DNA of 64,000 bases from Ricordea florida (Eukaryota; Cnidaria; Anthozoa; Corallimorpharia; Ricordeidae). This document shows, piece by piece, positions 1-64,000 of the stretch. A program made the translations under genes and the position numbers. The stretch covers positions 20,169,562-20,233,561 of the forward strand of contig OX453280.1 of assembly GCA_949710005.1 (NCBI GenBank), given 5' to 3'. The notes beneath the pieces are model-generated. The model made no database searches. It was not told where the DNA came from and was given only the letters and a program-made list of their open reading frames with translations. Position 1 is the stretch's first letter; every line of letters begins with the position of its first letter.

Positions 1-1130
1 TGCAGTTGTTATAATTGAAATTTTCATATACTATTCTTTAGTTGGGTATGGATATTGTGGCTGTTTCTGTAACAGCACAATTAAACTTTCATGTGGTATA
101 TACTATTGACTGCTTGATGTTGATTTTGCATTAATTTTTTTATTGTTTTTATGATTACCTAAAAAAAGCACAGCCACATACTATACAGTAGGCACTCTCT
201 ATTACCAAACCTTTATTCAAAGTTTTTGTAGAATCCAATTATTGTACCCTCAATTTTTTTATGTAATGACATTGTATCTCTAACTTCTGTTGATATGGCA
301 TATCTTTTGAGGGAAGAGGAATTTTTCTATCTACCACTGGGAGTACCATTCCAACTGAAGAGAGTAAACAAATTGAAACGTGCACTATTCATAACGCTCT
401 CAATTGTGGTTACCTAGGAATGAAATAATGACTGCAATAGACAATAAAATATCTAATCAGAAGACTCTTCTTACAATGAATCTCATGCAATGATAACAAA
501 TTATTGAGCATAAACAAAAAATAATTGGAGCATTGAACTCATCCTCGGTGTAAGAATATATTGCTTTTAAAAGTGATGTACAACAAAGCGGACAAAGCAG
601 TAAAGACTAAGAAAATAAAACTAAAATAAAAAAACAGGTTTTTACGCTGTGGTAAACACAAGCACTAATATCAGTTCTTCAAGATTTCACTTGCAAAAGA
701 TTTACAATAATTTTCAATTTGTTTTAAGTGAATATTATTGTCATACTTCATAAACTCTGTATTCCGTGTAAGGATAACAGATAATGTTCCTTGTATTCCT
801 TCTGGTGCAATCTCAGTGGCAGTGAAAGAGCTAAATGAAGTTAACTTTTTAAGCACTGTGTTGAGCGGTATACTGATCATGTCATTTGCACAGGGTGTCA
901 ATAATTGTGTACCAAACAAAGCATAACGAATATAGTAATGGGGATTAGGATAATAGCTAAAGGCATTGTGACTTCTTCAAAAACTAGCTTCGCGAGGTTT
1001 TGCGGGAGTCGTATTTCTAGTATAATAAGTAAATAGTTACATAAATTGGGGTTCTAATTCTCATGGGAAAAACCATCATGAGTTCTTAAAAACTAGCTTC
1101 GCGAGGTTTTGCGGGAGTCGTATTTCTAGT
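1..1130 (+). mobile_element. Helitron-like 3' fragments (two successive 3' ends)
   Basis: This is the 3' part of the family seen complete at 55919-58852. A terminus with the inner motif GCTTCGCGAGG and final CTAG ends at 1020. A second, shorter 3' end follows and terminates at 1129-1130, after about 100 unrelated bases. No protein is encoded; the reading frames here are chance. Two adjacent 3' termini fit an end-capture or nested insertion. Confidence 0.7.
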
Positions 1131-1189
1131 AGAATGCTTTTACAGTTTAAAGTGAAATGAAAGTACTAACGGGAGCCCCGCTTTTAGGC

Positions 1190-4087
1190 TTGGCTAAATC
1201 TATATATTATATGTATATATATATATATATATCTATATTTTAAAGGTGTCCGTTCGCAGGCCAGGTTACCTGGCAATAGTAGCGCACTTGAGAACTGCTG
1301 AATTTCCGCCATTGAGAATTCGGTGATGCCTTTTTGAAGGTAATGTAAATTTTGTGGAAACCGATTTCACTCGTCCTGGAAGTACATCCCAGCAAGATGA
1401 TCTCCGAGATATTCAAGAAAGATTAGCCCGAGATCGTCGCCGAGTAAGTTCGAATACCGTGAAAATCAACACAAGGAAAGCACGACTCAAAGCAGGGATA
1501 GAGAAACGACAGAAGGGAGAATAACAACAGAAATCGCAGCAAAGACAACAACCGCTCGCTCCAGAAAAAGGCAAACGAAACAGCAGGGAAAAGGACCAGG
1601 AATTCAACCAAGTTAGTTTTGAATTTGAATGTCTTATTGATAGAAATACAGGACATGAGTGAACGATTTCTTAACGAAATACATTGGAGTACTAAATTTA
1701 GCAAAACGACTTAGAAGGGAAACCGAGTAGGAAAGACTTCAACGATTGAAGATGTCTCTGGAAAATAATTCTATTAGTCTAAAAACGGAATCGGAAGATG
1801 ACCAACAGATTACAAAAGAATGTAAGTTGGTATTTGTCATAATAAAACGATAGCGTTCCCATTTTGAAGAAATTCCCAACACAGAGAGTTGCAGTTGTTA
1901 ATATAGCAATCATTTATAACGATGTGATCTGATATCATTGCAATAGTGAAAATATTGTAAATTTTCTTGATCTAGCAGTTGTGTTTAGAATTTTCAACAG
2001 AATATATATACCCAGTGTCACTATAAAGTACTGGTTCTGTAATTTTATCAGTGATCAATGCCATCATTTGAAAATAAAGCAAATGTTATTACTTACTTCT
2101 GAGTAGTATTTCTCTTTGCTATATATATATATGTATGTATTCTCTGATTGAAAGGCTTCAATAATATTGCATAGAGACAACAAGTTTTTATAGCCTTTTC
2201 ACAATGGGTAAGTTTTACCTTAGAGTTCAATGACCCCCCTGATAATATTGCTATCTACTGTAGAACCCTTGCCCATTTCCCACAAATGAAATGCTAATTC
2301 AAGCCTTAATTTGCAAAGTTAGACATAACATGTTAACCATGTTACTTTCTGCTGTTTACTTCATTTTTATGATGTCAAATATCAATCTTTAATAACAACC
2401 ACAACATACAGTTAACCTTTTACATTGAAAAAACTTTATAAAGAAGAAATTAATTTTGTAATGCCAAAATGTTTATAATCTTTCTCATATATTCATTGCA
2501 AGTGTGCTGTATGTAGTAACAAGAGTTTCAAGTTTCCTAAATGCCCTAAAGTATACTTTCAATAATGATTTTCCACACAAACTTTATAGACAAATGACTG
2601 CTTTAGATTCTAAGCATTAAAGAAGAAATGGTATTGTTTGGAGCTGTTTTGATTACTACCACCTCTGATGGAAAGCCTATTAAGAAGATTTTGGTATTGC
2701 TTGTAATAGTAGAGTAACAATACCTTTACCAAGATTAGGACATGCATCCCACCCCATAACAATATATTATGTTTAACATAAAAAATATAACAATAATAAT
2801 AATAATATCAATACCAGTAATAATAATAATAATAATAATAGTAATGATAATAATAATGATAATAATATAATGATAGTTTGTCTCGTTACTATATGTCATT
2901 GGTTACAAGTTCAATGCCATGACGTTTTCGATGAAATACCATCCTTATAATAAATCTTTCTTCTGCAGTTTTTATAATAGAAATTTTCATATATTCAAAT
3001 AATATACTATTCTCTGGTTGGGTATGGATATTTTGCATGTTTCTGTAACAGCACAATTAAACTTTCATGTGGGATATACTTGTGACTGATTGATGTTGAT
3101 TTCACATTATATTCTTACAGGAGTACATAGTGCAGCAATCTTTTTCAACATGTTAAGATTTCAATAACTCTTTCTTACATGTATTGTTTTTATGATATGA
3201 CCTAAAAATAGCACAACCACATACTATACAGTTGGCACTCATTATTACCAAACCTTTGTTCAAAGTTTTTGTAGAATCCAACTGTTTTACCCCCATTTTT
3301 TATGTAATGACATTGTATCTCACACTTCTGTTGACATAGCATCTCTTGAGGGAAGAGGAATTTTTCTATCTACCACTAGGGGTACCATTGCAACTGAAGA
3401 GAGTACACAAATTGAAACATGCACTATTCATAATGCTCTCAATTGTGGTTACCTAGGAATGAAATAATGACTGCAGTAGACAATAAAATATCTAATCAGA
3501 AGATTCTTCTTACAATGAATCTCATGCAATTATTAGAAAAAAACCTAAACAAAAAATAATTGGAGCATTCAACTCATCCTCGGTGTAAGAACATATTGTG
3601 TTTAAAAGTGATGTACAACAAAGAAGAGAAAGCAGTAGAGACTAAGAAAATACAACTCAAAAAAAAAAACAGGTTTTTACACTGTGGTAAACACAAGCAT
3701 TCATATCAACTCTTCAAGATTTCACCTTCAAAAGATTTACAATAATTTTCAATTTGTGTTAACTGAATATTATTGTGATACTTCATTGACTCTGTATTCC
3801 CTGTCAAGAAAACAAATAATTTTACTTCTATTCCCTCTCGTGCAATCTCAGCATGGCATTGAAAGAGCTAAATGAAGGTCAATTTTTAAGCCCTGTGCTG
3901 AGCGGTATACTGATCATGTAATTTGCACCAGGTGTCACTAATTGTGTACCAAACACAGCATAACAAATTAAATAATGGGGATTACGCTGATATAAAAAAT
4001 AAAATATAAAATAAAATAAAATATAAAAGTATTGTGACTTATTCAAAAACTAGCTTCGCGAGGTTTTTGCGAGAGTCGTATTTCTAG
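1190..4087 (+). mobile_element. Non-autonomous Helitron-like element, nearly full length
   Basis: It is collinear with the 55919-58852 copy from the TA-rich segment and the motif at 1243 onward to the CTAG at 4084-4087. The canonical 5' tip (CCTCGCGAAGCGAGG) is missing and replaced by a different GC-rich stretch at 1160-1185. It carries the (AAT)n microsatellite near 2790-2870. No transposase or Rep/helicase is encoded. The short coding-like segment at about 1360-1520 is discussed in the findings. Confidence 0.7.
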
Positions 4088-5815
4088 TTAAGATATTAAC
4101 CTTGTTACTTTCTGCTGTTTACTTCATTTTTATGATGTCAAATATCAATATTTAATAACAACGACAACATACAGTTAACGTTTTACGTTGGAAAAACTTT
4201 ATAAATAATAAAATAAATTTTGTAATGCCAAAATGTTTATGATCTTTCTCACATATTCATTGCAAGTGTGCTGTATGTAGTAACAAGAGTTTCAAGTTTT
4301 TTAAACGCCCTATGCTTTCAATAATGATTTTCCACACAAACTTTATAGACAAATGACTGCACTAGATTCTAAGCCTTTAAGCAGAAATGGTATTGTTTGG
4401 AGCTGTTTTGATTACTACCATCTCCGATGGAAAGCCTATTAAGAAGATTTTTGTATTGCTTGTAGTAGTAGAGTAACAATACCTTTACAAAGGTTTGGAC
4501 ATGCATCCCACCCCATAAAAATATATTATGTTTAACGTAAAAAATATAACAATAGTAATAATAATAATATCAATACCAGTAATAATAATAGTAATGATAA
4601 TAACAATGATAATAATATAATGATAGTGCTTCTCATTACTATATGTCATTGGTTACAGTTCAATACCTCTGGCTGCCGTGACTTTTTCGATGAAATGCCA
4701 TCCTTATATTAAATCTTTCTTCTACAGTTTTTATAATAGAAATTTGCATATATTCAAAATAATATGATCTTCTCTTGTTGGGCATGGATATTTTGCCTGT
4801 TTCTGTAACAGCACACTTAAACTTTCATGTGGTATATACTTTTGACTGATTGATGTTGATTTCACATTATTTTTTTACAGGAGTACATAGTGCAGCAATC
4901 TTTTTCAACATGTTAAGATTTCAATAACTCTTTCTTACATGTATTGTTTTTATGATATGACCTAAAAATAGCACAACCACATACTATACAGTCGGCACTC
5001 ACTATTACCAAACCTTCGTTCAAAGTTTTTGTAGAATCCAATTGTTTTACCCCCATTTTTTTTATGTACACTTCTCTTGATATGGCATCTCTTTTGAGGG
5101 AAGAGGAATTTTTCTATCTACCACTAGGGGTACCATTGCAACTGAAGAGAATAGACAAATTGAAACATGCACTATTCATAATGCTCTCAATTGTGGATAC
5201 CTAGGAATGAAATAATGACTGCAGTAGACAATAAAATATCTAATCAGAAGATTCTTCTTACAATGAATCTCATGCAATTATAACCAAAAAACATAAACAA
5301 AAAATAATTGGAGCATTCAACTCATCCTCGGTGAAAGAACATATAGTGTTTAAAAGGGATGTACAACAAAGAAGACAAAGCAGTAGAGACTAAGAAAATA
5401 AAACTAAAAAAAACAACAGGTTTTTACACCATGGTAAACACAAGCATTCATATCAACTCTTCAAGATTTCACCTGCAAAAGATTTACAATCATTTTCAAT
5501 TTGTGTTAAGTGAATATTATTGTGGTACTTCATCGACTCTGTATTCCCTGTCAAGAAAACAAATAATTTTACTTCTATTCCCTCTGGTGCAATCTCAGTG
5601 GCAGTGAAAGAGCTAAATGAAGGTCAGTTTTTAAGCACTGTGTTGACCGGTATACTGATCATGTAATTTGCACCAGGTGTCACTAATTATGTACCAAACA
5701 CAGCATAACAAATAAAATAATGGGGACTACGCTGATATAAAAAATAAAATATAAAAGTATTGTGACTTCTTCAAAAACTAGCTTCGCGAGGTTTTTGCGA
5801 GAGTCGTATTTCTAG
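4088..5815 (+). mobile_element. Helitron-like 3' fragment, 5' truncated
   Basis: This is a second copy of the 3' 1.7 kb of the same family. It starts abruptly right after the CTAG of the previous element and ends with its own GCTTCGCGAGG motif and CTAG at 5812-5815. It is collinear with about 2330-4087 of the preceding copy. The abutting arrangement suggests that the 1190-4087 element inserted into this one, or a tandem 3'-end event. Confidence 0.65.
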
Positions 5816-6810
5816 TTAAATAATTGTAAGCTTTCATCGGTAACCAGCGAAACAATGCGCGCATTTGTCATGCTGTGCGTGATTATCGCATTTTTGGGAT
5901 TGACGTTAACATTCAAATGCTTCCCATTAGTTTAATAACTGTAGACGTCGGACGTTTAATTCGCTAGCACGTTAAATTCGTTAGCACGTCAACAGCGTTT
6001 TTTGTCTACTTTTAACAAAGAATGGAAGAAAATTGTGCCAGTCAATTCACTTATAACAAGAAGACGCCTGAAGGCGTTCACGCGGGATGTGTTGGTTTAA
6101 AATTGCCGACGCAGTATGTTTTTTTTGCTGATTGTGCGATCATGGATATCCCTGGTGCAATCCAACCTGACTTGTTCGTGATCCGGAGTTACAGCCAATA
6201 AAAATCACACAATTTTTTCGGGACGGGCTCGGGATACGGGAAAGTTAAAAAAACAAGGCAATTTTTGACTAACAAGACGACGAAAGGAATGCGCTACCGA
6301 ATTTTATAAGCTGGCTGACTACGTCATCCCGCGTAAAAACAGAACAAGCGGCATGGGCATAAACATATTAAGCTTCTCCAGGAGCTTCTCATTTTCAGTT
6401 TTTTTTTTAATGTCGGTTTCGCAAAGGGAAGACATAAAGAAAGGCGAAACAAACAGACAGAAAAACGGGCAGCGATTGGCTGCCAGCCGTGACCTCAAGC
6501 AATATAATATGGGTTCCTCATTGTTTTTCCCTGCTGAAAGCTTCACCTTAGGTGCAAAAATACGGGGGTGTTTGTTTAAATAGACCCCGAATTTCATATA
6601 TTATTCCCAATAAACAGCAATGGGTTTTTGAGCTCATACTTTGGTAAAAAAAAAAAAATGCCAAGTAAAATCTCGTTTGAGTTTTGTAAACTGTATCCCA
6701 GCAAAAAAAAGGAAATACCCTTTCGTCATGAATAGTAATGGCTGTGCTGTAATTCAAACATAGATTTGGAATCAAGTTTTAACTTCGGTGCTTGGTTCCT
6801 TTATCGCTGT
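5816..6810. other. Intergenic, no gene recognised
   Basis: There is no convincing coding sequence or repeat family. A pair of opposing short reading frames around 6320-6600 shows no recognisable domain. Homopolymer runs lie near 6400 and 6645. Confidence 0.5.
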
Positions 6811-6942
6811 AATCACTATAGCAGCTAAACGCGTTAATACTTTTAGTGGTGTATAATCACTATAGCAGCTAAACGCGTTAATACTTTTGGTGGTGTATAA
6901 TCACTATAGCAGCTAAACGCGTTAATACTTTTAGTGGTGTAC
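6811..6942 (+). repeat. 44-bp tandem repeat, 3 copies
   Basis: Three head-to-tail units of 44 bp begin at 6811, 6855 and 6899 with AATCACTATAGCAGC and end with AGTGGTGTAT or close variants. They are almost identical, differing at one or two positions. They end exactly where the GPCR-like coding similarity of the next feature begins, so the repeat replaces the part that should encode the N-terminus and first membrane helix. Confidence 0.9.
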
Positions 6943-7590
6943 AAAACAGCATCCCTTCATTCAGGGACTTACTTTGCCGTTTTTTTGGCCGTCGGCGACT
7001 TCTTCGTCGGTGTCGTAACTTTGCCTCTTTGGATCGGGCGGTCTTTGATGAAAATCACGAAGGAAAATAATCCGTTAAGCGTTGGCTTCGACTGTGCTTA
7101 CACGCTCTCTGTCGCCATCTCTACGTATAGCTTTTGCGCTGTGAGGCTAGAGAGATACGTTGGCATCGTTTTCCCCGGTTACGTTACAACGCCATCGTAG
7201 CCGTGCAACGCTTAAAAAACGTGATAACATTAATTTGGATTGTCTCCTTCCCCATCGCGTGCCTACGACTGGTTATCAACGAGGAGAAATTTTGGATTTC
7301 CTATTCTGCTATATATGGCATTTTTTGTGCCTGATACAGTGATTTCGTATTGTTATTATTGTACTTTAAAAGAAGCATCACGGCAGCCACAAAGCATTGC
7401 CGACAGAAACGATCCCTACTCTATTGCTTACAAACACAGCAAAAAAACCTGCTATAAATGTGGCGATTGTGTTGGGCGTATTTTACATATCAACTTTATT
7501 ACCAGCCATTGCTTTCATTATTTCCAAAATTGTCAACGGTAAAAGAAGGTCGTGTCAAAAGATCAAAATAGATGAGGCTTGGTGAACATG
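6931..7590 (+). pseudogene. Rhodopsin-family GPCR pseudogene
   Basis: Three reading frames together resemble a class A GPCR. The first (to about 7198) has a TM2-like VGDFFVG stretch and a TM3 end with ERYVGIVFP in the place of the DRY motif. The frame then shifts near 7190, and a TM4-like segment with a WIVSFPIA core follows. Another shift near 7310 leads to TM5-like sequence and a TM6-like AIVLGVFYISTLLPAIAF stretch at about 7460-7520. TM1 and the N-terminus are absent (replaced by the 44-bp repeats), and no NPxxY is visible. It is related in style to the intact GPCR genes at 36860 and 45998 but is a different subtype. It is clearly not functional as one protein. Confidence 0.75.
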
Positions 7591-9828
7591 GGCATTGTTT
7601 TTTGCCTTCTCGAATGCCGCTTTAAACCCATGGAGATAAGCAGTGAGAAAAAGAGAATACCGTGTTGCATTAAAAATTTCGTTAAGTGTTGAGTGTTCCC
7701 CCTCCAGCTGGCTCAATAGGTTAGTATATTGACACAAGTAAACTGAAGAAACAATTTGCACTAGCCTGAGAATGCGAAACATAATAACTGAACAACTTCA
7801 ATGCTCAAAACAGAACGAAAAGACGTAAACCAAAAATGTTGTGACTGAAAAATAGCATTCAGCGGTTGATACGTATTGTCAGGTAAAATGCGTTTTTGTA
7901 AATGATTCTTGTTAATTTTACATTTACAAAGTTGTGATCATATTGTAGCCTGAGAAGACTGAACCATCCGTGAACGGTTTTTGAAGAGTTCTGTTGTTCA
8001 AGGCGATTTAATTTTCCTTTGGTTTCAAGGCAATAAAAGAAACATCGTGTTATGAAGCATTAGCAGTTGAAATGGTTTGCAAATAGAGAGAAGCAAAATT
8101 TTGTATAGTAATTCAGCTGCTTAATAGTTGTTTATTTCGAGGGTGAAACTTAGCAGTTTTATAACGTAAACTAACACAAGATTAGGCCTCAAATTTAAGG
8201 AAATGCTTCTTAGTGGAAAAAATGCAGGTTTTAACAGTACGTAAAGTCAAGATCCCTCACTAGGTTAATATATACTACGAAATTCAAAGTCAAATTTGTT
8301 TCCATCCCCAGCAAAAATATCAAGACACTCAACAGCTTGCGAAACAAACTTTCATCATCTCCCCATGTCACATTCATTAAATTTGCTTGAAATTCAAACT
8401 TTTCTGTTGATAACCACCTCCCCACCCCAAAATACAATAATTTCTTTATTTATCACTGAGAGTTGTGGCCTACTGTCATGGAACAAGTTTGAAAATCACC
8501 TCTCAACGAGAAAAATAAATTATTTTTCCATGATTAAGAGTTTTGGCTTGGTTCGTGCTTGCTATATGTCCTTTGAAGTATTTTTCTCCTAAACAGAACA
8601 ATTTTATCAGAATTAAGTCTTAGAATACGTGACCAAGTCTGTACAAGAAAAGAAAATTTACCATTTTTGTGTTAATGGTTTTTCCAGCTTGAGTAAATAC
8701 TGTACGTAATCATTTTTAAAATATTATTTCAACCACCTTACAAGTTAAAATGGTAGATATGTTGCTTGTAGCAACGTGCAAGAGCTTCCCTTTAGCTAAA
8801 ATCAAACGGAAAAAGGTACATTCTCGAGTTACTGTAGTTATCATGCACCAGCAACGTAAACAAACTTTACATAGGATTTGTTGGTTATTTTAAGCTTGAC
8901 GTGGTAATAGGAAACGTGAATGACGTTTTTACTCGCCAAGAGTTACCCTTCATTGAGAATCACTAAGACACAAAAACATTGCCATTGCTTTTAATACCAA
9001 TTAAACACGAGCATTCTGATTGGTTCCTTCCTGTTTGGCCATACGGATCTCCTCCATGGAAACTGTCATAAGTCGCGTACTTTATGTTTTCGAAACAGGC
9101 GAAAAAGCCTGGACGTTCCTAACCGAGGGAGACACTAAGACCCCGTGACACGGTAAGGTCACCAAGAGCATTTGGGCCAAGTTTTTAGTACACACAGTGG
9201 GGACAATATCCAGCCAATCTCTACAGAAAATTCCTTAGTCACCAGCGACAGGAGATAAATAATGCAAAGATGTGGTTTATCTTTTTGTTTTTTTTTCCAC
9301 TGAAGAAAAGATAGCTAGCTTTCAACAGGAAGTTATGAAGAGACCAATCGTCTCGTTTGACTGTAATAACACAGGCAAAATTATTCACACGCCGGATCGC
9401 AATCAAAACTACTTAACACATATCGTCAGCACTAAGCGGGAAGAAAGTTCATGAAGCCTAGTCACAAATGTGTTTTTAGTTTTCAGTTCCCAAGTTCTTA
9501 ATCCAACACCTACAGTAGCATTTCTTTTATCCATGATATATTTTACGATAAAAACCGCCATAGCGATAATGACACCTTGCCAATTCCCTCTCCACTGACG
9601 ACAAAGAGAATCAATAGCTTTAATTTCGATGGTTGTAAGACCGTAATCGCAAAGCAAAAAGTTGCAAAGAGCTGTCTTGAAAGACTATTACACAACTAAT
9701 ATTATGGGCGACAAATTATTCCTTATTTTTGGCGCAAAACTTCAGTGTTAATTTATAATTCCACATGTGAAATTACAATGTTGCTATGGCAACTTCACCT
9801 ACAGTAAACCTAAACGGCGTCCAAGTTT
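7591..9828. other. Intergenic, no gene recognised
   Basis: This is AT-rich sequence without a supportable gene. Short reading frames near 8296-8592 and 9409-9657 have no recognisable domains. It may include decayed repeats that cannot be identified from one copy. Confidence 0.45.
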
Positions 9829-11836
9829 AATCAAAGTAGGACTATGGTGAACTCGTGGATATGTTTACAAAACAGAGAAAAAAGAAATAATTTAAAAATT
9901 AACGAGGTGTTTTTTCAGAGTTGTGATTGAATGAACTTGAAGATAATTTTAATAATCTATAATCACAACTTAAAAGTGACCAGGGAACTGAGTGCTTTTT
10001 GAAATAAACATACAGTGAGTACATGACGCCAATCATTTGACTACACTAGGCATCAGTTATAAGGCAGGTGGCAAGCATGCAGTTAAAAAATTTGATAACT
10101 TAACATAAGGGTACAGGATTAAATGGCACCGAAACCAAATGTATATTATACGTAGTTCTGGTATCCTGCTGCTCACTGTCTATGAGTTCGAAGTTTCTAA
10201 CACATGTAACAGGGTCCTTCTGAATAAGGTCTGAATTTTGTTGCCATGACATTGTCAATTTTATCATCATTATAGTTTTTGTTGTCTACAAGTCTATTCA
10301 ATGTATTCAACAGAAATATCCACCTTGATTCTGCAGCTGATAATGAACAAAACCATGTAGGATAGCCCAGCTGACGAATCATACCAAACAAGTCTTTCTT
10401 GCATTTTTGCAAAGTATGTTAGTGATGATCTTAAAATCCTTAAGACTCTCAATCCTTTATCAAGTTGAATTAGTTTATTTACATTACCATCTCATTTTAG
10501 GTTATCAGTGGTATATATATTCAGGGTTGCACTTAAAAAAAATCACACTTGCCATCATTAATACAGCAATAACTCTTTGTTTTTATCCTTATAACTTTTT
10601 GTTTTTACAATGTAAATATGATGAGTCACACAACAGTAAGCAAAACAGGTAAGCCTATTTTTCCAACATGTCTACTTCAACACAATCTAGTTCACTTCAA
10701 GGTAAATTCGGAAATCAATAGACAGAAAACTTTTCATTGTAACGGCTTGTGGTGTATTGTATATAATATAACGCTTAATACATTTTCCACATGACTTACT
10801 CTTTTCGAACCCTTTAATGACTTTCTTACATTGTAATCTTCATGGTTCTCCGCCATGGCATGCGCCTCCACATTAAATGGTAAGCGTTGACATGCTTCTT
10901 GACCGTCCCAATACTTCTCCAACTCCATTCCTGTTCGTACTAACACTTAAATCAGTAGAAACGTCCTCCATGCGATGTTTCTTATCCAGGTTGGCCACAG
11001 AAGTTCTTCGGTTTCACATCATGGATTCGTCAATTTATTCTGTTTTCAGTAGTAGTTTCGTTCAATAACGAGTACTCATTTCGCTCATATAAGTTCTCAT
11101 TCAAGTGCTAATTTCGCTCTATGAGTTCTCATCAAAGCTTACTACATTAGCAAGAGATTTTCTCATTTTCAGATCACTTTCGAGCCAACTGAAATTCATA
11201 TACTGCTTGTAATCTTGGGGGCGGTCGATGGCGGTCGATGTCGGAAAAGCGAATAGTTATCATCTGTTCACGTTTAGCGCCTGGCCGAGTAAAAGGCTCA
11301 TGAAATTCAGTCTCCAAGTTAGTTATTGTCCTAACTGGAAACATTTAAACTCCTTTTGATTTTAGTAAGACCGCTAATAAGGCCCTGTTAGTGAGGTTCT
11401 TTATGTCGCGCGTCTGAGTTTCAAACCTTTTCAACGTCGCAATTTCGGAAGATCGAAGGTCGCTGTCGTAATTTCCCGTGAGCGGCTCGTCGTTCGTCGC
11501 CATTTCAGGTCCTTTATGTCGCCGTTTCAAGGCCATGTCGCTTTTCGAAATTTACCCCTAACAGGGCCTCGCTAATCGTCCTCTTAAGCTACAAAATCAT
11601 TACAAACTCTGGCAACGGTACGATACACTTTCAGCGTGAACTTTCATCAACAGACTTCCGTGACTTCGGTCACGACAATTGTCGTCTTCATATCGGTGCC
11701 CCCGAGTTCTATCCGACTAATTACGAAGATGTCTACACTGGAGTGAGTGAGTGAGTGAGTGAGTGACAATTTGCATATCGGAGTCCCCACAAAAACTCGC
11801 AAATACGCTTCGCGTATCCACGAGTTAAAAATGTTC
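9829..11836 (-). mobile_element. Helitron-derived repeat, copy 1 (uninterrupted)
   Basis: This 2.0-kb unit is repeated immediately downstream (11837-12770 plus 34797-35683). The left edge carries AACTCGTGGATA (9850-9861) and the right edge its reverse complement TATCCACGAGTT (11815-11826). The right edge forms a hairpin with AACTCG..ATACGC and GCGTAT..CGAGTT arms. A minus-strand peptide (10197-10412) resembles the N-terminal domain of Helitron replicases, so the element's 5' end is on the right. A (GTGA)n tract lies at 11741-11765. About 170 bp near 9918-10088 are absent from copy 2. Its sequence around 10921-10946 is the unoccupied Polinton target. Confidence 0.75.
10197..10412 (-). pseudogene. 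Helitron replicase N-domain remnant, copy 1
   Basis: This 71-codon open frame contains [20 protein letters not shown] followed by a W and by a LVDNKNY segment. That pattern (GxPTxF, SxAExxW) is typical of the helicase-like N-terminal domain of animal Helitron Rep/helicase polyproteins. Only this fragment remains; no Rep HUH motif or helicase motifs are found nearby. The identical peptide occurs in copy 2 at 12027-12242. The family assignment is from recognition of the motif pattern. Confidence 0.6.
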
Positions 11837-12770
11837 AATCAAAGTAGGACTATGGTGAACTCGTGGATATGTTTACAAAACAGAGAAAAAAGAAATAATT
11901 TAAAAATTAACGAGGTGTTTTTTCAGAAAAGTTTGATAACTTAACATAAGGGTACAGAATTAAATGGCACCGAAACCAAATGTAGTTCTGGTATCCTGCT
12001 GCTCACTGTCTGTGAGTTCGAAGTTTCTAACACATGTAACAGGGTCCTTCTGAATAAGGTCTGAATTTTGTTGCCATGACATTGTCAATTTTATCATCAT
12101 TATAGTTTTTGTTGTCTACAAGTCTATTCAATGTATTCAACAGAAATATCCACCTTGATTCTGCAGCTGATAATGAACAAAACCATGTAGGATAGCCCAG
12201 CTGACGAATCATACCAAACAAGTCTTTCTTGCATTTTTGCAAAGTATGTTAGTGATGATCTTAAAATCCTTAAGACTCTCAATCCTTTATCAAGTTGAAT
12301 TAGTTTATTTACATTACCATCTCATTTTAGGTTATCAGTGGTATATATATTCAGGGTTGCACTTAAAAAAAATCACACTTGCCATCATTAATACAGCAAT
12401 AACTCTTTGTTTTTATCCTTATAACTTTTTGTTTTTACAATGTAAATATGATGAGTCACACAACAGTAAGCAAAACAGGTAAGCCTATTTTTCCAACATG
12501 TCTACTTCAACACAATCTAGTTCACTTCAAGGTAAATTCGGAAATCAATAGACAGAAAACTTTTCATTGTAACGGCTTGTGGTGTATTGTATATAATATA
12601 ACGCTTAATACATTTTCCACATGACTTACTCTTTTCGAACCCTTTAATGACTTTCTTACATTGTAATCTTCATGGTTCTCCGCCATGGCATGCGCCTCCA
12701 TATTTAATGGTAAGCGTTGACATACTTCTTGACCGTCCCAATACTTCTCCAACTCCATTCCTGTTCGTAC
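11837..12770 (-). mobile_element. Helitron-derived repeat, copy 2, left part
   Basis: It is nearly identical to the left half of copy 1 and starts with the same flank (AATCAAAGTAGG), so the two copies arose by tandem duplication rather than by independent insertion. It carries the same Helitron N-domain remnant at 12027-12242. It is cut at 12770 by the Polinton, and the rest of the unit resumes at 34797. Confidence 0.8.
12765..12770. repeat. Polinton target-site duplication, left
   Basis: TCGTAC here is repeated at 34797-34802. Copy 1 of the host repeat has a single TCGTAC (about 10935-10940) followed by TAACAC, which is the sequence that follows the right-hand duplication. A 6-bp duplication is the known Polinton signature. 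Confidence 0.9.
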
Positions 12771-12773
12771 AAT

Positions 12774-13039
12774 AGTTGCAAAAGGCGGGTTCTGGGACAG
12801 CGACTTAAAGACAAACACACAAAAATCCTGCACGCGTGCTAATTCCAAAATCGATCCTATCGTCTTAAAGGAATGTTACTATACATTCAAGAACTCATCA
12901 TGCCAAATCAAAATCAAACTGTCAAAGAGCTCCGCGCCATTGCCAAGGAACGCAAGATACCAAAGTATTACAAGATGCGTAGGAACGAGTTACTAGAGGC
13001 GCTGGGAATGCCTGAGGAGGTACCTAGTGCTAGTAGTGG
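12774..13039 (+). repeat. Polinton terminal inverted repeat, left
   Basis: It starts AGTTGCAAAAGGCGGG and is the reverse complement of 34529-34794, equal in length (266 bp), with about 3 mismatches (near 12882, 13007 and 13012) and no indels. The inner half is coding: it contains the start codons and the SAP-like domain of the gene at 12873-13538. Confidence 0.93.
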
Positions 13040-13538
13040 AGGGAAATGTCAACATGGTATACGTAAGGTTCAGTGTAAGGATTGTATGGGATCACAAATA
13101 TGCCCTCATCTAAGACAGAAAGCATTTTGCAAAGAGTGTGGTGGTAAGGGTATATGTACTCATGGTAAAGTAAAGTACTATTGCAAAGATTGTGGGGGTT
13201 CGCAAGTATGTTCTCATGGTAGAACTAGGTATAGATGCAAAGAGTGTTGGGGAAAGGGCATATGCGTTCATTACAAACGTAAGGTTCAGTGTAAGGATTG
13301 TATGGGATCAGAAATATGCCCTCATCTAAGACAGAGAGCATTTTGCAAAGAGTGTGGTGGTAAGGGTATATGTACTCATGGTAAAGTAAAGTACTATTGC
13401 AAAGATTGTGGGGGTTCCCAAATATGTTCTCATGGTAGAACTAGGTATAGATGTAAAGAGTGTGGGGGAAAGGGCATATGCGAACATTATAAACAAAAAC
13501 AGCATTGTAAAGATTGCCGCAATCTTATTAAGTTATAA
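12873..13538 (+). CDS. SAP-domain protein with nine CxH-x6-CxxC repeats
   Basis: The protein has 221 residues. Residues 14-45 form a SAP/Rho-N-like helix pair (VKELRAIAKERKIP, then RRNELLEAL), which is expected to bind DNA. From residue 59 there are nine units of 18 residues with the pattern CxH-x6-CxxC-GGxxI. They are plausible small zinc-binding knuckles. Units 1-4 and 5-8 match as a 72-residue duplication. The first part of the gene lies in the terminal inverted repeat, so the SPB-like N-terminus is shared with the gene at the other end. A second ATG at 12900 (MPNQNQ) is an equally good start. Similar repeats are known from algal large DNA viruses and related elements. The function is not known; nucleic-acid binding is the natural guess. 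Confidence 0.85.
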   Translation: MLLYIQELIMPNQNQTVKELRAIAKERKIPKYYKMRRNELLEALGMPEEVPSASSGGKCQHGIRKVQCKDCMGSQICPHLRQKAFCKECGGKGICTHGKVKYYCKDCGGSQVCSHGRTRYRCKECWGKGICVHYKRKVQCKDCMGSEICPHLRQRAFCKECGGKGICTHGKVKYYCKDCGGSQICSHGRTRYRCKECGGKGICEHYKQKQHCKDCRNLIKL

Positions 13539-13595
13539 TAATATAGTGTGCATCTTTGTAACGCGAACCACGTTACAAAAATTATATCGAGTCCA

Positions 13596-15139
13596 TCAAC
13601 GGAACAAAGCCCAAGCCAATCCACCAGCTACGATTGTCAATGCTATCATATTATTTTCATGTTGTGTGGTGTCAGGCTCTTTGATTTCAGGTTTAACATC
13701 CATCATTGGTGTTTTGACCTGTACAGCTTCAGTTCTGGCAGCTGCATGTGGTAGCTTAACTTTCGAAGAGCCCAAGTTATGGCTTATCCCTACAGTCTTG
13801 GTATCTAGGTTTACATTTGAGTTGACTCCAAACTTCATATCACCAGTGGCCTTCATTAGGTTGTTGTTGTACCCAACCACACTCTCCGTGTTTATGATCA
13901 TATTACTGGGCATCAGCCAAACTCCAGGTGCAATTGCCAGATCCAATCTTAACTTTGCTTCCTGAGTTGCGAGTTGGTACCTTTGTACTGAGCTTGAGAT
14001 ATCGTTCTCGATCACACTACTTTCAAATAGAGCCAAGAACTCTTGTTGCGTTTCAATTGCCCCACCACCCGTGCCTACAATCGAGTTTCGAGTATTAACT
14101 TGCGATCCCAACACACAGTAAACGAAGGCCTCAGCAGATCGATTCAGTCTACCCAGTCCAGCCTCGGTGAGTCCATAACCACTCGTTGGAATGAACCAAG
14201 CATACTTGTACCCAGCAAAGTCATCATTACGAATGAATGAGGTGAGATCACCCTTTTCCTTCTTACCCCCATCATCAGAGAATTTACCACCTTCACCAGG
14301 CCATTGATCAGCTTCTTCATCATAATTTCTTACAATATGGACATTTTGGTATCCTCCACCCCTTCCATGGTATCCAGCGCCATAATCTATGAATATATCA
14401 CCCAAACCCCCATTTCTTCCACCTTTCCATCTAAAATCAGAATCATTAGCGATCCCGAATTCAGCGCACAACCTTTTTAAGCAACCTTACTGTAAGGGTT
14501 GTTAGCTATGGTAAATGGTTGTTCATCAGGCAGAGGCACACTCAATTCATACAGTATTCGCCTTATGGTGAAGTATGTATGAAACTTTATGAAGCCCGCC
14601 ACCACTTTGGGGTAGTTCAAACTTTCAAAGGGGCTTATACCACATCCAGAGGTTGCACACCATACTGCAAAATTAAGCTGTTGAGGCCAATAATTCATAT
14701 CAGGTGCGTTCAACCACTTTCGGCCTTGGTTTCCAAACTTGAACGTGACAACTTGGGATGTAAATACGTTACGCATCTTAGCGGTGAACTTTTTGGTGTT
14801 GGACACGTATATATCCAATGAGGTCAGCATATTTGTGGTGTCACTGGTGAAGTCATCAAAGTCAATGGCTGGTATTGGGTACGAGCGATCGGTCATAGTC
14901 AAACTCTTTGGGAATGAACTCAATGCATTATCATTCAATCCTAAATCTAACCAGAGTAGTATTTTCAAACCGGGTTTGAGGTCTTCTGTCCATGTCTTAC
15001 CAGTGGGGTCATCATAAGACATGATCGTCATCCCATTATGTTTCCACCTAATGTATCCTCCATAGATATCGCTCACAAATGTGAATTGACTCAAATCAGC
15101 CTTTGGATACCTATTCCTAAAGTCATTGAGTAAGCCCAT
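13596..15139 (-). pseudogene. Polinton conserved protein, split by one frameshift
   Basis: Two abutting minus-strand frames, 15139-14477 (220 codons, ATG start) and 14476-13596, look like halves of one protein of about 511 codons. The first half ends in a stop directly beside an A5 run (about 14468-14478), and the second half has no ATG near its start but opens in frame at that point. Visible segments are YFTIRRILYELSVPLP before the break, DFRWKGGRNGGLGD after it, and IAPGVWLMPSNM further on. A hydrophobic C-terminal helix (about the last 18 residues, ending LAWALFR) could anchor it in a membrane. It is probably a virion or structural protein, as it belongs to the set found in animal Polintons, but I cannot name a function. 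Alternatives are a programmed frameshift or a base-call error in the A run. Confidence 0.65.
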
Positions 15140-15163
15140 CTTCTATCCAGTGTTTGGGTAGAA
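15140..15163. promoter_or_regulatory. Intergenic hairpin before 15139 gene
   Basis: CTTCTATCC and GGGTAGAAG form a 9-bp stem (one G-T pair) with a 6-base loop, directly 5' of the ATG of the 15139 gene. It is one of four hairpins in the same gene-to-gene position in this element. Confidence 0.5.
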
Positions 15164-15209
15164 GGTTTGCAATATTTAAATCAATAGTAAATCTTATCGT
15201 ACGTTATGG

Positions 15210-15812
15210 TTATGACCCTCCTTTTAGTTCTTTGAGAATCTCTTCTCGTACCCTCTGTCTCACTGCCACAGGATCGCTCTCCTTCACTGAATTTTTTTGA
15301 GCTTTGAGTCGGATTTGAGCCTTCAGTACTTCAAATTTCTTAAGCTCTTGGATTATCAAGGAGAACTCCTCGTCAGAGATCTTATTATCACGAAGCGCCT
15401 TGGACACCAAGTCCTCGATTGTGTTTATTTTGTATTTGACCAGCGTAACTGTACTTTGGTGCTTGACCGATTTCTTTGCCAGACTCTTGGAGATTTGTTC
15501 ACACGCTATGGATGCGCAAACAAGTATTCCACTAGTAACTCCCAATGGTATAGCTACCACAATTCCCACACCACTCAGAGATGAACCCAATCCACCAGCC
15601 GCTAAAATGCAAGATAGTATACCACAGGTCGAGCTTGCGTTTATGAGCACACCTTTGGACCGGTTGTACTTTTTGAGTACCATCTCGTAATGCTTCAATT
15701 CAGCCTTCAGCTTATTCAAAATGTCGCAACATTGCTGTATTCTGAAAGTAGCGCCATCAGGAGGAGGCGCCGTCGGAGGCAAGTTGGGGTAGATTCCTTT
15801 GTACTCACCCAT
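15210..15812 (-). CDS. Polinton conserved membrane protein (200 aa)
   Basis: The start is ATG at 15812. Residues 1-25 are proline-rich (YPNLPPTAPPPDG), followed by a helical segment with cysteines. A long hydrophobic Gly/Ala/Ser-rich stretch (about residues 57-105) should form two membrane helices. The C-terminal part is charged and helical and includes the segment NTIEDLVSKALRDNKISDEE, which recalls an EF-hand-like or coiled-coil helix pair. Proteins with this layout recur in animal Polintons (family knowledge), but no function is established. It sits between the 511-codon gene and the LINE-split gene, all on the minus strand. A virion-membrane or assembly role is an inference. Confidence 0.7.
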   Translation of the reverse strand: MGEYKGIYPNLPPTAPPPDGATFRIQQCCDILNKLKAELKHYEMVLKKYNRSKGVLINASSTCGILSCILAAGGLGSSLSGVGIVVAIPLGVTSGILVCASIACEQISKSLAKKSVKHQSTVTLVKYKINTIEDLVSKALRDNKISDEEFSLIIQELKKFEVLKAQIRLKAQKNSVKESDPVAVRQRVREEILKELKGGS

Positions 15813-16178
15813 GTTTAGTTACGGATCTTACGTATTTTTAAAATGTTATCTGAATCTAAAACTGAAGGTGATTGGAGACCCCTTCAGATTCAATTTGTTC
15901 CATTCACTGTCGAGGATGCTCATATCGAAGTGATTTACGGGGATTTTAGATTTATGAACGGGAATGACTGGATAATCCTGTGATGGTATGTTGGCAAGGA
16001 GGTGTGAGGGTGAGATCTTAACTGGGTCTGTGAATTGAGCATTATTCATATACGATGAACGGTTATTCACTAGACTGCACATAAGTCTCAGGGGCTCTTT
16101 GATCCTGAAAGTTATGGGGTGAAGTTTATGAGATCTTATGATCTCAGGTACACCTAAAGCAATTTGTAACCCTCTCGT

Positions 16179-16198
16179 AAGTTTAACGTCGAATCTTT
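16179..16198. repeat. LINE target-site duplication, left
   Basis: AAGTTTAACGTCGAATCTTT is repeated exactly at 21703-21722. The first two A bases may belong to the poly(A) on the right-hand side, so the true duplication is 18-20 bp. Confidence 0.92.
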
Positions 16199-16380
16199 CG
16201 GAGATTTCGTCTCGAATCTTTCGTCTCGAATCGGAGATTGAGGAGAAATCATGGCGTCAAGACGTACTTTTCATGTGCTAGCGTAAAACGCCATAAACAG
16301 ACGCCCTCCACGCAGTAAGAACCGATCCAAGTAAATCACTTCGAATTGTAAGCACTTCTTCTCTGACTAATTCGAATCAA

Positions 16381-17277
16381 ATGCCCGACACCAGGAAGCA
16401 CAAACGTGGAGAACGCGGCTCAACCGAAAAAAGCCCGAACACTTCGAAGAAACCAAACATGGCGGACGAGGACTTCGAAGAAGCCTGCAAGGGAACCACT
16501 GTAACCCTTGACGCAGATGAAGATGAGCCGAGCCTTCTGGAGATAAAGAAAATTCTTATCGGCATTCAAGCAACAATATTTTCCATCAGTCAGGAAAATA
16601 AAGCTTTAAAGAAGGAAATCGAAGAGCTGAAAGTAAGTGCTAATTTCAACGAGAGTGAGCTTAAAGACTTAAAAGACTCGATCCAGAAGGCAAAGGACGA
16701 AAACAAAGCTTTAAAAGATTCCCTAGCTTCCACAGATAAGCAGCTAAAGAACGCTAGAAAGGAGTTAGTAAAACAGAACGAGGAATCTGAAAGACTTAGC
16801 GAAGAACTTGACAATCTAGAGCAGTATACTCGCAAAAATTCATTAGAATTTGTTGGTATACCACAGGACGCTTACTCCAACACAGAAGAGGTGGTGATCA
16901 AAGTAGCAAACGCTCTCAACATCTCCATAAAACCTAAAGATATTGAGATATCTCACAAGCTCAACTACGGCAAGGTAATAATTGCAAAGTTTTGCAGTCA
17001 CAAGGTCAAATCAGCGATTTACAGAGAGCGCACAAAGCTAAAACAAGTTAAAGTCTCCGACCTCTTTCCTAGTTATCCCTCCTCTGGGCAACAGCGAATT
17101 TTCATTAACGAGAACTTAACCGCATTTCGGCGTAGAGTGGTGGAAGAGGCAAACAAGCGACGGAGAGAGGGAACACTAATAAGCGTCTGGACTTTAGATG
17201 GTAAAATATTTGTCAAGACCTCTCCAAGTGGATCACCAACCCGGATTTTTTGCAAGGAAGACCTGGACAATATGTAG
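16381..17277 (+). CDS. LINE ORF1 protein (coiled-coil RNA-binding type)
   Basis: The protein has 298 residues and starts at ATG 16381. The N-terminus is basic and polar. Residues about 55-155 form a long coiled coil rich in Glu/Lys/Leu heptads. Next comes a segment beginning QYTRKNSLEFVGIP, which resembles the RRM-like domain of L1-type ORF1 proteins, and then a basic C-terminal domain with FINENLTAFRRRVVEEA. ORF1 proteins of this type form trimers that coat the LINE RNA and act as nucleic-acid chaperones in cytoplasmic particles. The LTA/RRR region matches the usual L1 ORF1 C-terminal pattern. It sits upstream of ORF2 in the expected order. Confidence 0.9.
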   Translation: MPDTRKHKRGERGSTEKSPNTSKKPNMADEDFEEACKGTTVTLDADEDEPSLLEIKKILIGIQATIFSISQENKALKKEIEELKVSANFNESELKDLKDSIQKAKDENKALKDSLASTDKQLKNARKELVKQNEESERLSEELDNLEQYTRKNSLEFVGIPQDAYSNTEEVVIKVANALNISIKPKDIEISHKLNYGKVIIAKFCSHKVKSAIYRERTKLKQVKVSDLFPSYPSSGQQRIFINENLTAFRRRVVEEANKRRREGTLISVWTLDGKIFVKTSPSGSPTRIFCKEDLDNM

Positions 17278-17681
17278 CAGATCAAGAACCCGTATCTTTT
17301 GAAACATTAAGGTAAAGTCAGGAAAGGGCGTCTAAACTTTAAGGATTAATCGACTACCCCCACAAACTGTTCATTTTTATTTTTTTGTTGCGTGTTTATT
17401 GTCATTCTCTTTTATACCATGTAAACATTATTTTAAATTCGGTTATCTTCACTGTTGTCGTTCTGAGTCAAATATTTTTTAACCGATTTGTCGTCTACAC
17501 AGCTGCACAATGTATTTTTTTCTTTTCTTCCGTCCTCGCACAATATCTCACTTGTTATACTCTAAATTCCAGACCAAAAGCAATACATTTTTAGAAGCAG
17601 AGCGAAGCTAAATAGCCTGTATGCTAATCTGATATTTATGCAAACTAGCCGAATGAAAATTTTTCGATTCCTTGTAAAACA

Positions 17682-20600
17682 ATGAATCTGAAAATAGCGT
17701 CACTTAATGTCAGGGGAATAGGGAACAACACTAAGAGAAGAGAGGTGTTTAATTGGCTCAGATCAAAAAACTTTTCAATATATATGCTGCAAGAGGCCCA
17801 CTGTACTGAAAAAACAAAGGACATATGGACTAGCGAATGGGGTTACAAAACGCTCTTCAGTTGCTGCTCCAGCAATAAAGCGGGAGTCGGTATTCTTTTT
17901 AATAACAACTTCAACCTGAAGATTCTAAAGGCTTTTGTGGATCCGAATGGCCGTTTCGTAATATGTGATATCGAAACAAACAGTAAACTTCTAACTCTAG
18001 CTAATGTATATGCACCTAATGAGGACGACCCAGATTTCTTTCAGGCTGTTTTTAGTCACTTATCCAGCTTTCACTGTGAAGAAATTATAATCGGAGGTGA
18101 TTTCAATTTAGTTCTTGACTTAGTTAAAGACAAGAAAGGTGGCCTTCCTAGAACACATAAGAACGCCCTGAAAGTAGTTCAAGATTTCTGTGAAAGCCTT
18201 GATTTGTCCGACGTATGGAGAATTCTCAATCCGGAAGCCAAGAGGTACACCTGGCGCCAACGGCTATCTGACATACACTGTAGATTGGACTTTTTTCTAG
18301 TAAGCCAAACTTCCATTTGCAATGTCACTCAGGCAGACATTATCCCAGGGTTCAAAACTGATCATTCCATGATTACTTTAAGTTTATCTTTACACTCAAA
18401 CCCCAGAGGAAATGGCTTTTGGAAGCTGAATACTTCTTTACTATCAGAAACTTGCTACCTAGATAAAATCAAGGCGGCAATAGAAAATACTGTAAGCGAA
18501 TATGAAAATGATGAGACGGTCAACCCTATGTTACTTTGGGAAATGGTAAAACTGAAAGTGAGAGAGAAATCAATTTCTTACGCGGCATCAAAAAAATCAG
18601 AAAGAAAGAAAAGAGAAGAGGATCTAGTAAAGTCAATCGCGATTTTAGAAAAACAACTTGACAACGGAAACAGTAGTGAACCTCCAAGCAAGAATGTTAT
18701 AGAAAAACTTAACACCCTAAAGAGAGACCTCGAAAAAATAATAGAATATCGGACCAAAGGTGCAATCCTTCGTTCAAAGGCTCAATGGTATAACGAAGGG
18801 GAAAAGAATACCAAGTACTTTCTGAACCTTGAAAGTCGACATTTTAAACAAGGAACAATAAGTCAATTGAAAATTAACGACACTGAATTTGTCACTTCCG
18901 ACGTAGCAATTTTATCGGAATGTGAATCTTTCTACAAGAGTCTTTATACTTCCAAGGAAGTTGACGGCACCCAGTCACTTTTCTTTCAACAAGTTAATGA
19001 AACTGTATTAGGGCTTGAGGAACAAAAGAGCTGTGAGGGTCCTTTGTCTGAAAAGGAATGTGCTGAAGCTGTAAAAAGCATGGATTCGGGCAAGACGCCT
19101 GGTTCAGACGGTCTCCCAGCCGAATTTTATAAAGTTTTTTGGAAAGATGTCTCCTCCCTCTTGATCTCCGCGCTTAATTGCGCTTTAGAATCTGGCTGCC
19201 TCTCTATAACACAAAGACGTGGTATCATTAAACTAATTCCCAAAAAAGACGCGGAACTCTATTTCGTTAGAAATTGGCGCCCAATAACTCTCCTGAATAC
19301 CGATTATAAGATTGCTGCAAAAGCTATTGCAAATCGTATTAAATCAGTTCTCCCAAGACTTATTAACAAGGATCAGACAGGGTTTATGAAAGGTAGATTT
19401 ATTGGAGAAAACATCCGGCTCATAGACAGTATCATTCGTTACGCCGCAGAAAATAATATTCCAGGCTTATTACTTTTTATCGATTTCGAAAAAGCTTTTG
19501 ACTCACTAGAGTGGTCTTTCATCTACGAAAGCATGCGCTACTTTGGTTTTGGTCCATCGATCATTAAGTGGATAAAGACTCTTTACTGTAAAACGGAAAG
19601 CTGTGTTCTGAATAACGGCTGGTCTAGTAATTTCTTTCAGATTCAAAGAGGTGTTAGACAAGGTTGTCCTCTATCTCCTTATTTATTTATCCTTTCAGCG
19701 GAAGTACTGGCCAAAGCAATCAGAAACAATGTGAACATAAAAGGTATATGTGTTAACAACAATGAAATTAAAATTAGCCAATATGCCGATGATACCACAC
19801 TGATTTTAGACGGGTCAGAACACGCTCTTCTCTCTGCCCTTAACCTGTTAGATGAATTTAGTAAAGTCTCCGGTCTGAAACTCAATGAGAAGAAAACGGA
19901 AGCCCTTTGGATCGGTTCTAGTATTGGAAACGATAAACTTTCTCTGCCAGGAATGGAATTAAAGTGGCCGGAGTCCAAAGTTAAAACATTAGGACTGTGG
20001 CTATCAGTTGAGCCTGAAATAGCTGCTCTGCTAAACTATGATGAAAAGGTGGAAAAGATAAGGAAAATCCTTAGCTGCTGGAAGTACCGTAGACTGACCT
20101 TGCTGGGAAGAATTGCTGTTTTGAAATCGTTAGCCGCGTCACAGTTAGTTTATTTGCTATCTCCTTTGCCATCGAATTATAATGCTTTAAATCAGATTAA
20201 CAAGCTATTTTATCAGTTCCTTTGGAACGGAAAGGGAGACAAAATCAAACGTAAAATTATGATAAATGATTATTGTGATGGAGGCCTAAAGATGATTGAT
20301 CTTATTTCTTTTAACAAAGCTCTAAAAACAACATGGATCAAGAAATACCTAGATACCACCAATAACGCAAAATGGAAATTTTTTTTTGATTTGGCTCTAA
20401 AACACTATGGTCGTGAAAATATTTTTGCTGGCAATCTCAATGTTGAAGACATCACAACGTCTATTAAAGCTACGGACGCATTTCTCAAAGAAATTTTGGA
20501 GGTCTGGGCGGAGATCAACTTCGAACAACAAATAAAATCCCAGGTGCAGTTTCAAGAACAAAGCCTATGGCACAACTCTCTAATTAGAATAGCAAACAAA

Positions 20601-21437
20601 CCAGTATTCTTTAAGGACTGGTGTGCAAAAGGAATTATTAAAGTGAAACATTTACAAAAACCAGGGAGCGACAACTTTCTCTCTTTGAATGATTTTCAAT
20701 TAAAATACAGCTTAAGTGCCTCTCCTCTTAAATATTACGGGTTAATATCGGCTGTAAAGACCCTCCGCAAAGAAGTGGATGGTCATGATAATAGTCAGGA
20801 GTACAAGCCTTTTTGCACTAAGCTTTTAGAGACTAAAAAAGTAAGTTCACTCGTATACAAAATTCTGACAAGAATCAAAGGCGAAGTTCCAAAAAACAGC
20901 CAAAGGAAATGGCTTCTAGATTGTAACTACTCAAGAAATGAAAACCTCGACTGGAGCTCAGCATATATTTTGACATCACGATGCACCAGGAGTACCAAAC
21001 TGATCGAATTCCAGTTTAAATTTTTACACAGACGTCTCGCAACTAATGACTTTCTATATAAAATTGGGCTTAAGGAAAATGATAATTGTACCTTCTGTCA
21101 AGAAGGCCCAGAGTCATTAATGCATCTCTTCTGGACATGTCACGAGACATCTAACTTTTGGAAAAGAGTATCAGAATGGCTGCAAAGTATAAAACTAATG
21201 TCCAAAACCTCCACCCTATTAAACATTACAGCTTTTGGTCTGAAACCGGAAACGTCAAAATTTGCACTTCAAATTAACTATTGCCTTCTTTTAGCTCGAC
21301 GTCATATCTGGCTAGCCAAATCTAAAGAAATGTCCCCTAACTTTGACCATTATCTATGCTTTCTGAAATCAAGGCTCGAGCTGGAGACAAAAAGCGGCGA
21401 TATGAAAAAATGGGAACCTCTTGCAGAATATATATAA
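17682..21437 (+). CDS. LINE ORF2: AP endonuclease-reverse transcriptase
   Basis: The protein is intact at 1251 residues. The N-terminal AP-type endonuclease has ASLNVRGIGN (residue 6 on), the catalytic LQEAH (about 36), GGDFN (about 138) and TDHS (about 226). The reverse transcriptase follows: GKTPGSDGLPAEF, then FIDFEKAFDSLEW (about 598), RGVRQGCPLSPYLF (about 656) and YADDT (about 700) with the catalytic aspartates. A C-terminal zinc knuckle C-x2-C-x8-H-x4-C (CTFCQEGPESLMHLFWTC) marks the L1/Tx1 group. The protein performs target-primed reverse transcription. All key residues are present and there is no stop or frameshift despite several long A/T runs. Confidence 0.96.
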   Translation: MNLKIASLNVRGIGNNTKRREVFNWLRSKNFSIYMLQEAHCTEKTKDIWTSEWGYKTLFSCCSSNKAGVGILFNNNFNLKILKAFVDPNGRFVICDIETNSKLLTLANVYAPNEDDPDFFQAVFSHLSSFHCEEIIIGGDFNLVLDLVKDKKGGLPRTHKNALKVVQDFCESLDLSDVWRILNPEAKRYTWRQRLSDIHCRLDFFLVSQTSICNVTQADIIPGFKTDHSMITLSLSLHSNPRGNGFWKLNTSLLSETCYLDKIKAAIENTVSEYENDETVNPMLLWEMVKLKVREKSISYAASKKSERKKREEDLVKSIAILEKQLDNGNSSEPPSKNVIEKLNTLKRDLEKIIEYRTKGAILRSKAQWYNEGEKNTKYFLNLESRHFKQGTISQLKINDTEFVTSDVAILSECESFYKSLYTSKEVDGTQSLFFQQVNETVLGLEEQKSCEGPLSEKECAEAVKSMDSGKTPGSDGLPAEFYKVFWKDVSSLLISALNCALESGCLSITQRRGIIKLIPKKDAELYFVRNWRPITLLNTDYKIAAKAIANRIKSVLPRLINKDQTGFMKGRFIGENIRLIDSIIRYAAENNIPGLLLFIDFEKAFDSLEWSFIYESMRYFGFGPSIIKWIKTLYCKTESCVLNNGWSSNFFQIQRGVRQGCPLSPYLFILSAEVLAKAIRNNVNIKGICVNNNEIKISQYADDTTLILDGSEHALLSALNLLDEFSKVSGLKLNEKKTEALWIGSSIGNDKLSLPGMELKWPESKVKTLGLWLSVEPEIAALLNYDEKVEKIRKILSCWKYRRLTLLGRIAVLKSLAASQLVYLLSPLPSNYNALNQINKLFYQFLWNGKGDKIKRKIMINDYCDGGLKMIDLISFNKALKTTWIKKYLDTTNNAKWKFFFDLALKHYGRENIFAGNLNVEDITTSIKATDAFLKEILEVWAEINFEQQIKSQVQFQEQSLWHNSLIRIANKPVFFKDWCAKGIIKVKHLQKPGSDNFLSLNDFQLKYSLSASPLKYYGLISAVKTLRKEVDGHDNSQEYKPFCTKLLETKKVSSLVYKILTRIKGEVPKNSQRKWLLDCNYSRNENLDWSSAYILTSRCTRSTKLIEFQFKFLHRRLATNDFLYKIGLKENDNCTFCQEGPESLMHLFWTCHETSNFWKRVSEWLQSIKLMSKTSTLLNITAFGLKPETSKFALQINYCLLLARRHIWLAKSKEMSPNFDHYLCFLKSRLELETKSGDMKKWEPLAEYI

Positions 21438-21664
21438 TATTCTGTAGGTATTCTGTAATAAGTGAGAATAAGTGAATAAACTTGTGTAAATAGAGTACAA
21501 TGTAGAGCAAGATTTGCATTATCAGTTGTGTAGGCAGTAGTTATGTGTAATCGTAGTGTTAGTAGTAATCGTAGTATAAGTAATGGTTGTATTGTAAGTA
21601 ATGTCAGTAGTGGCGTAAGTGATATTAGTATTGTAAGTAATTACTGTCTTGTCATTTGACTTTG

Positions 21665-21708
<44 letters not shown>

Positions 21709-22014
21709 AACGTCGAATCTTTTGTGGGAGTAAAGATAGTCACCAGTATTAGTCTCAATGATATGGAGCTTGTCCCTATCCGTATCGGTCATAAATATCT
21801 CGTTTATATTGCATAGCGAATATGTACCGGCTCGGAATGTTATTAGGGTTTGATTATCCTCCTTCTTGATTACGCTCTGGCTATCCTTGAAATTCACCAA
21901 TCGTTTGGTTTGTATACTACAATCAAGGAGTTGTATCTCTCGAACATTGTCCAGGGGAGGATCCAAGTACACCCTGGTTTCAGACTCGTATATGGTAACG
22001 CTCAACATTTACAT

Positions 22015-22971
22015 TCAACGACGCCTCTTCTTTAATTCCTCTACAAAGTACACTACAACAGCGAGGATCAATAGCCAAGCGTTCTTCCCTAGGAATGAAA
22101 TGACCTCCCCAGCGGTCTTGAACAGGAAACTCACGATCGCCCCCACCATACCGGGCAATATCTCACCAAGTTTCTTACCGATGGTCTTCAGCCCGTCGCC
22201 CACACCTTTACCCAATTTGGATAGGCCTTTGGAAAGATTAGACACGATAACGCCAATGACCACACTAACAGCACTCACAATTGCAAATACTGTGAACCCA
22301 TATTTCTTGAAGATCGCTTTCACCCGGTCTCGCAATGACATTCGCTTCTGGATTTGCTCATTCTCCCCCTCCAAGTTAGCTATCTCTTGCTCTTGTTCAC
22401 CAATTTGTTCCTCGATAGTCTCTATTTGACTTACTTCTTCTGGGGTTTTCAATGCCTTATCTCGATGGAATCTTACCGTCTCTTTCAATTTACTAACGAA
22501 CCCTTTTTTCTTAGTTATCTCACCATCGTTGGCTTCCACAATTTCTTCCGCGCTTGGACCTAGCTCTTTTGTAATTGTTTTGGGTAATCCTTTGTTCACA
22601 TCACCATACGCATCGAATAATTGGTGCCATACATTTCTATCTGGATCTTTACCAGTAATTTTTACAATGATTCTACCCCATTCATCGTAATTGAAAAGAA
22701 ACTTAGGTTTGGCATTTGGGAATTTACTTACAATCTTAGGCCAGATTGCATCTTTGTTTTCTTCCATAGACTCCATTTCTATATCTTCACGTGGTAATTG
22801 AATATACCCTGATTTACGTCTAGCACCCTTATTTGTGGATGTTTCTAAGACTTTGTCTGGTGTGGGCTGCCTACCAAGTGGCGGGGTATTTTCAAAATCA
22901 TCAGGATCTTCTTGTTTGTTTTCTTCCCCCAACCCGAAAGGATCGCTTTCTTCAGGATCAGCAGTTGCCAT
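22015..22971 (-). CDS. Polinton conserved membrane protein (318 aa)
   Basis: The start is ATG 22971. The N-terminal 60 residues are acidic. A central coiled coil follows (about residues 175-215, EEQIGEQEQEIANLEGENE). Then come hydrophobic segments: one at about 228-250 (VFAIVSAVSVVIGVIVSNL), an amphipathic Gly/Lys stretch (GLKTIGKKLGEILPGMVG) and a last helix (AWLLILAVVVYFVEEL) before the basic tail KKRRR. The Gly-rich amphipathic part next to membrane helices is typical of a recurring animal Polinton protein whose function is not proven. A role in a virion membrane or in membrane penetration is speculative. It is separated by 6 nt from the downstream LINE-split gene. Confidence 0.75.
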   Translation of the reverse strand: MATADPEESDPFGLGEENKQEDPDDFENTPPLGRQPTPDKVLETSTNKGARRKSGYIQLPREDIEMESMEENKDAIWPKIVSKFPNAKPKFLFNYDEWGRIIVKITGKDPDRNVWHQLFDAYGDVNKGLPKTITKELGPSAEEIVEANDGEITKKKGFVSKLKETVRFHRDKALKTPEEVSQIETIEEQIGEQEQEIANLEGENEQIQKRMSLRDRVKAIFKKYGFTVFAIVSAVSVVIGVIVSNLSKGLSKLGKGVGDGLKTIGKKLGEILPGMVGAIVSFLFKTAGEVISFLGKNAWLLILAVVVYFVEELKKRRR

Positions 22972-23008
22972 ATTTGATGTCGAATATGGGAACTTCTAAG
23001 TTAATTTG

Positions 23009-23413
23009 TCACACCCACTTGCTAGCTATATATCCCAGGGCTAACATCCCACCTGAGACATAGGCCATCTCACCCATTCTTTGGTCTCCATTCGGTCGGT
23101 AATAGTCAGAGAATTTAGGAGGATTTCCCATTTGATTGTACAATTTCAGCGCTTCATCCGTCTTCGATATGTTCTCAGAGGCTTGGTCAGCATCACTTTT
23201 CCTCTTATTCATAAAGTCAATATATGCCAAGCGCTTCTCTTGGTACGCAGCGTAATCTTTTTGGTACTTCTCCATTGCTTTGTCATGCCTTTCCCTTTCG
23301 AGTTGGAGATCAGCGGATGATGACCCACTTAGGGCCTTTGCTATATAATTCCCACCAATGAAGGCCGTTGCATTGAAGACTGCACCTCCAAGCATGATCG
23401 CTATACTCGCCAT
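23009..23413 (-). CDS. Polinton conserved bitopic coiled-coil protein (134 aa)
   Basis: It begins with a hydrophobic helix (IAIMLGGAVFNATAFIGGNY) and ends with another (YVSGGMLALGYIASKWV). Between them is a charged coiled-coil hairpin with ERERHDKAMEKYQKDYAAYQ. This layout (membrane helix, RHD-containing coiled coil, membrane helix) recurs in Polintons of many animals. It starts directly after the stop of the 23644-23414 gene (zero spacing), so the two are probably co-transcribed. The function is unknown; a virion-associated membrane protein is a reasonable inference. Confidence 0.78.
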   Translation of the reverse strand: MASIAIMLGGAVFNATAFIGGNYIAKALSGSSSADLQLERERHDKAMEKYQKDYAAYQEKRLAYIDFMNKRKSDADQASENISKTDEALKLYNQMGNPPKFSDYYRPNGDQRMGEMAYVSGGMLALGYIASKWV

Positions 23414-23644
23414 TTATGAATCTATTGTAGGATTTCTTAATACATTTAACTCAATAGTGAAGTGTTCCAACTTGGGAGTGTTCTTCAAATGATCGACTAC
23501 AGCCATACCGAATCCTTTCTCGTCAAAGGATATTACGGACCCATTACTATCTTTAGTTATGAAGTCCCTCAAAATGGGCTCATCTCCCATATGATTATCC
23601 AACGCCACTTTGAATCTTGTATGATCAAATTTCACTGTACTCAT
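23414..23644 (-). CDS. Small Polinton protein (76 aa), unrecognised
   Basis: The start is ATG 23644. The protein is soluble-looking and acidic, without a membrane segment. It alternates short beta-like stretches (SVISFDEKGFGMAVV, HFTIELNVL). It is packed tightly: 3 nt from the gene upstream and no gap to the gene downstream. The close packing and conserved orientation support it as real. No function can be assigned. Confidence 0.6.
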   Translation of the reverse strand: MSTVKFDHTRFKVALDNHMGDEPILRDFITKDSNGSVISFDEKGFGMAVVDHLKNTPKLEHFTIELNVLRNPTIDS

Positions 23645-23647
23645 TAC

Positions 23648-23872
23648 TCAAAGCTCTGGCAACATCTTTTGATCTTCTAAATAAGTTTTGAGGTACATAC
23701 TCGCGGACAAAACAATGACCCATTTGGCATAATTAGCGATACTGGACGATGGATCGCCAATGAACGATTCTTTTTCTCTCAAGACCTTCTTACCCACATA
23801 GCCCACAGCAGCGGAGAGTCCTATGAGAAATACAGAATCTGTAACAGTCTTTACAAGCTTATTTTCTGACAT
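23648..23872 (-). CDS. Small Polinton membrane protein (74 aa)
   Basis: The start is ATG 23872. Two hydrophobic helices are visible: about residues 12-28 (SVFLIGLSAAVGYVGKK) and 48-62 (AKWVIVLSASMYL). It lies in the cluster of four small genes at 23414-24663. I do not recognise it. A role as a virion or host-membrane protein is an inference from hydrophobicity and context only. Confidence 0.6.
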   Translation of the reverse strand: MSENKLVKTVTDSVFLIGLSAAVGYVGKKVLREKESFIGDPSSSIANYAKWVIVLSASMYLKTYLEDQKMLPEL

Positions 23873-23881
23873 TTTGTGTAA

Positions 23882-24343
23882 TTACATCAACTCATCATTT
23901 AAACTATTTTCTATGTTTGGGACGCTTTTGACCTCATTCATGTTCCTGACAGGAGGTGGTTCGAAGGTTGGAACAGGTATGCGTAAGTCGGCTATTTTGT
24001 CCTTGCATCCCGTGTATATGGAATAAGCAGTTATTCCTATTATAGACCCGATTACAAACACATTCTCGAAGGATAAACTGGGTATCCAGGCATTAACATC
24101 CATGGAAGATCCTTCATTATCCTCTTTCTGATTATTTACCAATTCATCCTGCTGCTGCTGCTCCTGCTCCTTTTCTTTCTGATTATTTATCAATGCATCC
24201 CGCTGCTCTTTTTCTTTCAATGCCTCCTTAGCCTTCTTGTGGTAGTCGGCCAGTTTCTTCCCAGCCTCCACTTTCTTAGGATCCTTCACTCTATCCTTGA
24301 CAGCGGGTTCCCTTGTGATTTGCTCAACATTTTGCTCAGCCAT
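23882..24343 (-). CDS. Polinton membrane protein with Gln/Glu-rich helix (153 aa)
   Basis: I chose the ATG at 24343 (MAEQNVEQ). It follows a leader nearly identical to that of the next gene upstream, whose ATG sits at the same spot (MANRG). An in-frame extension upstream would run through the hairpin. The N-terminal half is highly charged, with a Lys/Glu helix and an EQEQQQQDEL stretch encoded by CTG-type repeats near 24145-24170. One membrane helix follows (VFVIGSIIGITAYSIY), then a proline-containing tail. The function is unknown. Confidence 0.65.
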   Translation of the reverse strand: MAEQNVEQITREPAVKDRVKDPKKVEAGKKLADYHKKAKEALKEKEQRDALINNQKEKEQEQQQQDELVNNQKEDNEGSSMDVNAWIPSLSFENVFVIGSIIGITAYSIYTGCKDKIADLRIPVPTFEPPPVRNMNEVKSVPNIENSLNDELM

Positions 24344-24400
24344 GTTTGTATCCCTGTTATCACTAAGCTTTAACTCTCCTAATAGGATTTCTATTAGGAG
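24344..24400 (-). promoter_or_regulatory. Duplicated leader with hairpin, copy A
   Basis: The leader (plus-strand reading GTTTGTATCCCTGTTATCAC) ends in the hairpin CTCCTAATAG/CTATTAGGAG (24375-24400, 10-bp stem, 6-base loop). It sits between the stop of the 24663 gene and the ATG of the 24343 gene. About 46 bases match copy B at 24664-24720 almost perfectly. It may be a promoter/terminator unit or an RNA processing signal. Confidence 0.6.
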
Positions 24401-24417
24401 ATTTTTTGAACTAACAT

Positions 24418-24663
24418 CTACCAAAACCAATGACGTTTGTTATACAACCAACATAATCCAATTCCGACCATCGCACCTTTCAAATATGAAGATACTTTAC
24501 GAACGGACTCCTCAAGCTCTCTTGTTTCATCATCTTTATCTTTTTGTATTATTTTCCGACACTGTCTATCTATTTTGTTTTTACAGTATTCTTCAAAATA
24601 TTCTTCACAATATTTATCCACAGTCGCTCTATCAATAACTTCAGTAACTCCTCTGTTAGCCAT
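24418..24663 (-). CDS. Small Polinton membrane protein (81 aa)
   Basis: The start is ATG 24663. It is a charged helical N-terminal part (YCEEYFEEYCKNKIDRQC) followed by one C-terminal membrane helix (GAMVGIGLCWLY) and an aromatic tail. It shares its leader and first codons with the 24343 gene, suggesting partial duplication of the upstream region. I do not recognise it. Confidence 0.6.
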   Translation of the reverse strand: MANRGVTEVIDRATVDKYCEEYFEEYCKNKIDRQCRKIIQKDKDDETRELEESVRKVSSYLKGAMVGIGLCWLYNKRHWFW

Positions 24664-24720
24664 GTTTGTATCCCTGTTATCACTTACCTTTAACTCTCCT
24701 AATAGGGTGTCTATTAGGAG
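24664..24720 (-). promoter_or_regulatory. Duplicated leader with hairpin, copy B
   Basis: It carries the same GTTTGTATCCCTGTTATCAC block as copy A and a hairpin with the same 10-bp arms (24695-24720) but a different loop. It lies between the stop of the 25642 gene and the ATG at 24663, at the same distance as in copy A. Confidence 0.6.
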
Positions 24721-24748
24721 AAGTAAGTCTTAATTATTCAGTGTTCTA

Positions 24749-25642
24749 TCACAATTTCATCTTCTTCTTCTTCTGATTCTGGTTCTGGTTCTGGTTCTTG
24801 TACCTTATTGGGAACATGCGAAAACGAGTATTGTTGTTGTAATCACTTGGAGTGAAATTCATCTCAGAAACACGAAGACGAGCTGAAGCGCCATAGCTGG
24901 ACTGCCCGTGTGACCCCCAGAATATACCATCCCAATGGACAACAGGATGACCAAAACCGGTTACATAATTATCAGGCTGCCACATGTATTCAAGTGGGTG
25001 AAAAATTTTATCATCTGGGCCATATACAGAAGTTTTGGATTTTATGTCCTTACCCTTACCCCAGGTAATGAACTTTAGGTAGGCACGCTCTGGACTGGAC
25101 TTATCCTTTGTCTTCTCACCTGTTAGTTGGTTTGTGATGTTTGGGTAATCGTATATGGGTTTTACAGCATAAGACCAATCATTTTCACTTTTGGAAGTTG
25201 TGTATGCATTGAAAGTGGCGGGTGGTACTAAACGCTCGGACCTGGGTTTTTTGCAAAACTTTTTGAGTGAATCCAATGTGATCCCCATTACGTTATTTAA
25301 TGCTTCACGAGTCTTCATCTCTTCGGTTGTGGGGCTATCCATAGTCTCAATCGATGTCATTGGGTAGAAAATCTGGAAACCCTCCAATGTTTCAAGTCTG
25401 TGATTCTTTTTCTCGGTTCCAAATGGCCATACGCCAGATATGCCTGTAAAGAATTGCTTGGCCAATTCAATGAATATTGGGCGTTTCACACCGTTTGGAC
25501 CTTCTACATAAACATCTGAAGTAACCCATTCATTTGGTACTTTACTTTTGCCTTCGGTGAAAGAGTTCTTCTTAGGTTCGGACACAACGATGGTGCTCCA
25601 GTCAAAATCAGAGTCAAGTGAAATGAAGATTGGTTCAGTCAT
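24749..25642 (-). CDS. Polinton protein, possible ssDNA-binding-like (297 aa)
   Basis: The start is ATG 25642. The body has mixed alpha/beta character. The C-terminal third contains a patch resembling DUF2738/DUF5871-type viral proteins: an AYLKF strand, HPLEYM, then DGIFWGSHGQSSYGASARLR and SEMNFTP. Those families are thought to include single-strand DNA-binding proteins of large DNA viruses. The resemblance is by motif only and needs a profile search. The protein ends in a low-complexity Gln/Asn-Lys tail (NQNQNQNQKKKK) encoded by a TTCTGG-type repeat at 24765-24800. Confidence 0.6.
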   Translation of the reverse strand: MTEPIFISLDSDFDWSTIVVSEPKKNSFTEGKSKVPNEWVTSDVYVEGPNGVKRPIFIELAKQFFTGISGVWPFGTEKKNHRLETLEGFQIFYPMTSIETMDSPTTEEMKTREALNNVMGITLDSLKKFCKKPRSERLVPPATFNAYTTSKSENDWSYAVKPIYDYPNITNQLTGEKTKDKSSPERAYLKFITWGKGKDIKSKTSVYGPDDKIFHPLEYMWQPDNYVTGFGHPVVHWDGIFWGSHGQSSYGASARLRVSEMNFTPSDYNNNTRFRMFPIRYKNQNQNQNQKKKKMKL

Positions 25643-25692
25643 TGTTCAACAAGTACCTTTCGGTTATGACATAGTACATACCTATCTTTAAG

Positions 25693-25719
25693 CCTCTTAG
25701 TAGGTCTTCTACTAAGAGG
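25693..25719. promoter_or_regulatory. Intergenic hairpin before 25642 gene
   Basis: CCTCTTAGTAG and CTACTAAGAGG form an 11-bp perfect stem with a 5-base loop, between the stop at 25753 and the ATG at 25642. It has a similar shape and position to the hairpins at 24375 and 24695 but a different stem sequence. Confidence 0.55.
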
Positions 25720-25752
25720 TTTACAATAGTGTTTCATATGGAAGTTGGGTCA

Positions 25753-26433
25753 TTACGTCCATAATTGCTCGGCTTCTCTCTTTTGCTCGTTATCGAAGCA
25801 CCAATCCCACACACGATCGGGGTGCCACGTCATAGGCATTAGTTCATCCCGCAGACGTTTGTAGAAGTTTGATTTATGGTAGTGCTTGTATGTATTCAAC
25901 ATTTTGATTGTAATGTGTGAAACTTCAGACTCCATATCTTTTGCAAACTCCTTTACCACAAAGCCATACATAGCAGTATCTTCCAAACCCTCTTCCCCAT
26001 CCCAATCCCCATTGTCCATTGCTCTGAGTCTATCCTCGTGGTTAATAGATTCATCAAACCGTCTATCGTAGATGTCCTTGTAACTATAACGAAAAACGGG
26101 TTGAAGTGTATCCCTCAAATTATATCTCAATCTCGCTCTCAAAACTCTCACAGTACGCGCGATCAGCGTATCTACAGAGTCAGTCTCATCATCATAATGG
26201 TCTACAACGGATTGATATGGTTGTTTATATGGTTGTCGATCCGGGTCTAGCTTGAAATTAACTTCAAGTCTTGTGAAACTAGGGTTGATTAACTCGAAGG
26301 CATTAACAATCTCTGGCCTTACTCTCTCGAAGAACTTCTCAAAGTCAGAGTCATTCTCACCATATATCGTAAATATGTGAAACTCAAGTTCGTTTTGTTG
26401 CATCTTGTTGTTGTGCTTTTGCTTATGGTACAA
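25753..26433 (-). CDS. Polinton protein with WHPxRxWDWC motif (226 aa)
   Basis: The start is ATG 26433, or the in-frame ATG at 26403 (MQQNEL), which removes a basic leader. The C-terminal end contains LMPMTWHPDRVWDWCFD. A very similar WHP-x-R-x-x-DWC ending is known from proteins of algal giant viruses (my recollection, not searched). The middle is rich in Arg/Asp, with ARTVRVLRARLRYNLRD. There is no membrane segment. The neighbouring genes are the probable DNA-binding protein and the repeat-tailed protein. No function is known. Confidence 0.6.
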   Translation of the reverse strand: MYHKQKHNNKMQQNELEFHIFTIYGENDSDFEKFFERVRPEIVNAFELINPSFTRLEVNFKLDPDRQPYKQPYQSVVDHYDDETDSVDTLIARTVRVLRARLRYNLRDTLQPVFRYSYKDIYDRRFDESINHEDRLRAMDNGDWDGEEGLEDTAMYGFVVKEFAKDMESEVSHITIKMLNTYKHYHKSNFYKRLRDELMPMTWHPDRVWDWCFDNEQKREAEQLWT

Positions 26434-26466
26434 CCAATCTTGAAGACACTTTTCTTAGAATCCATT

Positions 26467-27096
26467 TTAGTCCTCAAATTGTGTTGGAGTATTGCTTAGG
26501 TCTTGCTCAAGTTGTGTTGGAGTAGTGCTTAGGTCCTGCTCAAGTTGTGTTGGAGTAGTGCTTAGGTCTTGCTCAAGTTGTGTTGGAGTAGTGCTTAGGT
26601 CCTGCTCAAGTTGTGTTGAGGCACTGTTGGATCCATGCTCTCTTAACTTGAAGTGCTTTGCAAATTGAATAAATGCCGAAAGTAATGCCGTGAGTCTTCC
26701 ACCTTTGAGTACAAGTAATCCGGATATATTTGAGATCTCTTTCATTATCAATTGATCGTTTTTACAGTCTCTCACAAGAGCGTCTTGATCATCTATATTT
26801 CCGAAATTGCTCAAACCCCGATCTACAGCCTTAGCTATCAATTGAAAAGAAGAGTCCGCCAAGCCATCGGCAATCTTCTTGCCGGACACTACTTGGTACC
26901 TTTTGTAATACTTCTCCACATCCTTATCCGATAGTTTGGTTGTGTCAGAGAGGTCCATAACCACACCAGTGTATTCTTTCGTTGAACCAAGGCACGCCAA
27001 GATTGAAAGAGATTCCCTCTTTGGCTCCAAATCAATGATTGGTGTTGTTGCATCAACTGATGCTTCACCGTTCAATATATCTTCAGGGTTAGCCAT
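26467..27096 (-). CDS. Polinton protein with 11-residue C-terminal repeats (209 aa)
   Basis: The start is ATG 27096, 2 nt after the ATPase stop. The first 150 residues are a globular, mostly helical domain I do not recognise. The C-terminus consists of four copies of TQLEQDLSTTP (last copy SNTP) and a truncated fifth, TQFED. The repeat is encoded by 33-bp units. Its tight coupling to the packaging ATPase suggests a role in assembly or packaging, an inference from position only. Confidence 0.65.
   Translation of the reverse strand: MANPEDILNGEASVDATTPIIDLEPKRESLSILACLGSTKEYTGVVMDLSDTTKLSDKDVEKYYKRYQVVSGKKIADGLADSSFQLIAKAVDRGLSNFGNIDDQDALVRDCKNDQLIMKEISNISGLLVLKGGRLTALLSAFIQFAKHFKLREHGSNSASTQLEQDLSTTPTQLEQDLSTTPTQLEQDLSTTPTQLEQDLSNTPTQFED
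26470..26620. repeat. 33-bp coding minisatellite
   Basis: The units read CAAGTTGTGTTGGAGTAGTG plus 13 more bases, in four and a half copies, and keep the reading frame of the 27096 gene. The units are nearly identical, so the array is young or being homogenised. Confidence 0.85.
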
Positions 27097-27098
27097 GT

Positions 27099-27728
27099 TT
27101 ATGCACCAGACGCTGGTATCTCTAAATATTTTTCAAAAGGGTGGCGCAGTGAAAAGCAAAGTCTGGCGTATTTTTCGTTTTCGAGTAACTTCTTGTACCG
27201 TTTGCGTTTATCAACATCCAAAGCACCACCATATTCCTCAAATAACATTTTCATCGCGGTTTCAGACGGGTTGTAAAACGATACCACACATGCGACATTC
27301 TCTCGGAATGGTTTCGAGATCGATGTGAGTTGTTGGGTGAGAACCGACACAGATATGCCAAGATGCCTCCCGGAAAACGCCAGATTGATGAATTTGTTTG
27401 ACCGGTTCTTCAAGTCTTTCGAAACAGCGCAATCGTCCAGTATTATGAGTGTGTTCTCACCCGAGAATAAGGTTGAGCAAAGCGTTAGCAAATAGTCAAT
27501 TTCGTCCTCATCACTAGAGTCTGGTGAGAGTACCCAAAATCTCTTGTCCCCCTTTGCAAAGCCTCTGTAAGTCTTGTTATGGCTATAAATGGGGCAAATC
27601 AAGACAATATAGTCGAACACGCCCCTAAAGTGTCCTCGAAGCTGGTCCACCAGGTATTGAGTCTTTCCACAATTCGTAGGTCCCGTAATGATACAGTTGA
27701 ATGGGATTTTGTCCACTAACTCATTCAT
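27099..27728 (-). CDS. Packaging ATPase (FtsK/HerA-type, A32-like)
   Basis: The protein is intact at 209 residues. Walker A is GPTNCGKT at residues 16-23. Walker B is TLIILDDC at 93-100, followed by a sensor-like SVLTQQ near 150. Size and motifs match the genome-packaging ATPases of Polintons, virophages and other PRD1-adenovirus lineage viruses, which pump DNA into preformed capsids. It sits just downstream of the major capsid gene (13 nt) and just upstream of the 27096 gene, as expected for a morphogenesis block. All catalytic residues seem present. Confidence 0.93.
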   Translation of the reverse strand: MNELVDKIPFNCIITGPTNCGKTQYLVDQLRGHFRGVFDYIVLICPIYSHNKTYRGFAKGDKRFWVLSPDSSDEDEIDYLLTLCSTLFSGENTLIILDDCAVSKDLKNRSNKFINLAFSGRHLGISVSVLTQQLTSISKPFRENVACVVSFYNPSETAMKMLFEEYGGALDVDKRKRYKKLLENEKYARLCFSLRHPFEKYLEIPASGA

Positions 27729-27741
27729 ACTTGGATTATAT

Positions 27742-28977
27742 CTAGTACGCTATCTCGTTTAAGTTTGATTTAATAATTTTCATGGCGGCGTCAGCAACCA
27801 CGAGCATGTAGCAGGTAAGAACCCTACCTCCTCTCTTCTCCCTGTTAATCTCGAGTCTTATACCATCGCGAGTACTAGTTAGCTCCAAACCGTTTCCATG
27901 AACATGATTGTCCGGGTAACTCCTCAGATCGATCCACAAAGCAAACTTATTCGTATAGAAGTCAGCCTCCTTGATGGAATCATCGATACCAACTCGTTTA
28001 ATTATAGCCTGCCATAAATCAGTTGGTATCATGCCTTTCGAATAAAGTTTGTTTGGTACTCCATCTTTGTCAATCTTAACCGATGTGATCTTTGGGTTTG
28101 CAAAACTCTCAGAGTCCCTAGCACCTGCTGCATAAGGAGCTGTGAAAATACATAGTATGCCAGTCATGGATTTCCTAGGCACGTTAATATGCTCATTAAT
28201 CACACCATCAGTATTCTCAGAGATTGGAAACGTTTTGTGAAGAAGTATCTTCTCGTATAAGAAAGCCCTTCCAATCTGATACGAGGAAATAGCTTGACTG
28301 GCTAATCGGTCACTTGATATGCAATGATATTCCAGCTCCATATTTGTTAATTTGTAATCAGGTGGTGTTTCAACGTTTGAATAAACGACGACATCAGAAA
28401 CCGGAGCTAGAGTTATTTCAAATTTGAGTGGATGTGGTAAGGCTTTTGGATAGAAGACTCCATGATCTTTCAGTATTGTGTGGTCTAATGGTATTTCGTA
28501 CCTGGTGTTATGGACCGCACCTATAGTATTTTCTGCTGCATTTGAGGTAACCTTGTCCCCGGCATTGGTTCTAATTTTCCTCACATTCTCGGATGATATG
28601 CCCTGTCTCAATCTGTTATTGCGATCGGTCTCTGACAAAAACAAATCGTGATAAGTCTTGAATAAATCAAACCTATTAAGGTCCTCTATGATTTCACCTC
28701 CGAATAGAACCTTGAATCATGAAACGAGGTTTCTTCCCAAGTTGTTAACAAGTGTGTTGTTCTTGTGGCCTGTTACACTCATATCGAAAGTGATGTACAC
28801 GCTGCCAGGCACAATCACCAGGTTGTCGGTCAGTTTTGGTATTTCAATGTATAATGTCTCACCAGGATTGGCTGATGAGAGATTTAGCGTGATCCGATTT
28901 AATGAGGCCTCGGCCCTCAAACCTTTACGCATCCTGGGAACACGATTAGGATCAAGAATGTCTGATATTTCAGCCAT
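27742..28977 (-). pseudogene. Major capsid protein (double jelly-roll type), premature TGA
   Basis: The start is ATG 28977. The frame stays open over 411 codons except for one TGA at 28719-28717 (codon 87), after which it continues in the same frame to 27742. Segments visible include IVPGSVYITFDMSV, VNNLGRNLVS, DHTILKDHGVFYP, ITLAPVSDVVVYS and VPRKSMTGILCIF. They match the conserved pattern of Polinton major capsid proteins, which form the pseudo-hexameric capsomers. A single-base transition from an arginine codon could explain the TGA, though readthrough cannot be excluded. It is divergent from the integrase, with only 25 bp between start codons, so a shared promoter region is likely. Confidence 0.88.
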
Positions 28978-29002
28978 TTAAATGCAGTTAATCTTGTTGT
29001 AA
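28978..29002. promoter_or_regulatory. Divergent capsid/integrase intergenic region
   Basis: Just 25 bp separate the start codons of the minus-strand capsid gene and the plus-strand integrase. The sequence includes the palindrome CATTTAAATG overlapping the capsid ATG. Promoter elements for one or both genes must overlap this segment or the coding regions. Confidence 0.45.
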
Positions 29003-29992
29003 ATGTCTAATGACGATGTTTTAAGTCGATTATACTACTCTTCTGATGGATACTGGAAAGGATACTCGGCCATACCAAAGTTGGCGAGTGCAGCCAAAGT
29101 AACTGAAAGTGTTGCTAGAGATTGGTTGGAGAAGCAAGCATTGTGGCAAATATATCTTCCTCCACCGAGATATGTACCCAGACAACATTGGGTCGTTGGT
29201 AAGCCAAATCAAATTCATCAGGCGGACTTGTTGTTTCTTCCTCACGATACAGTGAGAAGAAAAACATACCGCTATGCGCTGGTTGTGATTGATATTGCTT
29301 CTAGGTACAAGGATGCTGAGGCACTGACCTCGAAAGATAGTGGTGAAGTGGCCACGGCGTTTGAGAGAATTTATGCTCGGAAGCTAAAGTGGCCAAAGAC
29401 ATTAATGGTGGATCCCGGTAAAGAATTCATGGGCAATGTCAGTCACTTGATGAATAAGCATCAAGTAGACATACAGCGAAGTAAAGCTGGTAATCATCGA
29501 GCGCAGGCTTTTGTAGAGAGGGCTAATAGAACGATTGGTGAGAAATTATTTAGTCATCAATATGCACAAGAGATGGTGAGTGATGTTAGGTCCAGGGTTT
29601 GGGTGAAAAGGCTGCCCGCTATTATGAAGACTTTGAATTCTGAACCCACGCGTATCACAGGTAAAGAACCCGATGAAGCGTTGGAATTGAAAGAGATTGA
29701 TATTAAGCCTATGGAGTACAAGAGAGCTGTAGGCTTGAATGAGAAGAGGTTACCCCCGGGAGTTGAGGTTAGGTATTTGTATTCGCCCGGCGAAGGTGAA
29801 GGGGGTGACAAACGAAGAGCCACTGATCCTATATGGAGCCTTGAGGTTTATGATATAGCGAGAACTGTAATTTCACCAGATCAGCCAGTGGTGTATTATT
29901 TGGATGGAGTATCAAAGCGAGGATTTGTACGTGAGGAACTTCAAGTTGTTCCTGATGATACTGAATTACCACCTGGTAGAGTACTTAAGTGA
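29003..29992 (+). CDS. Retroviral-type DDE integrase (Polinton)
   Basis: The protein is intact at 329 residues, with ATG at 29003. The rve core has Asp75 (HQADLLFL), Asp137 (MVDPGKEF) and Glu172 (AFVERANRTIGE), with 34 residues between the last two, close to the D,D-35-E spacing. The C-terminus has a small beta-rich region with YYLDGVSKRGFVREELQVV, resembling the SH3-like/chromo-like tails of such integrases. It inserts the linear Polinton DNA and creates the 6-bp duplications seen at both ends. It is the only plus-strand gene in the central block. Its 3' end overlaps the convergent TFIIB-like gene by 27 bp. Confidence 0.95.
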   Translation: MSNDDVLSRLYYSSDGYWKGYSAIPKLASAAKVTESVARDWLEKQALWQIYLPPPRYVPRQHWVVGKPNQIHQADLLFLPHDTVRRKTYRYALVVIDIASRYKDAEALTSKDSGEVATAFERIYARKLKWPKTLMVDPGKEFMGNVSHLMNKHQVDIQRSKAGNHRAQAFVERANRTIGEKLFSHQYAQEMVSDVRSRVWVKRLPAIMKTLNSEPTRITGKEPDEALELKEIDIKPMEYKRAVGLNEKRLPPGVEVRYLYSPGEGEGGDKRRATDPIWSLEVYDIARTVISPDQPVVYYLDGVSKRGFVREELQVVPDDTELPPGRVLK

Positions 29993-30796
29993 CAATGAGA
30001 TGTTCACCATTTCACGAACTGTCTTCATCAATGAAATCTCCGAAATTTTAACTTTACTTGCAAAGACACTCTTTGTCATACCTATTTGATTTTTATACTC
30101 CTGGTTCATACATAAGTAAAAGAAGACAATACTCGCTGCAATTATGCTGCTAGTACTGCGCTCAAGAATCTGTGATGTTGCTTCAAAGTACTTGACAATG
30201 GACAAAATACGTCTGTGATGAGATTCATCAACCCCAGTAACTCTCATTAACCAGGGAATAAGTTTCTCTGGTGTGACGTGATTGGTTCTCACCTCTGGGA
30301 ATGCTTCCAAGTACATTTGTAAACCATATGACATGGCTCTTTGCTTGAGTCCAAACAAATTTCTAATGTAATCTAACGTACGATATTCACCAAATTCTTG
30401 GTATGTATAAAACAAGCATGAAGCCACCAAAGACGTACGAATCTGACCGCGATTGTTACACTTAAACTTTAGAATATCTTGATACTTGGCTTCTATGATA
30501 TCGATCATCATAGAAGACACATTCAAGTTATGTCTCTCGAATACATTACGAACTCCCTTTAGTCTTGATCTGCGAAGATCACACCTACTAGCTGAAAAGT
30601 CATACATCCATTCTCGTTGAGAGTAGTCCATCGATTCTAGTTCAGTCTTACAGAGGCTACAAAGAACAATCCCTGAGTTATCCCTATACACACTTTCATG
30701 CTTACAAACCTGTTCGTCTTCCTCATCAGCTTTCTTGAACATAGACTGAAAATGATCGGCAAGGCTGTGATAAGTTTCCTCTGAATCGTAATCCAT
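29966..30796 (-). CDS. TFIIB-like transcription factor
   Basis: The protein is intact at 276 residues, with ATG at 30796. An N-terminal zinc-ribbon-like motif has C31-x-H33 and C46-x2-C49 (CKHESVYRDNSGIVLCSLC). A DYSQREWMYDF segment follows, similar to the linker after the TFIIB ribbon. Two cyclin-like repeats come next: residues about 85-165 (RGQIRTSLVASCLFYTYQEF, IRNLFGL) and about 175-265 (SSIIAASIVFFYLC, FASKVKISEISLMKTVREM). This is the layout of TFIIB, which links promoter DNA to RNA polymerase II. Large nucleocytoplasmic viruses encode such factors; I do not know of one as a standard Polinton gene. It could redirect host polymerase to element promoters. A TATA-like stretch (TATATGTATAAATAAA) lies at about 30818-30833, just upstream. 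Confidence 0.8.
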   Translation of the reverse strand: MDYDSEETYHSLADHFQSMFKKADEEDEQVCKHESVYRDNSGIVLCSLCKTELESMDYSQREWMYDFSASRCDLRRSRLKGVRNVFERHNLNVSSMMIDIIEAKYQDILKFKCNNRGQIRTSLVASCLFYTYQEFGEYRTLDYIRNLFGLKQRAMSYGLQMYLEAFPEVRTNHVTPEKLIPWLMRVTGVDESHHRRILSIVKYFEATSQILERSTSSIIAASIVFFYLCMNQEYKNQIGMTKSVFASKVKISEISLMKTVREMVNISLSLKYSTRW

Positions 30797-30835
30797 ACCG
30801 ACTTTGTCTAGTTGGATATATGTATAAATAAATCC

Positions 30836-33800
30836 TTAAGTTTTTACCGAAATTAGAGTCCTAAAGTGACCATATGCATATGTGTGTATCCCATCCTCCC
30901 TTACCACCCTTTTGTCGTCTTCGCATGATAGTGCCACCTTGTTCACAGTCTCTGTGTACACGTCGTGCAGATGACTCCTGATGATATTCATTGTCCTCCT
31001 CTGTGATTTTTGATTGAAGAGGCAATCCTTGTAGTCGTTGAAGCTTATGCTCTTTCTCACGACCGCTTTCTTCACACCCTTACACTTCTTTTCCTCCTTT
31101 CCCTCATCCATCATGTATGAATATAGTTTAGCCCTGAGACCTACGAATTCTATGATCTGTTGGCCACCTGCTTCATCCTTGAACATACCCCCGACTTTCT
31201 TGTTCACGCCCACCTCAATGCCGGATGGATGATCTTCAGGGTAGTTGCTGGTGTCGAACCGGTCTCTCACATCTAGGCTAATGTCTTTGTAGAAGTCGTC
31301 CGTCTCCACCTCGTATGCCAGTGAATCAGTGTCTGTAAATAACAACTTGGCCTTGCTACCATACTTGGGCTTGATGTAGTTATAGTGGAAGTCGTACATT
31401 ATAGTCTTGCTTATCTCAAGGACTGAAAAGCCTAGGTAAATGGGTTTGTCCAACACCAACTTTGTCTTCTTCATTTGTACTGCAACTAGATTCTCACAAA
31501 AGATCGTGCTGTGGTGGTAATTCGGCTTCGATACCAACTTCTTGGCTTTTGACTCATCAGTGACCAAACGAACGTCCACCCTGTTCCTTACGTTCTCCAT
31601 AGTTTTCCCAAAGACTGAGTTGTTCATCAACTTGAAGAAATCCTTCTCGAAGTCGTTTGTAGCTTTCGTCCTTAGTTCGGTATTCAAGTCGATATAGGGC
31701 TTCAGCCACGCGGACTCTTTGAATGTGATGCCTCTATGTATCTTGTAGACTTTTAGCCCGAGACTTAAATATTGTCTCAGCGTCTCGTGGTGAATAATGT
31801 ATTTTCGTTTGTGCCTTAGGTTTGGAATTAGCTTATCCACGCCATTCACCGTAACTCTCTCTGGTGCTAATGGATAGTCATTATGCAGTTTGTGAAGGTG
31901 CTTTGGATACATCATGTCAACCTCTAGTATACATGGCATATCTTTCCACTTCAATACAAGCTCTTCTTCAGTCAACCATCGAAAGTCATGTGTTGGTAAA
32001 GGTTTACTCATTGCATATCCGTACAAACCATTCGCATCCAGGTATGTGATGTACTTTGTTGGTAATGATGGGTCATAATCTTTCATGTATGGATTGTTGG
32101 CTTTACCATACCTAGTTGAGATCATGGAGATACCCCCTCGAATGCCATCCTCAACCATGAGTAGCATGTCAGGGTCCTTCAAAAGTTCCAAACTCACATT
32201 GGTCATTTTCAGGGCCGCATCCCACGCCAATCCAGGTGCAGTGTAGTACCAAGCTGGATCCAAGTCGTAGTTCTTCCTACAAACATCTCTGAAGTTCTCG
32301 AAGACATCAGCCAACAATAAGACATCCAGCTCAAGGTATAGATCGTGGTATTCCCTGAAGCTCTCAATCCCAAAGGCTTTCCACACGTTTTGAGCATGTT
32401 GGTAATCCTCGTCCGATATTTCAGCGTCGTAGAGCTTCGAGTAGAACTCATCCTTTGGTGGGAGATGAGTTTCACTGAGCTCATCAAACCCATCAAACCA
32501 ATCGTACGGAAATACCCCCTTCCTAGTGAGTAACTGCAGGTCTGTGCCATCTTCCATCACCCTTTCAAACCAACTCGTTACATTCACCAGAGAAGATTGT
32601 GGTAGGTTGTCAACCAACCTTCTGAGGCCCGCTGCCATAAATCGAAAGCTATCAATGAACCTAATTCCCCGTTTAATGCTAGCCGTGTTCCCTTCCTTGT
32701 TCTTATAAGAGTCGACAACAATCTCCTTCGTGAACGAAATGTACTTTTCATCGTTGATTGGTATGCAATCTACCTTACCTTTCGATTCCCCTATATTCCT
32801 CACAAATAAATGACCATCGTATCCGGATAGGTTATGGAATATAACTGGTACAAATTTGGGCACCTTGTAATTCAAATTACACTCTCCATGCGCGGCGCCT
32901 CTATACTTTCCAGTAAGATGACAATGGTCTAATACCTTATCATGGCTAATCATCGATCCACAAATGTGACAGTGTGTGGCATTTTCATAGGCTATTTTCT
33001 CATCCTCACTAACATGAGGATTTTTGGGTAGCTTGAACCTATCATAAATTTGTTTGATATCTGACTCCAAACTCTCCATAAACATCTTGGGTACATCTTC
33101 GTCTGGTGATTCAGCTGTGTGACTTACAAGTTTAGGTTCGAATATAGCGCTATCAAAGCACTTGATCAGATAACAAAAACCTGATGGTTTATGCTTCTGG
33201 TATCTATTGGTAAAGCTTCTACCCTCATCTTGGTAACACGTGTCTATCTTTTCAGTGTAGCACTCAAAATCTGCATACACAACAAACGGGACCTCCATCT
33301 TTCTGTTGCGATTTTTGAAACCGAAGAACTGCGGGCTTCCATCTTCGTTGATAGGGACTTCCATCTTAACTGCTTCATGATTGTTGCAATACTCTAGATG
33401 CTTGTCCAGGGAGGATTGTGACTTGAATGGATTAAGACATCTATGGCAGAAGTATACTACGGATTTATGTTTGTTGACTTGTGAAGCTAATAATCTACTC
33501 AAACTTAATCCAACAGTAGTGGTTAGTTTTACTGTTGGATAATAAAAGCAAGTTTATCACTGTCGCCTCTCGCCGTTTACTAATTCTCAAAACGCTTACC
33601 TCAGACTCGTATCCATATAGGTTAATGGCGTAAGGGTTTTGCTTCTCAAACTTAGCAATGTCCCTTAGTGTAACAGGGAACTCCATTCCCGACCAATCAA
33701 ACCTCTCAGAGTTTCCTCTCATCTCATCATTCAATCTTTCACCGTGATTCTCTTTGGGAAATACAGCAGATGTCACAGCCCATTTGAAACACTCATTGTC

Positions 33801-34695
33801 CTTCTCGTTCTTGACATTGATTATAGCCTTCTTCTCAGCCAAAACCTTTGGTAGAGGTATGTAAGAAGTCCCAGAGAGAGGCTCAAATGGATTAATGCTT
33901 ATATCAAAGTACTCAACTCGATCAAATTGCCATCCAGACTTTTCACCTTCAAATCTCGCAACCTTTTCAAGTTGTAATTCCGTCATTGCATCGAATAACT
34001 CAGATAGATCAGTTGAATCCGTTACTATTTCATTGTTAGTATGAAAGTACCCCTCAGTCTCTTCAATCTTACCCGTAGCAAGATTCTCTTTTATGAATGT
34101 GCAAGTTAATACAAACTTCACCTTGATGGGTTTACTTCTAGTATAAAGTAACTCCACAACCTTTGGTTTTATTTTCTTGATGAAGTCTTGAGGACCGTAC
34201 CCCCTTTTACCATCGATCCGATAGGTCTTGAAGAACCCTTTCAGTGCCTTTTCCCTTTCGTTAACTCTGAACGGCTCTAGTACAGCCCAGATACTTCTTA
34301 CTTCCTCCTTCAACTTCCTGATTCTTTCGTTAGCGGGCTTTTTGATTCTCTTTCACATAATTCAAAATCCAATTCGCAAACTTGTTTATTTTCTTCTGTA
34401 CTCTTTTGTTATAATCTGAAACAAGTGTTTTCCACCGACTAGGGACACTTGGAGGTACATATTTGGTAGGCCTAAGAATCGGAACGCTTATTTCTGGTAC
34501 AGGCTCATCGAGAATATGCGATGAGTCCCCACTACTAGCACTAGGTACCTCCTCAAGCATGCCCAGCGCCTCTAGTAACTCGTTCCTACGCATCTTGTAA
34601 TACTTTGGTATCTTGCGTTCCTTGGCAATGGCGCGGAGCTCTTTGACAGTTTGATTTTGATTTGGCATGATGAGTTCTTGAATGTGTAGTAACAT
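30836..34695 (-). pseudogene. SAP domain-protein-primed DNA polymerase B, two frameshifts
   Basis: Three minus-strand frames appear to be one gene. 34695-34330 encodes the SAP-like domain (in the right TIR). 34342-33495 encodes a middle region (YIPLPKVLAEKKAIIN, NPYAINLYGYES). 33502-30836 encodes the polymerase proper, 888 codons. Breaks lie near an A5 run at about 34343 and near 33500. The polymerase part has a C2H2-like finger (CHRCLNPFKSQSSLDKH) and the exonuclease motif YADFECY. It also has an HNH-like zinc insert (CHICG, DHCHLTGKYRG), motif A DANGLYG (about 487), motif B NNSVFGKT (about 624) and motif C TDTDS (about 721). It replicates the element, probably by protein priming. The second break directly follows a palindrome at 33508-33540. 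Alternatives are programmed frameshifting or base-call errors. Confidence 0.88.
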
Positions 34696-34794
34696 TCCTT
34701 TAAGACGATAGGATCGATTTTGGAATTAGCACGCGTGCAGGATTTTTGTGTGTTTGTCTTTAAGTCGCTGTCCCAGAACCCGCCTTTTGCAACT
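34529..34794 (-). repeat. Polinton terminal inverted repeat, right
   Basis: It is the reverse complement of 12774-13039, 266 bp. It encodes the SAP-like N-terminus of the SAP-polymerase gene (ATG at 34695 or 34668). The similarity stops abruptly at 34529, where the two terminal genes diverge. Confidence 0.93.
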
Positions 34795-34796
34795 AC

Positions 34797-35683
34797 TCGT
34801 ACTAACACTTAAATCAGTAGAAAAGTCCTCCATGCGATGTTTCTTATCCAGGTTGGCCACAGAAGTTCTTCGGTTTCACATCATGGATTCGTCAATTTAT
34901 TCTGTTTTAGTAGTAGTTTCGTTCAATAACGAGTACTCATTTCGCTCATATAAGTTCTCATTCAAGTGCTAATTTCGCTCTATGAGTTCTCATCAAAGCT
35001 TACTACATTAGCAAGAGATTTTCTCATCTTCAGATCACTTTCGAGCCAACTGAAATTCATACACTGCTTGTAATCTTGGGGGCGGTCGATGGCGGTCGAT
35101 GTCGGAAAAGCGAATAGTTATCATCTGTTCACGTTTAGCGCCTGGCCGAGTAAAAGGCTCATGAAATTGAGTCTCCAAGTTGGTTATTGTCCTAACTGGA
35201 AACATTTAAACTCCTTTTGATTTTAGTAAGACCGCTAATGAGGCCCTGTTAGTGAGGTTCTTTATGTCGCGCGTCTGAGTTTCAAACCTTTTCAACGTCG
35301 CAATTTCGGAAGATCGAAGGTCGCTGTCGTAATTTCCCGTGAGCGGCTCGTCGTTCGTCGCCATTTCAGGTCCTTTATGTCGCCGTTTCAAGGCCATGTC
35401 GCTTTTCGAAATTTACCCCTAACAGGGCCTCGCTAATCGTCCTCTTAAGCTACAAAATCATTACAAACTCTGGCAACGGTACGATACACTTTCAGCGTGA
35501 ACTTTCATCAACAGACTTCCGTGACTTCGGTCACGACAATTGTCGTCTTCATATCGGTGCCCCCGAGTTCTATCCGACTAATTACGAAGATGTCTACACT
35601 GGAGTGAGTGAGTGAGTGACAATTTGCATATCGGAGTCCCCACAAAAACTCGCAAATACGCTTCGCGTATCCACGAGTTAAAA
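34797..35683 (-). mobile_element. Helitron-derived repeat, copy 2, right part
   Basis: It continues copy 2 after the Polinton. It is nearly identical to 10935-11829 in the same orientation, down to the terminal hairpin at about 35655-35679, with a shorter (GTGA)n tract. The first six bases are the right target-site duplication TCGTAC (34797-34802). Confidence 0.85.
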
Positions 35684-35948
35684 AGGAGTAGTTTGCACCC
35701 ATAATAGGTAATCAAATGGTATACTCGTGAAATTATTAGAATTTGGACAAAACGCGCGTGGAATTATTCCCTAATTTCACTCGTCACCACTTGATTACTC
35801 ATACACACATCACGCACATAAAAAGAAGAAGCGGCGTTTATCAGCATTGCCTCTTATTGGGGTTAAAATGTGTCATAAACACCCGGTATATATAACTCCT
35901 TTGTGTATTAACCAAACAATGCACGCAGGGTTCTTCTGTTGTACGCAT

Positions 35949-36587
35949 TTGAGTCTGGGTAATTGTCGAGTCGAGAGTCGAGAGTTACATGTCGAGAGTC
36001 GAGACTGAAATGTCGAGAGTAATTTTTTAAGGAATTGTTTTGTTAGTCCGAGAAAGGAGCCATTGATCACCTTAACATCGGAACAATTTCAACAACTTCG
36101 CGTAATTGCATTTGTGCGGCTTTCTTTGCTGAAAACAAAAGATAATGACAGGCCTACACGGACTCCCCTCGTGAGTTGTGGTTAGCGATGCATCTTAGCC
36201 TTCAGTCCCTCTCCTGTATGATATAATCGGAGGCTTTGTATAGATGCTTTTCAGCAACGGCTAGTTTTGTATGACAACCCAGTTTTCCATTAAAATTTTC
36301 TTTAGGTCACGCACTGCTGGGTGATATGTCGTGACCAATGGTAAAACTCTCGTTTGAGTCTTTTTTCTTTGTTGGAGTGCCAACCTTCTGTCTTCGAAGC
36401 AGACTCCTGTTAGGGACCAAAGATATTCCGAAAGCCGCGCAAATGCATGCAATTACACGAAGTTGCGATTGTTCCGATGTCAAATTGATCAGTGGCTCCT
36501 TTCTCGGACTAACACGAAACAATTCCTTAAAAAATTACTCTCGACATTTCAGTCTCGACTCTCGACTCTCGACAATTACCCAGACTC
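35949..36587. mobile_element. MITE-like element with about 120-bp inverted repeats
   Basis: Arms at about 35951-36085 and 36468-36587 are inverted copies, rich in GTCGAGA/TCTCGAC repeats, starting at GAGTCTGGGTAATTGTC. TACGCAT directly flanks both ends (35942-35948 and 36588-36594), consistent with a 7-bp target duplication. No transposase is encoded. Confidence 0.8.
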
Positions 36588-36859
36588 TACGCATCTATGT
36601 GACAAACTGAGAGAGGTTTAAGGACCTTCAAGAACAGGATGACATGAGTGCAATGAAGTGACGCACAACTGCACGTCTATATTGTCGGTTTGTCACACAA
36701 TTTCCGTAAACTTAGAATAACATCTCAATGGTCACCTTTGTTAAACATGGGTTGACAAAATATAACGTGACCTATATATAGATGAGGTATCGACTGCCTG
36801 GTTGATAACAAATGAAACACTAATCGTAGTCCATCTATCCATCAGCGTTTAACTCCGCC

Positions 36860-37717
36860 ATGAATTGGTACTGGGTCATAGGCTGGATACCGACATGTCT
36901 CGCAATAGTTGGAAATGGACTAGTAATCTACCTTGTTACCTCACGACGACAACTTCGCACAATATCGAACTGGTTTGTCATGTCACTCGCGTTAGCTGAT
37001 TTTGCCGTCGGCGCCTTTGTGTTTCCTTCTCACTTCATCTGTGAATTTGCCGAGTTTCAATGCCATATCAAGGTCCGAGATGACATAAACGTTCTCTTGA
37101 TATTTTCATCGATTACCAATCTTTGCATCATGGCTTTCGATCGATACGTGGCCATAGTAAAGCCTCTTAAATACGCGCACATCATGACACAAAAACGTGC
37201 GGTTTCGTTGATAGCTTTCGCATGGATGACTCCATTGTTGGCGTTCTTCATTCCAGTTGTGTGTTCAAGTCTTGGCATATTTGACATGAACGTTAAAGTT
37301 AGCGTCATAGTTTGGGCATCCTTCTTTGAGTTCCTTCCCTGTCTTGTACTTCTTTTGATCACTGTTAAGATATCCAATACCGCTAGAAGACATTGTCGAC
37401 AAACTACAAGGCTTAATACCCAGCTACGATACAACTACCCGACTTGCCGCCGTCAGCGAGTGGTGTCCTCAGCAAGGGTTATTGAGACGTTGGTCGCTCT
37501 TTTCTTAATCTGTTATGCACTGGAAGTGTTCAGCTCTTTATGCTTTTATACCAATCTGTGCAAGAGCACCGAAGAATTGTCAAAGGTGATTTATTTTCTT
37601 ATCATTGCGAATTCTGCTGGAAATCCAATCGCCTACGCCTTATTTAAGAGGGACATTAGGAGAGAACTTCAGAGGTTCAACGTCAAACGAGAGGCAGTCC
37701 CAATTACCAAAATATAA
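36860..37717 (+). CDS. Class A (rhodopsin-family) GPCR, single exon
   Basis: The protein is intact at 285 residues with seven hydrophobic segments. Landmarks are GNGLV in TM1 (18-22), LALAD in TM2 (43-47), DRY at 94-96 in AFDRYVAIVKPLKY, and W122 in TM4. A basic third loop (residues 170-205) and GNPIAY at 254-259 in the NPxxY position are also seen, followed by the helix-8-like FKRDIRREL. TM6 lacks the CWxP motif (LFLICYALEV), a notable departure. It is a plasma-membrane receptor signalling through G proteins, with an unknown ligand. Intronless amine/melanocortin-like receptor expansions are common in cnidarians. A TATA-like TATATATAG lies near 36772. The intact reading frame suggests a functional gene. 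Confidence 0.93.
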   Translation: MNWYWVIGWIPTCLAIVGNGLVIYLVTSRRQLRTISNWFVMSLALADFAVGAFVFPSHFICEFAEFQCHIKVRDDINVLLIFSSITNLCIMAFDRYVAIVKPLKYAHIMTQKRAVSLIAFAWMTPLLAFFIPVVCSSLGIFDMNVKVSVIVWASFFEFLPCLVLLLITVKISNTARRHCRQTTRLNTQLRYNYPTCRRQRVVSSARVIETLVALFLICYALEVFSSLCFYTNLCKSTEELSKVIYFLIIANSAGNPIAYALFKRDIRRELQRFNVKREAVPITKI

Positions 37718-39257
37718 GTTATCCAATATTAATACACCCATTCATTCCGTTGAATTAAGTTTCAAAATATTTATAAATGTGTTGGAAACGTGGGTAAAAG
37801 AACCGACTTGAAACGTGTTTTCATAATTTTACATCAAGGATAATATTTCAAGTATTTGCAAACGAAGCAAATCTTACATATGAGCAAATATATAAAGGAG
37901 TGCGAGATTTGTACAGGGGGGTCACTTTGTGTCACACCCAGTACACATGTCGACATCCTCGCCGTCAGGAGTCCATAACCATCACCATGACGCCGTGCTT
38001 TACTAAAAGCGACATTTTTCGAAAGAGCGGCGAGCGTGGAGAGGGGACAAGCCTGCAAATTAGCTGCGTAAATAAATTACTCTATTTGAGTCTCACAAAG
38101 GGGGAATCACCCCCCTCCCCCTCCCCCTCCCCCTCCCCCTCCCCCCCAGCTACATCCCTGTTGTACTTTACTTCACATTTTCTCATAAATTCCACAGGGA
38201 CAAATATTTGTGTTTACACTCACTTTCAGAGTAGAGTGGTTAAAATAAGCAGCTCTAAATTAAATTTGTTCTATATTTGCTAAATTTGCAAATGCGAGCA
38301 ACAATTTCTCATCCAGCGATTATGACTATTTGTCCTATGCATTATATTTGTATCACATATTGCGTATTTTTAATGATATCATGGTCCATTGTATAGAGGC
38401 TGATTGCTATCAATCTTTGATATTTGAATCAACCGCAGTTATATGTGATCTTCGGTCTTAAACGTCAAAAAGTCAAATGAACTTTTCGGTGTTTATAGTT
38501 GTTTTAAGCAATACATGTACTTTTGAGGACAGTAATGTTATTTGGTGCATCACACGTTTGGCTCATAAATAAAATTTGACCTTTGTGTGGTCGTTCTTTG
38601 TGATATCTTTATTTAGTTATTACACGCATGACAAAACACGTTATCCATCGCACTACAATAGAAGAGGTGCGGCGGCTAAGCACATATCATCCCTCTCATG
38701 TTTTCCGCGTCATTTTCAAATTTAACAGGAGATCGATTTTTTTTGGCCCATCTTCGGAAACAAGGCAGTAGTCGAATGGATGAATACAAACATGGCGGAA
38801 GCTGACGCTGGCACTGTAGAAGACTCCGACACAGGCTTTGGGTTTGATCACGCGTCACTCGCACGAATGCGAAAGCCTCAGGGGGCTCTCACAGGGGACG
38901 TTTGTGACGAAATCGTGCAGCTGCGCATGGCATGTAGCGCGATTGAGCTTGCTATCGTACACGGCGTCGACGCGACATGGCTTGAGCGTCCTGTTCCTGC
39001 CGTGCTCTGAGCAAAACATTGAGTTCGGCACAGGAGTTAGACCATGATGTTTCAACAGGCCTACTTAAGTCGTTTGCATTTGATTTTGATCTAACCTGTT
39101 CGGCTTTTCCTCTAACAACTTCTCAAAAGTCTTTCTAATAATCCCAGTGCAATGTTCCAACTGACTTACAGCAACAGAGATAATTCAGTTAAACCCTTTT
39201 GCTCCCAAAATCTGAGTAGTAATTCTCTTCAGTTGGGGCCATACCGTACCTTCTATG
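37718..39257. other. Intergenic; (CCCCCT)n microsatellite
   Basis: This holds the 3' flank of the GPCR, with AATAAA-type signals (for example near 38566), and a CCCCCT microsatellite at about 38110-38148. An open frame at 38780-39010 has no recognisable domain, and I do not call it a gene. Confidence 0.5.
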
Positions 39258-39260
39258 ATC

Positions 39261-39344
39261 GCCGACCGGTTAGCTTAGTTGCTAGAGCACTGGACTATCG
39301 TGCGAGAGGTCCTTGGTTAGAAACTCGGCCAGACCATCACTTGT

Positions 39345-39380
<36 letters not shown>

Positions 39381-39590
39381 CAATGAAACCTGCAAATGGT
39401 TAGACGTTTTAGTCTTCTCAGGTAAGGACGATAAACCGTAGGCCTTATCTCACAACCCCAGTTGTTCGTAATAACTTCGTGGAATGTTAAAGAACCCACG
39501 CACTGGCGAAGAGTTGGGGACCTAGTACCCGGTGCTGTGATCTGCCTTGTATATGTAATTCCATTTGTCTTCCGTAATGATGATGTTATG
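39261..39590 (+). mobile_element. tRNA-derived SINE
   Basis: The head resembles a tRNA: an A-box-like TAGCTTAGTTGCTAGAGC (39271-39288) and a B-box-like GGTTAGAAACTCG (about 39312-39325). The body continues with a conserved-looking stretch around 39490-39530 (TTAAAGAACCCACGCACTGG) that resembles the central domains shared by cnidarian SINEs. Transcription would be by RNA polymerase III. It is non-coding. Confidence 0.65.
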
Positions 39591-39828
39591 GCGCATTTGT
39601 TTATATATATATAAAATTTGCGCCCTATAAATCATGAGTTATCATTATTTATTATACTTTAGTATCAATAATCAGGTGATTATACAAAACCGCGCGCTCT
39701 GATTGGTTCGCTATTTCGGATTATCAGCCGATAATCACCTCTACGAACAAAATGGCTGCTAATTTTTTCGTGTTGTACAATGCTTTTTTTTTCTTTTTTT
39801 GAAATAATCACCCGTGTATTTATACTAA

Positions 39829-39904
39829 AACAATTATTCGCCTCAGGCTCAGTGATCATCGGTTAATATTCACCGATAATCACTTCACCTTCGGCGAATA
39901 ATTG
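39829..39904. repeat. Short palindromic element
   Basis: ACAATTATTCGCC and GGCGAATAATTGT mark the ends, with an internal GGTTAATATTCACC-type core. It is probably the end of a MITE that may extend left toward 39650, where a related AATCAGGTGATTAT motif occurs. Confidence 0.55.
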
Positions 39905-41517
39905 TTAAATAATAAGGACAAAGTTGAGTTTTATCGATGGTATTGCTCTAAAATGAGAAATTATATTTTTATTCAGCTTTAAAATCCAACAAAGCGTCAC
40001 GAGATTACTTGTTTTTACCAACATTAGTCATATTCTCATAGACTGGCATTTTACATGCAGTAATTAGAATAATGCATGGATAAATTGCACAAAGTGAGAG
40101 AGTTCAAAGTTTTAGTTATTCCGTTGCATAAAAGACAGTGACCTTTCAAAGGCTGTTTGGCCTTGTGGCAACCGGGCTCAGCTGTAAACTGACGAGTTTA
40201 CTTCTCTCGTGAAATTTCTTTTTTCTTTCCATTAATAACAGATAGACGTTAAAAGCAGATGGGACATATGCCTAGCAATATACAAATCAATCCATTTTTC
40301 AGTCTCAAGTAGTTTTACTGGTTATATTGAGGCTAATCATCACGACGAGTCCAATAATTGCAAGCTGCCGTCAAGTGCAACCTACGTTTAAGTGTTCTAG
40401 CACTCTGTCAGTCAAAAGACATTGGCTAATCCGGATAAGAGGTACTTAAGCAATCGTTGAAGACACTGACCTAAAAGGTCCAGAGCCTAATATCCGATCT
40501 AATGTCACTTTTTTAGAGACCAAGAAATATGGACATTAAAACAGATGAAAAAAAAATGAGAAAGAGTACTTCTTTGTAGAAATGAAGGACCTATCTTTCT
40601 ACACCGCTTACGGACGGATAAACTAAGTGGATGGGAGTTGGGAATATGGATGCGGAGTGGTGATTACTTCGATTAATTTGCATGTCGCGTTGGATTATAA
40701 ATCCAAAAGCTTTTGTACTGTACTTGCACTTATCAAACCCTTTTAAGTCTGTCTGCCTCACTTCTTTCTATCACTGTGTGGTCGTCCAGCTGTTGAACAG
40801 AAAGATAAAGGATTCCACTGAACGTTTCTTTAAGAATTCTTGCTGTTGTGGCGGACTGCACATGGAAGGTCAGTAATTAAATATCACGAGTAAGAAATCG
40901 TAATTCATTTAGATTGTAAAAAAGCAACATAAAGCGTAGAGGTGAACGGCACAATTCTCGTCGAGAAAAAAGTTAAAAAATTAAAAACGCGACCATATTT
41001 GATTGATTAATTGATTGAAGTTGCTTTCCAACAAGTCTATCATTGCATGGGTTCGACCGAGGTGAAAAAGAAAAAAACCAGAACGGGGTAAAGTGGTTTG
41101 GCTTCTCTGGGAACCGTGTTTCTCGAAAGACCCTGCAACTTACCCGGGACCCTTTTCTCAAAACCCCCAATACCTTTACCATGGTTTTGAGCTTTATTTT
41201 TAATTAGATCGGAATCTTGACTGTGCTACTTAGTGTTTTTTGTAGGTGTTGGCATTCAAACCAGCCACACGTGCGACTCAACGTACAATTGTATTGCTGA
41301 ACCTTGCCGAAAACCAACAAAATTATTTTGTAATTCCTGTTGTAATGAATTATTGCGACCATTAAATAGCTTTGCGGGCACGATAACTTAAAAGTTACCT
41401 ATACTGATATTGAGAAACGGGTTTCAGGCTTTCAGGTAAGCTGTTTTGTGATCCCAATGTTTATAGCGGGACTGATTTTAATTTTTCCGGTTTTCAAAGT
41501 TATTATAAGTAATATAA
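39905..41517. other. Intergenic, no gene recognised
   Basis: No coding sequence, RNA gene or clear repeat was identified. Confidence 0.4.
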
Positions 41518-42232
41518 TTCTTAGTTTACTTGCACGATTGGCTGCTTTGTACGCCACGAAAAACATTCGATAGCTTCCGTCTTATTAAACTAAAGCCCGG
41601 GGCCCGTACGTACCAGGTCCGATAGATTTCCATAATCTTAATGCCTGCTTCAAGCAAAAACTGATACTGTACAAAATAATTTTTCTCTGACGGTGAAATT
41701 ACTTGTAGTCTATATTAGTTTTATACAAGATTATATTATATTTACTAAAACAATTCTTAATTAACTTTCACGTTTGACTGCTTTGGACGCCATGAAAATT
41801 TTTTTATAGCATCTGTCTCATTAAACTAGATCTACGGCTCCGGGCCCGTAAATCACGGCTTTCGAGGAACCAGTTCCAGGTCCGATAGATTTACACGATC
41901 TCAATACCTGCTTTCAAGCTCAAACTGATACAAAAAATGTTTCTCTGATAGTGCGGAAGTTACTCGTAATCTATATTAGTATTATGTAAGATTATATTAT
42001 ATTTTGAAAAACTAGTCTTAATTAACTTGCACGATTGGCTGCTTTGTACGCCAAGAAAAACATTCGATAGCCTCTGTCTTAATGAACTAGAGCTCCTGGC
42101 ATGGCCCGTAAATAAGTTCCAGGTCCGAGTTCCAGGTCCGATAGATTTCCATAATCTAAATGCCCGCTTTCAAGCAAAGACGGATAGAAAAAATGTTTCT
42201 CTGAGAGTGAACTTACTCGTAATCTATATACG
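41518..42232 (+). repeat. Three degenerate tandem repeats of about 240-260 bp
   Basis: The units begin near 41524, 41760 and 42020 with TTAACTTGCACGATTGGCTG or a variant. Each contains CCAGGTCCGATAGATTT and ends with a run like GATTATATTATATTT. Divergence between units is considerable, so the duplication is old. A short internal duplication (GTTCCAGGTCCGA) occurs in the third unit. No coding potential was recognised. Confidence 0.75.
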
Positions 42233-42318
42233 TTCGTGTTACCCTAATATATTGGAACCGTCACGCCTAAATCAGTCGTCTCGCCACAGAATAAATTGTG
42301 TAGTCTTTCTAATATCCA

Positions 42319-42353
<35 letters not shown>

Positions 42354-45300
42354 CAGTTTATCAAGCAAGTTTATAATGTAACTTGTGCCACCGTAAGACA
42401 ATTAAATGGCGAAGCTAACTTTTCAAGCGAATGCTATTCAATCTTAAGCTAATCCATTTATACTTAGTTCTCAGAATTTCTTGTGAGAACGCAATGAATT
42501 GTAATTTTATGGCAAGACTGTTGTGTCATCCATGCACGAAATCACAAATTTTGTCTCCACTGATGACTGAATCAAATTCCCTTAACCAGGGATCAGCGAT
42601 TGTGAACTTTAAGTGGTTCAATAATTTTGTCACTTATTCTAAGCATTACAGCATTACGCTATAATGTTATAATGTTAAGCTACTACATACTAATTTTATA
42701 CAGGCTTTGAACGTTGTATCGATGCGTCAGGTCAACCTCAGCTTGTAGGCCTATCATTGTGGTCTGTAACCATTCCGCTGGCTATTAAATTTTTAGTCGA
42801 ATTTCACGGGTCTCGCAGTCTCGTTTTTTAGCTGTTATGTGCGTCTCGCAGTCTCGATTTTTACTACGAAAGAGTCTCACACTCTAAACACTTTGAAATC
42901 TCGATCTTGCAATGTAAAAAAGTCAAAATGTCTCGGGCTTGCTAAGAAAAACGCTAGTCTAGCCGTCTCGCAAAGTCTCGCATTTAGCATTCATCACCGC
43001 TATGCTTTAGCACTGTACTTATCAGGCAAAGTTCAAAACTTTTATTGACCTAAAGAGGTGGAAACTATAAAAGGCTTTCAAATTTTAAATCTAATTGCAA
43101 AACTAATTCCGCACTCAGTGCATTTAATTGGTAAGAGAATATTATCGTTTTAGTTCACACGTTTTATAGAGGATTAGAGGATATGACATGGCCGCAAAAA
43201 ATAATGTGTCATAACTATAAGTGATCATGAATGAGCGAGTCTTTGGTATCAAACACAGTTGAGTGAATAAAAACGATATCAAGGACTAAACATCTAAAAA
43301 ATGGCTTATTTCATATTCTTAGAAAGAGGATCAAGCCATAACTCTAAAGCCGTACATTTGGTTGATAAATGGCAAAGCGAGAATTCTTCCGCACAATGAG
43401 GCCTCTGGTCACGGCACCCACGGCAGCATAAGCAAAACGGGCAATATGATTCGTCTAACCGATTTCGAGATATCTTATCACTGCCCATGCATACTTTTAA
43501 TCAGTACGGCTTAATCCGCATATTATATGTGATGTAAAGAATTATACATAGTTCACAGCCCATCATTCAAATCCAGCAGTAAGCAGCATGAACCTGATTT
43601 AACTGATGGCCTTCCTCCCACGTGTCTCCGGTTGCCCAGCGGTAGAGCGTCTAAACTAGCAATTGAAAGGTCGAAGGTTTGACGATGATTTTCGGGTTTT
43701 CTTTTTCCGAGTTTGCCTGCATGAGGAAATGCTGAAATTACATAGATCACAAATTTTCATCGCTCAAAATATGCTATCTTTATTAGAGTATTTCACAAGA
43801 ATTATGCAAATATCAAAGGAGGCTATTTTCCTTGGTCCGCATCATTCTTTAGCATGCAGTTATTGCGCTAGATAGGCTCGAACTTCTACTGGGAATAATT
43901 TGCATAGCTTTCAAGCGAGGAGATTGCCCACATGGAGCCCTCGATGGTGCTACGTACCTTGCCTTAATCGTAATAACAGTTCAAGCGTTTAATTTTCTTC
44001 TTGTAATCTTAACCCAACAGCACTGTTTACGTCAAATGACAAAAGTGTCAAAACCATGCGACGCGATCATCTTTGAATATGCCATCAAGCAATTTTTTTC
44101 TGTGTGACGTATTCTAATTTTATATTCTGGTAGCTCTGAGCTTACCAAGGGTTAAACAACCGGTGTACCGTTCAGTTGCCACCTTAACTGTCGCCTTAAC
44201 TGTCGGTGATTACGTTGCAAAATTAATTAATAAACGTCAAGATTTATTTCGTTTGGAATATCCATCTTTCAGTTGCATTATCGAACGATGAATCTGCTTC
44301 TGTGATCTTCAATACTTTTAGAAATTCTCATCTAAGTGTTTATGTGAAACATGATAACATCACAAAATGATCCTGGTGTGAATAAAGCTTCCTAGCTTAT
44401 GAAGATAAAATTAATTTATTCGATGATGACAAACTTGAGAAAATACTCAAATAAGGCTGACTTGTATGCTGAATCTGTTTCTTTTTTCTTTTTTTTTCAT
44501 AGTCCTGCACAATTTTACTAAAAAATTTTACTTTTACCCTTTTTCTTTCATGATGCATTTTGATCGTGACAAAATTCGATGAATGGAAGAGCGAAATGCA
44601 CACCTGCAATCTATGCACCTGCTGCTATTTTTGATTAAAAACTGTCAACTTCTTCCTGTTTTTATGTTCCTCTGCTTCAGTTTTACTAAAGAGATACGAA
44701 CGGTGTAAATTTTTATGAGTAATCCTTGACATCTGTTTCTAACAGCAATTGCCTTTTAGCGCAACTGCGCATCAAGCTTCTCATTCCTGGTAAGACATAA
44801 CTGTTGTTTTGTTTTCTCCTAATTGGTAGCTTCTGTTTTACGACACTTACTGTTTCTAGCTCGAAGATCCACCTTGCTTCTCCTTGAATTGCCTTTTCCA
44901 TTGAAGAAGATTTCAAAAACCCGAAGATGACAATTATAATTCAGGTTTAAAGTCCTGAACTATCGAGATTATTACGTTGCTACAGGTGACCCCCAACAAA
45001 TCCGAACGATGGCTATGCCTTATAGGTCTTCTTTTGAATAAAGTGTTACGTTTTTGCTCATGATCATTAAGCAAGAACGTTTGCTGGTTTAAAAACGGTT
45101 GGGCTGAAATGAATAAGTGCAGAAGCAATTCGTATGATTCGCCCGCTTGAGATACTCTCCTTTTACTAAGTGCCTAGGAAACGTCTATTGATTGTGCTCT
45201 ACAGTTCTGCTCTGGTCGGACGCTAGAGAATGCATTGATGGGGTATTATAGACCTTGCTCTACCTTAAAGCCAAAATATTAGCTGGAAAGCCAAGGAATA

Positions 45301-45790
45301 AATCAGAGAATCCACTTTGAAAAACTAATATTCAATGATCTTCAACAGTCTCAATACATGACACCAAATAGGTTTCTATCGAATGGCAAGCCTTTTGTGT
45401 GGCTAACATGAAGTGTGTAGCCACATAATGGCATGATCGGATTTATTTATTTATTTATTTATTTGTCCACGAGAGTCGAGCGCCTGTCACGTGGTCTAGT
45501 CAGCCACACATGTACGCATTGCGGACCTATTTCTTGTTTGTTGATGCTTTGAGAGATAAGACTATTAAATTTTTGTGGTGTGTATTTACACTCTTGCTAA
45601 CTAGTTATGTGAATTTGGATTGTTTTATGATGAAGGGGATGTTCGTCAAGTATTTTAAGTTAAAGCACGGGCCGATTTTATTCTGTTTGATCCATTTGTT
45701 TAGTTTCCTTAAATTGAGAGCCAGAAGTTAGACATTACTTCAGAATCGACAATTACATGAATTTACTTCTAACCCATAATTGTAATGTGT
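42233..45790. other. Intergenic; (CA)n and (TTTA)n microsatellites, SINE remnant
   Basis: (CA)n lies at 42317-42341 and (TTTA)n at about 45441-45465. A tRNA-like piece with GGTAGAGCGTCTAAACTAGC (about 43640) may be a decayed SINE head. No gene was recognised. Confidence 0.5.
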
Positions 45791-45792
45791 TT

Positions 45793-46035
45793 TGGTATAT
45801 TTTGCATGCCCTTGACTGCCTTATCTAGACCTTTTAGTCAGCTATTAAACTGAACAACTGGCTTTAGTTATTATCTGGGTTGGCATTGTGGTTCTGTATT
45901 CATGCTGGCTCTTGATTGCCTCACCTCTCTTTTGTTTAGTTTTTTAGCCAGACGTAAGACGGAACCAACTTTGCTCCAATTTGTATCTGCATTGGCGATG
46001 TGGTTCTGGATTTTTGGCTGGCTCTTGACTGTCCT
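45793..46035 (+). repeat. Degenerate tandem duplication at GPCR 5' end
   Basis: Three successive segments of about 100 bp share TGGTTCTG..GCTGGCTCTTGACTGCCT and TTAG..CAG..AC..AACCAACT patterns: near 45793, 45891 and 46000. The last one is the start of the GPCR coding region, so the upstream segments look like duplicated 5' coding sequence. Confidence 0.5.
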
Positions 46036-46900
46036 GTGTGTCATTGGCAATAGCTTTTTACTTTATCTCATAATCTCAAGGGGTCGACTCCACACTTCAG
46101 CCAATCTGTTCATCGCGTCACTGGCGGTTGCTGACCTGTGTGCTGGATTAACATTTTTCCCACCTATGTTTACCAATTTGAACTTCGATCACCCCGGGGT
46201 CCTTTTTAAAGTGACCTTTACTTTCATGTACTGCTCCACCGCAAACCTTTGCGTCATGACCGCCGACAGATATTTGGCCATAACTCGGCCAATGCAGTAC
46301 AACAGGTTCATGACCAAAAAGATTGTGACATGCCTGCTGTGCTCAGCATGGCTAACTCCACTGCTGCTCTTCACATTGCCGGCCACGTTCACTTACCACG
46401 ACAGGAAGACATACACGCTGGTGGTGGAGATATCCCGAGTGGTCATCTTCCAGATTATTCCCTGTGTGATCTTCGTCTACGTCACTGGATGCCTGCTGAA
46501 CATTGCCCGTCAATTGGCCCGCCAGACGGCCGACCTGGTCTCTCAGCTTGGTTTCAATCACCCGTCGAAGGCAGTTAGCATCAGTCAGAGTCCCACTTTA
46601 GACAAACGAACCTCCGTGGCCATGATTGTTCTCGTCATTACAATCTTCAATGTTGCTCACATCGGCGCTAACTACAGATGCATCTGTTTTATCTCCCAGG
46701 CGTGTCCTTGGGAAGGCACAATTAAGGATTTGACTAATCTTTTGCTTATTATCAACATTGCTGTTAATCCGTTCGCTTATGCTTTTTTCAAAAGAGACAT
46801 CAGAATAGAATTAAGGAAAATATTTAAACGGAAAACAGAACCATTGCAATTGCGCCCGCGAATAAATGAGAACAAAAGCAGTGACTCCCAAGCAGCGTAG
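45998..46900 (+). CDS. Class A GPCR, single exon (300 aa)
   Basis: I chose the ATG at 45998, giving MWFWIFGWLL. It lines up with the start of the paralogue at 36860 (MNWYWVIGWI); an in-frame ATG at 45902 would add 32 residues derived from the duplicated segment. Seven membrane segments are visible, with GNSF in TM1, LAVAD in TM2 (42-46), DRY at 90-92 in MTADRYLAITRPMQY, AWLTP in TM4 and NPFAY at 257-261. FKRDIRIELRKIF follows as helix 8, then a polar tail. The third loop shares RQTxxLxxQLxxNxP with the 36860 receptor, so both belong to one local family. TM6 again lacks CWxP. The ligand is unknown. Confidence 0.93.
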   Translation: MWFWIFGWLLTVLCVIGNSFLLYLIISRGRLHTSANLFIASLAVADLCAGLTFFPPMFTNLNFDHPGVLFKVTFTFMYCSTANLCVMTADRYLAITRPMQYNRFMTKKIVTCLLCSAWLTPLLLFTLPATFTYHDRKTYTLVVEISRVVIFQIIPCVIFVYVTGCLLNIARQLARQTADLVSQLGFNHPSKAVSISQSPTLDKRTSVAMIVLVITIFNVAHIGANYRCICFISQACPWEGTIKDLTNLLLIINIAVNPFAYAFFKRDIRIELRKIFKRKTEPLQLRPRINENKSSDSQAA

Positions 46901-47083
46901 TTTCCGAAAAATCAACAGCGAAGTTTCATAGAAGTTCAACGACAAATTCGTACAGTATTTCTTCTACTTCATACACCATGCCTGGGCGTTGTTGGTTTAT
47001 TACTTAAGGGCAAACGGTCACTCTACGACTTTGTTCAATCCGTTTTAGCTTGAAACAATAATGAAAAAGTAATATTCGAAAAC

Positions 47084-47164
47084 GTTGCGAGCAAGATTCG
47101 AACCTGAGTGGGTAAACTTCACTGGCTTTTAAGTTTAACGCCTTAACCACTCGGTCATCGCAGC
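47084..47164 (-). pseudogene. tRNA-Ser-derived pseudogene
   Basis: On the minus strand the D-arm/A-box (GACCGAGTGGTTAAGGC) and B-box (GGTTCGAATCTTGC) are kept and match the intact tRNA-Ser 500 bp away. The acceptor has a mismatch (GCTGCGA against TCGCAAC), the anticodon stem is broken and the loop reads CTTAAAA. It is therefore not expected to work as a tRNA. Confidence 0.8.
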
Positions 47165-47671
47165 ACTTTATTGACGAGTTGCATATCTAAAAGGCACTCT
47201 TAAGACGAAGACAACTTGTGTTTCCTTAGAGGTACGAATATTAGCAGTATTGATACTGTAAGATAAGATTTTATCCCCTATGAACAGGCACTGATGATGT
47301 TTATTAGTCCGCGCTGTCGAGCCGATGTGAATAAGTAAATAAGAAATCCCAAAAGGGGGCCTTGTTTATTCCTGTATCCTTTTTTTTAACCAGTCAATCC
47401 TTTATCATTAACGCGCTTCTAAATCCCCTTTACGTGTGGGCCCTTGTAGGTCTCAAAGCACATGCTACACTAAGCTCCATTTACGCACGTTTTGGAGCTT
47501 CTCCAATATCTGTTTCTTTTAGAAAGGTTTTCCGTTTCTCTTTTGATAGTGGAATTTTACATTTTTGTTATTTCTTTCCCTTTTGCATAAGCGTGCCTGT
47601 TTATATCTTGTTCTTGAGTTCGGCTCGCTACGTAATTTAAGTTCTCCGTCTTTTTGACAAAAGAGTAACGC

Positions 47672-47752
47672 GCTGCGAGCAGGATTCGAACCTGCGCGGG
47701 GAAACCCCATTGGATTTCAAGTCCAACGCCTTAACCACTCGGCCATCGCAGC
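47672..47752 (-). tRNA. tRNA-Ser(UGA)
   Basis: This 81-nt class II tRNA is encoded on the minus strand. The acceptor stem GCTGCGA/TCGCAGC is perfectly paired. The A box is TGGCCGAGTGGTTAAGGC. The anticodon loop CTTGAAA gives anticodon TGA, within a GGA/TCC stem. The long variable arm GGGGTTTCCCC is typical of serine tRNAs, and the B box is GGTTCGAATCC. No intron is present. The downstream side (plus-strand 47650-47656) has TTTTTG, read as A-rich on the gene strand. Confidence 0.97.
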
Positions 47753-48469
47753 TCTCCTACTGGTAACCGATTTAATATCAATATCTTATAATGTGGATCT
47801 CTTGAATGAGATGTGAATTAAAACAGGCAATTTAAAATTTAAGCTGACTACAATTTTGCTTTTCGGGTCAAATGTATTTGATGGAACAAGCAACTTTGCT
47901 GAGTAATTTTAAAATCTATTTTGTCCCGGGATTTGATTTGTGATTCTCGTCTGTGTGTTCCACACACTTTTTACATGTCAGGTTATAATTATAGATAGAT
48001 AGATTTTTATTTACCACTATATTATATATATTACAAATGTTTCAAATACTATTTACCTAACTAGTTACATATAGTGGAGAGGAGGCCCCAAGAAACCATA
48101 AGGCTCTTAGATGGGAGCCCCCTCAAAAAAATAAATAAAATAAAATAGCTAGGACAGACGGTACTTTAAAGACGGAAGTACATCCACTCTGCATATGAAA
48201 TTTTCCAATTCTTTCCGTCTGCTTCTTTGTCTCTAATTGATATTAAGAGAAACTGAACTGTTATTGGTTTTCATTTCTAGAACTAAAGGTGGACAAAATC
48301 GGTAATTCGTGTATTTTGGCTTATGCGTAAAAATCCGGTTTTACATTCAAACTTCTTCGGATGTATTTCGAATTTTAAAACCATCGAGTTACAGCCTTTG
48401 ACAACGGTTGCTATGTGTTAAAAAATTTTATTCTGAAGTAACAATGAGATGCAAGGAAAAGCTATTGAT
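47753..48469. other. Intergenic, no gene recognised
   Basis: A reverse-oriented retroelement 3' tail may occur around 47995-48160, with GATA repeats and an A-rich stretch. Otherwise there is nothing identifiable. Confidence 0.35.
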
Positions 48470-48653
48470 ATACACCTTATTCAAAAATGGCGGCCAATTT
48501 ATTATTCTTTGTTTGCATTTTAATTAGCCCTCTTTGCCTCGCCAGCATGTACAAAACACAAAAGAATTTTGAAGTTAAAATGATGCAAAGAGGGCTAATT
48601 AACATGCAAACAAAAAAATAATAAATTGGCAGCCATTTTGGAAAAAGGTGTAT
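48470..48653. mobile_element. Palindromic MITE
   Basis: Arms of about 70 bp are inverted: the left one starts ATACACCTTATTCAAAAATGG and the right one ends CCATTTTGGAAAAAGGTGTA. The inner parts are AGCCCTCTTTGC and GCAAAGAGGGCT. The loop is about 40 bases. It is non-coding. Confidence 0.8.
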
Positions 48654-48930
48654 TCAGAGTGTCGTTGAAAACAATTCTTTCTAAAAAATATGAAGTGTAA
48701 ATAGCAAGAAAATACGTGATAATGTCTACTAAAACTCGCAAACTAGACGATTTTAATCTTTATCACATGCAGGGCAAAATTACTGAACGCTGATTGGCTT
48801 AGACAGAGGGCATTTTTTCTTAATCACGAGGGCACTTTAGGTAATCAAGAGGGCATGATTACTTGCTGCTGATTGGTCATAAGTTGCTTGGCAACGAAGC
48901 GTTATTGCAGATGAATTCTTTTTTGCAACA

Positions 48931-50197
48931 ATGGCTTGCCGTTTCGTAGAAGCCGACGGAACGTTAATTGAGGAACTAAAGCACGGTAGCGAGAACAAAA
49001 ACGCTAAACGAAGTACTGTCTATTGGACCGGCGGTTTCAGACAATGGGCTGTAAGAAGGGGAAAAAAGGAGGAAATTGAGAGCTGCGAAGTGTCACAGCT
49101 GAACGAAGCGCTCGCCCAATTTTTCGCAGAGCTGAGGAAAGAAAACGGCAAAGAGTATGAATCAGACTCTTTGAAGGTCATGCAAGCATCTTTAGATCGC
49201 TATTTAAGAAGCAAAAATTATCCAAAATCTATCGTTAGAGATGCAGAGTTCCTGCCGTCACGAAAAGTCCTAGAAGGAAAGGCAAGAAAGCTTCGCGAAC
49301 TTGGAATGGGCAAGCGGCCGAACAAAGCCCAGAGTCTTACGAAAGAGGAAGAGGAAATATTATGGGAGAACGGGCAGTTGGGAGACGAAACTCCCCGGTC
49401 ACTTATAAACACAATCTGGTGGTTGCTTACGATGCACTTTGGACTACGCGGCCGACAAGAGCACCATGATATGAAAGTCGAAGACTTCAAATTTCAAAAG
49501 ATGATGGCAGCTTTGAATTCGTCACTTTTGCCGAAGGCCTCACAAAGACAAGAGGTGACAGACTGCGAGTCAAATCACGGCTAGCTACCCCTAAGATGTT
49601 CGCAACCGGTGAGAAGAGATGTCATGTTGCTTTGTTGAAAAAGTACTTAGAAAAACGACCGGCAGAGCTGAATACTACAGGGCCATTGTACCTTGGTGTT
49701 ATCGAAAACCCAAAAACCAGCGTGTGGTACAAGAAGACACCCATGGGGAAAAACACCATAAATAACATCATGAAAACAATGAAGGAAAACTCACCTCTGA
49801 AAGTTACCTGCCCAGACAAGAAGCCTACTAACCACAGCGCCAGAAAAACGGTTGTCAAGAAATTGAAGAGCTCCGGCATTCCGAAATGCGAGATAAAAAC
49901 ACTACTGGTCACAGTTCCGAGCAAGGTTTGGATGACTACGACTCCGGTGATGAAAACGAGCAATCAATGATGTCCAACATCATCGACGATCTCACAAATA
50001 CTGCCACGACAAGACAAGTACTTCAACCACTGTCTTCACTGCAAACCCGGCCCGGCTCAGCTCCGAGTCAAATCTACAATTTCAGCCATTACAGTGTGAC
50101 TCTCAACATCGCTGGAAATCATTCTTCCCAAGCAAGCCTCAACCAGAGCAAGCGAGGTTACAAAAGAGTTTTTCTCCCAGAATGTGACTCCAATTAA
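48931..50197 (+). pseudogene. Crypton-type tyrosine recombinase, two frameshifts
   Basis: Three frames in order look like one DUF3504-like/Crypton tyrosine recombinase. Frame 1 (48931-49500) has the N-terminal DNA-binding part and the first catalytic arginine region, HFGLRGRQEHHDM. After a shift near 49500, frame 2 carries the middle and the H-x-x-R box (THHSARKT-like; here NHSARKT). After a shift near 49893, frame 3 has TGHS followed by LDDYDSGDENEQ, holding the second histidine and the likely catalytic tyrosine. So R, H-x-x-R, H and Y are all present but split across frames. Such recombinases move Cryptons, and domesticated relatives exist in animals. The ATG 48931 follows an unremarkable upstream region. 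Both shifts lie at A-runs, so a base-call error remains possible. Confidence 0.75.
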
Positions 50198-50448
50198 GGT
50201 GTAATGTTCACATAAATACATTTTAAGCCTTTTTGCTGTTCGTGGCAACGATTTACTGTTGATTGCAATATAACTGAATGAAGCCGTGTAACGTTGTTAA
50301 CTGTATTTTGAGAATAAAATGTTCATCGAATCTATTGGTCAGTTACGTTTGTTTTGACATTTGTGGCGGCATTGAAAGGGCTTCATCGCCCGGACATTGT
50401 GCGAGAATGCAACTCCCACAAAAATTTTGCACTTTATGTGATAAACAA
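50198..50448. other. 3' flank of the Crypton-like gene
   Basis: It contains AATAAA-type motifs (near 50314) and no gene. Confidence 0.35.
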
Positions 50449-50601
50449 GTAATCGCAAGTGCCCTCGGGCAATTAAGGATTAATTTCACTCGTATTTTCA
50501 AAGTTTTTCCAAAATTGCCCTCGTCGCTTCGCGACTCGGGTAAAAACTTTGAAAATACTCGTGAAATTAATCCTTAATTGCTCGAGGGCCCATGCGATTA
50601 C
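50449..50601. mobile_element. Palindromic MITE
   Basis: Inverted arms run GTAATCGCAAGTGCCCTCGG to CTCGAGGGCCCATGCGATTAC, with inner ATTAAGGATTAATTTCAC and GTGAAATTAATCCTTAAT. The centre is CGTCGCTTCGCGACTCG. Confidence 0.8.
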
Positions 50602-51659
50602 ACATACTTATCAGAGAGCTTTTAAATTTTACTATACATTTGCTTTATTAAAGTGATTAATAAGTGTTTCATTAAGTCTCTGATAGATAGGCGTTTTCGA
50701 CTGTGCTCGTAGAAATGACATTTTATGCTTTTAGTTGTCTAGCGGCCTGGTTACAAGGTTTTTCTCTCCTGCCAATGTAATGTCACGTGACCTCTAGGCT
50801 TCGCTTTGTTATGTTTTGTTTTTATGTACTTTAGTGCCTTCACCGAAGTAACTGCCGATTGTACGACCATAGAAGCCAATAAAGTGGGCCACAAATTAGA
50901 GTATCAGTTGTATTCGGTCGCTAAACTCGTTGTTTGCTCCTACAAGTAGTGCTCAGAATTTTTGAAAATTATGTTGAAATTCTGCCAGTTTCTCTAAAGT
51001 ATGGTTCCCAGTACCATCAAAATTATTCTGCTTTATTCCAGTCAAAAGTAAAAATGACCCAGAGTAACTTAAATCAAATGCAGGAACAAAACTAGTGACG
51101 ACAGGCTCCCCTTTAATAAATACCCAACAATTAGTGTCGTTTGATGCATTATACGTCATCTAGAAGTATCCCTCAGAATCAGCAAAATTGTTGTTCATAT
51201 TTTCCTATGGTCTGTTTCAATAAATGTTCCTGGGAGACATTCGAGCACTGTCAGGTTACTGCCGAGCCGTGCGCAAGGGCTTGGGCAAAGAAACATCACA
51301 CCGACCGGCCATGGACCGGACAGCTGGGGAACAAAAAAAAAAGAAGTCTGAAACTGAGGAATATATTTGAAAACTAAAATTCCCTGAGTTTTCATTTCGT
51401 AAAAGACGAAAAAGGCAGATTATGCCGGCTGTGCTAAATTTGGATAAAAGCTCAAAAATATGCTCGGGCCTCTATATTTTGCCAAAAATTATGCTAGCAC
51501 AATCGATAAAAGTCTAGTCACACACTGTAGGTAACTTACTAACTGATTGTGGGGATAGTTTCTAAAGAAACTGGTGCTGCGTCGGTGGGAAATTGAAACA
51601 CAAGAAATTTTTCTTATCTTTTGGGGACTTTAATAACTGCAATGTGACTTTCAATTTTA
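50602..51659. other. Intergenic, no gene recognised
   Basis: A minus-strand open frame at 51159-50953 has no recognisable domain. The sequence around 51400-51500 looks like a dispersed repeat but cannot be classed from one copy. Confidence 0.35.
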
Positions 51660-52031
51660 TTAAATGCCAGTGACGTACTTAGGCTTCAAAGCTTCCCGAT
51701 TCGTGCGAATTGTCTGTCCATTGACATCTACCAAGTATGAGCGATCAGACAACTTCCGAATACACGAACCTGCTTCCCAGCTTCTGCGTTGCTGTCCTGC
51801 GACTCTGACATCTTGGCCTACTTCTAGCTCTGGTAGCAACTTAGCTCTTCTTTCATAATAACTCTTAGCTTTCTCCTTTCTCAGCTTTAGCTTCTCTGTT
51901 ACTCCTTCCTCTGCATTAGGATAGAGGAAAGTTGCCAAGGTAGACAGTAGGCTACGCGTTCGTCGAGACATTAGTCGCTGTACAGAACTGGAGTTAAGGC
52001 CTTGAGTGGGTGGGTTCCTCTGGTCTAACAT
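51660..52031 (-). pseudogene. Ty3/gypsy integrase C-terminal fragment
   Basis: This open frame begins with QRNPPTQGLNSSSVQRLMSR and continues with LLPELEVGQDVRV and GSCIRKLSDRSYLVDVNG. That is the pattern of the C-terminal end of gypsy-type Pol (end of the integrase core plus its SH3-like tail). No LTR, RT or RNase H is found near it. It is a decayed fragment. Confidence 0.75.
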
Positions 52032-52375
52032 GGCTAGCCAAGGGTTCTTTCCCTGGGGGGGGGGGGGTACTCTAGGAATTTCTGGGTGGGGATGTGCCGC
52101 TGGGACCCTGGAACCCTTAACCTACTCAAGTAAATTAAGGCATGGGCCTTACTAAAAAAAATGCATTTTTTACCATAAATTTGCGCTGTTTAAAGAGATT
52201 GCAATGGAATCAAATGAAATTTGGACAGATGAGTCTAATAACTGTTACACGTCTGGGGTTAAAATATCACGTGACCTTGTCACGTGACTAGGGATTGAGG
52301 GCTGTGAATAACGAGGAAAAAATAGGTGATTTTACTTGGGAAATGGGAACACTTTTTTCCCAATCTTTCAATCCC

Positions 52376-52526
52376 AATCAAACAAGTTGATTAAGTAAGT
52401 TATGCCACCGTAAGGTAAAAGGGAGGTGCTAACGTTTCGAGCTCCGACGAAGGGCTAACGCTCGAAACGTCAGCACCTCCCTTTTACCATACGGTGGCAT
52501 AACTTACTTAATCAACTTGTTTGATT
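52376..52526. mobile_element. Palindromic MITE with 68-bp arms
   Basis: The arms run AATCAAACAAGTTGATT inward through AAGTTATGCCACCGTA and GGGAGGTGCTAACGTTTCGAGC. They are almost perfect inverse copies, with a loop of about 15 bases. It sits between the two opposite-strand gypsy integrase pieces. Confidence 0.85.
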
Positions 52527-52639
52527 TACCCAATTTCTTGTGTTACTAAATGATTGATTTGTCTTCATTATGCGCATTCGCTTTGATGGCCAACTGGTTA
52601 AGGCGTTCGACGCTGACCAGAACAGAGAGATGAAGTTCC

Positions 52640-53289
52640 GATGCAGATTAGCCGGAGAATACTGGAATTAATGAGAAGAGCTACCCATACACAACGGTAT
52701 TTTATTCAAAAAACAAAGAGTTGTCATTCCGAAAGCAATGCAAGCAGAAGTTACTGCAAGAGCTCACTCAAGTCACCAAGAAATTGAGTCAAGTACCCGA
52801 AGAGCGAAAGATGTTATTTTGTGGCCATCGATGAAGTCAGACATCCAGTGAGGAAGCAGTTATGAAGTGTGAAATCTGTGCTGAATGTCAAGCAAGCAAC
52901 CCAAAGCAACCAATGCAATCACACCAGATACCAGATAGGCCTTGGAGCCGAGTGTCCTCAGATTTGTTTACGGTGAACTCCAGAAGCTGCATTATTCTGG
53001 TAGACAGCTAGTCAGACTTAACAGAGGTAGCAGAGCTGAAAGAAACCACCTCCAGTGATGTCATAGCCTTCCTAAAGGAACAACTCGGTCGACACGGAAT
53101 TCCAGATGTATTGATGAATGACAATGGTCACAGCATGCCAGCAGAGAGTTTACAGAGTTTTCAAGAAGATGGGAATTCAAACACGTCACCTCTTCCCCAA
53201 CTCATGCCAGAGCAAACGGAAGAGCGGAATCAGCAGTGAAAGTAACAAAAACGGATCTCAAGAGAGCATTCAAAGACGGAAAGGACCCC

Positions 53290-53290
<1 letters not shown>
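52640..53290 (+). pseudogene. Ty3/gypsy integrase core fragment, decayed
   Basis: Translated in shifting frames, this gives a gypsy-type integrase. A zinc-binding-like part has SSTRRAKDVIFWPSMKSDI and CEICAECQASNPKQP. The core start is RPWSRVSSDLF with an Asp, followed by a TAG stop in place of a sense codon (about 53007-53012). Then come GIPDVLMNDNG with the second Asp and RANGRAESAVKVTK with the Glu. Several frame changes and stops make it non-functional. Confidence 0.75.
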
Positions 53291-53328
<38 letters not shown>

Positions 53329-53800
53329 CGCTGTGAAGGGTATGGTTTTCAAGCAGTTTACTCTAGGATAGGGTATATAAATCAGAACATTTGGGTCTAG
53401 AATAAGGTATAATTTTTCAGGAAACTGATCAATTGGCTGAAGATTTTATCTAGACTAGGGAAACAGCTACTCTAGGATAGGGGGATTTGGGGAGTTTACT
53501 CTAGTATAGGGTAGCAAAATTTAGCTGAATTAGCTCTCTCTGTTTCGTGGGAAGATACTTTGCTACATGGGAACACTTTAGATCTACCACAGCCAGTTTC
53601 AAACGCCAAGAACTTGCCAAAGAAGTTATTTTCTTTATTTCTACGGTTGGAAATATGCAAAGTCGCAATAATTCAAATTCAATCGAGGGACTTTTGACCG
53701 CTTTCAATAATGTTGTATTTTACCTAGAAACTGCCCAAATAGAACAGACCGTTTTCATGGATTGCCAAGCGCAGGTTAACAGTTCAAGTATGCTACTTTT
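53291..53800. other. Dispersed repeat remnants
   Basis: Poly-G followed by TACTCTAGGATAGGG-type motifs is repeated at 53298, 53360, 53470 and 53500, and a related piece lies at about 52055-52110. An open frame at 53547-53795 runs into the gap; nothing in it is recognised. Confidence 0.45.
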
Positions 53801-54000
53801 NNNNNNNNNNNNNNNNNNNNNNNNNNNNNNNNNNNNNNNNNNNNNNNNNNNNNNNNNNNNNNNNNNNNNNNNNNNNNNNNNNNNNNNNNNNNNNNNNNNN
53901 NNNNNNNNNNNNNNNNNNNNNNNNNNNNNNNNNNNNNNNNNNNNNNNNNNNNNNNNNNNNNNNNNNNNNNNNNNNNNNNNNNNNNNNNNNNNNNNNNNNN
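53801..54000. other. Assembly gap (200 N)
   Basis: This is a run of exactly 200 N. The true length is unknown, and the frame crossing it must not be trusted. Confidence 0.99.
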
Positions 54001-54100
54001 GTATAGTATGTGGTCGTGCTATTTTTAGGTCATCTCATAAAATCAATACATGTAAGAAAGAGTTACTGAAATCTCAATATGTTGATAATTATTGCTGCAC

Positions 54101-54430
54101 TACATAGTCCTGTAAAAAAATAATGTGAAATCAACATCAATCAGTCAAAACTGTATACCACATGAAAGTTTAATTGTGCTGTTACAGAAACAGGCAAAAT
54201 ATCCATAACCAAACAGAGAATAGTACATTATTTTGAATATATGAAAATTTCTATTATAAAAACTACAGAAGAAAGATTTAATATACGCATGGTATTTCAT
54301 CGAAAAAGTCATGGCAGGCAAAGGTATTGAACTTGTAACCAATGACATATGGTAACGGGAAGCACTATCATTATATTATTATCATTATTATTATCATTAC
54401 TGTTATTATTACTGGTATTGATTATCGATT
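54101..54430 (-). mobile_element. Helitron-like family fragment, inverted
   Basis: It is the reverse complement of an internal part of the family (compare 60710-61030). It joins head-on to a forward copy at about 54436, which indicates an inversion or a misjoin next to the assembly gap. Confidence 0.65.
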
Positions 54431-54435
54431 TTATT

Positions 54436-55918
54436 ATTCGGTGATGCCTTTTTGAAAGTAATGTAAATTTTGTGGAAACCGATTTCACTCGTCCTGGAAG
54501 TACATCCCAGCAAGGTGATCTCCGAGATATTCAAGAAATATTAGCGCGAGATCGTCGCCGAGTAAGTTGGAATACCGTGAAAATCAACACGAGGAAAGCA
54601 CGACTCAAAGCAGGGATAGAGAAACGACAGCAGGGAGAATAACGACGTCGCAGCCAAGACAACAACTGCTCGCTCCAGAAAAAGGCAAACGAAACAGCAG
54701 GGAAAAGGACCAGGAATTCAGTCAAGTTAGTTTTGAATTTGAATGTGTTATTGATAGAAATAGAAGACATGAGTGAACGATTACATAACGAAATATATTG
54801 GCGTACTACATTTAGCAAAACGACTTAGAAGGGACACTGAGTAAGAACGACTTCAACGATTGGAGATGTCTCTGGAAAATAATTCTATTAGTCTAAAAAC
54901 GGAATCGGAAGACGACCAACAGATTACAAGAGAATGTAAATAGGTATTTTCATAATAAAACGATAGTGTTTCCATTTTGAAGTAATCCAAACACAGAGAG
55001 TTGCAGTTGTTATAGCAATCAATTATAACGATGTGATCTGATATCATTGCAACAGTGAAAATATTGTAAATTTTCTTGATCTAGCGGTTATGTTAAACAT
55101 TTTCAACAGAATATATACCCTGTGTCACTATAAAGTACTGGTTCTTCAATATTATCAGTGATCAATGCGATCATTTCAAAATAAAGCAAATGTGATTACT
55201 GAATTCTGAGTAGTATTTCCCTTTGCTATATATATATATGTATGTATTCTCTGATTGAAAGGTTTCGATAATATTGTGTAGAGACAACAAGTTTCATAGC
55301 CTTTTCACAATGGGTCAGTTTTACCATAGAGTTCAGTGACCCCCCCCCCCCCCCTGTTAATATTGCTATCTAAAACCCCTGCCCTTTTTCCACAAATGAA
55401 ATGTTAATTCAGACATAACATATTAACTTTGTTACTTTCTGCAGTTAACTTTATTTTTATGATGTTAAGTATCAATATTTCATAACAACCACAAGATGCA
55501 ATTAACCTTTTACATTGGAAAAACTTTATAAAGAAGAAAATAAATTTTGTAATGCCAAAATGTTTATGATCTTTCTCACATATTCATTGCAAGTGTGCTG
55601 TATGTAGTAATAAGTGTTTCAAGTTTCCTAAATGCCCTATGCTTTCAATAATGATTTTCCACACAAACTTTATACTCAAATGACTGCACTAGATTCTAAA
55701 CCTTTAAGAAGAAATGGTATTGTTTGGAGCTGTTTTGATTACTACCACCTCTGATGAAAAGCCTATTAAGAAGATTTTTGTATTGCTTGTAGTAGTAGAG
55801 TAACAATACCTTTACCAAGATTACGACATGCATCCCACCCCATAAAAATATATTATGTTTAACATAAAAAATATAACAATAATAAAAATATCAATACCAG
55901 TAATAATAATAGTAATGA
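54436..55918 (+). mobile_element. Helitron-like host copy, interrupted
   Basis: This forward copy lacks the first about 300 bp. It is interrupted at 55918 by the next element and continues without loss at 58853-58991, where it is interrupted again. Confidence 0.8.
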
Positions 55919-58852
55919 TTCCTCGCGAAGCGAGGCCGAAGGCCGAGCGTAGCGAGGTTACTAATCGTGTCGCTTTCGGTCAGACCACGTGGCTCGCAAG
56001 CCCGAGTAAATCGAGCCGAGAGTTTTTATATATGTATATATATATATATCTATATTTTAAAGGTGTCCGTTCGCAGGCCAGGTTACCTGGCAATAGTAGC
56101 GTATTTGAGAACTCCTGAATTTCCGCCATTTCGAATGCGGTGATGCCTTTTTGAAAGAAATGTAAATTTTGTGGAAACGGATTTCACTCGTCCTGGAAGT
56201 GTATCCCAGCAAGATGATCTCCGAGATATTCAAGAAAGAGTAGCCCGAGATCGTCGCCGAGTAAGTTCGAACACCGTGAAAATCAACACAAGGAAAGCAC
56301 GACTCAAAGCAGGGAAAGAGTACGACAGCAGGGCGAATAACAACAGACATCCGTCATCGCAGCAAAGACAAAAACTGCTCGCTCTAGAAAAAGGCAAACG
56401 AAACAGCAGGGAAAAGGACCAGGAATTCAACCAAGTTAGTTTTGAATTTGAATGTGTTATTGATAGAAATACAGAACAGGAGTGAACGATTACATAACGA
56501 AATATATTAGCGTACTAAATTTAGCAAAACGGCTTAGAAGGGAAACCGAGTAGAAACAACTACAACGATTGGAGATGTCTCTGGAAAATAATTATATTAG
56601 TCTAAAAACGGAATAGGAAGACGACCAACAGATTACAAGAGAATGTAAGTAGGTATTTTTCATAATAAAACGATAGCGTTTCCATTTTGAAGAAATTCCC
56701 AACACAGAGAGTTGCAGTTGTTATAACAATCATTTACAACGATGTGATCTGATATCATTGCAACAGTGAAAATATTGTAAATTTTCTTGATCTAGCAGCT
56801 ATGTTTAGCATTTTCAACAGAATATATACCCAGTGTCACTATAAAGTACTGGTTCTGCAATATCATCAGTGATCAATGCGATCATTTGAAAATAAAGCAA
56901 ATGTTATAACTTACTTCTGAGTAGTATTTCTCTTTGCTATATATATGTATGTATTCTCTGATTGAAAGGTTTCAATAATATTACGTATAGACAACAAGTT
57001 TCATAGCCTTTTCACAATGGGTCAGTTTTACCTTAGAGTTCAATGACCCCCCCCCCCCTGATAATATTGCAATCTAGAAACCTGGCCATTTCCCACAAAT
57101 AAAATGTTAATTCAAGCCTTAATTAACATATTAACCTTGTTACTTTCTGTTGTTTACTTCAATATCAATATTTAATAACAACCACAACATACAGTTAACA
57201 TTTTACATCGGAAAAACTATATAAAGAAGAAAATAAATTTTGTAATGCCAAAATGTTTATGATCTTTCTCATATATTCATTGCAAGTGTGCTGTATGTAG
57301 TAACAAGTGTTTCAAGTTTTCTAAATGCCCTATCCTTTCAATAATGATTTTCCACACAAACTTTATAGACAAATGACCGCACTAGATTTCAAGCCTTTAA
57401 GAAGAAATGGTATTGTTTGGAGCTGTTTTGATTACTACCACCTCTGATGGAAAGCCTATTAAGAAGATTTTTGTGTTGCCTGCAGTAATAGAGTAACAAT
57501 ACCTTTACAAAGGTTAGGGCATGCATCCCACCCCATAAAAATATATTATGTTAAACGTAAAAAATATAACAATAGTAATAATAATAATATCAATACCAGT
57601 AATAATAATAGTAATGATAATAATAATGATAATAATATAATGATAGTGCTTCTCATTACTATATGTCATTGGTTACAGTTCAATACCTCTGGCTGCCATG
57701 ACTTTTTCGATGAAATGCCATCCTTATATTAAATCTTTCTTCTGCAGTTTTTATAATAGAAATTTGCATATATTCAAAATAATATAACCTTCTCTTGTTG
57801 GGTATGGATATTTTGCCTGTTTCTGTAACAGCACAATTAAACTTTCATGTGGTATATACTTTTAACTGATTGATGTCGATTTCACATTATTTTTTTACAG
57901 GAGTACGTAGTGCAGCAATCTTTTTGAACATATTAAGATTTCAATAACTCTTTATTTCATGTATTGTTTTTATGATATGACCTAAAAATAGAACAACCAC
58001 ATACTATACAGTCGGCACTCACTATTACCAAACCTTTATTCAAAGTTGTTGTAGAATCCAATTGTTTTATCCCCATTTTTTATGTAATGACATTGTATCT
58101 CACACTTCTGTTGATATGGCATCTCTTTTGAGGGAAGAGGAATTTTCTTATCTACCACTGAGAGTACCATTGCAACTGAAGAGAGTGCACAAATTGAAAC
58201 ATGCACTATTCATAATGCTGTCAATTGTGGTTACCTAGGAATGAAATAATGACTGCAGTAGACAATAAAATATCTAATCAGAAGATTCTTCTTACAATGA
58301 ACCTCATCCAATTATAACCAAAAAACATAAACAAAAAATAATTGGAGCATTCAACTCATCCTCAGTGTAAGAACATATTGTGTTTAAAAGGGATGTACAA
58401 CAAAGGAGACAAAGCAGTAGAGACTAAGAAAATAAAACTAAAAAAAACAGGTTTTACACCATGGTAAACACAAGCATTCATATCAACTCTTCAAGATTTC
58501 ACCTGCAAAAGATTTACAATCATTTTCAATTTGTGTTAAGTGAATATTATTGTGGTAATTCATCGACTCTGTATTCCCTGTGAAGATAATAAATAATTTT
58601 ACTTCTATTCCCTCTGGTGCAATCTCAGTGGCAGTGAAAGAACTAAATGAAGGTCAATTTTTAAGCACTGTGTTGACCGGTATACTGGTCATGTAACTTT
58701 CACCAGGTGTCACTAATTTTGTACCAAACATAGCATAACAAATAAAATAATGGGGATTACGCTGATATAAAAAATATAAAATAAAATATAAAAGCATTGT
58801 GACTTCTTCAAAAACTAGCTTCGCGAGGTTTTTGCGGGAGTCGTATTTCTAG
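55919..58852 (+). mobile_element. Complete non-autonomous Helitron-like element (2934 bp)
   Basis: The 5' end is TTCCTCGCGAAGCGAGG, containing a perfect hairpin (CCTCGC-GAA-GCGAGG) and a second one (GGCC-GAA-GGCC). The 3' end has the subterminal GCTTCGCGAGG, an inverse match to the 5' tip, and stops at CTAG. The interrupted host copy (GTAATGA | TAATAATAATG) is rejoined exactly without a duplication, i.e. insertion between A and T. These are Helitron hallmarks. The asymmetric inverted ends recall Helitron2/Helentron-type elements. No Rep/helicase is encoded. Confidence 0.85.
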
Positions 58853-58991
58853 TAATAATAATGATAATAATATAATGATAGTTCTTCTCGTTACTATATG
58901 TAATTGGTTACAGTTCAATACCTTTGGCTGCCGTGACTTTTTCGATGAAATACCATCCTTATATTAAATCTTTCTTCTGCAGTTTTTATAA

Positions 58992-60018
58992 TTCCTCGCG
59001 AAGCGAGGCCGAAGGCCGAGCGTAGCGAGGTTACTAATCGTGTCGGTTCCGGTCAGACCACGTGGCTCGCAAGCCCGAGTAAATCGAGCCGAGAGTTTTT
59101 ATATATGTATATATATATATTTATATATATGTTTATATATATCTATATTTTAAAGGTGTCCGTTCGCAGGCCAGGTTACCTGGCAATAGTAACGCACTTG
59201 AGAACGCTGAATTTCCGCCATTATTCGGTGATGCCTTTTTGAAAGTAATGTAAATTTTGTGGAAACCGATTTCACTCGTCCTGGAAGTACATCCCAGCAA
59301 GGTGATCTGCAAGATATTCAAGAAATATTAGCACGAGATCGTCGCCGAGTAAGTTCGAATACCGTGAAAATCAACACGAGGAAAGCACGACTCAAAGCAG
59401 GGATAGAGAAACGACAGCAGGGAGAATAACAACAGAAATCGCAGCCAAGACAACAACTGCTCGCTCCAGAAAAAGGCAAACGAAACAGCAGGGAAAAGGA
59501 CCAGGAATTCAATCAAGTTAGTTTTGAATTTGAATGTGTTATTGATAGAAATACAGGACATGAGTGAACGATTACATAACGAAATATATTGGTGTACTAC
59601 ATTTAGCAAAACGACTTAGAAGGGACACCGAGTAAGAACGACTTCAACGATTGGAGATGTCTCTGGAAAATAATTCTGTTAGTCTAAAACCGGAATCGGA
59701 AGACGACCAACAGATTACAAGAGAATGTAAATAGGTATTTTTCATAATAAAACGATAGCGTTTCCAGTTTGAAGTAATTTCCAACACAGAGAGTTGCAGT
59801 TGTTATAGCAATCATTTATAACGATGTGATCTGATATCATTGCAACAGTGAAAATATTGTAAATTTTCTTGATCTAGCAGTTATGTTAAACATTTTCAAC
59901 AGAATGTATACCCTGTGTCACTATAAAGTACTGGTTCTGCAATATTATCAGTGATCAATGTGATCATTTTAAAATAAAGCAAATGTGATTACTGAATTCT
60001 GAGTAGTATTTCTCTTTG

Positions 60019-60062
<44 letters not shown>

Positions 60063-61914
60063 TCTCTGATTGAAAGGTTTCAATAATATTGTGTAGAGAC
60101 AAGTTTCATAGCCTTTTCACAATGGGTCAGTTTTACCTTAGAGTGCAATGACCCCCCCCCCCCCCCCTGATAATATTGCTATCTAGAACCCCTGCCCTTT
60201 TTTCACAAATGAAATGTTAATTCAAGCCTTAATTTGCAAAGTTAGACATAACATATTAACTTTGTTACTTTCTGCCGTTTACTTTATTTTTATGTCAAAT
60301 ATCAATATTTCATAACAACCACAACATGCAATTAACCTTTTACATTGGAAAAACTTTATAAAGAAGAAAATAAATTTTGTAATGCCAAAATGTTTATGAT
60401 CTTTCTCATATATTCATTGCAAGTGTGCTGTATGTAGTAACAAGTGTTTCAAGTTTCCTAAATGCCCTATGCTTTCAATAATGATTTTCCACACAAACTT
60501 TCTAGACAAATGACTGCACTAGATTCTAAGCCTTTAAGAAGAAATGGTATTGTTTGGAGCTGTTTTGATTACTACCACCTCTGATGGAAAGCCTATTAAG
60601 AAGATTTTTGTATTGCTTTTAGTAGTAGAGTAACAATAACTTTACCAAGATTAAGACATGAATCCCACCCCATAAAAATATATTATGTTTAACATAAAAA
60701 ATATAACAATAATAATATCAATACCAGTAATAATAATAGTAATGATAATAATAATGATAATAATATAATGATAGTTCTTCTCGTTACTATATGTCATTGG
60801 TTACAGTTCAATACCTCTGGCTGCCATGACTTTTTCGATGAAATACCGTCCTTATATTAAATCTTTCTTCTGCAGTTTTATAATAGAAATTTTCATATAT
60901 TCAAAATAATGTACTATTCTATGGTTGGGTATGGATATTTTGCCTGTTTCTGTAACAGCACAATTAAACTTTCATGTGGTATATACTTTTGACTGATTGA
61001 TGTTGATTTCACATTATTTTTTTACAGGAGTACGTAGTGCAGCAATCTTTTTGAACATATTAAGATTTCAATAACTCTTTCTTACATGTATTGTTTTTAT
61101 GATATGACCTAAAAATAGCACAACCACATACTATACAGTGGGCACTCACTATTACCAAACCTTTATTCAAAGCTTTTGTAGAATCCAATTGTTTTACCCC
61201 CAATTTGTTGATATGGCATCTCTTTTGAGGGAAGAGGAATTTTTCTATCTACCACTGGGGGTACCATTGCAACTGGAAAGAGTACACACATTAAAACATG
61301 CACTATTCATAATGCTCTCAATTGTGGTTACCCGGGAATGAAATAATGACTGCAGTAGACAATAAAATATCTAATCAGAAGATTCTTCTTACAATGAATC
61401 TCATGCAATTATAACCAAAAAAACATAAACAAAAAATAATTGGAGCGTTCAGCTCATCCTCTGTGTAAGAACATATTGTGTTCAAAAGTGATGTACAACA
61501 AAGAAGACAAAGCAGTAGAGACTAAGAAAATAAAACTAAAGAAAAAAAACACAGGTTTTTACACCGTGGTAAACACAAGCATTCATATCAACTCTTCAAG
61601 ATTTCACCTGCAAAAGATTTACAATCATTTTCAATTTGTGTTAAGTGAATATTATTGTGATACTTCATCGACTCTGTATTCCCTGTCAAGATAATAAATA
61701 ATTTTACTTCTATTCCCTCTGGTGCAATCTCAGTGGCAGTGAAAGAGCTAAATGAAGGTCAATTTTTAAGCACTGTGTTGAGCGGTATACTGATCTTGTA
61801 ATTTGCACCAGGTGTCACTAATTGTGTACCAAACACAGCATAAGAAATAAAATAATGGGGATTACGCTAATATAAAAAATAAAATATATAATAATATACA
61901 TGAAAAAATTACTC

Positions 61915-61947
<33 letters not shown>

Positions 61948-62468
61948 TGTAACACCAGTGCAAAAAGTGTAATACCAGTGCAAAAAGTGTAACACCAGTG
62001 CAAATTACACATCGATTTTCTGGATTATGATATTCTTTATTTTTAAACGAACCGCTTTGAGTTCGTAGCGTTATCAGTTGATCTTCATCAGCCAATCAGT
62101 AAATAAAGTGTCAAATCCGCGTCAAATGCTTACTTCCTGTCCGTCCGCAATGAGATCTTCCGGCACTTCCTCCAGGTGAATTTTTTCATGTTTATATTAT
62201 TAATAAGTAATCATACGGCTTTTCTCGTTCAATTTGGAATTAATTTGTACTTGTGAGTTTTTCAAAAAGCTGAAATTGCACTCGCCGAAGCGGCTCGTGC
62301 AATTTCAGCTTTTTGAAAAACTCACTCGTGCAAATTAATTCCAAATTGCACTCAAAACCGTATGATTACCTTTACTAATATAAAAAAAAATAAAGAATAA
62401 AATATGAAAGCATTGTGACTTCTTCAAAAACTAGCTTCGCGAGGTTTTTGCGGGAGTCGTATTTCTAG
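58992..62468 (+). mobile_element. Complete Helitron-like element carrying an internal insertion (3477 bp)
   Basis: It has the same termini as the 55919 copy. It is longer because of an expanded TA tract at 60020-60055 and a foreign insert of about 490 bp (61893-62385). It inserted into the host copy at TTTATAA | T. The sequence after 62468 is a different 3' fragment of the family, so the right flank was lost or rearranged. Confidence 0.8.
61893..62385. mobile_element. Insert in Helitron copy: 20-bp repeats and palindrome
   Basis: It contains three 20-bp units AAGTGTAACACCAGTGCAAA (61945-62004). It also holds a palindrome at 62208-62369 (GTAATCATACGG outer arms, inner TGAAATTGCACTCG). It is absent from other copies of the host family. 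Confidence 0.65.
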
Positions 62469-62734
62469 TTTTACTTCTATTCCCTCTCGTGCAATCTCAG
62501 TGGCAGTGAAAGAGCTAAATGAAGGTCAATTTTCAAGCCCTGTGCTGAGCAGTATACTGATCATGTAATTTGCACCAGGTGTCACTAATTGTGTACCAAA
62601 CACAGCATAACAAATTAAATAATAGGGATTACGCTGATATAAAAAATAAAATATAAAATAAAATAAAATATAAAAGTATTGTGACTTATTCAAAAACTAG
62701 CTTCGCGAGGTTTTTGCGAGAGTCGTATTTCTAG
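62469..62734 (+). mobile_element. Helitron-like 3' fragment
   Basis: It matches the last about 265 bp of the 1190-4087 copy better than the 55919 copy (shared GCGAGAGTCG and CTTATTCAAAAAC variants) and ends with CTAG at 62731-62734. It is either the tail of the interrupted host copy after a deletion or a separate insertion. Confidence 0.65.
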
Positions 62735-64000
62735 TATATGTATATATATTTTTAATACAGTCCCGATACTACGCGCGATATGATTGGTCCAAACAGCGTC
62801 CTTTATCAGAGTATAAAGGACGGTGCTTGCGTCATCACCCGGCTTTGCGCAGTGAAAAAAGTGGCTGAATTTTTAAAGAGTTTACTAGCTTTTCGTAAAA
62901 TATTCTGAACGAGCTCGAACAAAGCATCCCTTACATTTACAAGAATGCGAAGATGAAAAGCTCTAGGAAAATGTAAATATAGAGACCGAGTTAAACAACT
63001 AAGTCAGCACTTGTAAAAATGGGGAGTTAAATTAAGAAAAACAGGACTACGATATCAACCACGAAACCATCAAACAATGGCGTTTTTTAATGAAACAATA
63101 AAATTGCCGAGCAAATTACAGTTCGGTTGGTTTCAGTGCCAAGCTATGCAAAACAACACCGTGAAGTGACCAATTTACAAGTATTCCCCGCTAAAGACGT
63201 GAAGGTTGACGGCAAAAATTCGAAATGGACTGCAAACGGACTAAGTGGAAAATTCTACAGTTTCAAAGAAAAATGAAAACGATATTAAACTTGCCTACCG
63301 TCAACAGTACAAGAGGAAGACAAATCCACTTTTGTCACTGGTACAGTACTCGGCGTTGTAGTCTTGGCTTCTTAATTTGAGCTCTCTTACGTCGCATTTA
63401 GTAAAAACGACAAACAGTACGGATCAAACACACAGAAATTTGCTTGTGTGTCGAATTCATCTCTCCACAACATTTTCATTAAAGCAGAGACTAAAAGCAA
63501 AAAAGAAAACAGCAGTTCTCGCATTGACATAAACTGAGCGTTGTCCATTCAGAAAACATGGCACACTGTCTTTAGTTTCAGCAACACTCTAAGCAGTTCG
63601 TCTTGTTTGTTTTCTTCTGTTAAATTCCACAAATGGTTTATTCCTCTTATTGTCTTCATGGGCCATAATTTGACTGGATTTCGATTAATTTAAGACTGAG
63701 AATGTTTAAAAATATCTTGACTGAGCTGAAAAAATTTCGCGTTCAAAAACTTTTCAGTGCTTTGCGTTCGAACTTTGATGGTTTGACAGCCTTTGTCTTT
63801 TGAACCAATGAGAGTGTTGGACGTTTCTTACAAGCTCGCTGATTGGCCCAAATTGCTGTACTTTATCAGAGTATAAAGGACAGTGCTGACGACATTCAGC
63901 GCGCGCGCTGAAAAAAAAACTGGCAGTTGATCGAAAATAAAAGCTCATTTTTGTGGAAAATCGCTAGTTCTTTATTATAAAACAAATAAATAAGCCTCCT
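62735..64000. other. Intergenic with two related hairpin repeats
   Basis: The hairpin GTCCTTTAT/ATAAAGGAC occurs at 62799-62822 and in a weaker form at 63859-63882. Both are preceded by GATTGGTCC/GATTGGCCC and followed by GGTGCT or AGTGCT motifs, in the same orientation, 1.06 kb apart. No gene was recognised. Confidence 0.45.

Follow-up and report, generated by a model that had tools for sequence, protein, structure and literature searches.

Does a Polinton in the genome of Ricordea florida carry its own general transcription factor and, if so, where does this gene come from and which genes would it serve? TFIIB forms the bridge between RNA polymerase and promoters bound by TBP, and the initial annotation of the 64,000-nucleotide stretch of DNA analyzed here (the window) had placed a TFIIB-like gene among partly broken Polinton genes. 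The coordinates given for this gene proved exact, and it is read from the minus strand. The gene and the parts of its product are as follows.

29966..30796, minus strand: TFIIB-like gene (P0001), intact, 276 aa
Residues 31-49 of the protein: zinc ribbon, C31-x-H33 ... C46-x-x-C49
Residues about 62-72: linker, E62-W63 ... S-R71-C72
Residues about 82-171 and 176-271: two cyclin-like (helical) repeats in the predicted structure

The minus strand is a single open frame of 276 codons followed by TAA, and the plus strand across the same interval contains many stops. The first in-frame ATG lies at 30796, about 40 nt past the TAA (30836) of a polymerase-like frame, and at its other end the gene shares its final 27 nt with the 3' end of a convergent integrase frame on the plus strand. 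A CxH...CxxC ribbon, a TFIIB-like linker, two cyclin-like repeats and the absence of any stop or frameshift had been claimed for this gene, and these features were recovered, the linker as a putative, shortened one. The ribbon ligands C31, H33, C46 and C49 are conserved in 126, 125, 125, and 126 of 126 aligned sequences, respectively; the EW...SRC motif of the linker is placed opposite EWR...DPSR of human TFIIB by a profile alignment; and both repeats are found in the predicted structure.

Searched as a single sequence against Pfam, NCBIfam and PDB, P0001 gave no TFIIB match, and the weak, unrelated names returned by these collections were set aside as chance. An iterated profile of P0001 matched 151 database proteins at E<=0.1, and the gene is therefore more than a chance open frame; 120 of the 151 matches were listed. 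A fold search of BFVD, which holds viral predicted structures, was run with an earlier model of P0001 (pLDDT 78). The best of its 217 matches was the TFIIB of Marseillevirus LCMAC102 (40% identity, E 8.7e-18, TM 0.66, rmsd 13.4 over 250 columns), followed by that of Marseillevirus marseillevirus, which has the same fold at 22% identity. Thirty-one BFVD matches reached E<=0.001. By name, 19 of these are TFIIB-type factors, 18 from eukaryotic large DNA viruses and one from an archaeal virus; four have a different functional label or none, and eight are unnamed. The lack of any profile match to TFIIB would have refuted the annotation; such a match was found, and the homology stands, borne out by profile and predicted fold alike. 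The proposed link to giant viruses holds as well and, by the best BFVD match, is more specific than had been claimed, since it points to a TFIIB of the marseillevirus type.

Some observations touch on the wider family. In PHROGs, P0001 matched a single family (E 1.7e-8), whose function is given as unknown. The PHROG family phrog_20431, likewise labeled 'unknown function', is matched by 114 of 126 TFIIB-type sequences and is therefore very likely TFIIB. P0133, a relative from a metagenome, has a SAP domain (E 2e-12) fused to the TFIIB domain.

Whether the gene belongs to the Polinton depends on the limits of the element, which are listed here together with its neighboring genes.

12771..34796, no strand: Polinton insertion including a nested LINE, 22,026 bp, with terminal inverted repeats, target duplication and empty paralogous site
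12765..12770, no strand: left target site duplication TCGTAC, 6 bp
34797..34802, no strand: right target site duplication TCGTAC, 6 bp
12771..13040, plus strand: left terminal inverted repeat, about 270 bp, coding for the N-terminus of a Rho_N-domain gene
34528..34796, minus strand: right terminal inverted repeat, coding for the same Rho_N segment as the left one
16260..21704 (approximate ends), plus strand: nested LINE with poly-A tail; ORF2 at 17649-21437, RVT_1 E 1.8e-41
27099..27749, minus strand: packaging ATPase (A32-type), Pox_A32 E 2.8e-13, 50.3 bits, cut-off 22.8
27742..28977, minus strand: putative major capsid gene, by position and size only; in-frame TGA at 28717-28719
29003..29992, plus strand: integrase, 329 aa; rve at 32.1 bits (E 1.5e-7), narrowly short of the 32.6 cut-off; PHROG transposase E 5.9e-8
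30836..33553, minus strand: family-B polymerase-like frame, 905 aa, motifs by eye; endonuclease VII-like domain
33495..34352, minus strand: upstream neighbor of the polymerase-like frame, with which it overlaps in a different reading frame

The terminal inverted repeats are 97.8% identical over 279 columns in a self-comparison of the window. The flanks of the Polinton come from a tandemly repeated unit about 1.84 kb long, and a neighboring copy of it lacks the insertion. When joined (600 bases each), the flanks and this empty copy agree over 1201 columns at 99.2%. TCGTAC, which is single in the empty copy, flanks the Polinton on both sides. These data therefore define a 22,026-bp insertion with a target duplication of 6 bp, a duplication also described for intact Mavericks in the available text of PMC8097293. 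With its inverted repeats, 6-bp duplication, integrase, A32-type ATPase and polymerase motifs, the element has features of Polintons/Mavericks, and the TFIIB-like gene resides inside its limits. That a TFIIB of giant-virus type is a resident gene of this Polinton is well supported.

Other element frames gave fewer matches. The integrase had none in PDB at 0.1, and frame 30836-33553, named for family-B polymerase motifs recognized by eye, was matched to a polymerase by none of Pfam, PDB and PHROGs; Pfam and PHROGs agree on its endonuclease VII-like domain at about residues 182-227. Frame 33495-34352 had no Pfam match, and the capsid candidate had none in Pfam, PHROGs or PDB. Families of major capsid, minor capsid and protease were absent among the frames scanned (all in Pfam, part of them in PHROGs), and IMG/VR scans with the polymerase-like frame and with the capsid frame yielded no relative.

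The Rho_N-domain N-terminus opens frames in both inverted repeats; the left frame runs into CxH...CxxC-like repeats, while the polymerase region follows directly downstream of the right one. One start region thus serves two different genes. The LINE accounts for about 5.4 kb of the insertion, has two ORFs and seems to interrupt a Polinton gene, leaving frames 21652-22008 and 15846-16256 on either side. A 64-bp repeat (24338-24401 and 24658-24721, 94% identical) lies directly upstream of two genes and contains a palindrome, TCTCCTAATAG...CTATTAGGAGA. Elsewhere in the window, an intact rhodopsin-family receptor frame (36830-37717, 7tm_1 E 4.8e-30) adjoins the Polinton and points to an animal host, large repeats (86-93% alike, reaching about 3 kb) occupy 1-6000 and 54000-62700 near both ends, and two tRNA matches lie on the minus strand at 47671-47752 and 47083-47164, one strong (69.1 bits) and one weak (30.7 bits).

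Neighboring Polinton genes are broken, as had been claimed: the capsid frame is interrupted by TGA, the polymerase region is split by a frame break over the two overlapping frames 30836-33553 and 33495-34352, and the LINE is inserted. One might thus regard the TFIIB gene as a passenger that an ancestor acquired from a giant virus and that is now decaying with the element. Its close relatives bear on this point. Eight other sequences in the alignment, on contigs of different lengths, are 71-89% identical to P0001. Among nine close proteins, P0002-P0006 have 276-300 residues and P0007-P0010 fewer than 250, a shortness that may reflect contig ends or decay; P0004 and P0009 finish in a different tail. 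The fragments P0029 and P0030, for both of which the longest contig has 10,984 bases, may be one broken copy. While the four short proteins and this possible broken copy agree with decay, the frame studied here is intact, five of the nine close proteins are of full size, and the ribbon ligands together with many core residues are conserved among the copies that are 71-89% identical. We therefore regard the decaying passenger as improbable.

The relationships of P0001 were studied in an alignment of 126 of the 135 protein ids, which omitted nine short ones (P0007, P0009, P0010, P0028-P0032, and P0132). In the 126-row tree, P0001 groups with six close copies, P0011 and P0018 within a set of 26 rows, and LCMAC102 (P0047) falls in the other set of 100 rows. 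The longest contigs in the 26-row set measure at most 20.9 kb for 24 of 25, with one of 63.7 kb; in the 100-row set at least nine among the matches listed, P0022 included, measure 94-463 kb. This weakly hints at small viruses or elements in the former set and giant viruses in the latter, a hint weakened by the fact that contigs need not span whole genomes. Rooted on human TFIIB and archaeal TFB, a tree of 68 of the 126 rows plus these two outgroups, whose branch is very long, nests the Polinton rows among viral and metagenomic sequences, with P0001 inside this family and LCMAC102 on another branch of it.

A cellular TFIIB captured recently from the host by this one copy had been named as a further possible refutation. 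A topology test used 32 of the 126 rows plus human TFIIB as the one outgroup. A clade of six Polinton rows with human TFIIB was rejected (p-AU 0.006; 0.0165 with ten further relatives), in a test that is weaker than its p-value, since the human piece is incomplete, its branch measures 5.58 changes per column and human is not the host. Cellular TFIIB, archaeal TFB and Brf1/Brf2 stand at 10-14% identity in their rows and gave no single-sequence match. We found no point in favor of capture, human TFIIB having served for comparison; as far as testable, it is not supported. The several diverged copies, the rejected human clade, the nesting among viral and metagenomic rows and a marseillevirus as nearest named relative mostly contradict it, so that we reject it as very improbable. 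P0001 is related to viral rather than human TFIIB. No relative was found in IMG/VR scans with TFIIB alignments or in a scan of prokaryote genomes, nor did phage records hold one for P0001, P0047 or P0013.

The TFIIB of LCMAC102 resembles P0001 in fold, ribbon ligands and EW...RC linker motif but differs from it in that its linker is longer and that an additional CxH...CxxC segment is present at its N-terminus. This segment occurs in none of the nine Polinton-side rows (genomic context is seen for one of these nine, and P0008 and P0018 look incomplete) versus 12 of 17 and 68 of 100 others, and the stretch from W63 up to R71 comprises 5-9 residues in the nine versus 16 residues in 16 of the 17 and 77 of the 100. 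The linker of P0001 is about eight residues shorter than in most relatives, and functions of this region, which was modeled with low confidence (blocks of 50 and 54), may therefore have been lost. The cyclin core is the TBP-binding part of TFIIB and the zinc ribbon its polymerase-docking part. A protein that keeps the core with a shortened linker and lacks the N-terminal segment could act as a decoy, competing with host or viral TFIIB and lowering other transcription instead of driving the element. A pure decoy would not need its ribbon, however, and the four ligands are conserved in nearly every sequence; we consider this function unlikely.

If the factor selects among promoters, the element genes would be expected to have a signal in common. 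Fifteen start codons were taken, each being the first ATG of its frame. The one exception was the gene at the left terminus, for which the second ATG (12900) was used; TTAAA would lie only 8 nt before its first (12873). Frames 13596-14486 and 15846-16256 were left out of the count, and g24418, whose upstream region is a duplicate of the one at g23882, was excluded beforehand; g24418 has the box as well. TTAAA, a box recognized post hoc after inspection of the upstream windows, is present within 60 nt upstream of the start in 10 of the 14 remaining genes, at -25 to -49 from the ATG. These ten genes start between 12900 and 29003, and for the ATPase and g21652 the box lies inside the preceding coding frame. 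Five neighboring 60-nt windows contain TTAAA in 0, 1, 0, 1, and 0 of the 14 genes. With all 5-mers considered, 0, 1, 1, and 4 of 400 shuffles reached ten genes for windows of 50, 60, 80, and 100 nt, respectively. G at -3 and A at -2 of the box each occur in 8 of 12 sites, two of which come from a near-duplicate pair and two from one gene. Several results count against the promoter model: the box is missing upstream of four of the 14 genes, among them TFIIB; 6-mers upstream of element genes are not enriched above shuffles; the reverse complement TTTAA occurs in 4 of the same 14 windows; and, among random windows of 60 nt, TTAAA is found in 15.7% of those from the host flank, compared with 6.5% on the minus and 2.2% on the plus strand of the element.

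30797..30856, minus strand: region upstream of the TFIIB start, 60 nt without TTAAA, with an A/T-rich TATA-like run seen by eye

Because the TFIIB gene lacks the TTAAA box and has a TATA-like run instead, its upstream region suggests, no more, that TFIIB is made first among the element genes. Such a TATA-like promoter would be readable by the host machinery. The factor would then dock on TBP-bound DNA at the TTAAA promoters of the element, 25-49 nt upstream of the start codons, its zinc ribbon would recruit host RNA polymerase II, and the remaining element genes would thereby be expressed together. No TBP or RNA polymerase subunit was matched among the element frames scanned, and host TBP and RNA polymerase II are therefore the likely partners.

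The polymerase could instead come from a helper, with the factor recruiting that of a giant virus present in the same cell, in the manner of satellite-like viruses, and the element genes being read in the helper's factory. We know of no helper for animal Polintons, which counts against this reading. The nearest viral relative, the marseillevirus TFIIB, would fit it: LCMAC102, unlike the Polinton, is a giant virus that has an RNA polymerase of its own, and the available text of PMC6401483 lists polymerase subunits and TFIIB for it (as a single 395,459-nt contig there, against 315,776 in the protein table). A virophage and a giant virus have common transcription regulation in the system of PMC11464507, yet the small partner of that system is stated there to encode no transcription factors. 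We judge a helper to be rather unlikely.

That TFIIB steers transcription of the Polinton is a likely inference, to which TTAAA adds a candidate promoter box. A resident TFIIB of marseillevirus type, made first and driving the TTAAA-promoter genes via host polymerase II, is the explanation that we favor as reasonably probable; the missing single-sequence TFIIB match, the shortened linker and the rmsd of 13.4 to LCMAC102 count against it. A virus-encoded TFIIB has been proposed to redirect host RNA polymerase in CpV-BQ1 (PMC12085832, in the text available), which differs from the Polinton in being a large virus that encodes two TFIIBs and also TBP; no TBP was matched in the Polinton frames scanned. 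In some adintoviruses, which are Polinton-related animal viruses, 'Ziftr' zinc-finger proteins are putative transcription regulators (available text of PMC11071296); unlike P0001, they show remote similarity to CTCF-type zinc fingers and are not general initiation factors. TFIIB belongs to giant viruses in the available portions of PMC12638062, PMC6401483, PMC11464507, and PMC12085832. We found no description of a Polinton TFIIB in the open-access literature, which does not prove its absence from print; there was none, under terms that differed between sources, in the main text of PMC12721341, PMC12220804, PMC11071308, PMC11071296, PMC4642659, PMC10120064, PMC8097293, and PMC4028283.

A general transcription factor of giant-virus type in a Polinton is a concrete gene common to both groups. 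On a tentative wider reading, which may well prove wrong, some animal Polintons would have a promoter system of their own, in which a TFIIB of marseillevirus type, produced early under a TATA-like promoter, selects a TTAAA class to which most of the other element genes belong, and the gene is shared or exchanged with giant viruses. It can now be tested whether an element of this kind selects promoters of its own, and a TFIIB gene together with TTAAA boxes provides a simple marker to look for in other Polintons.
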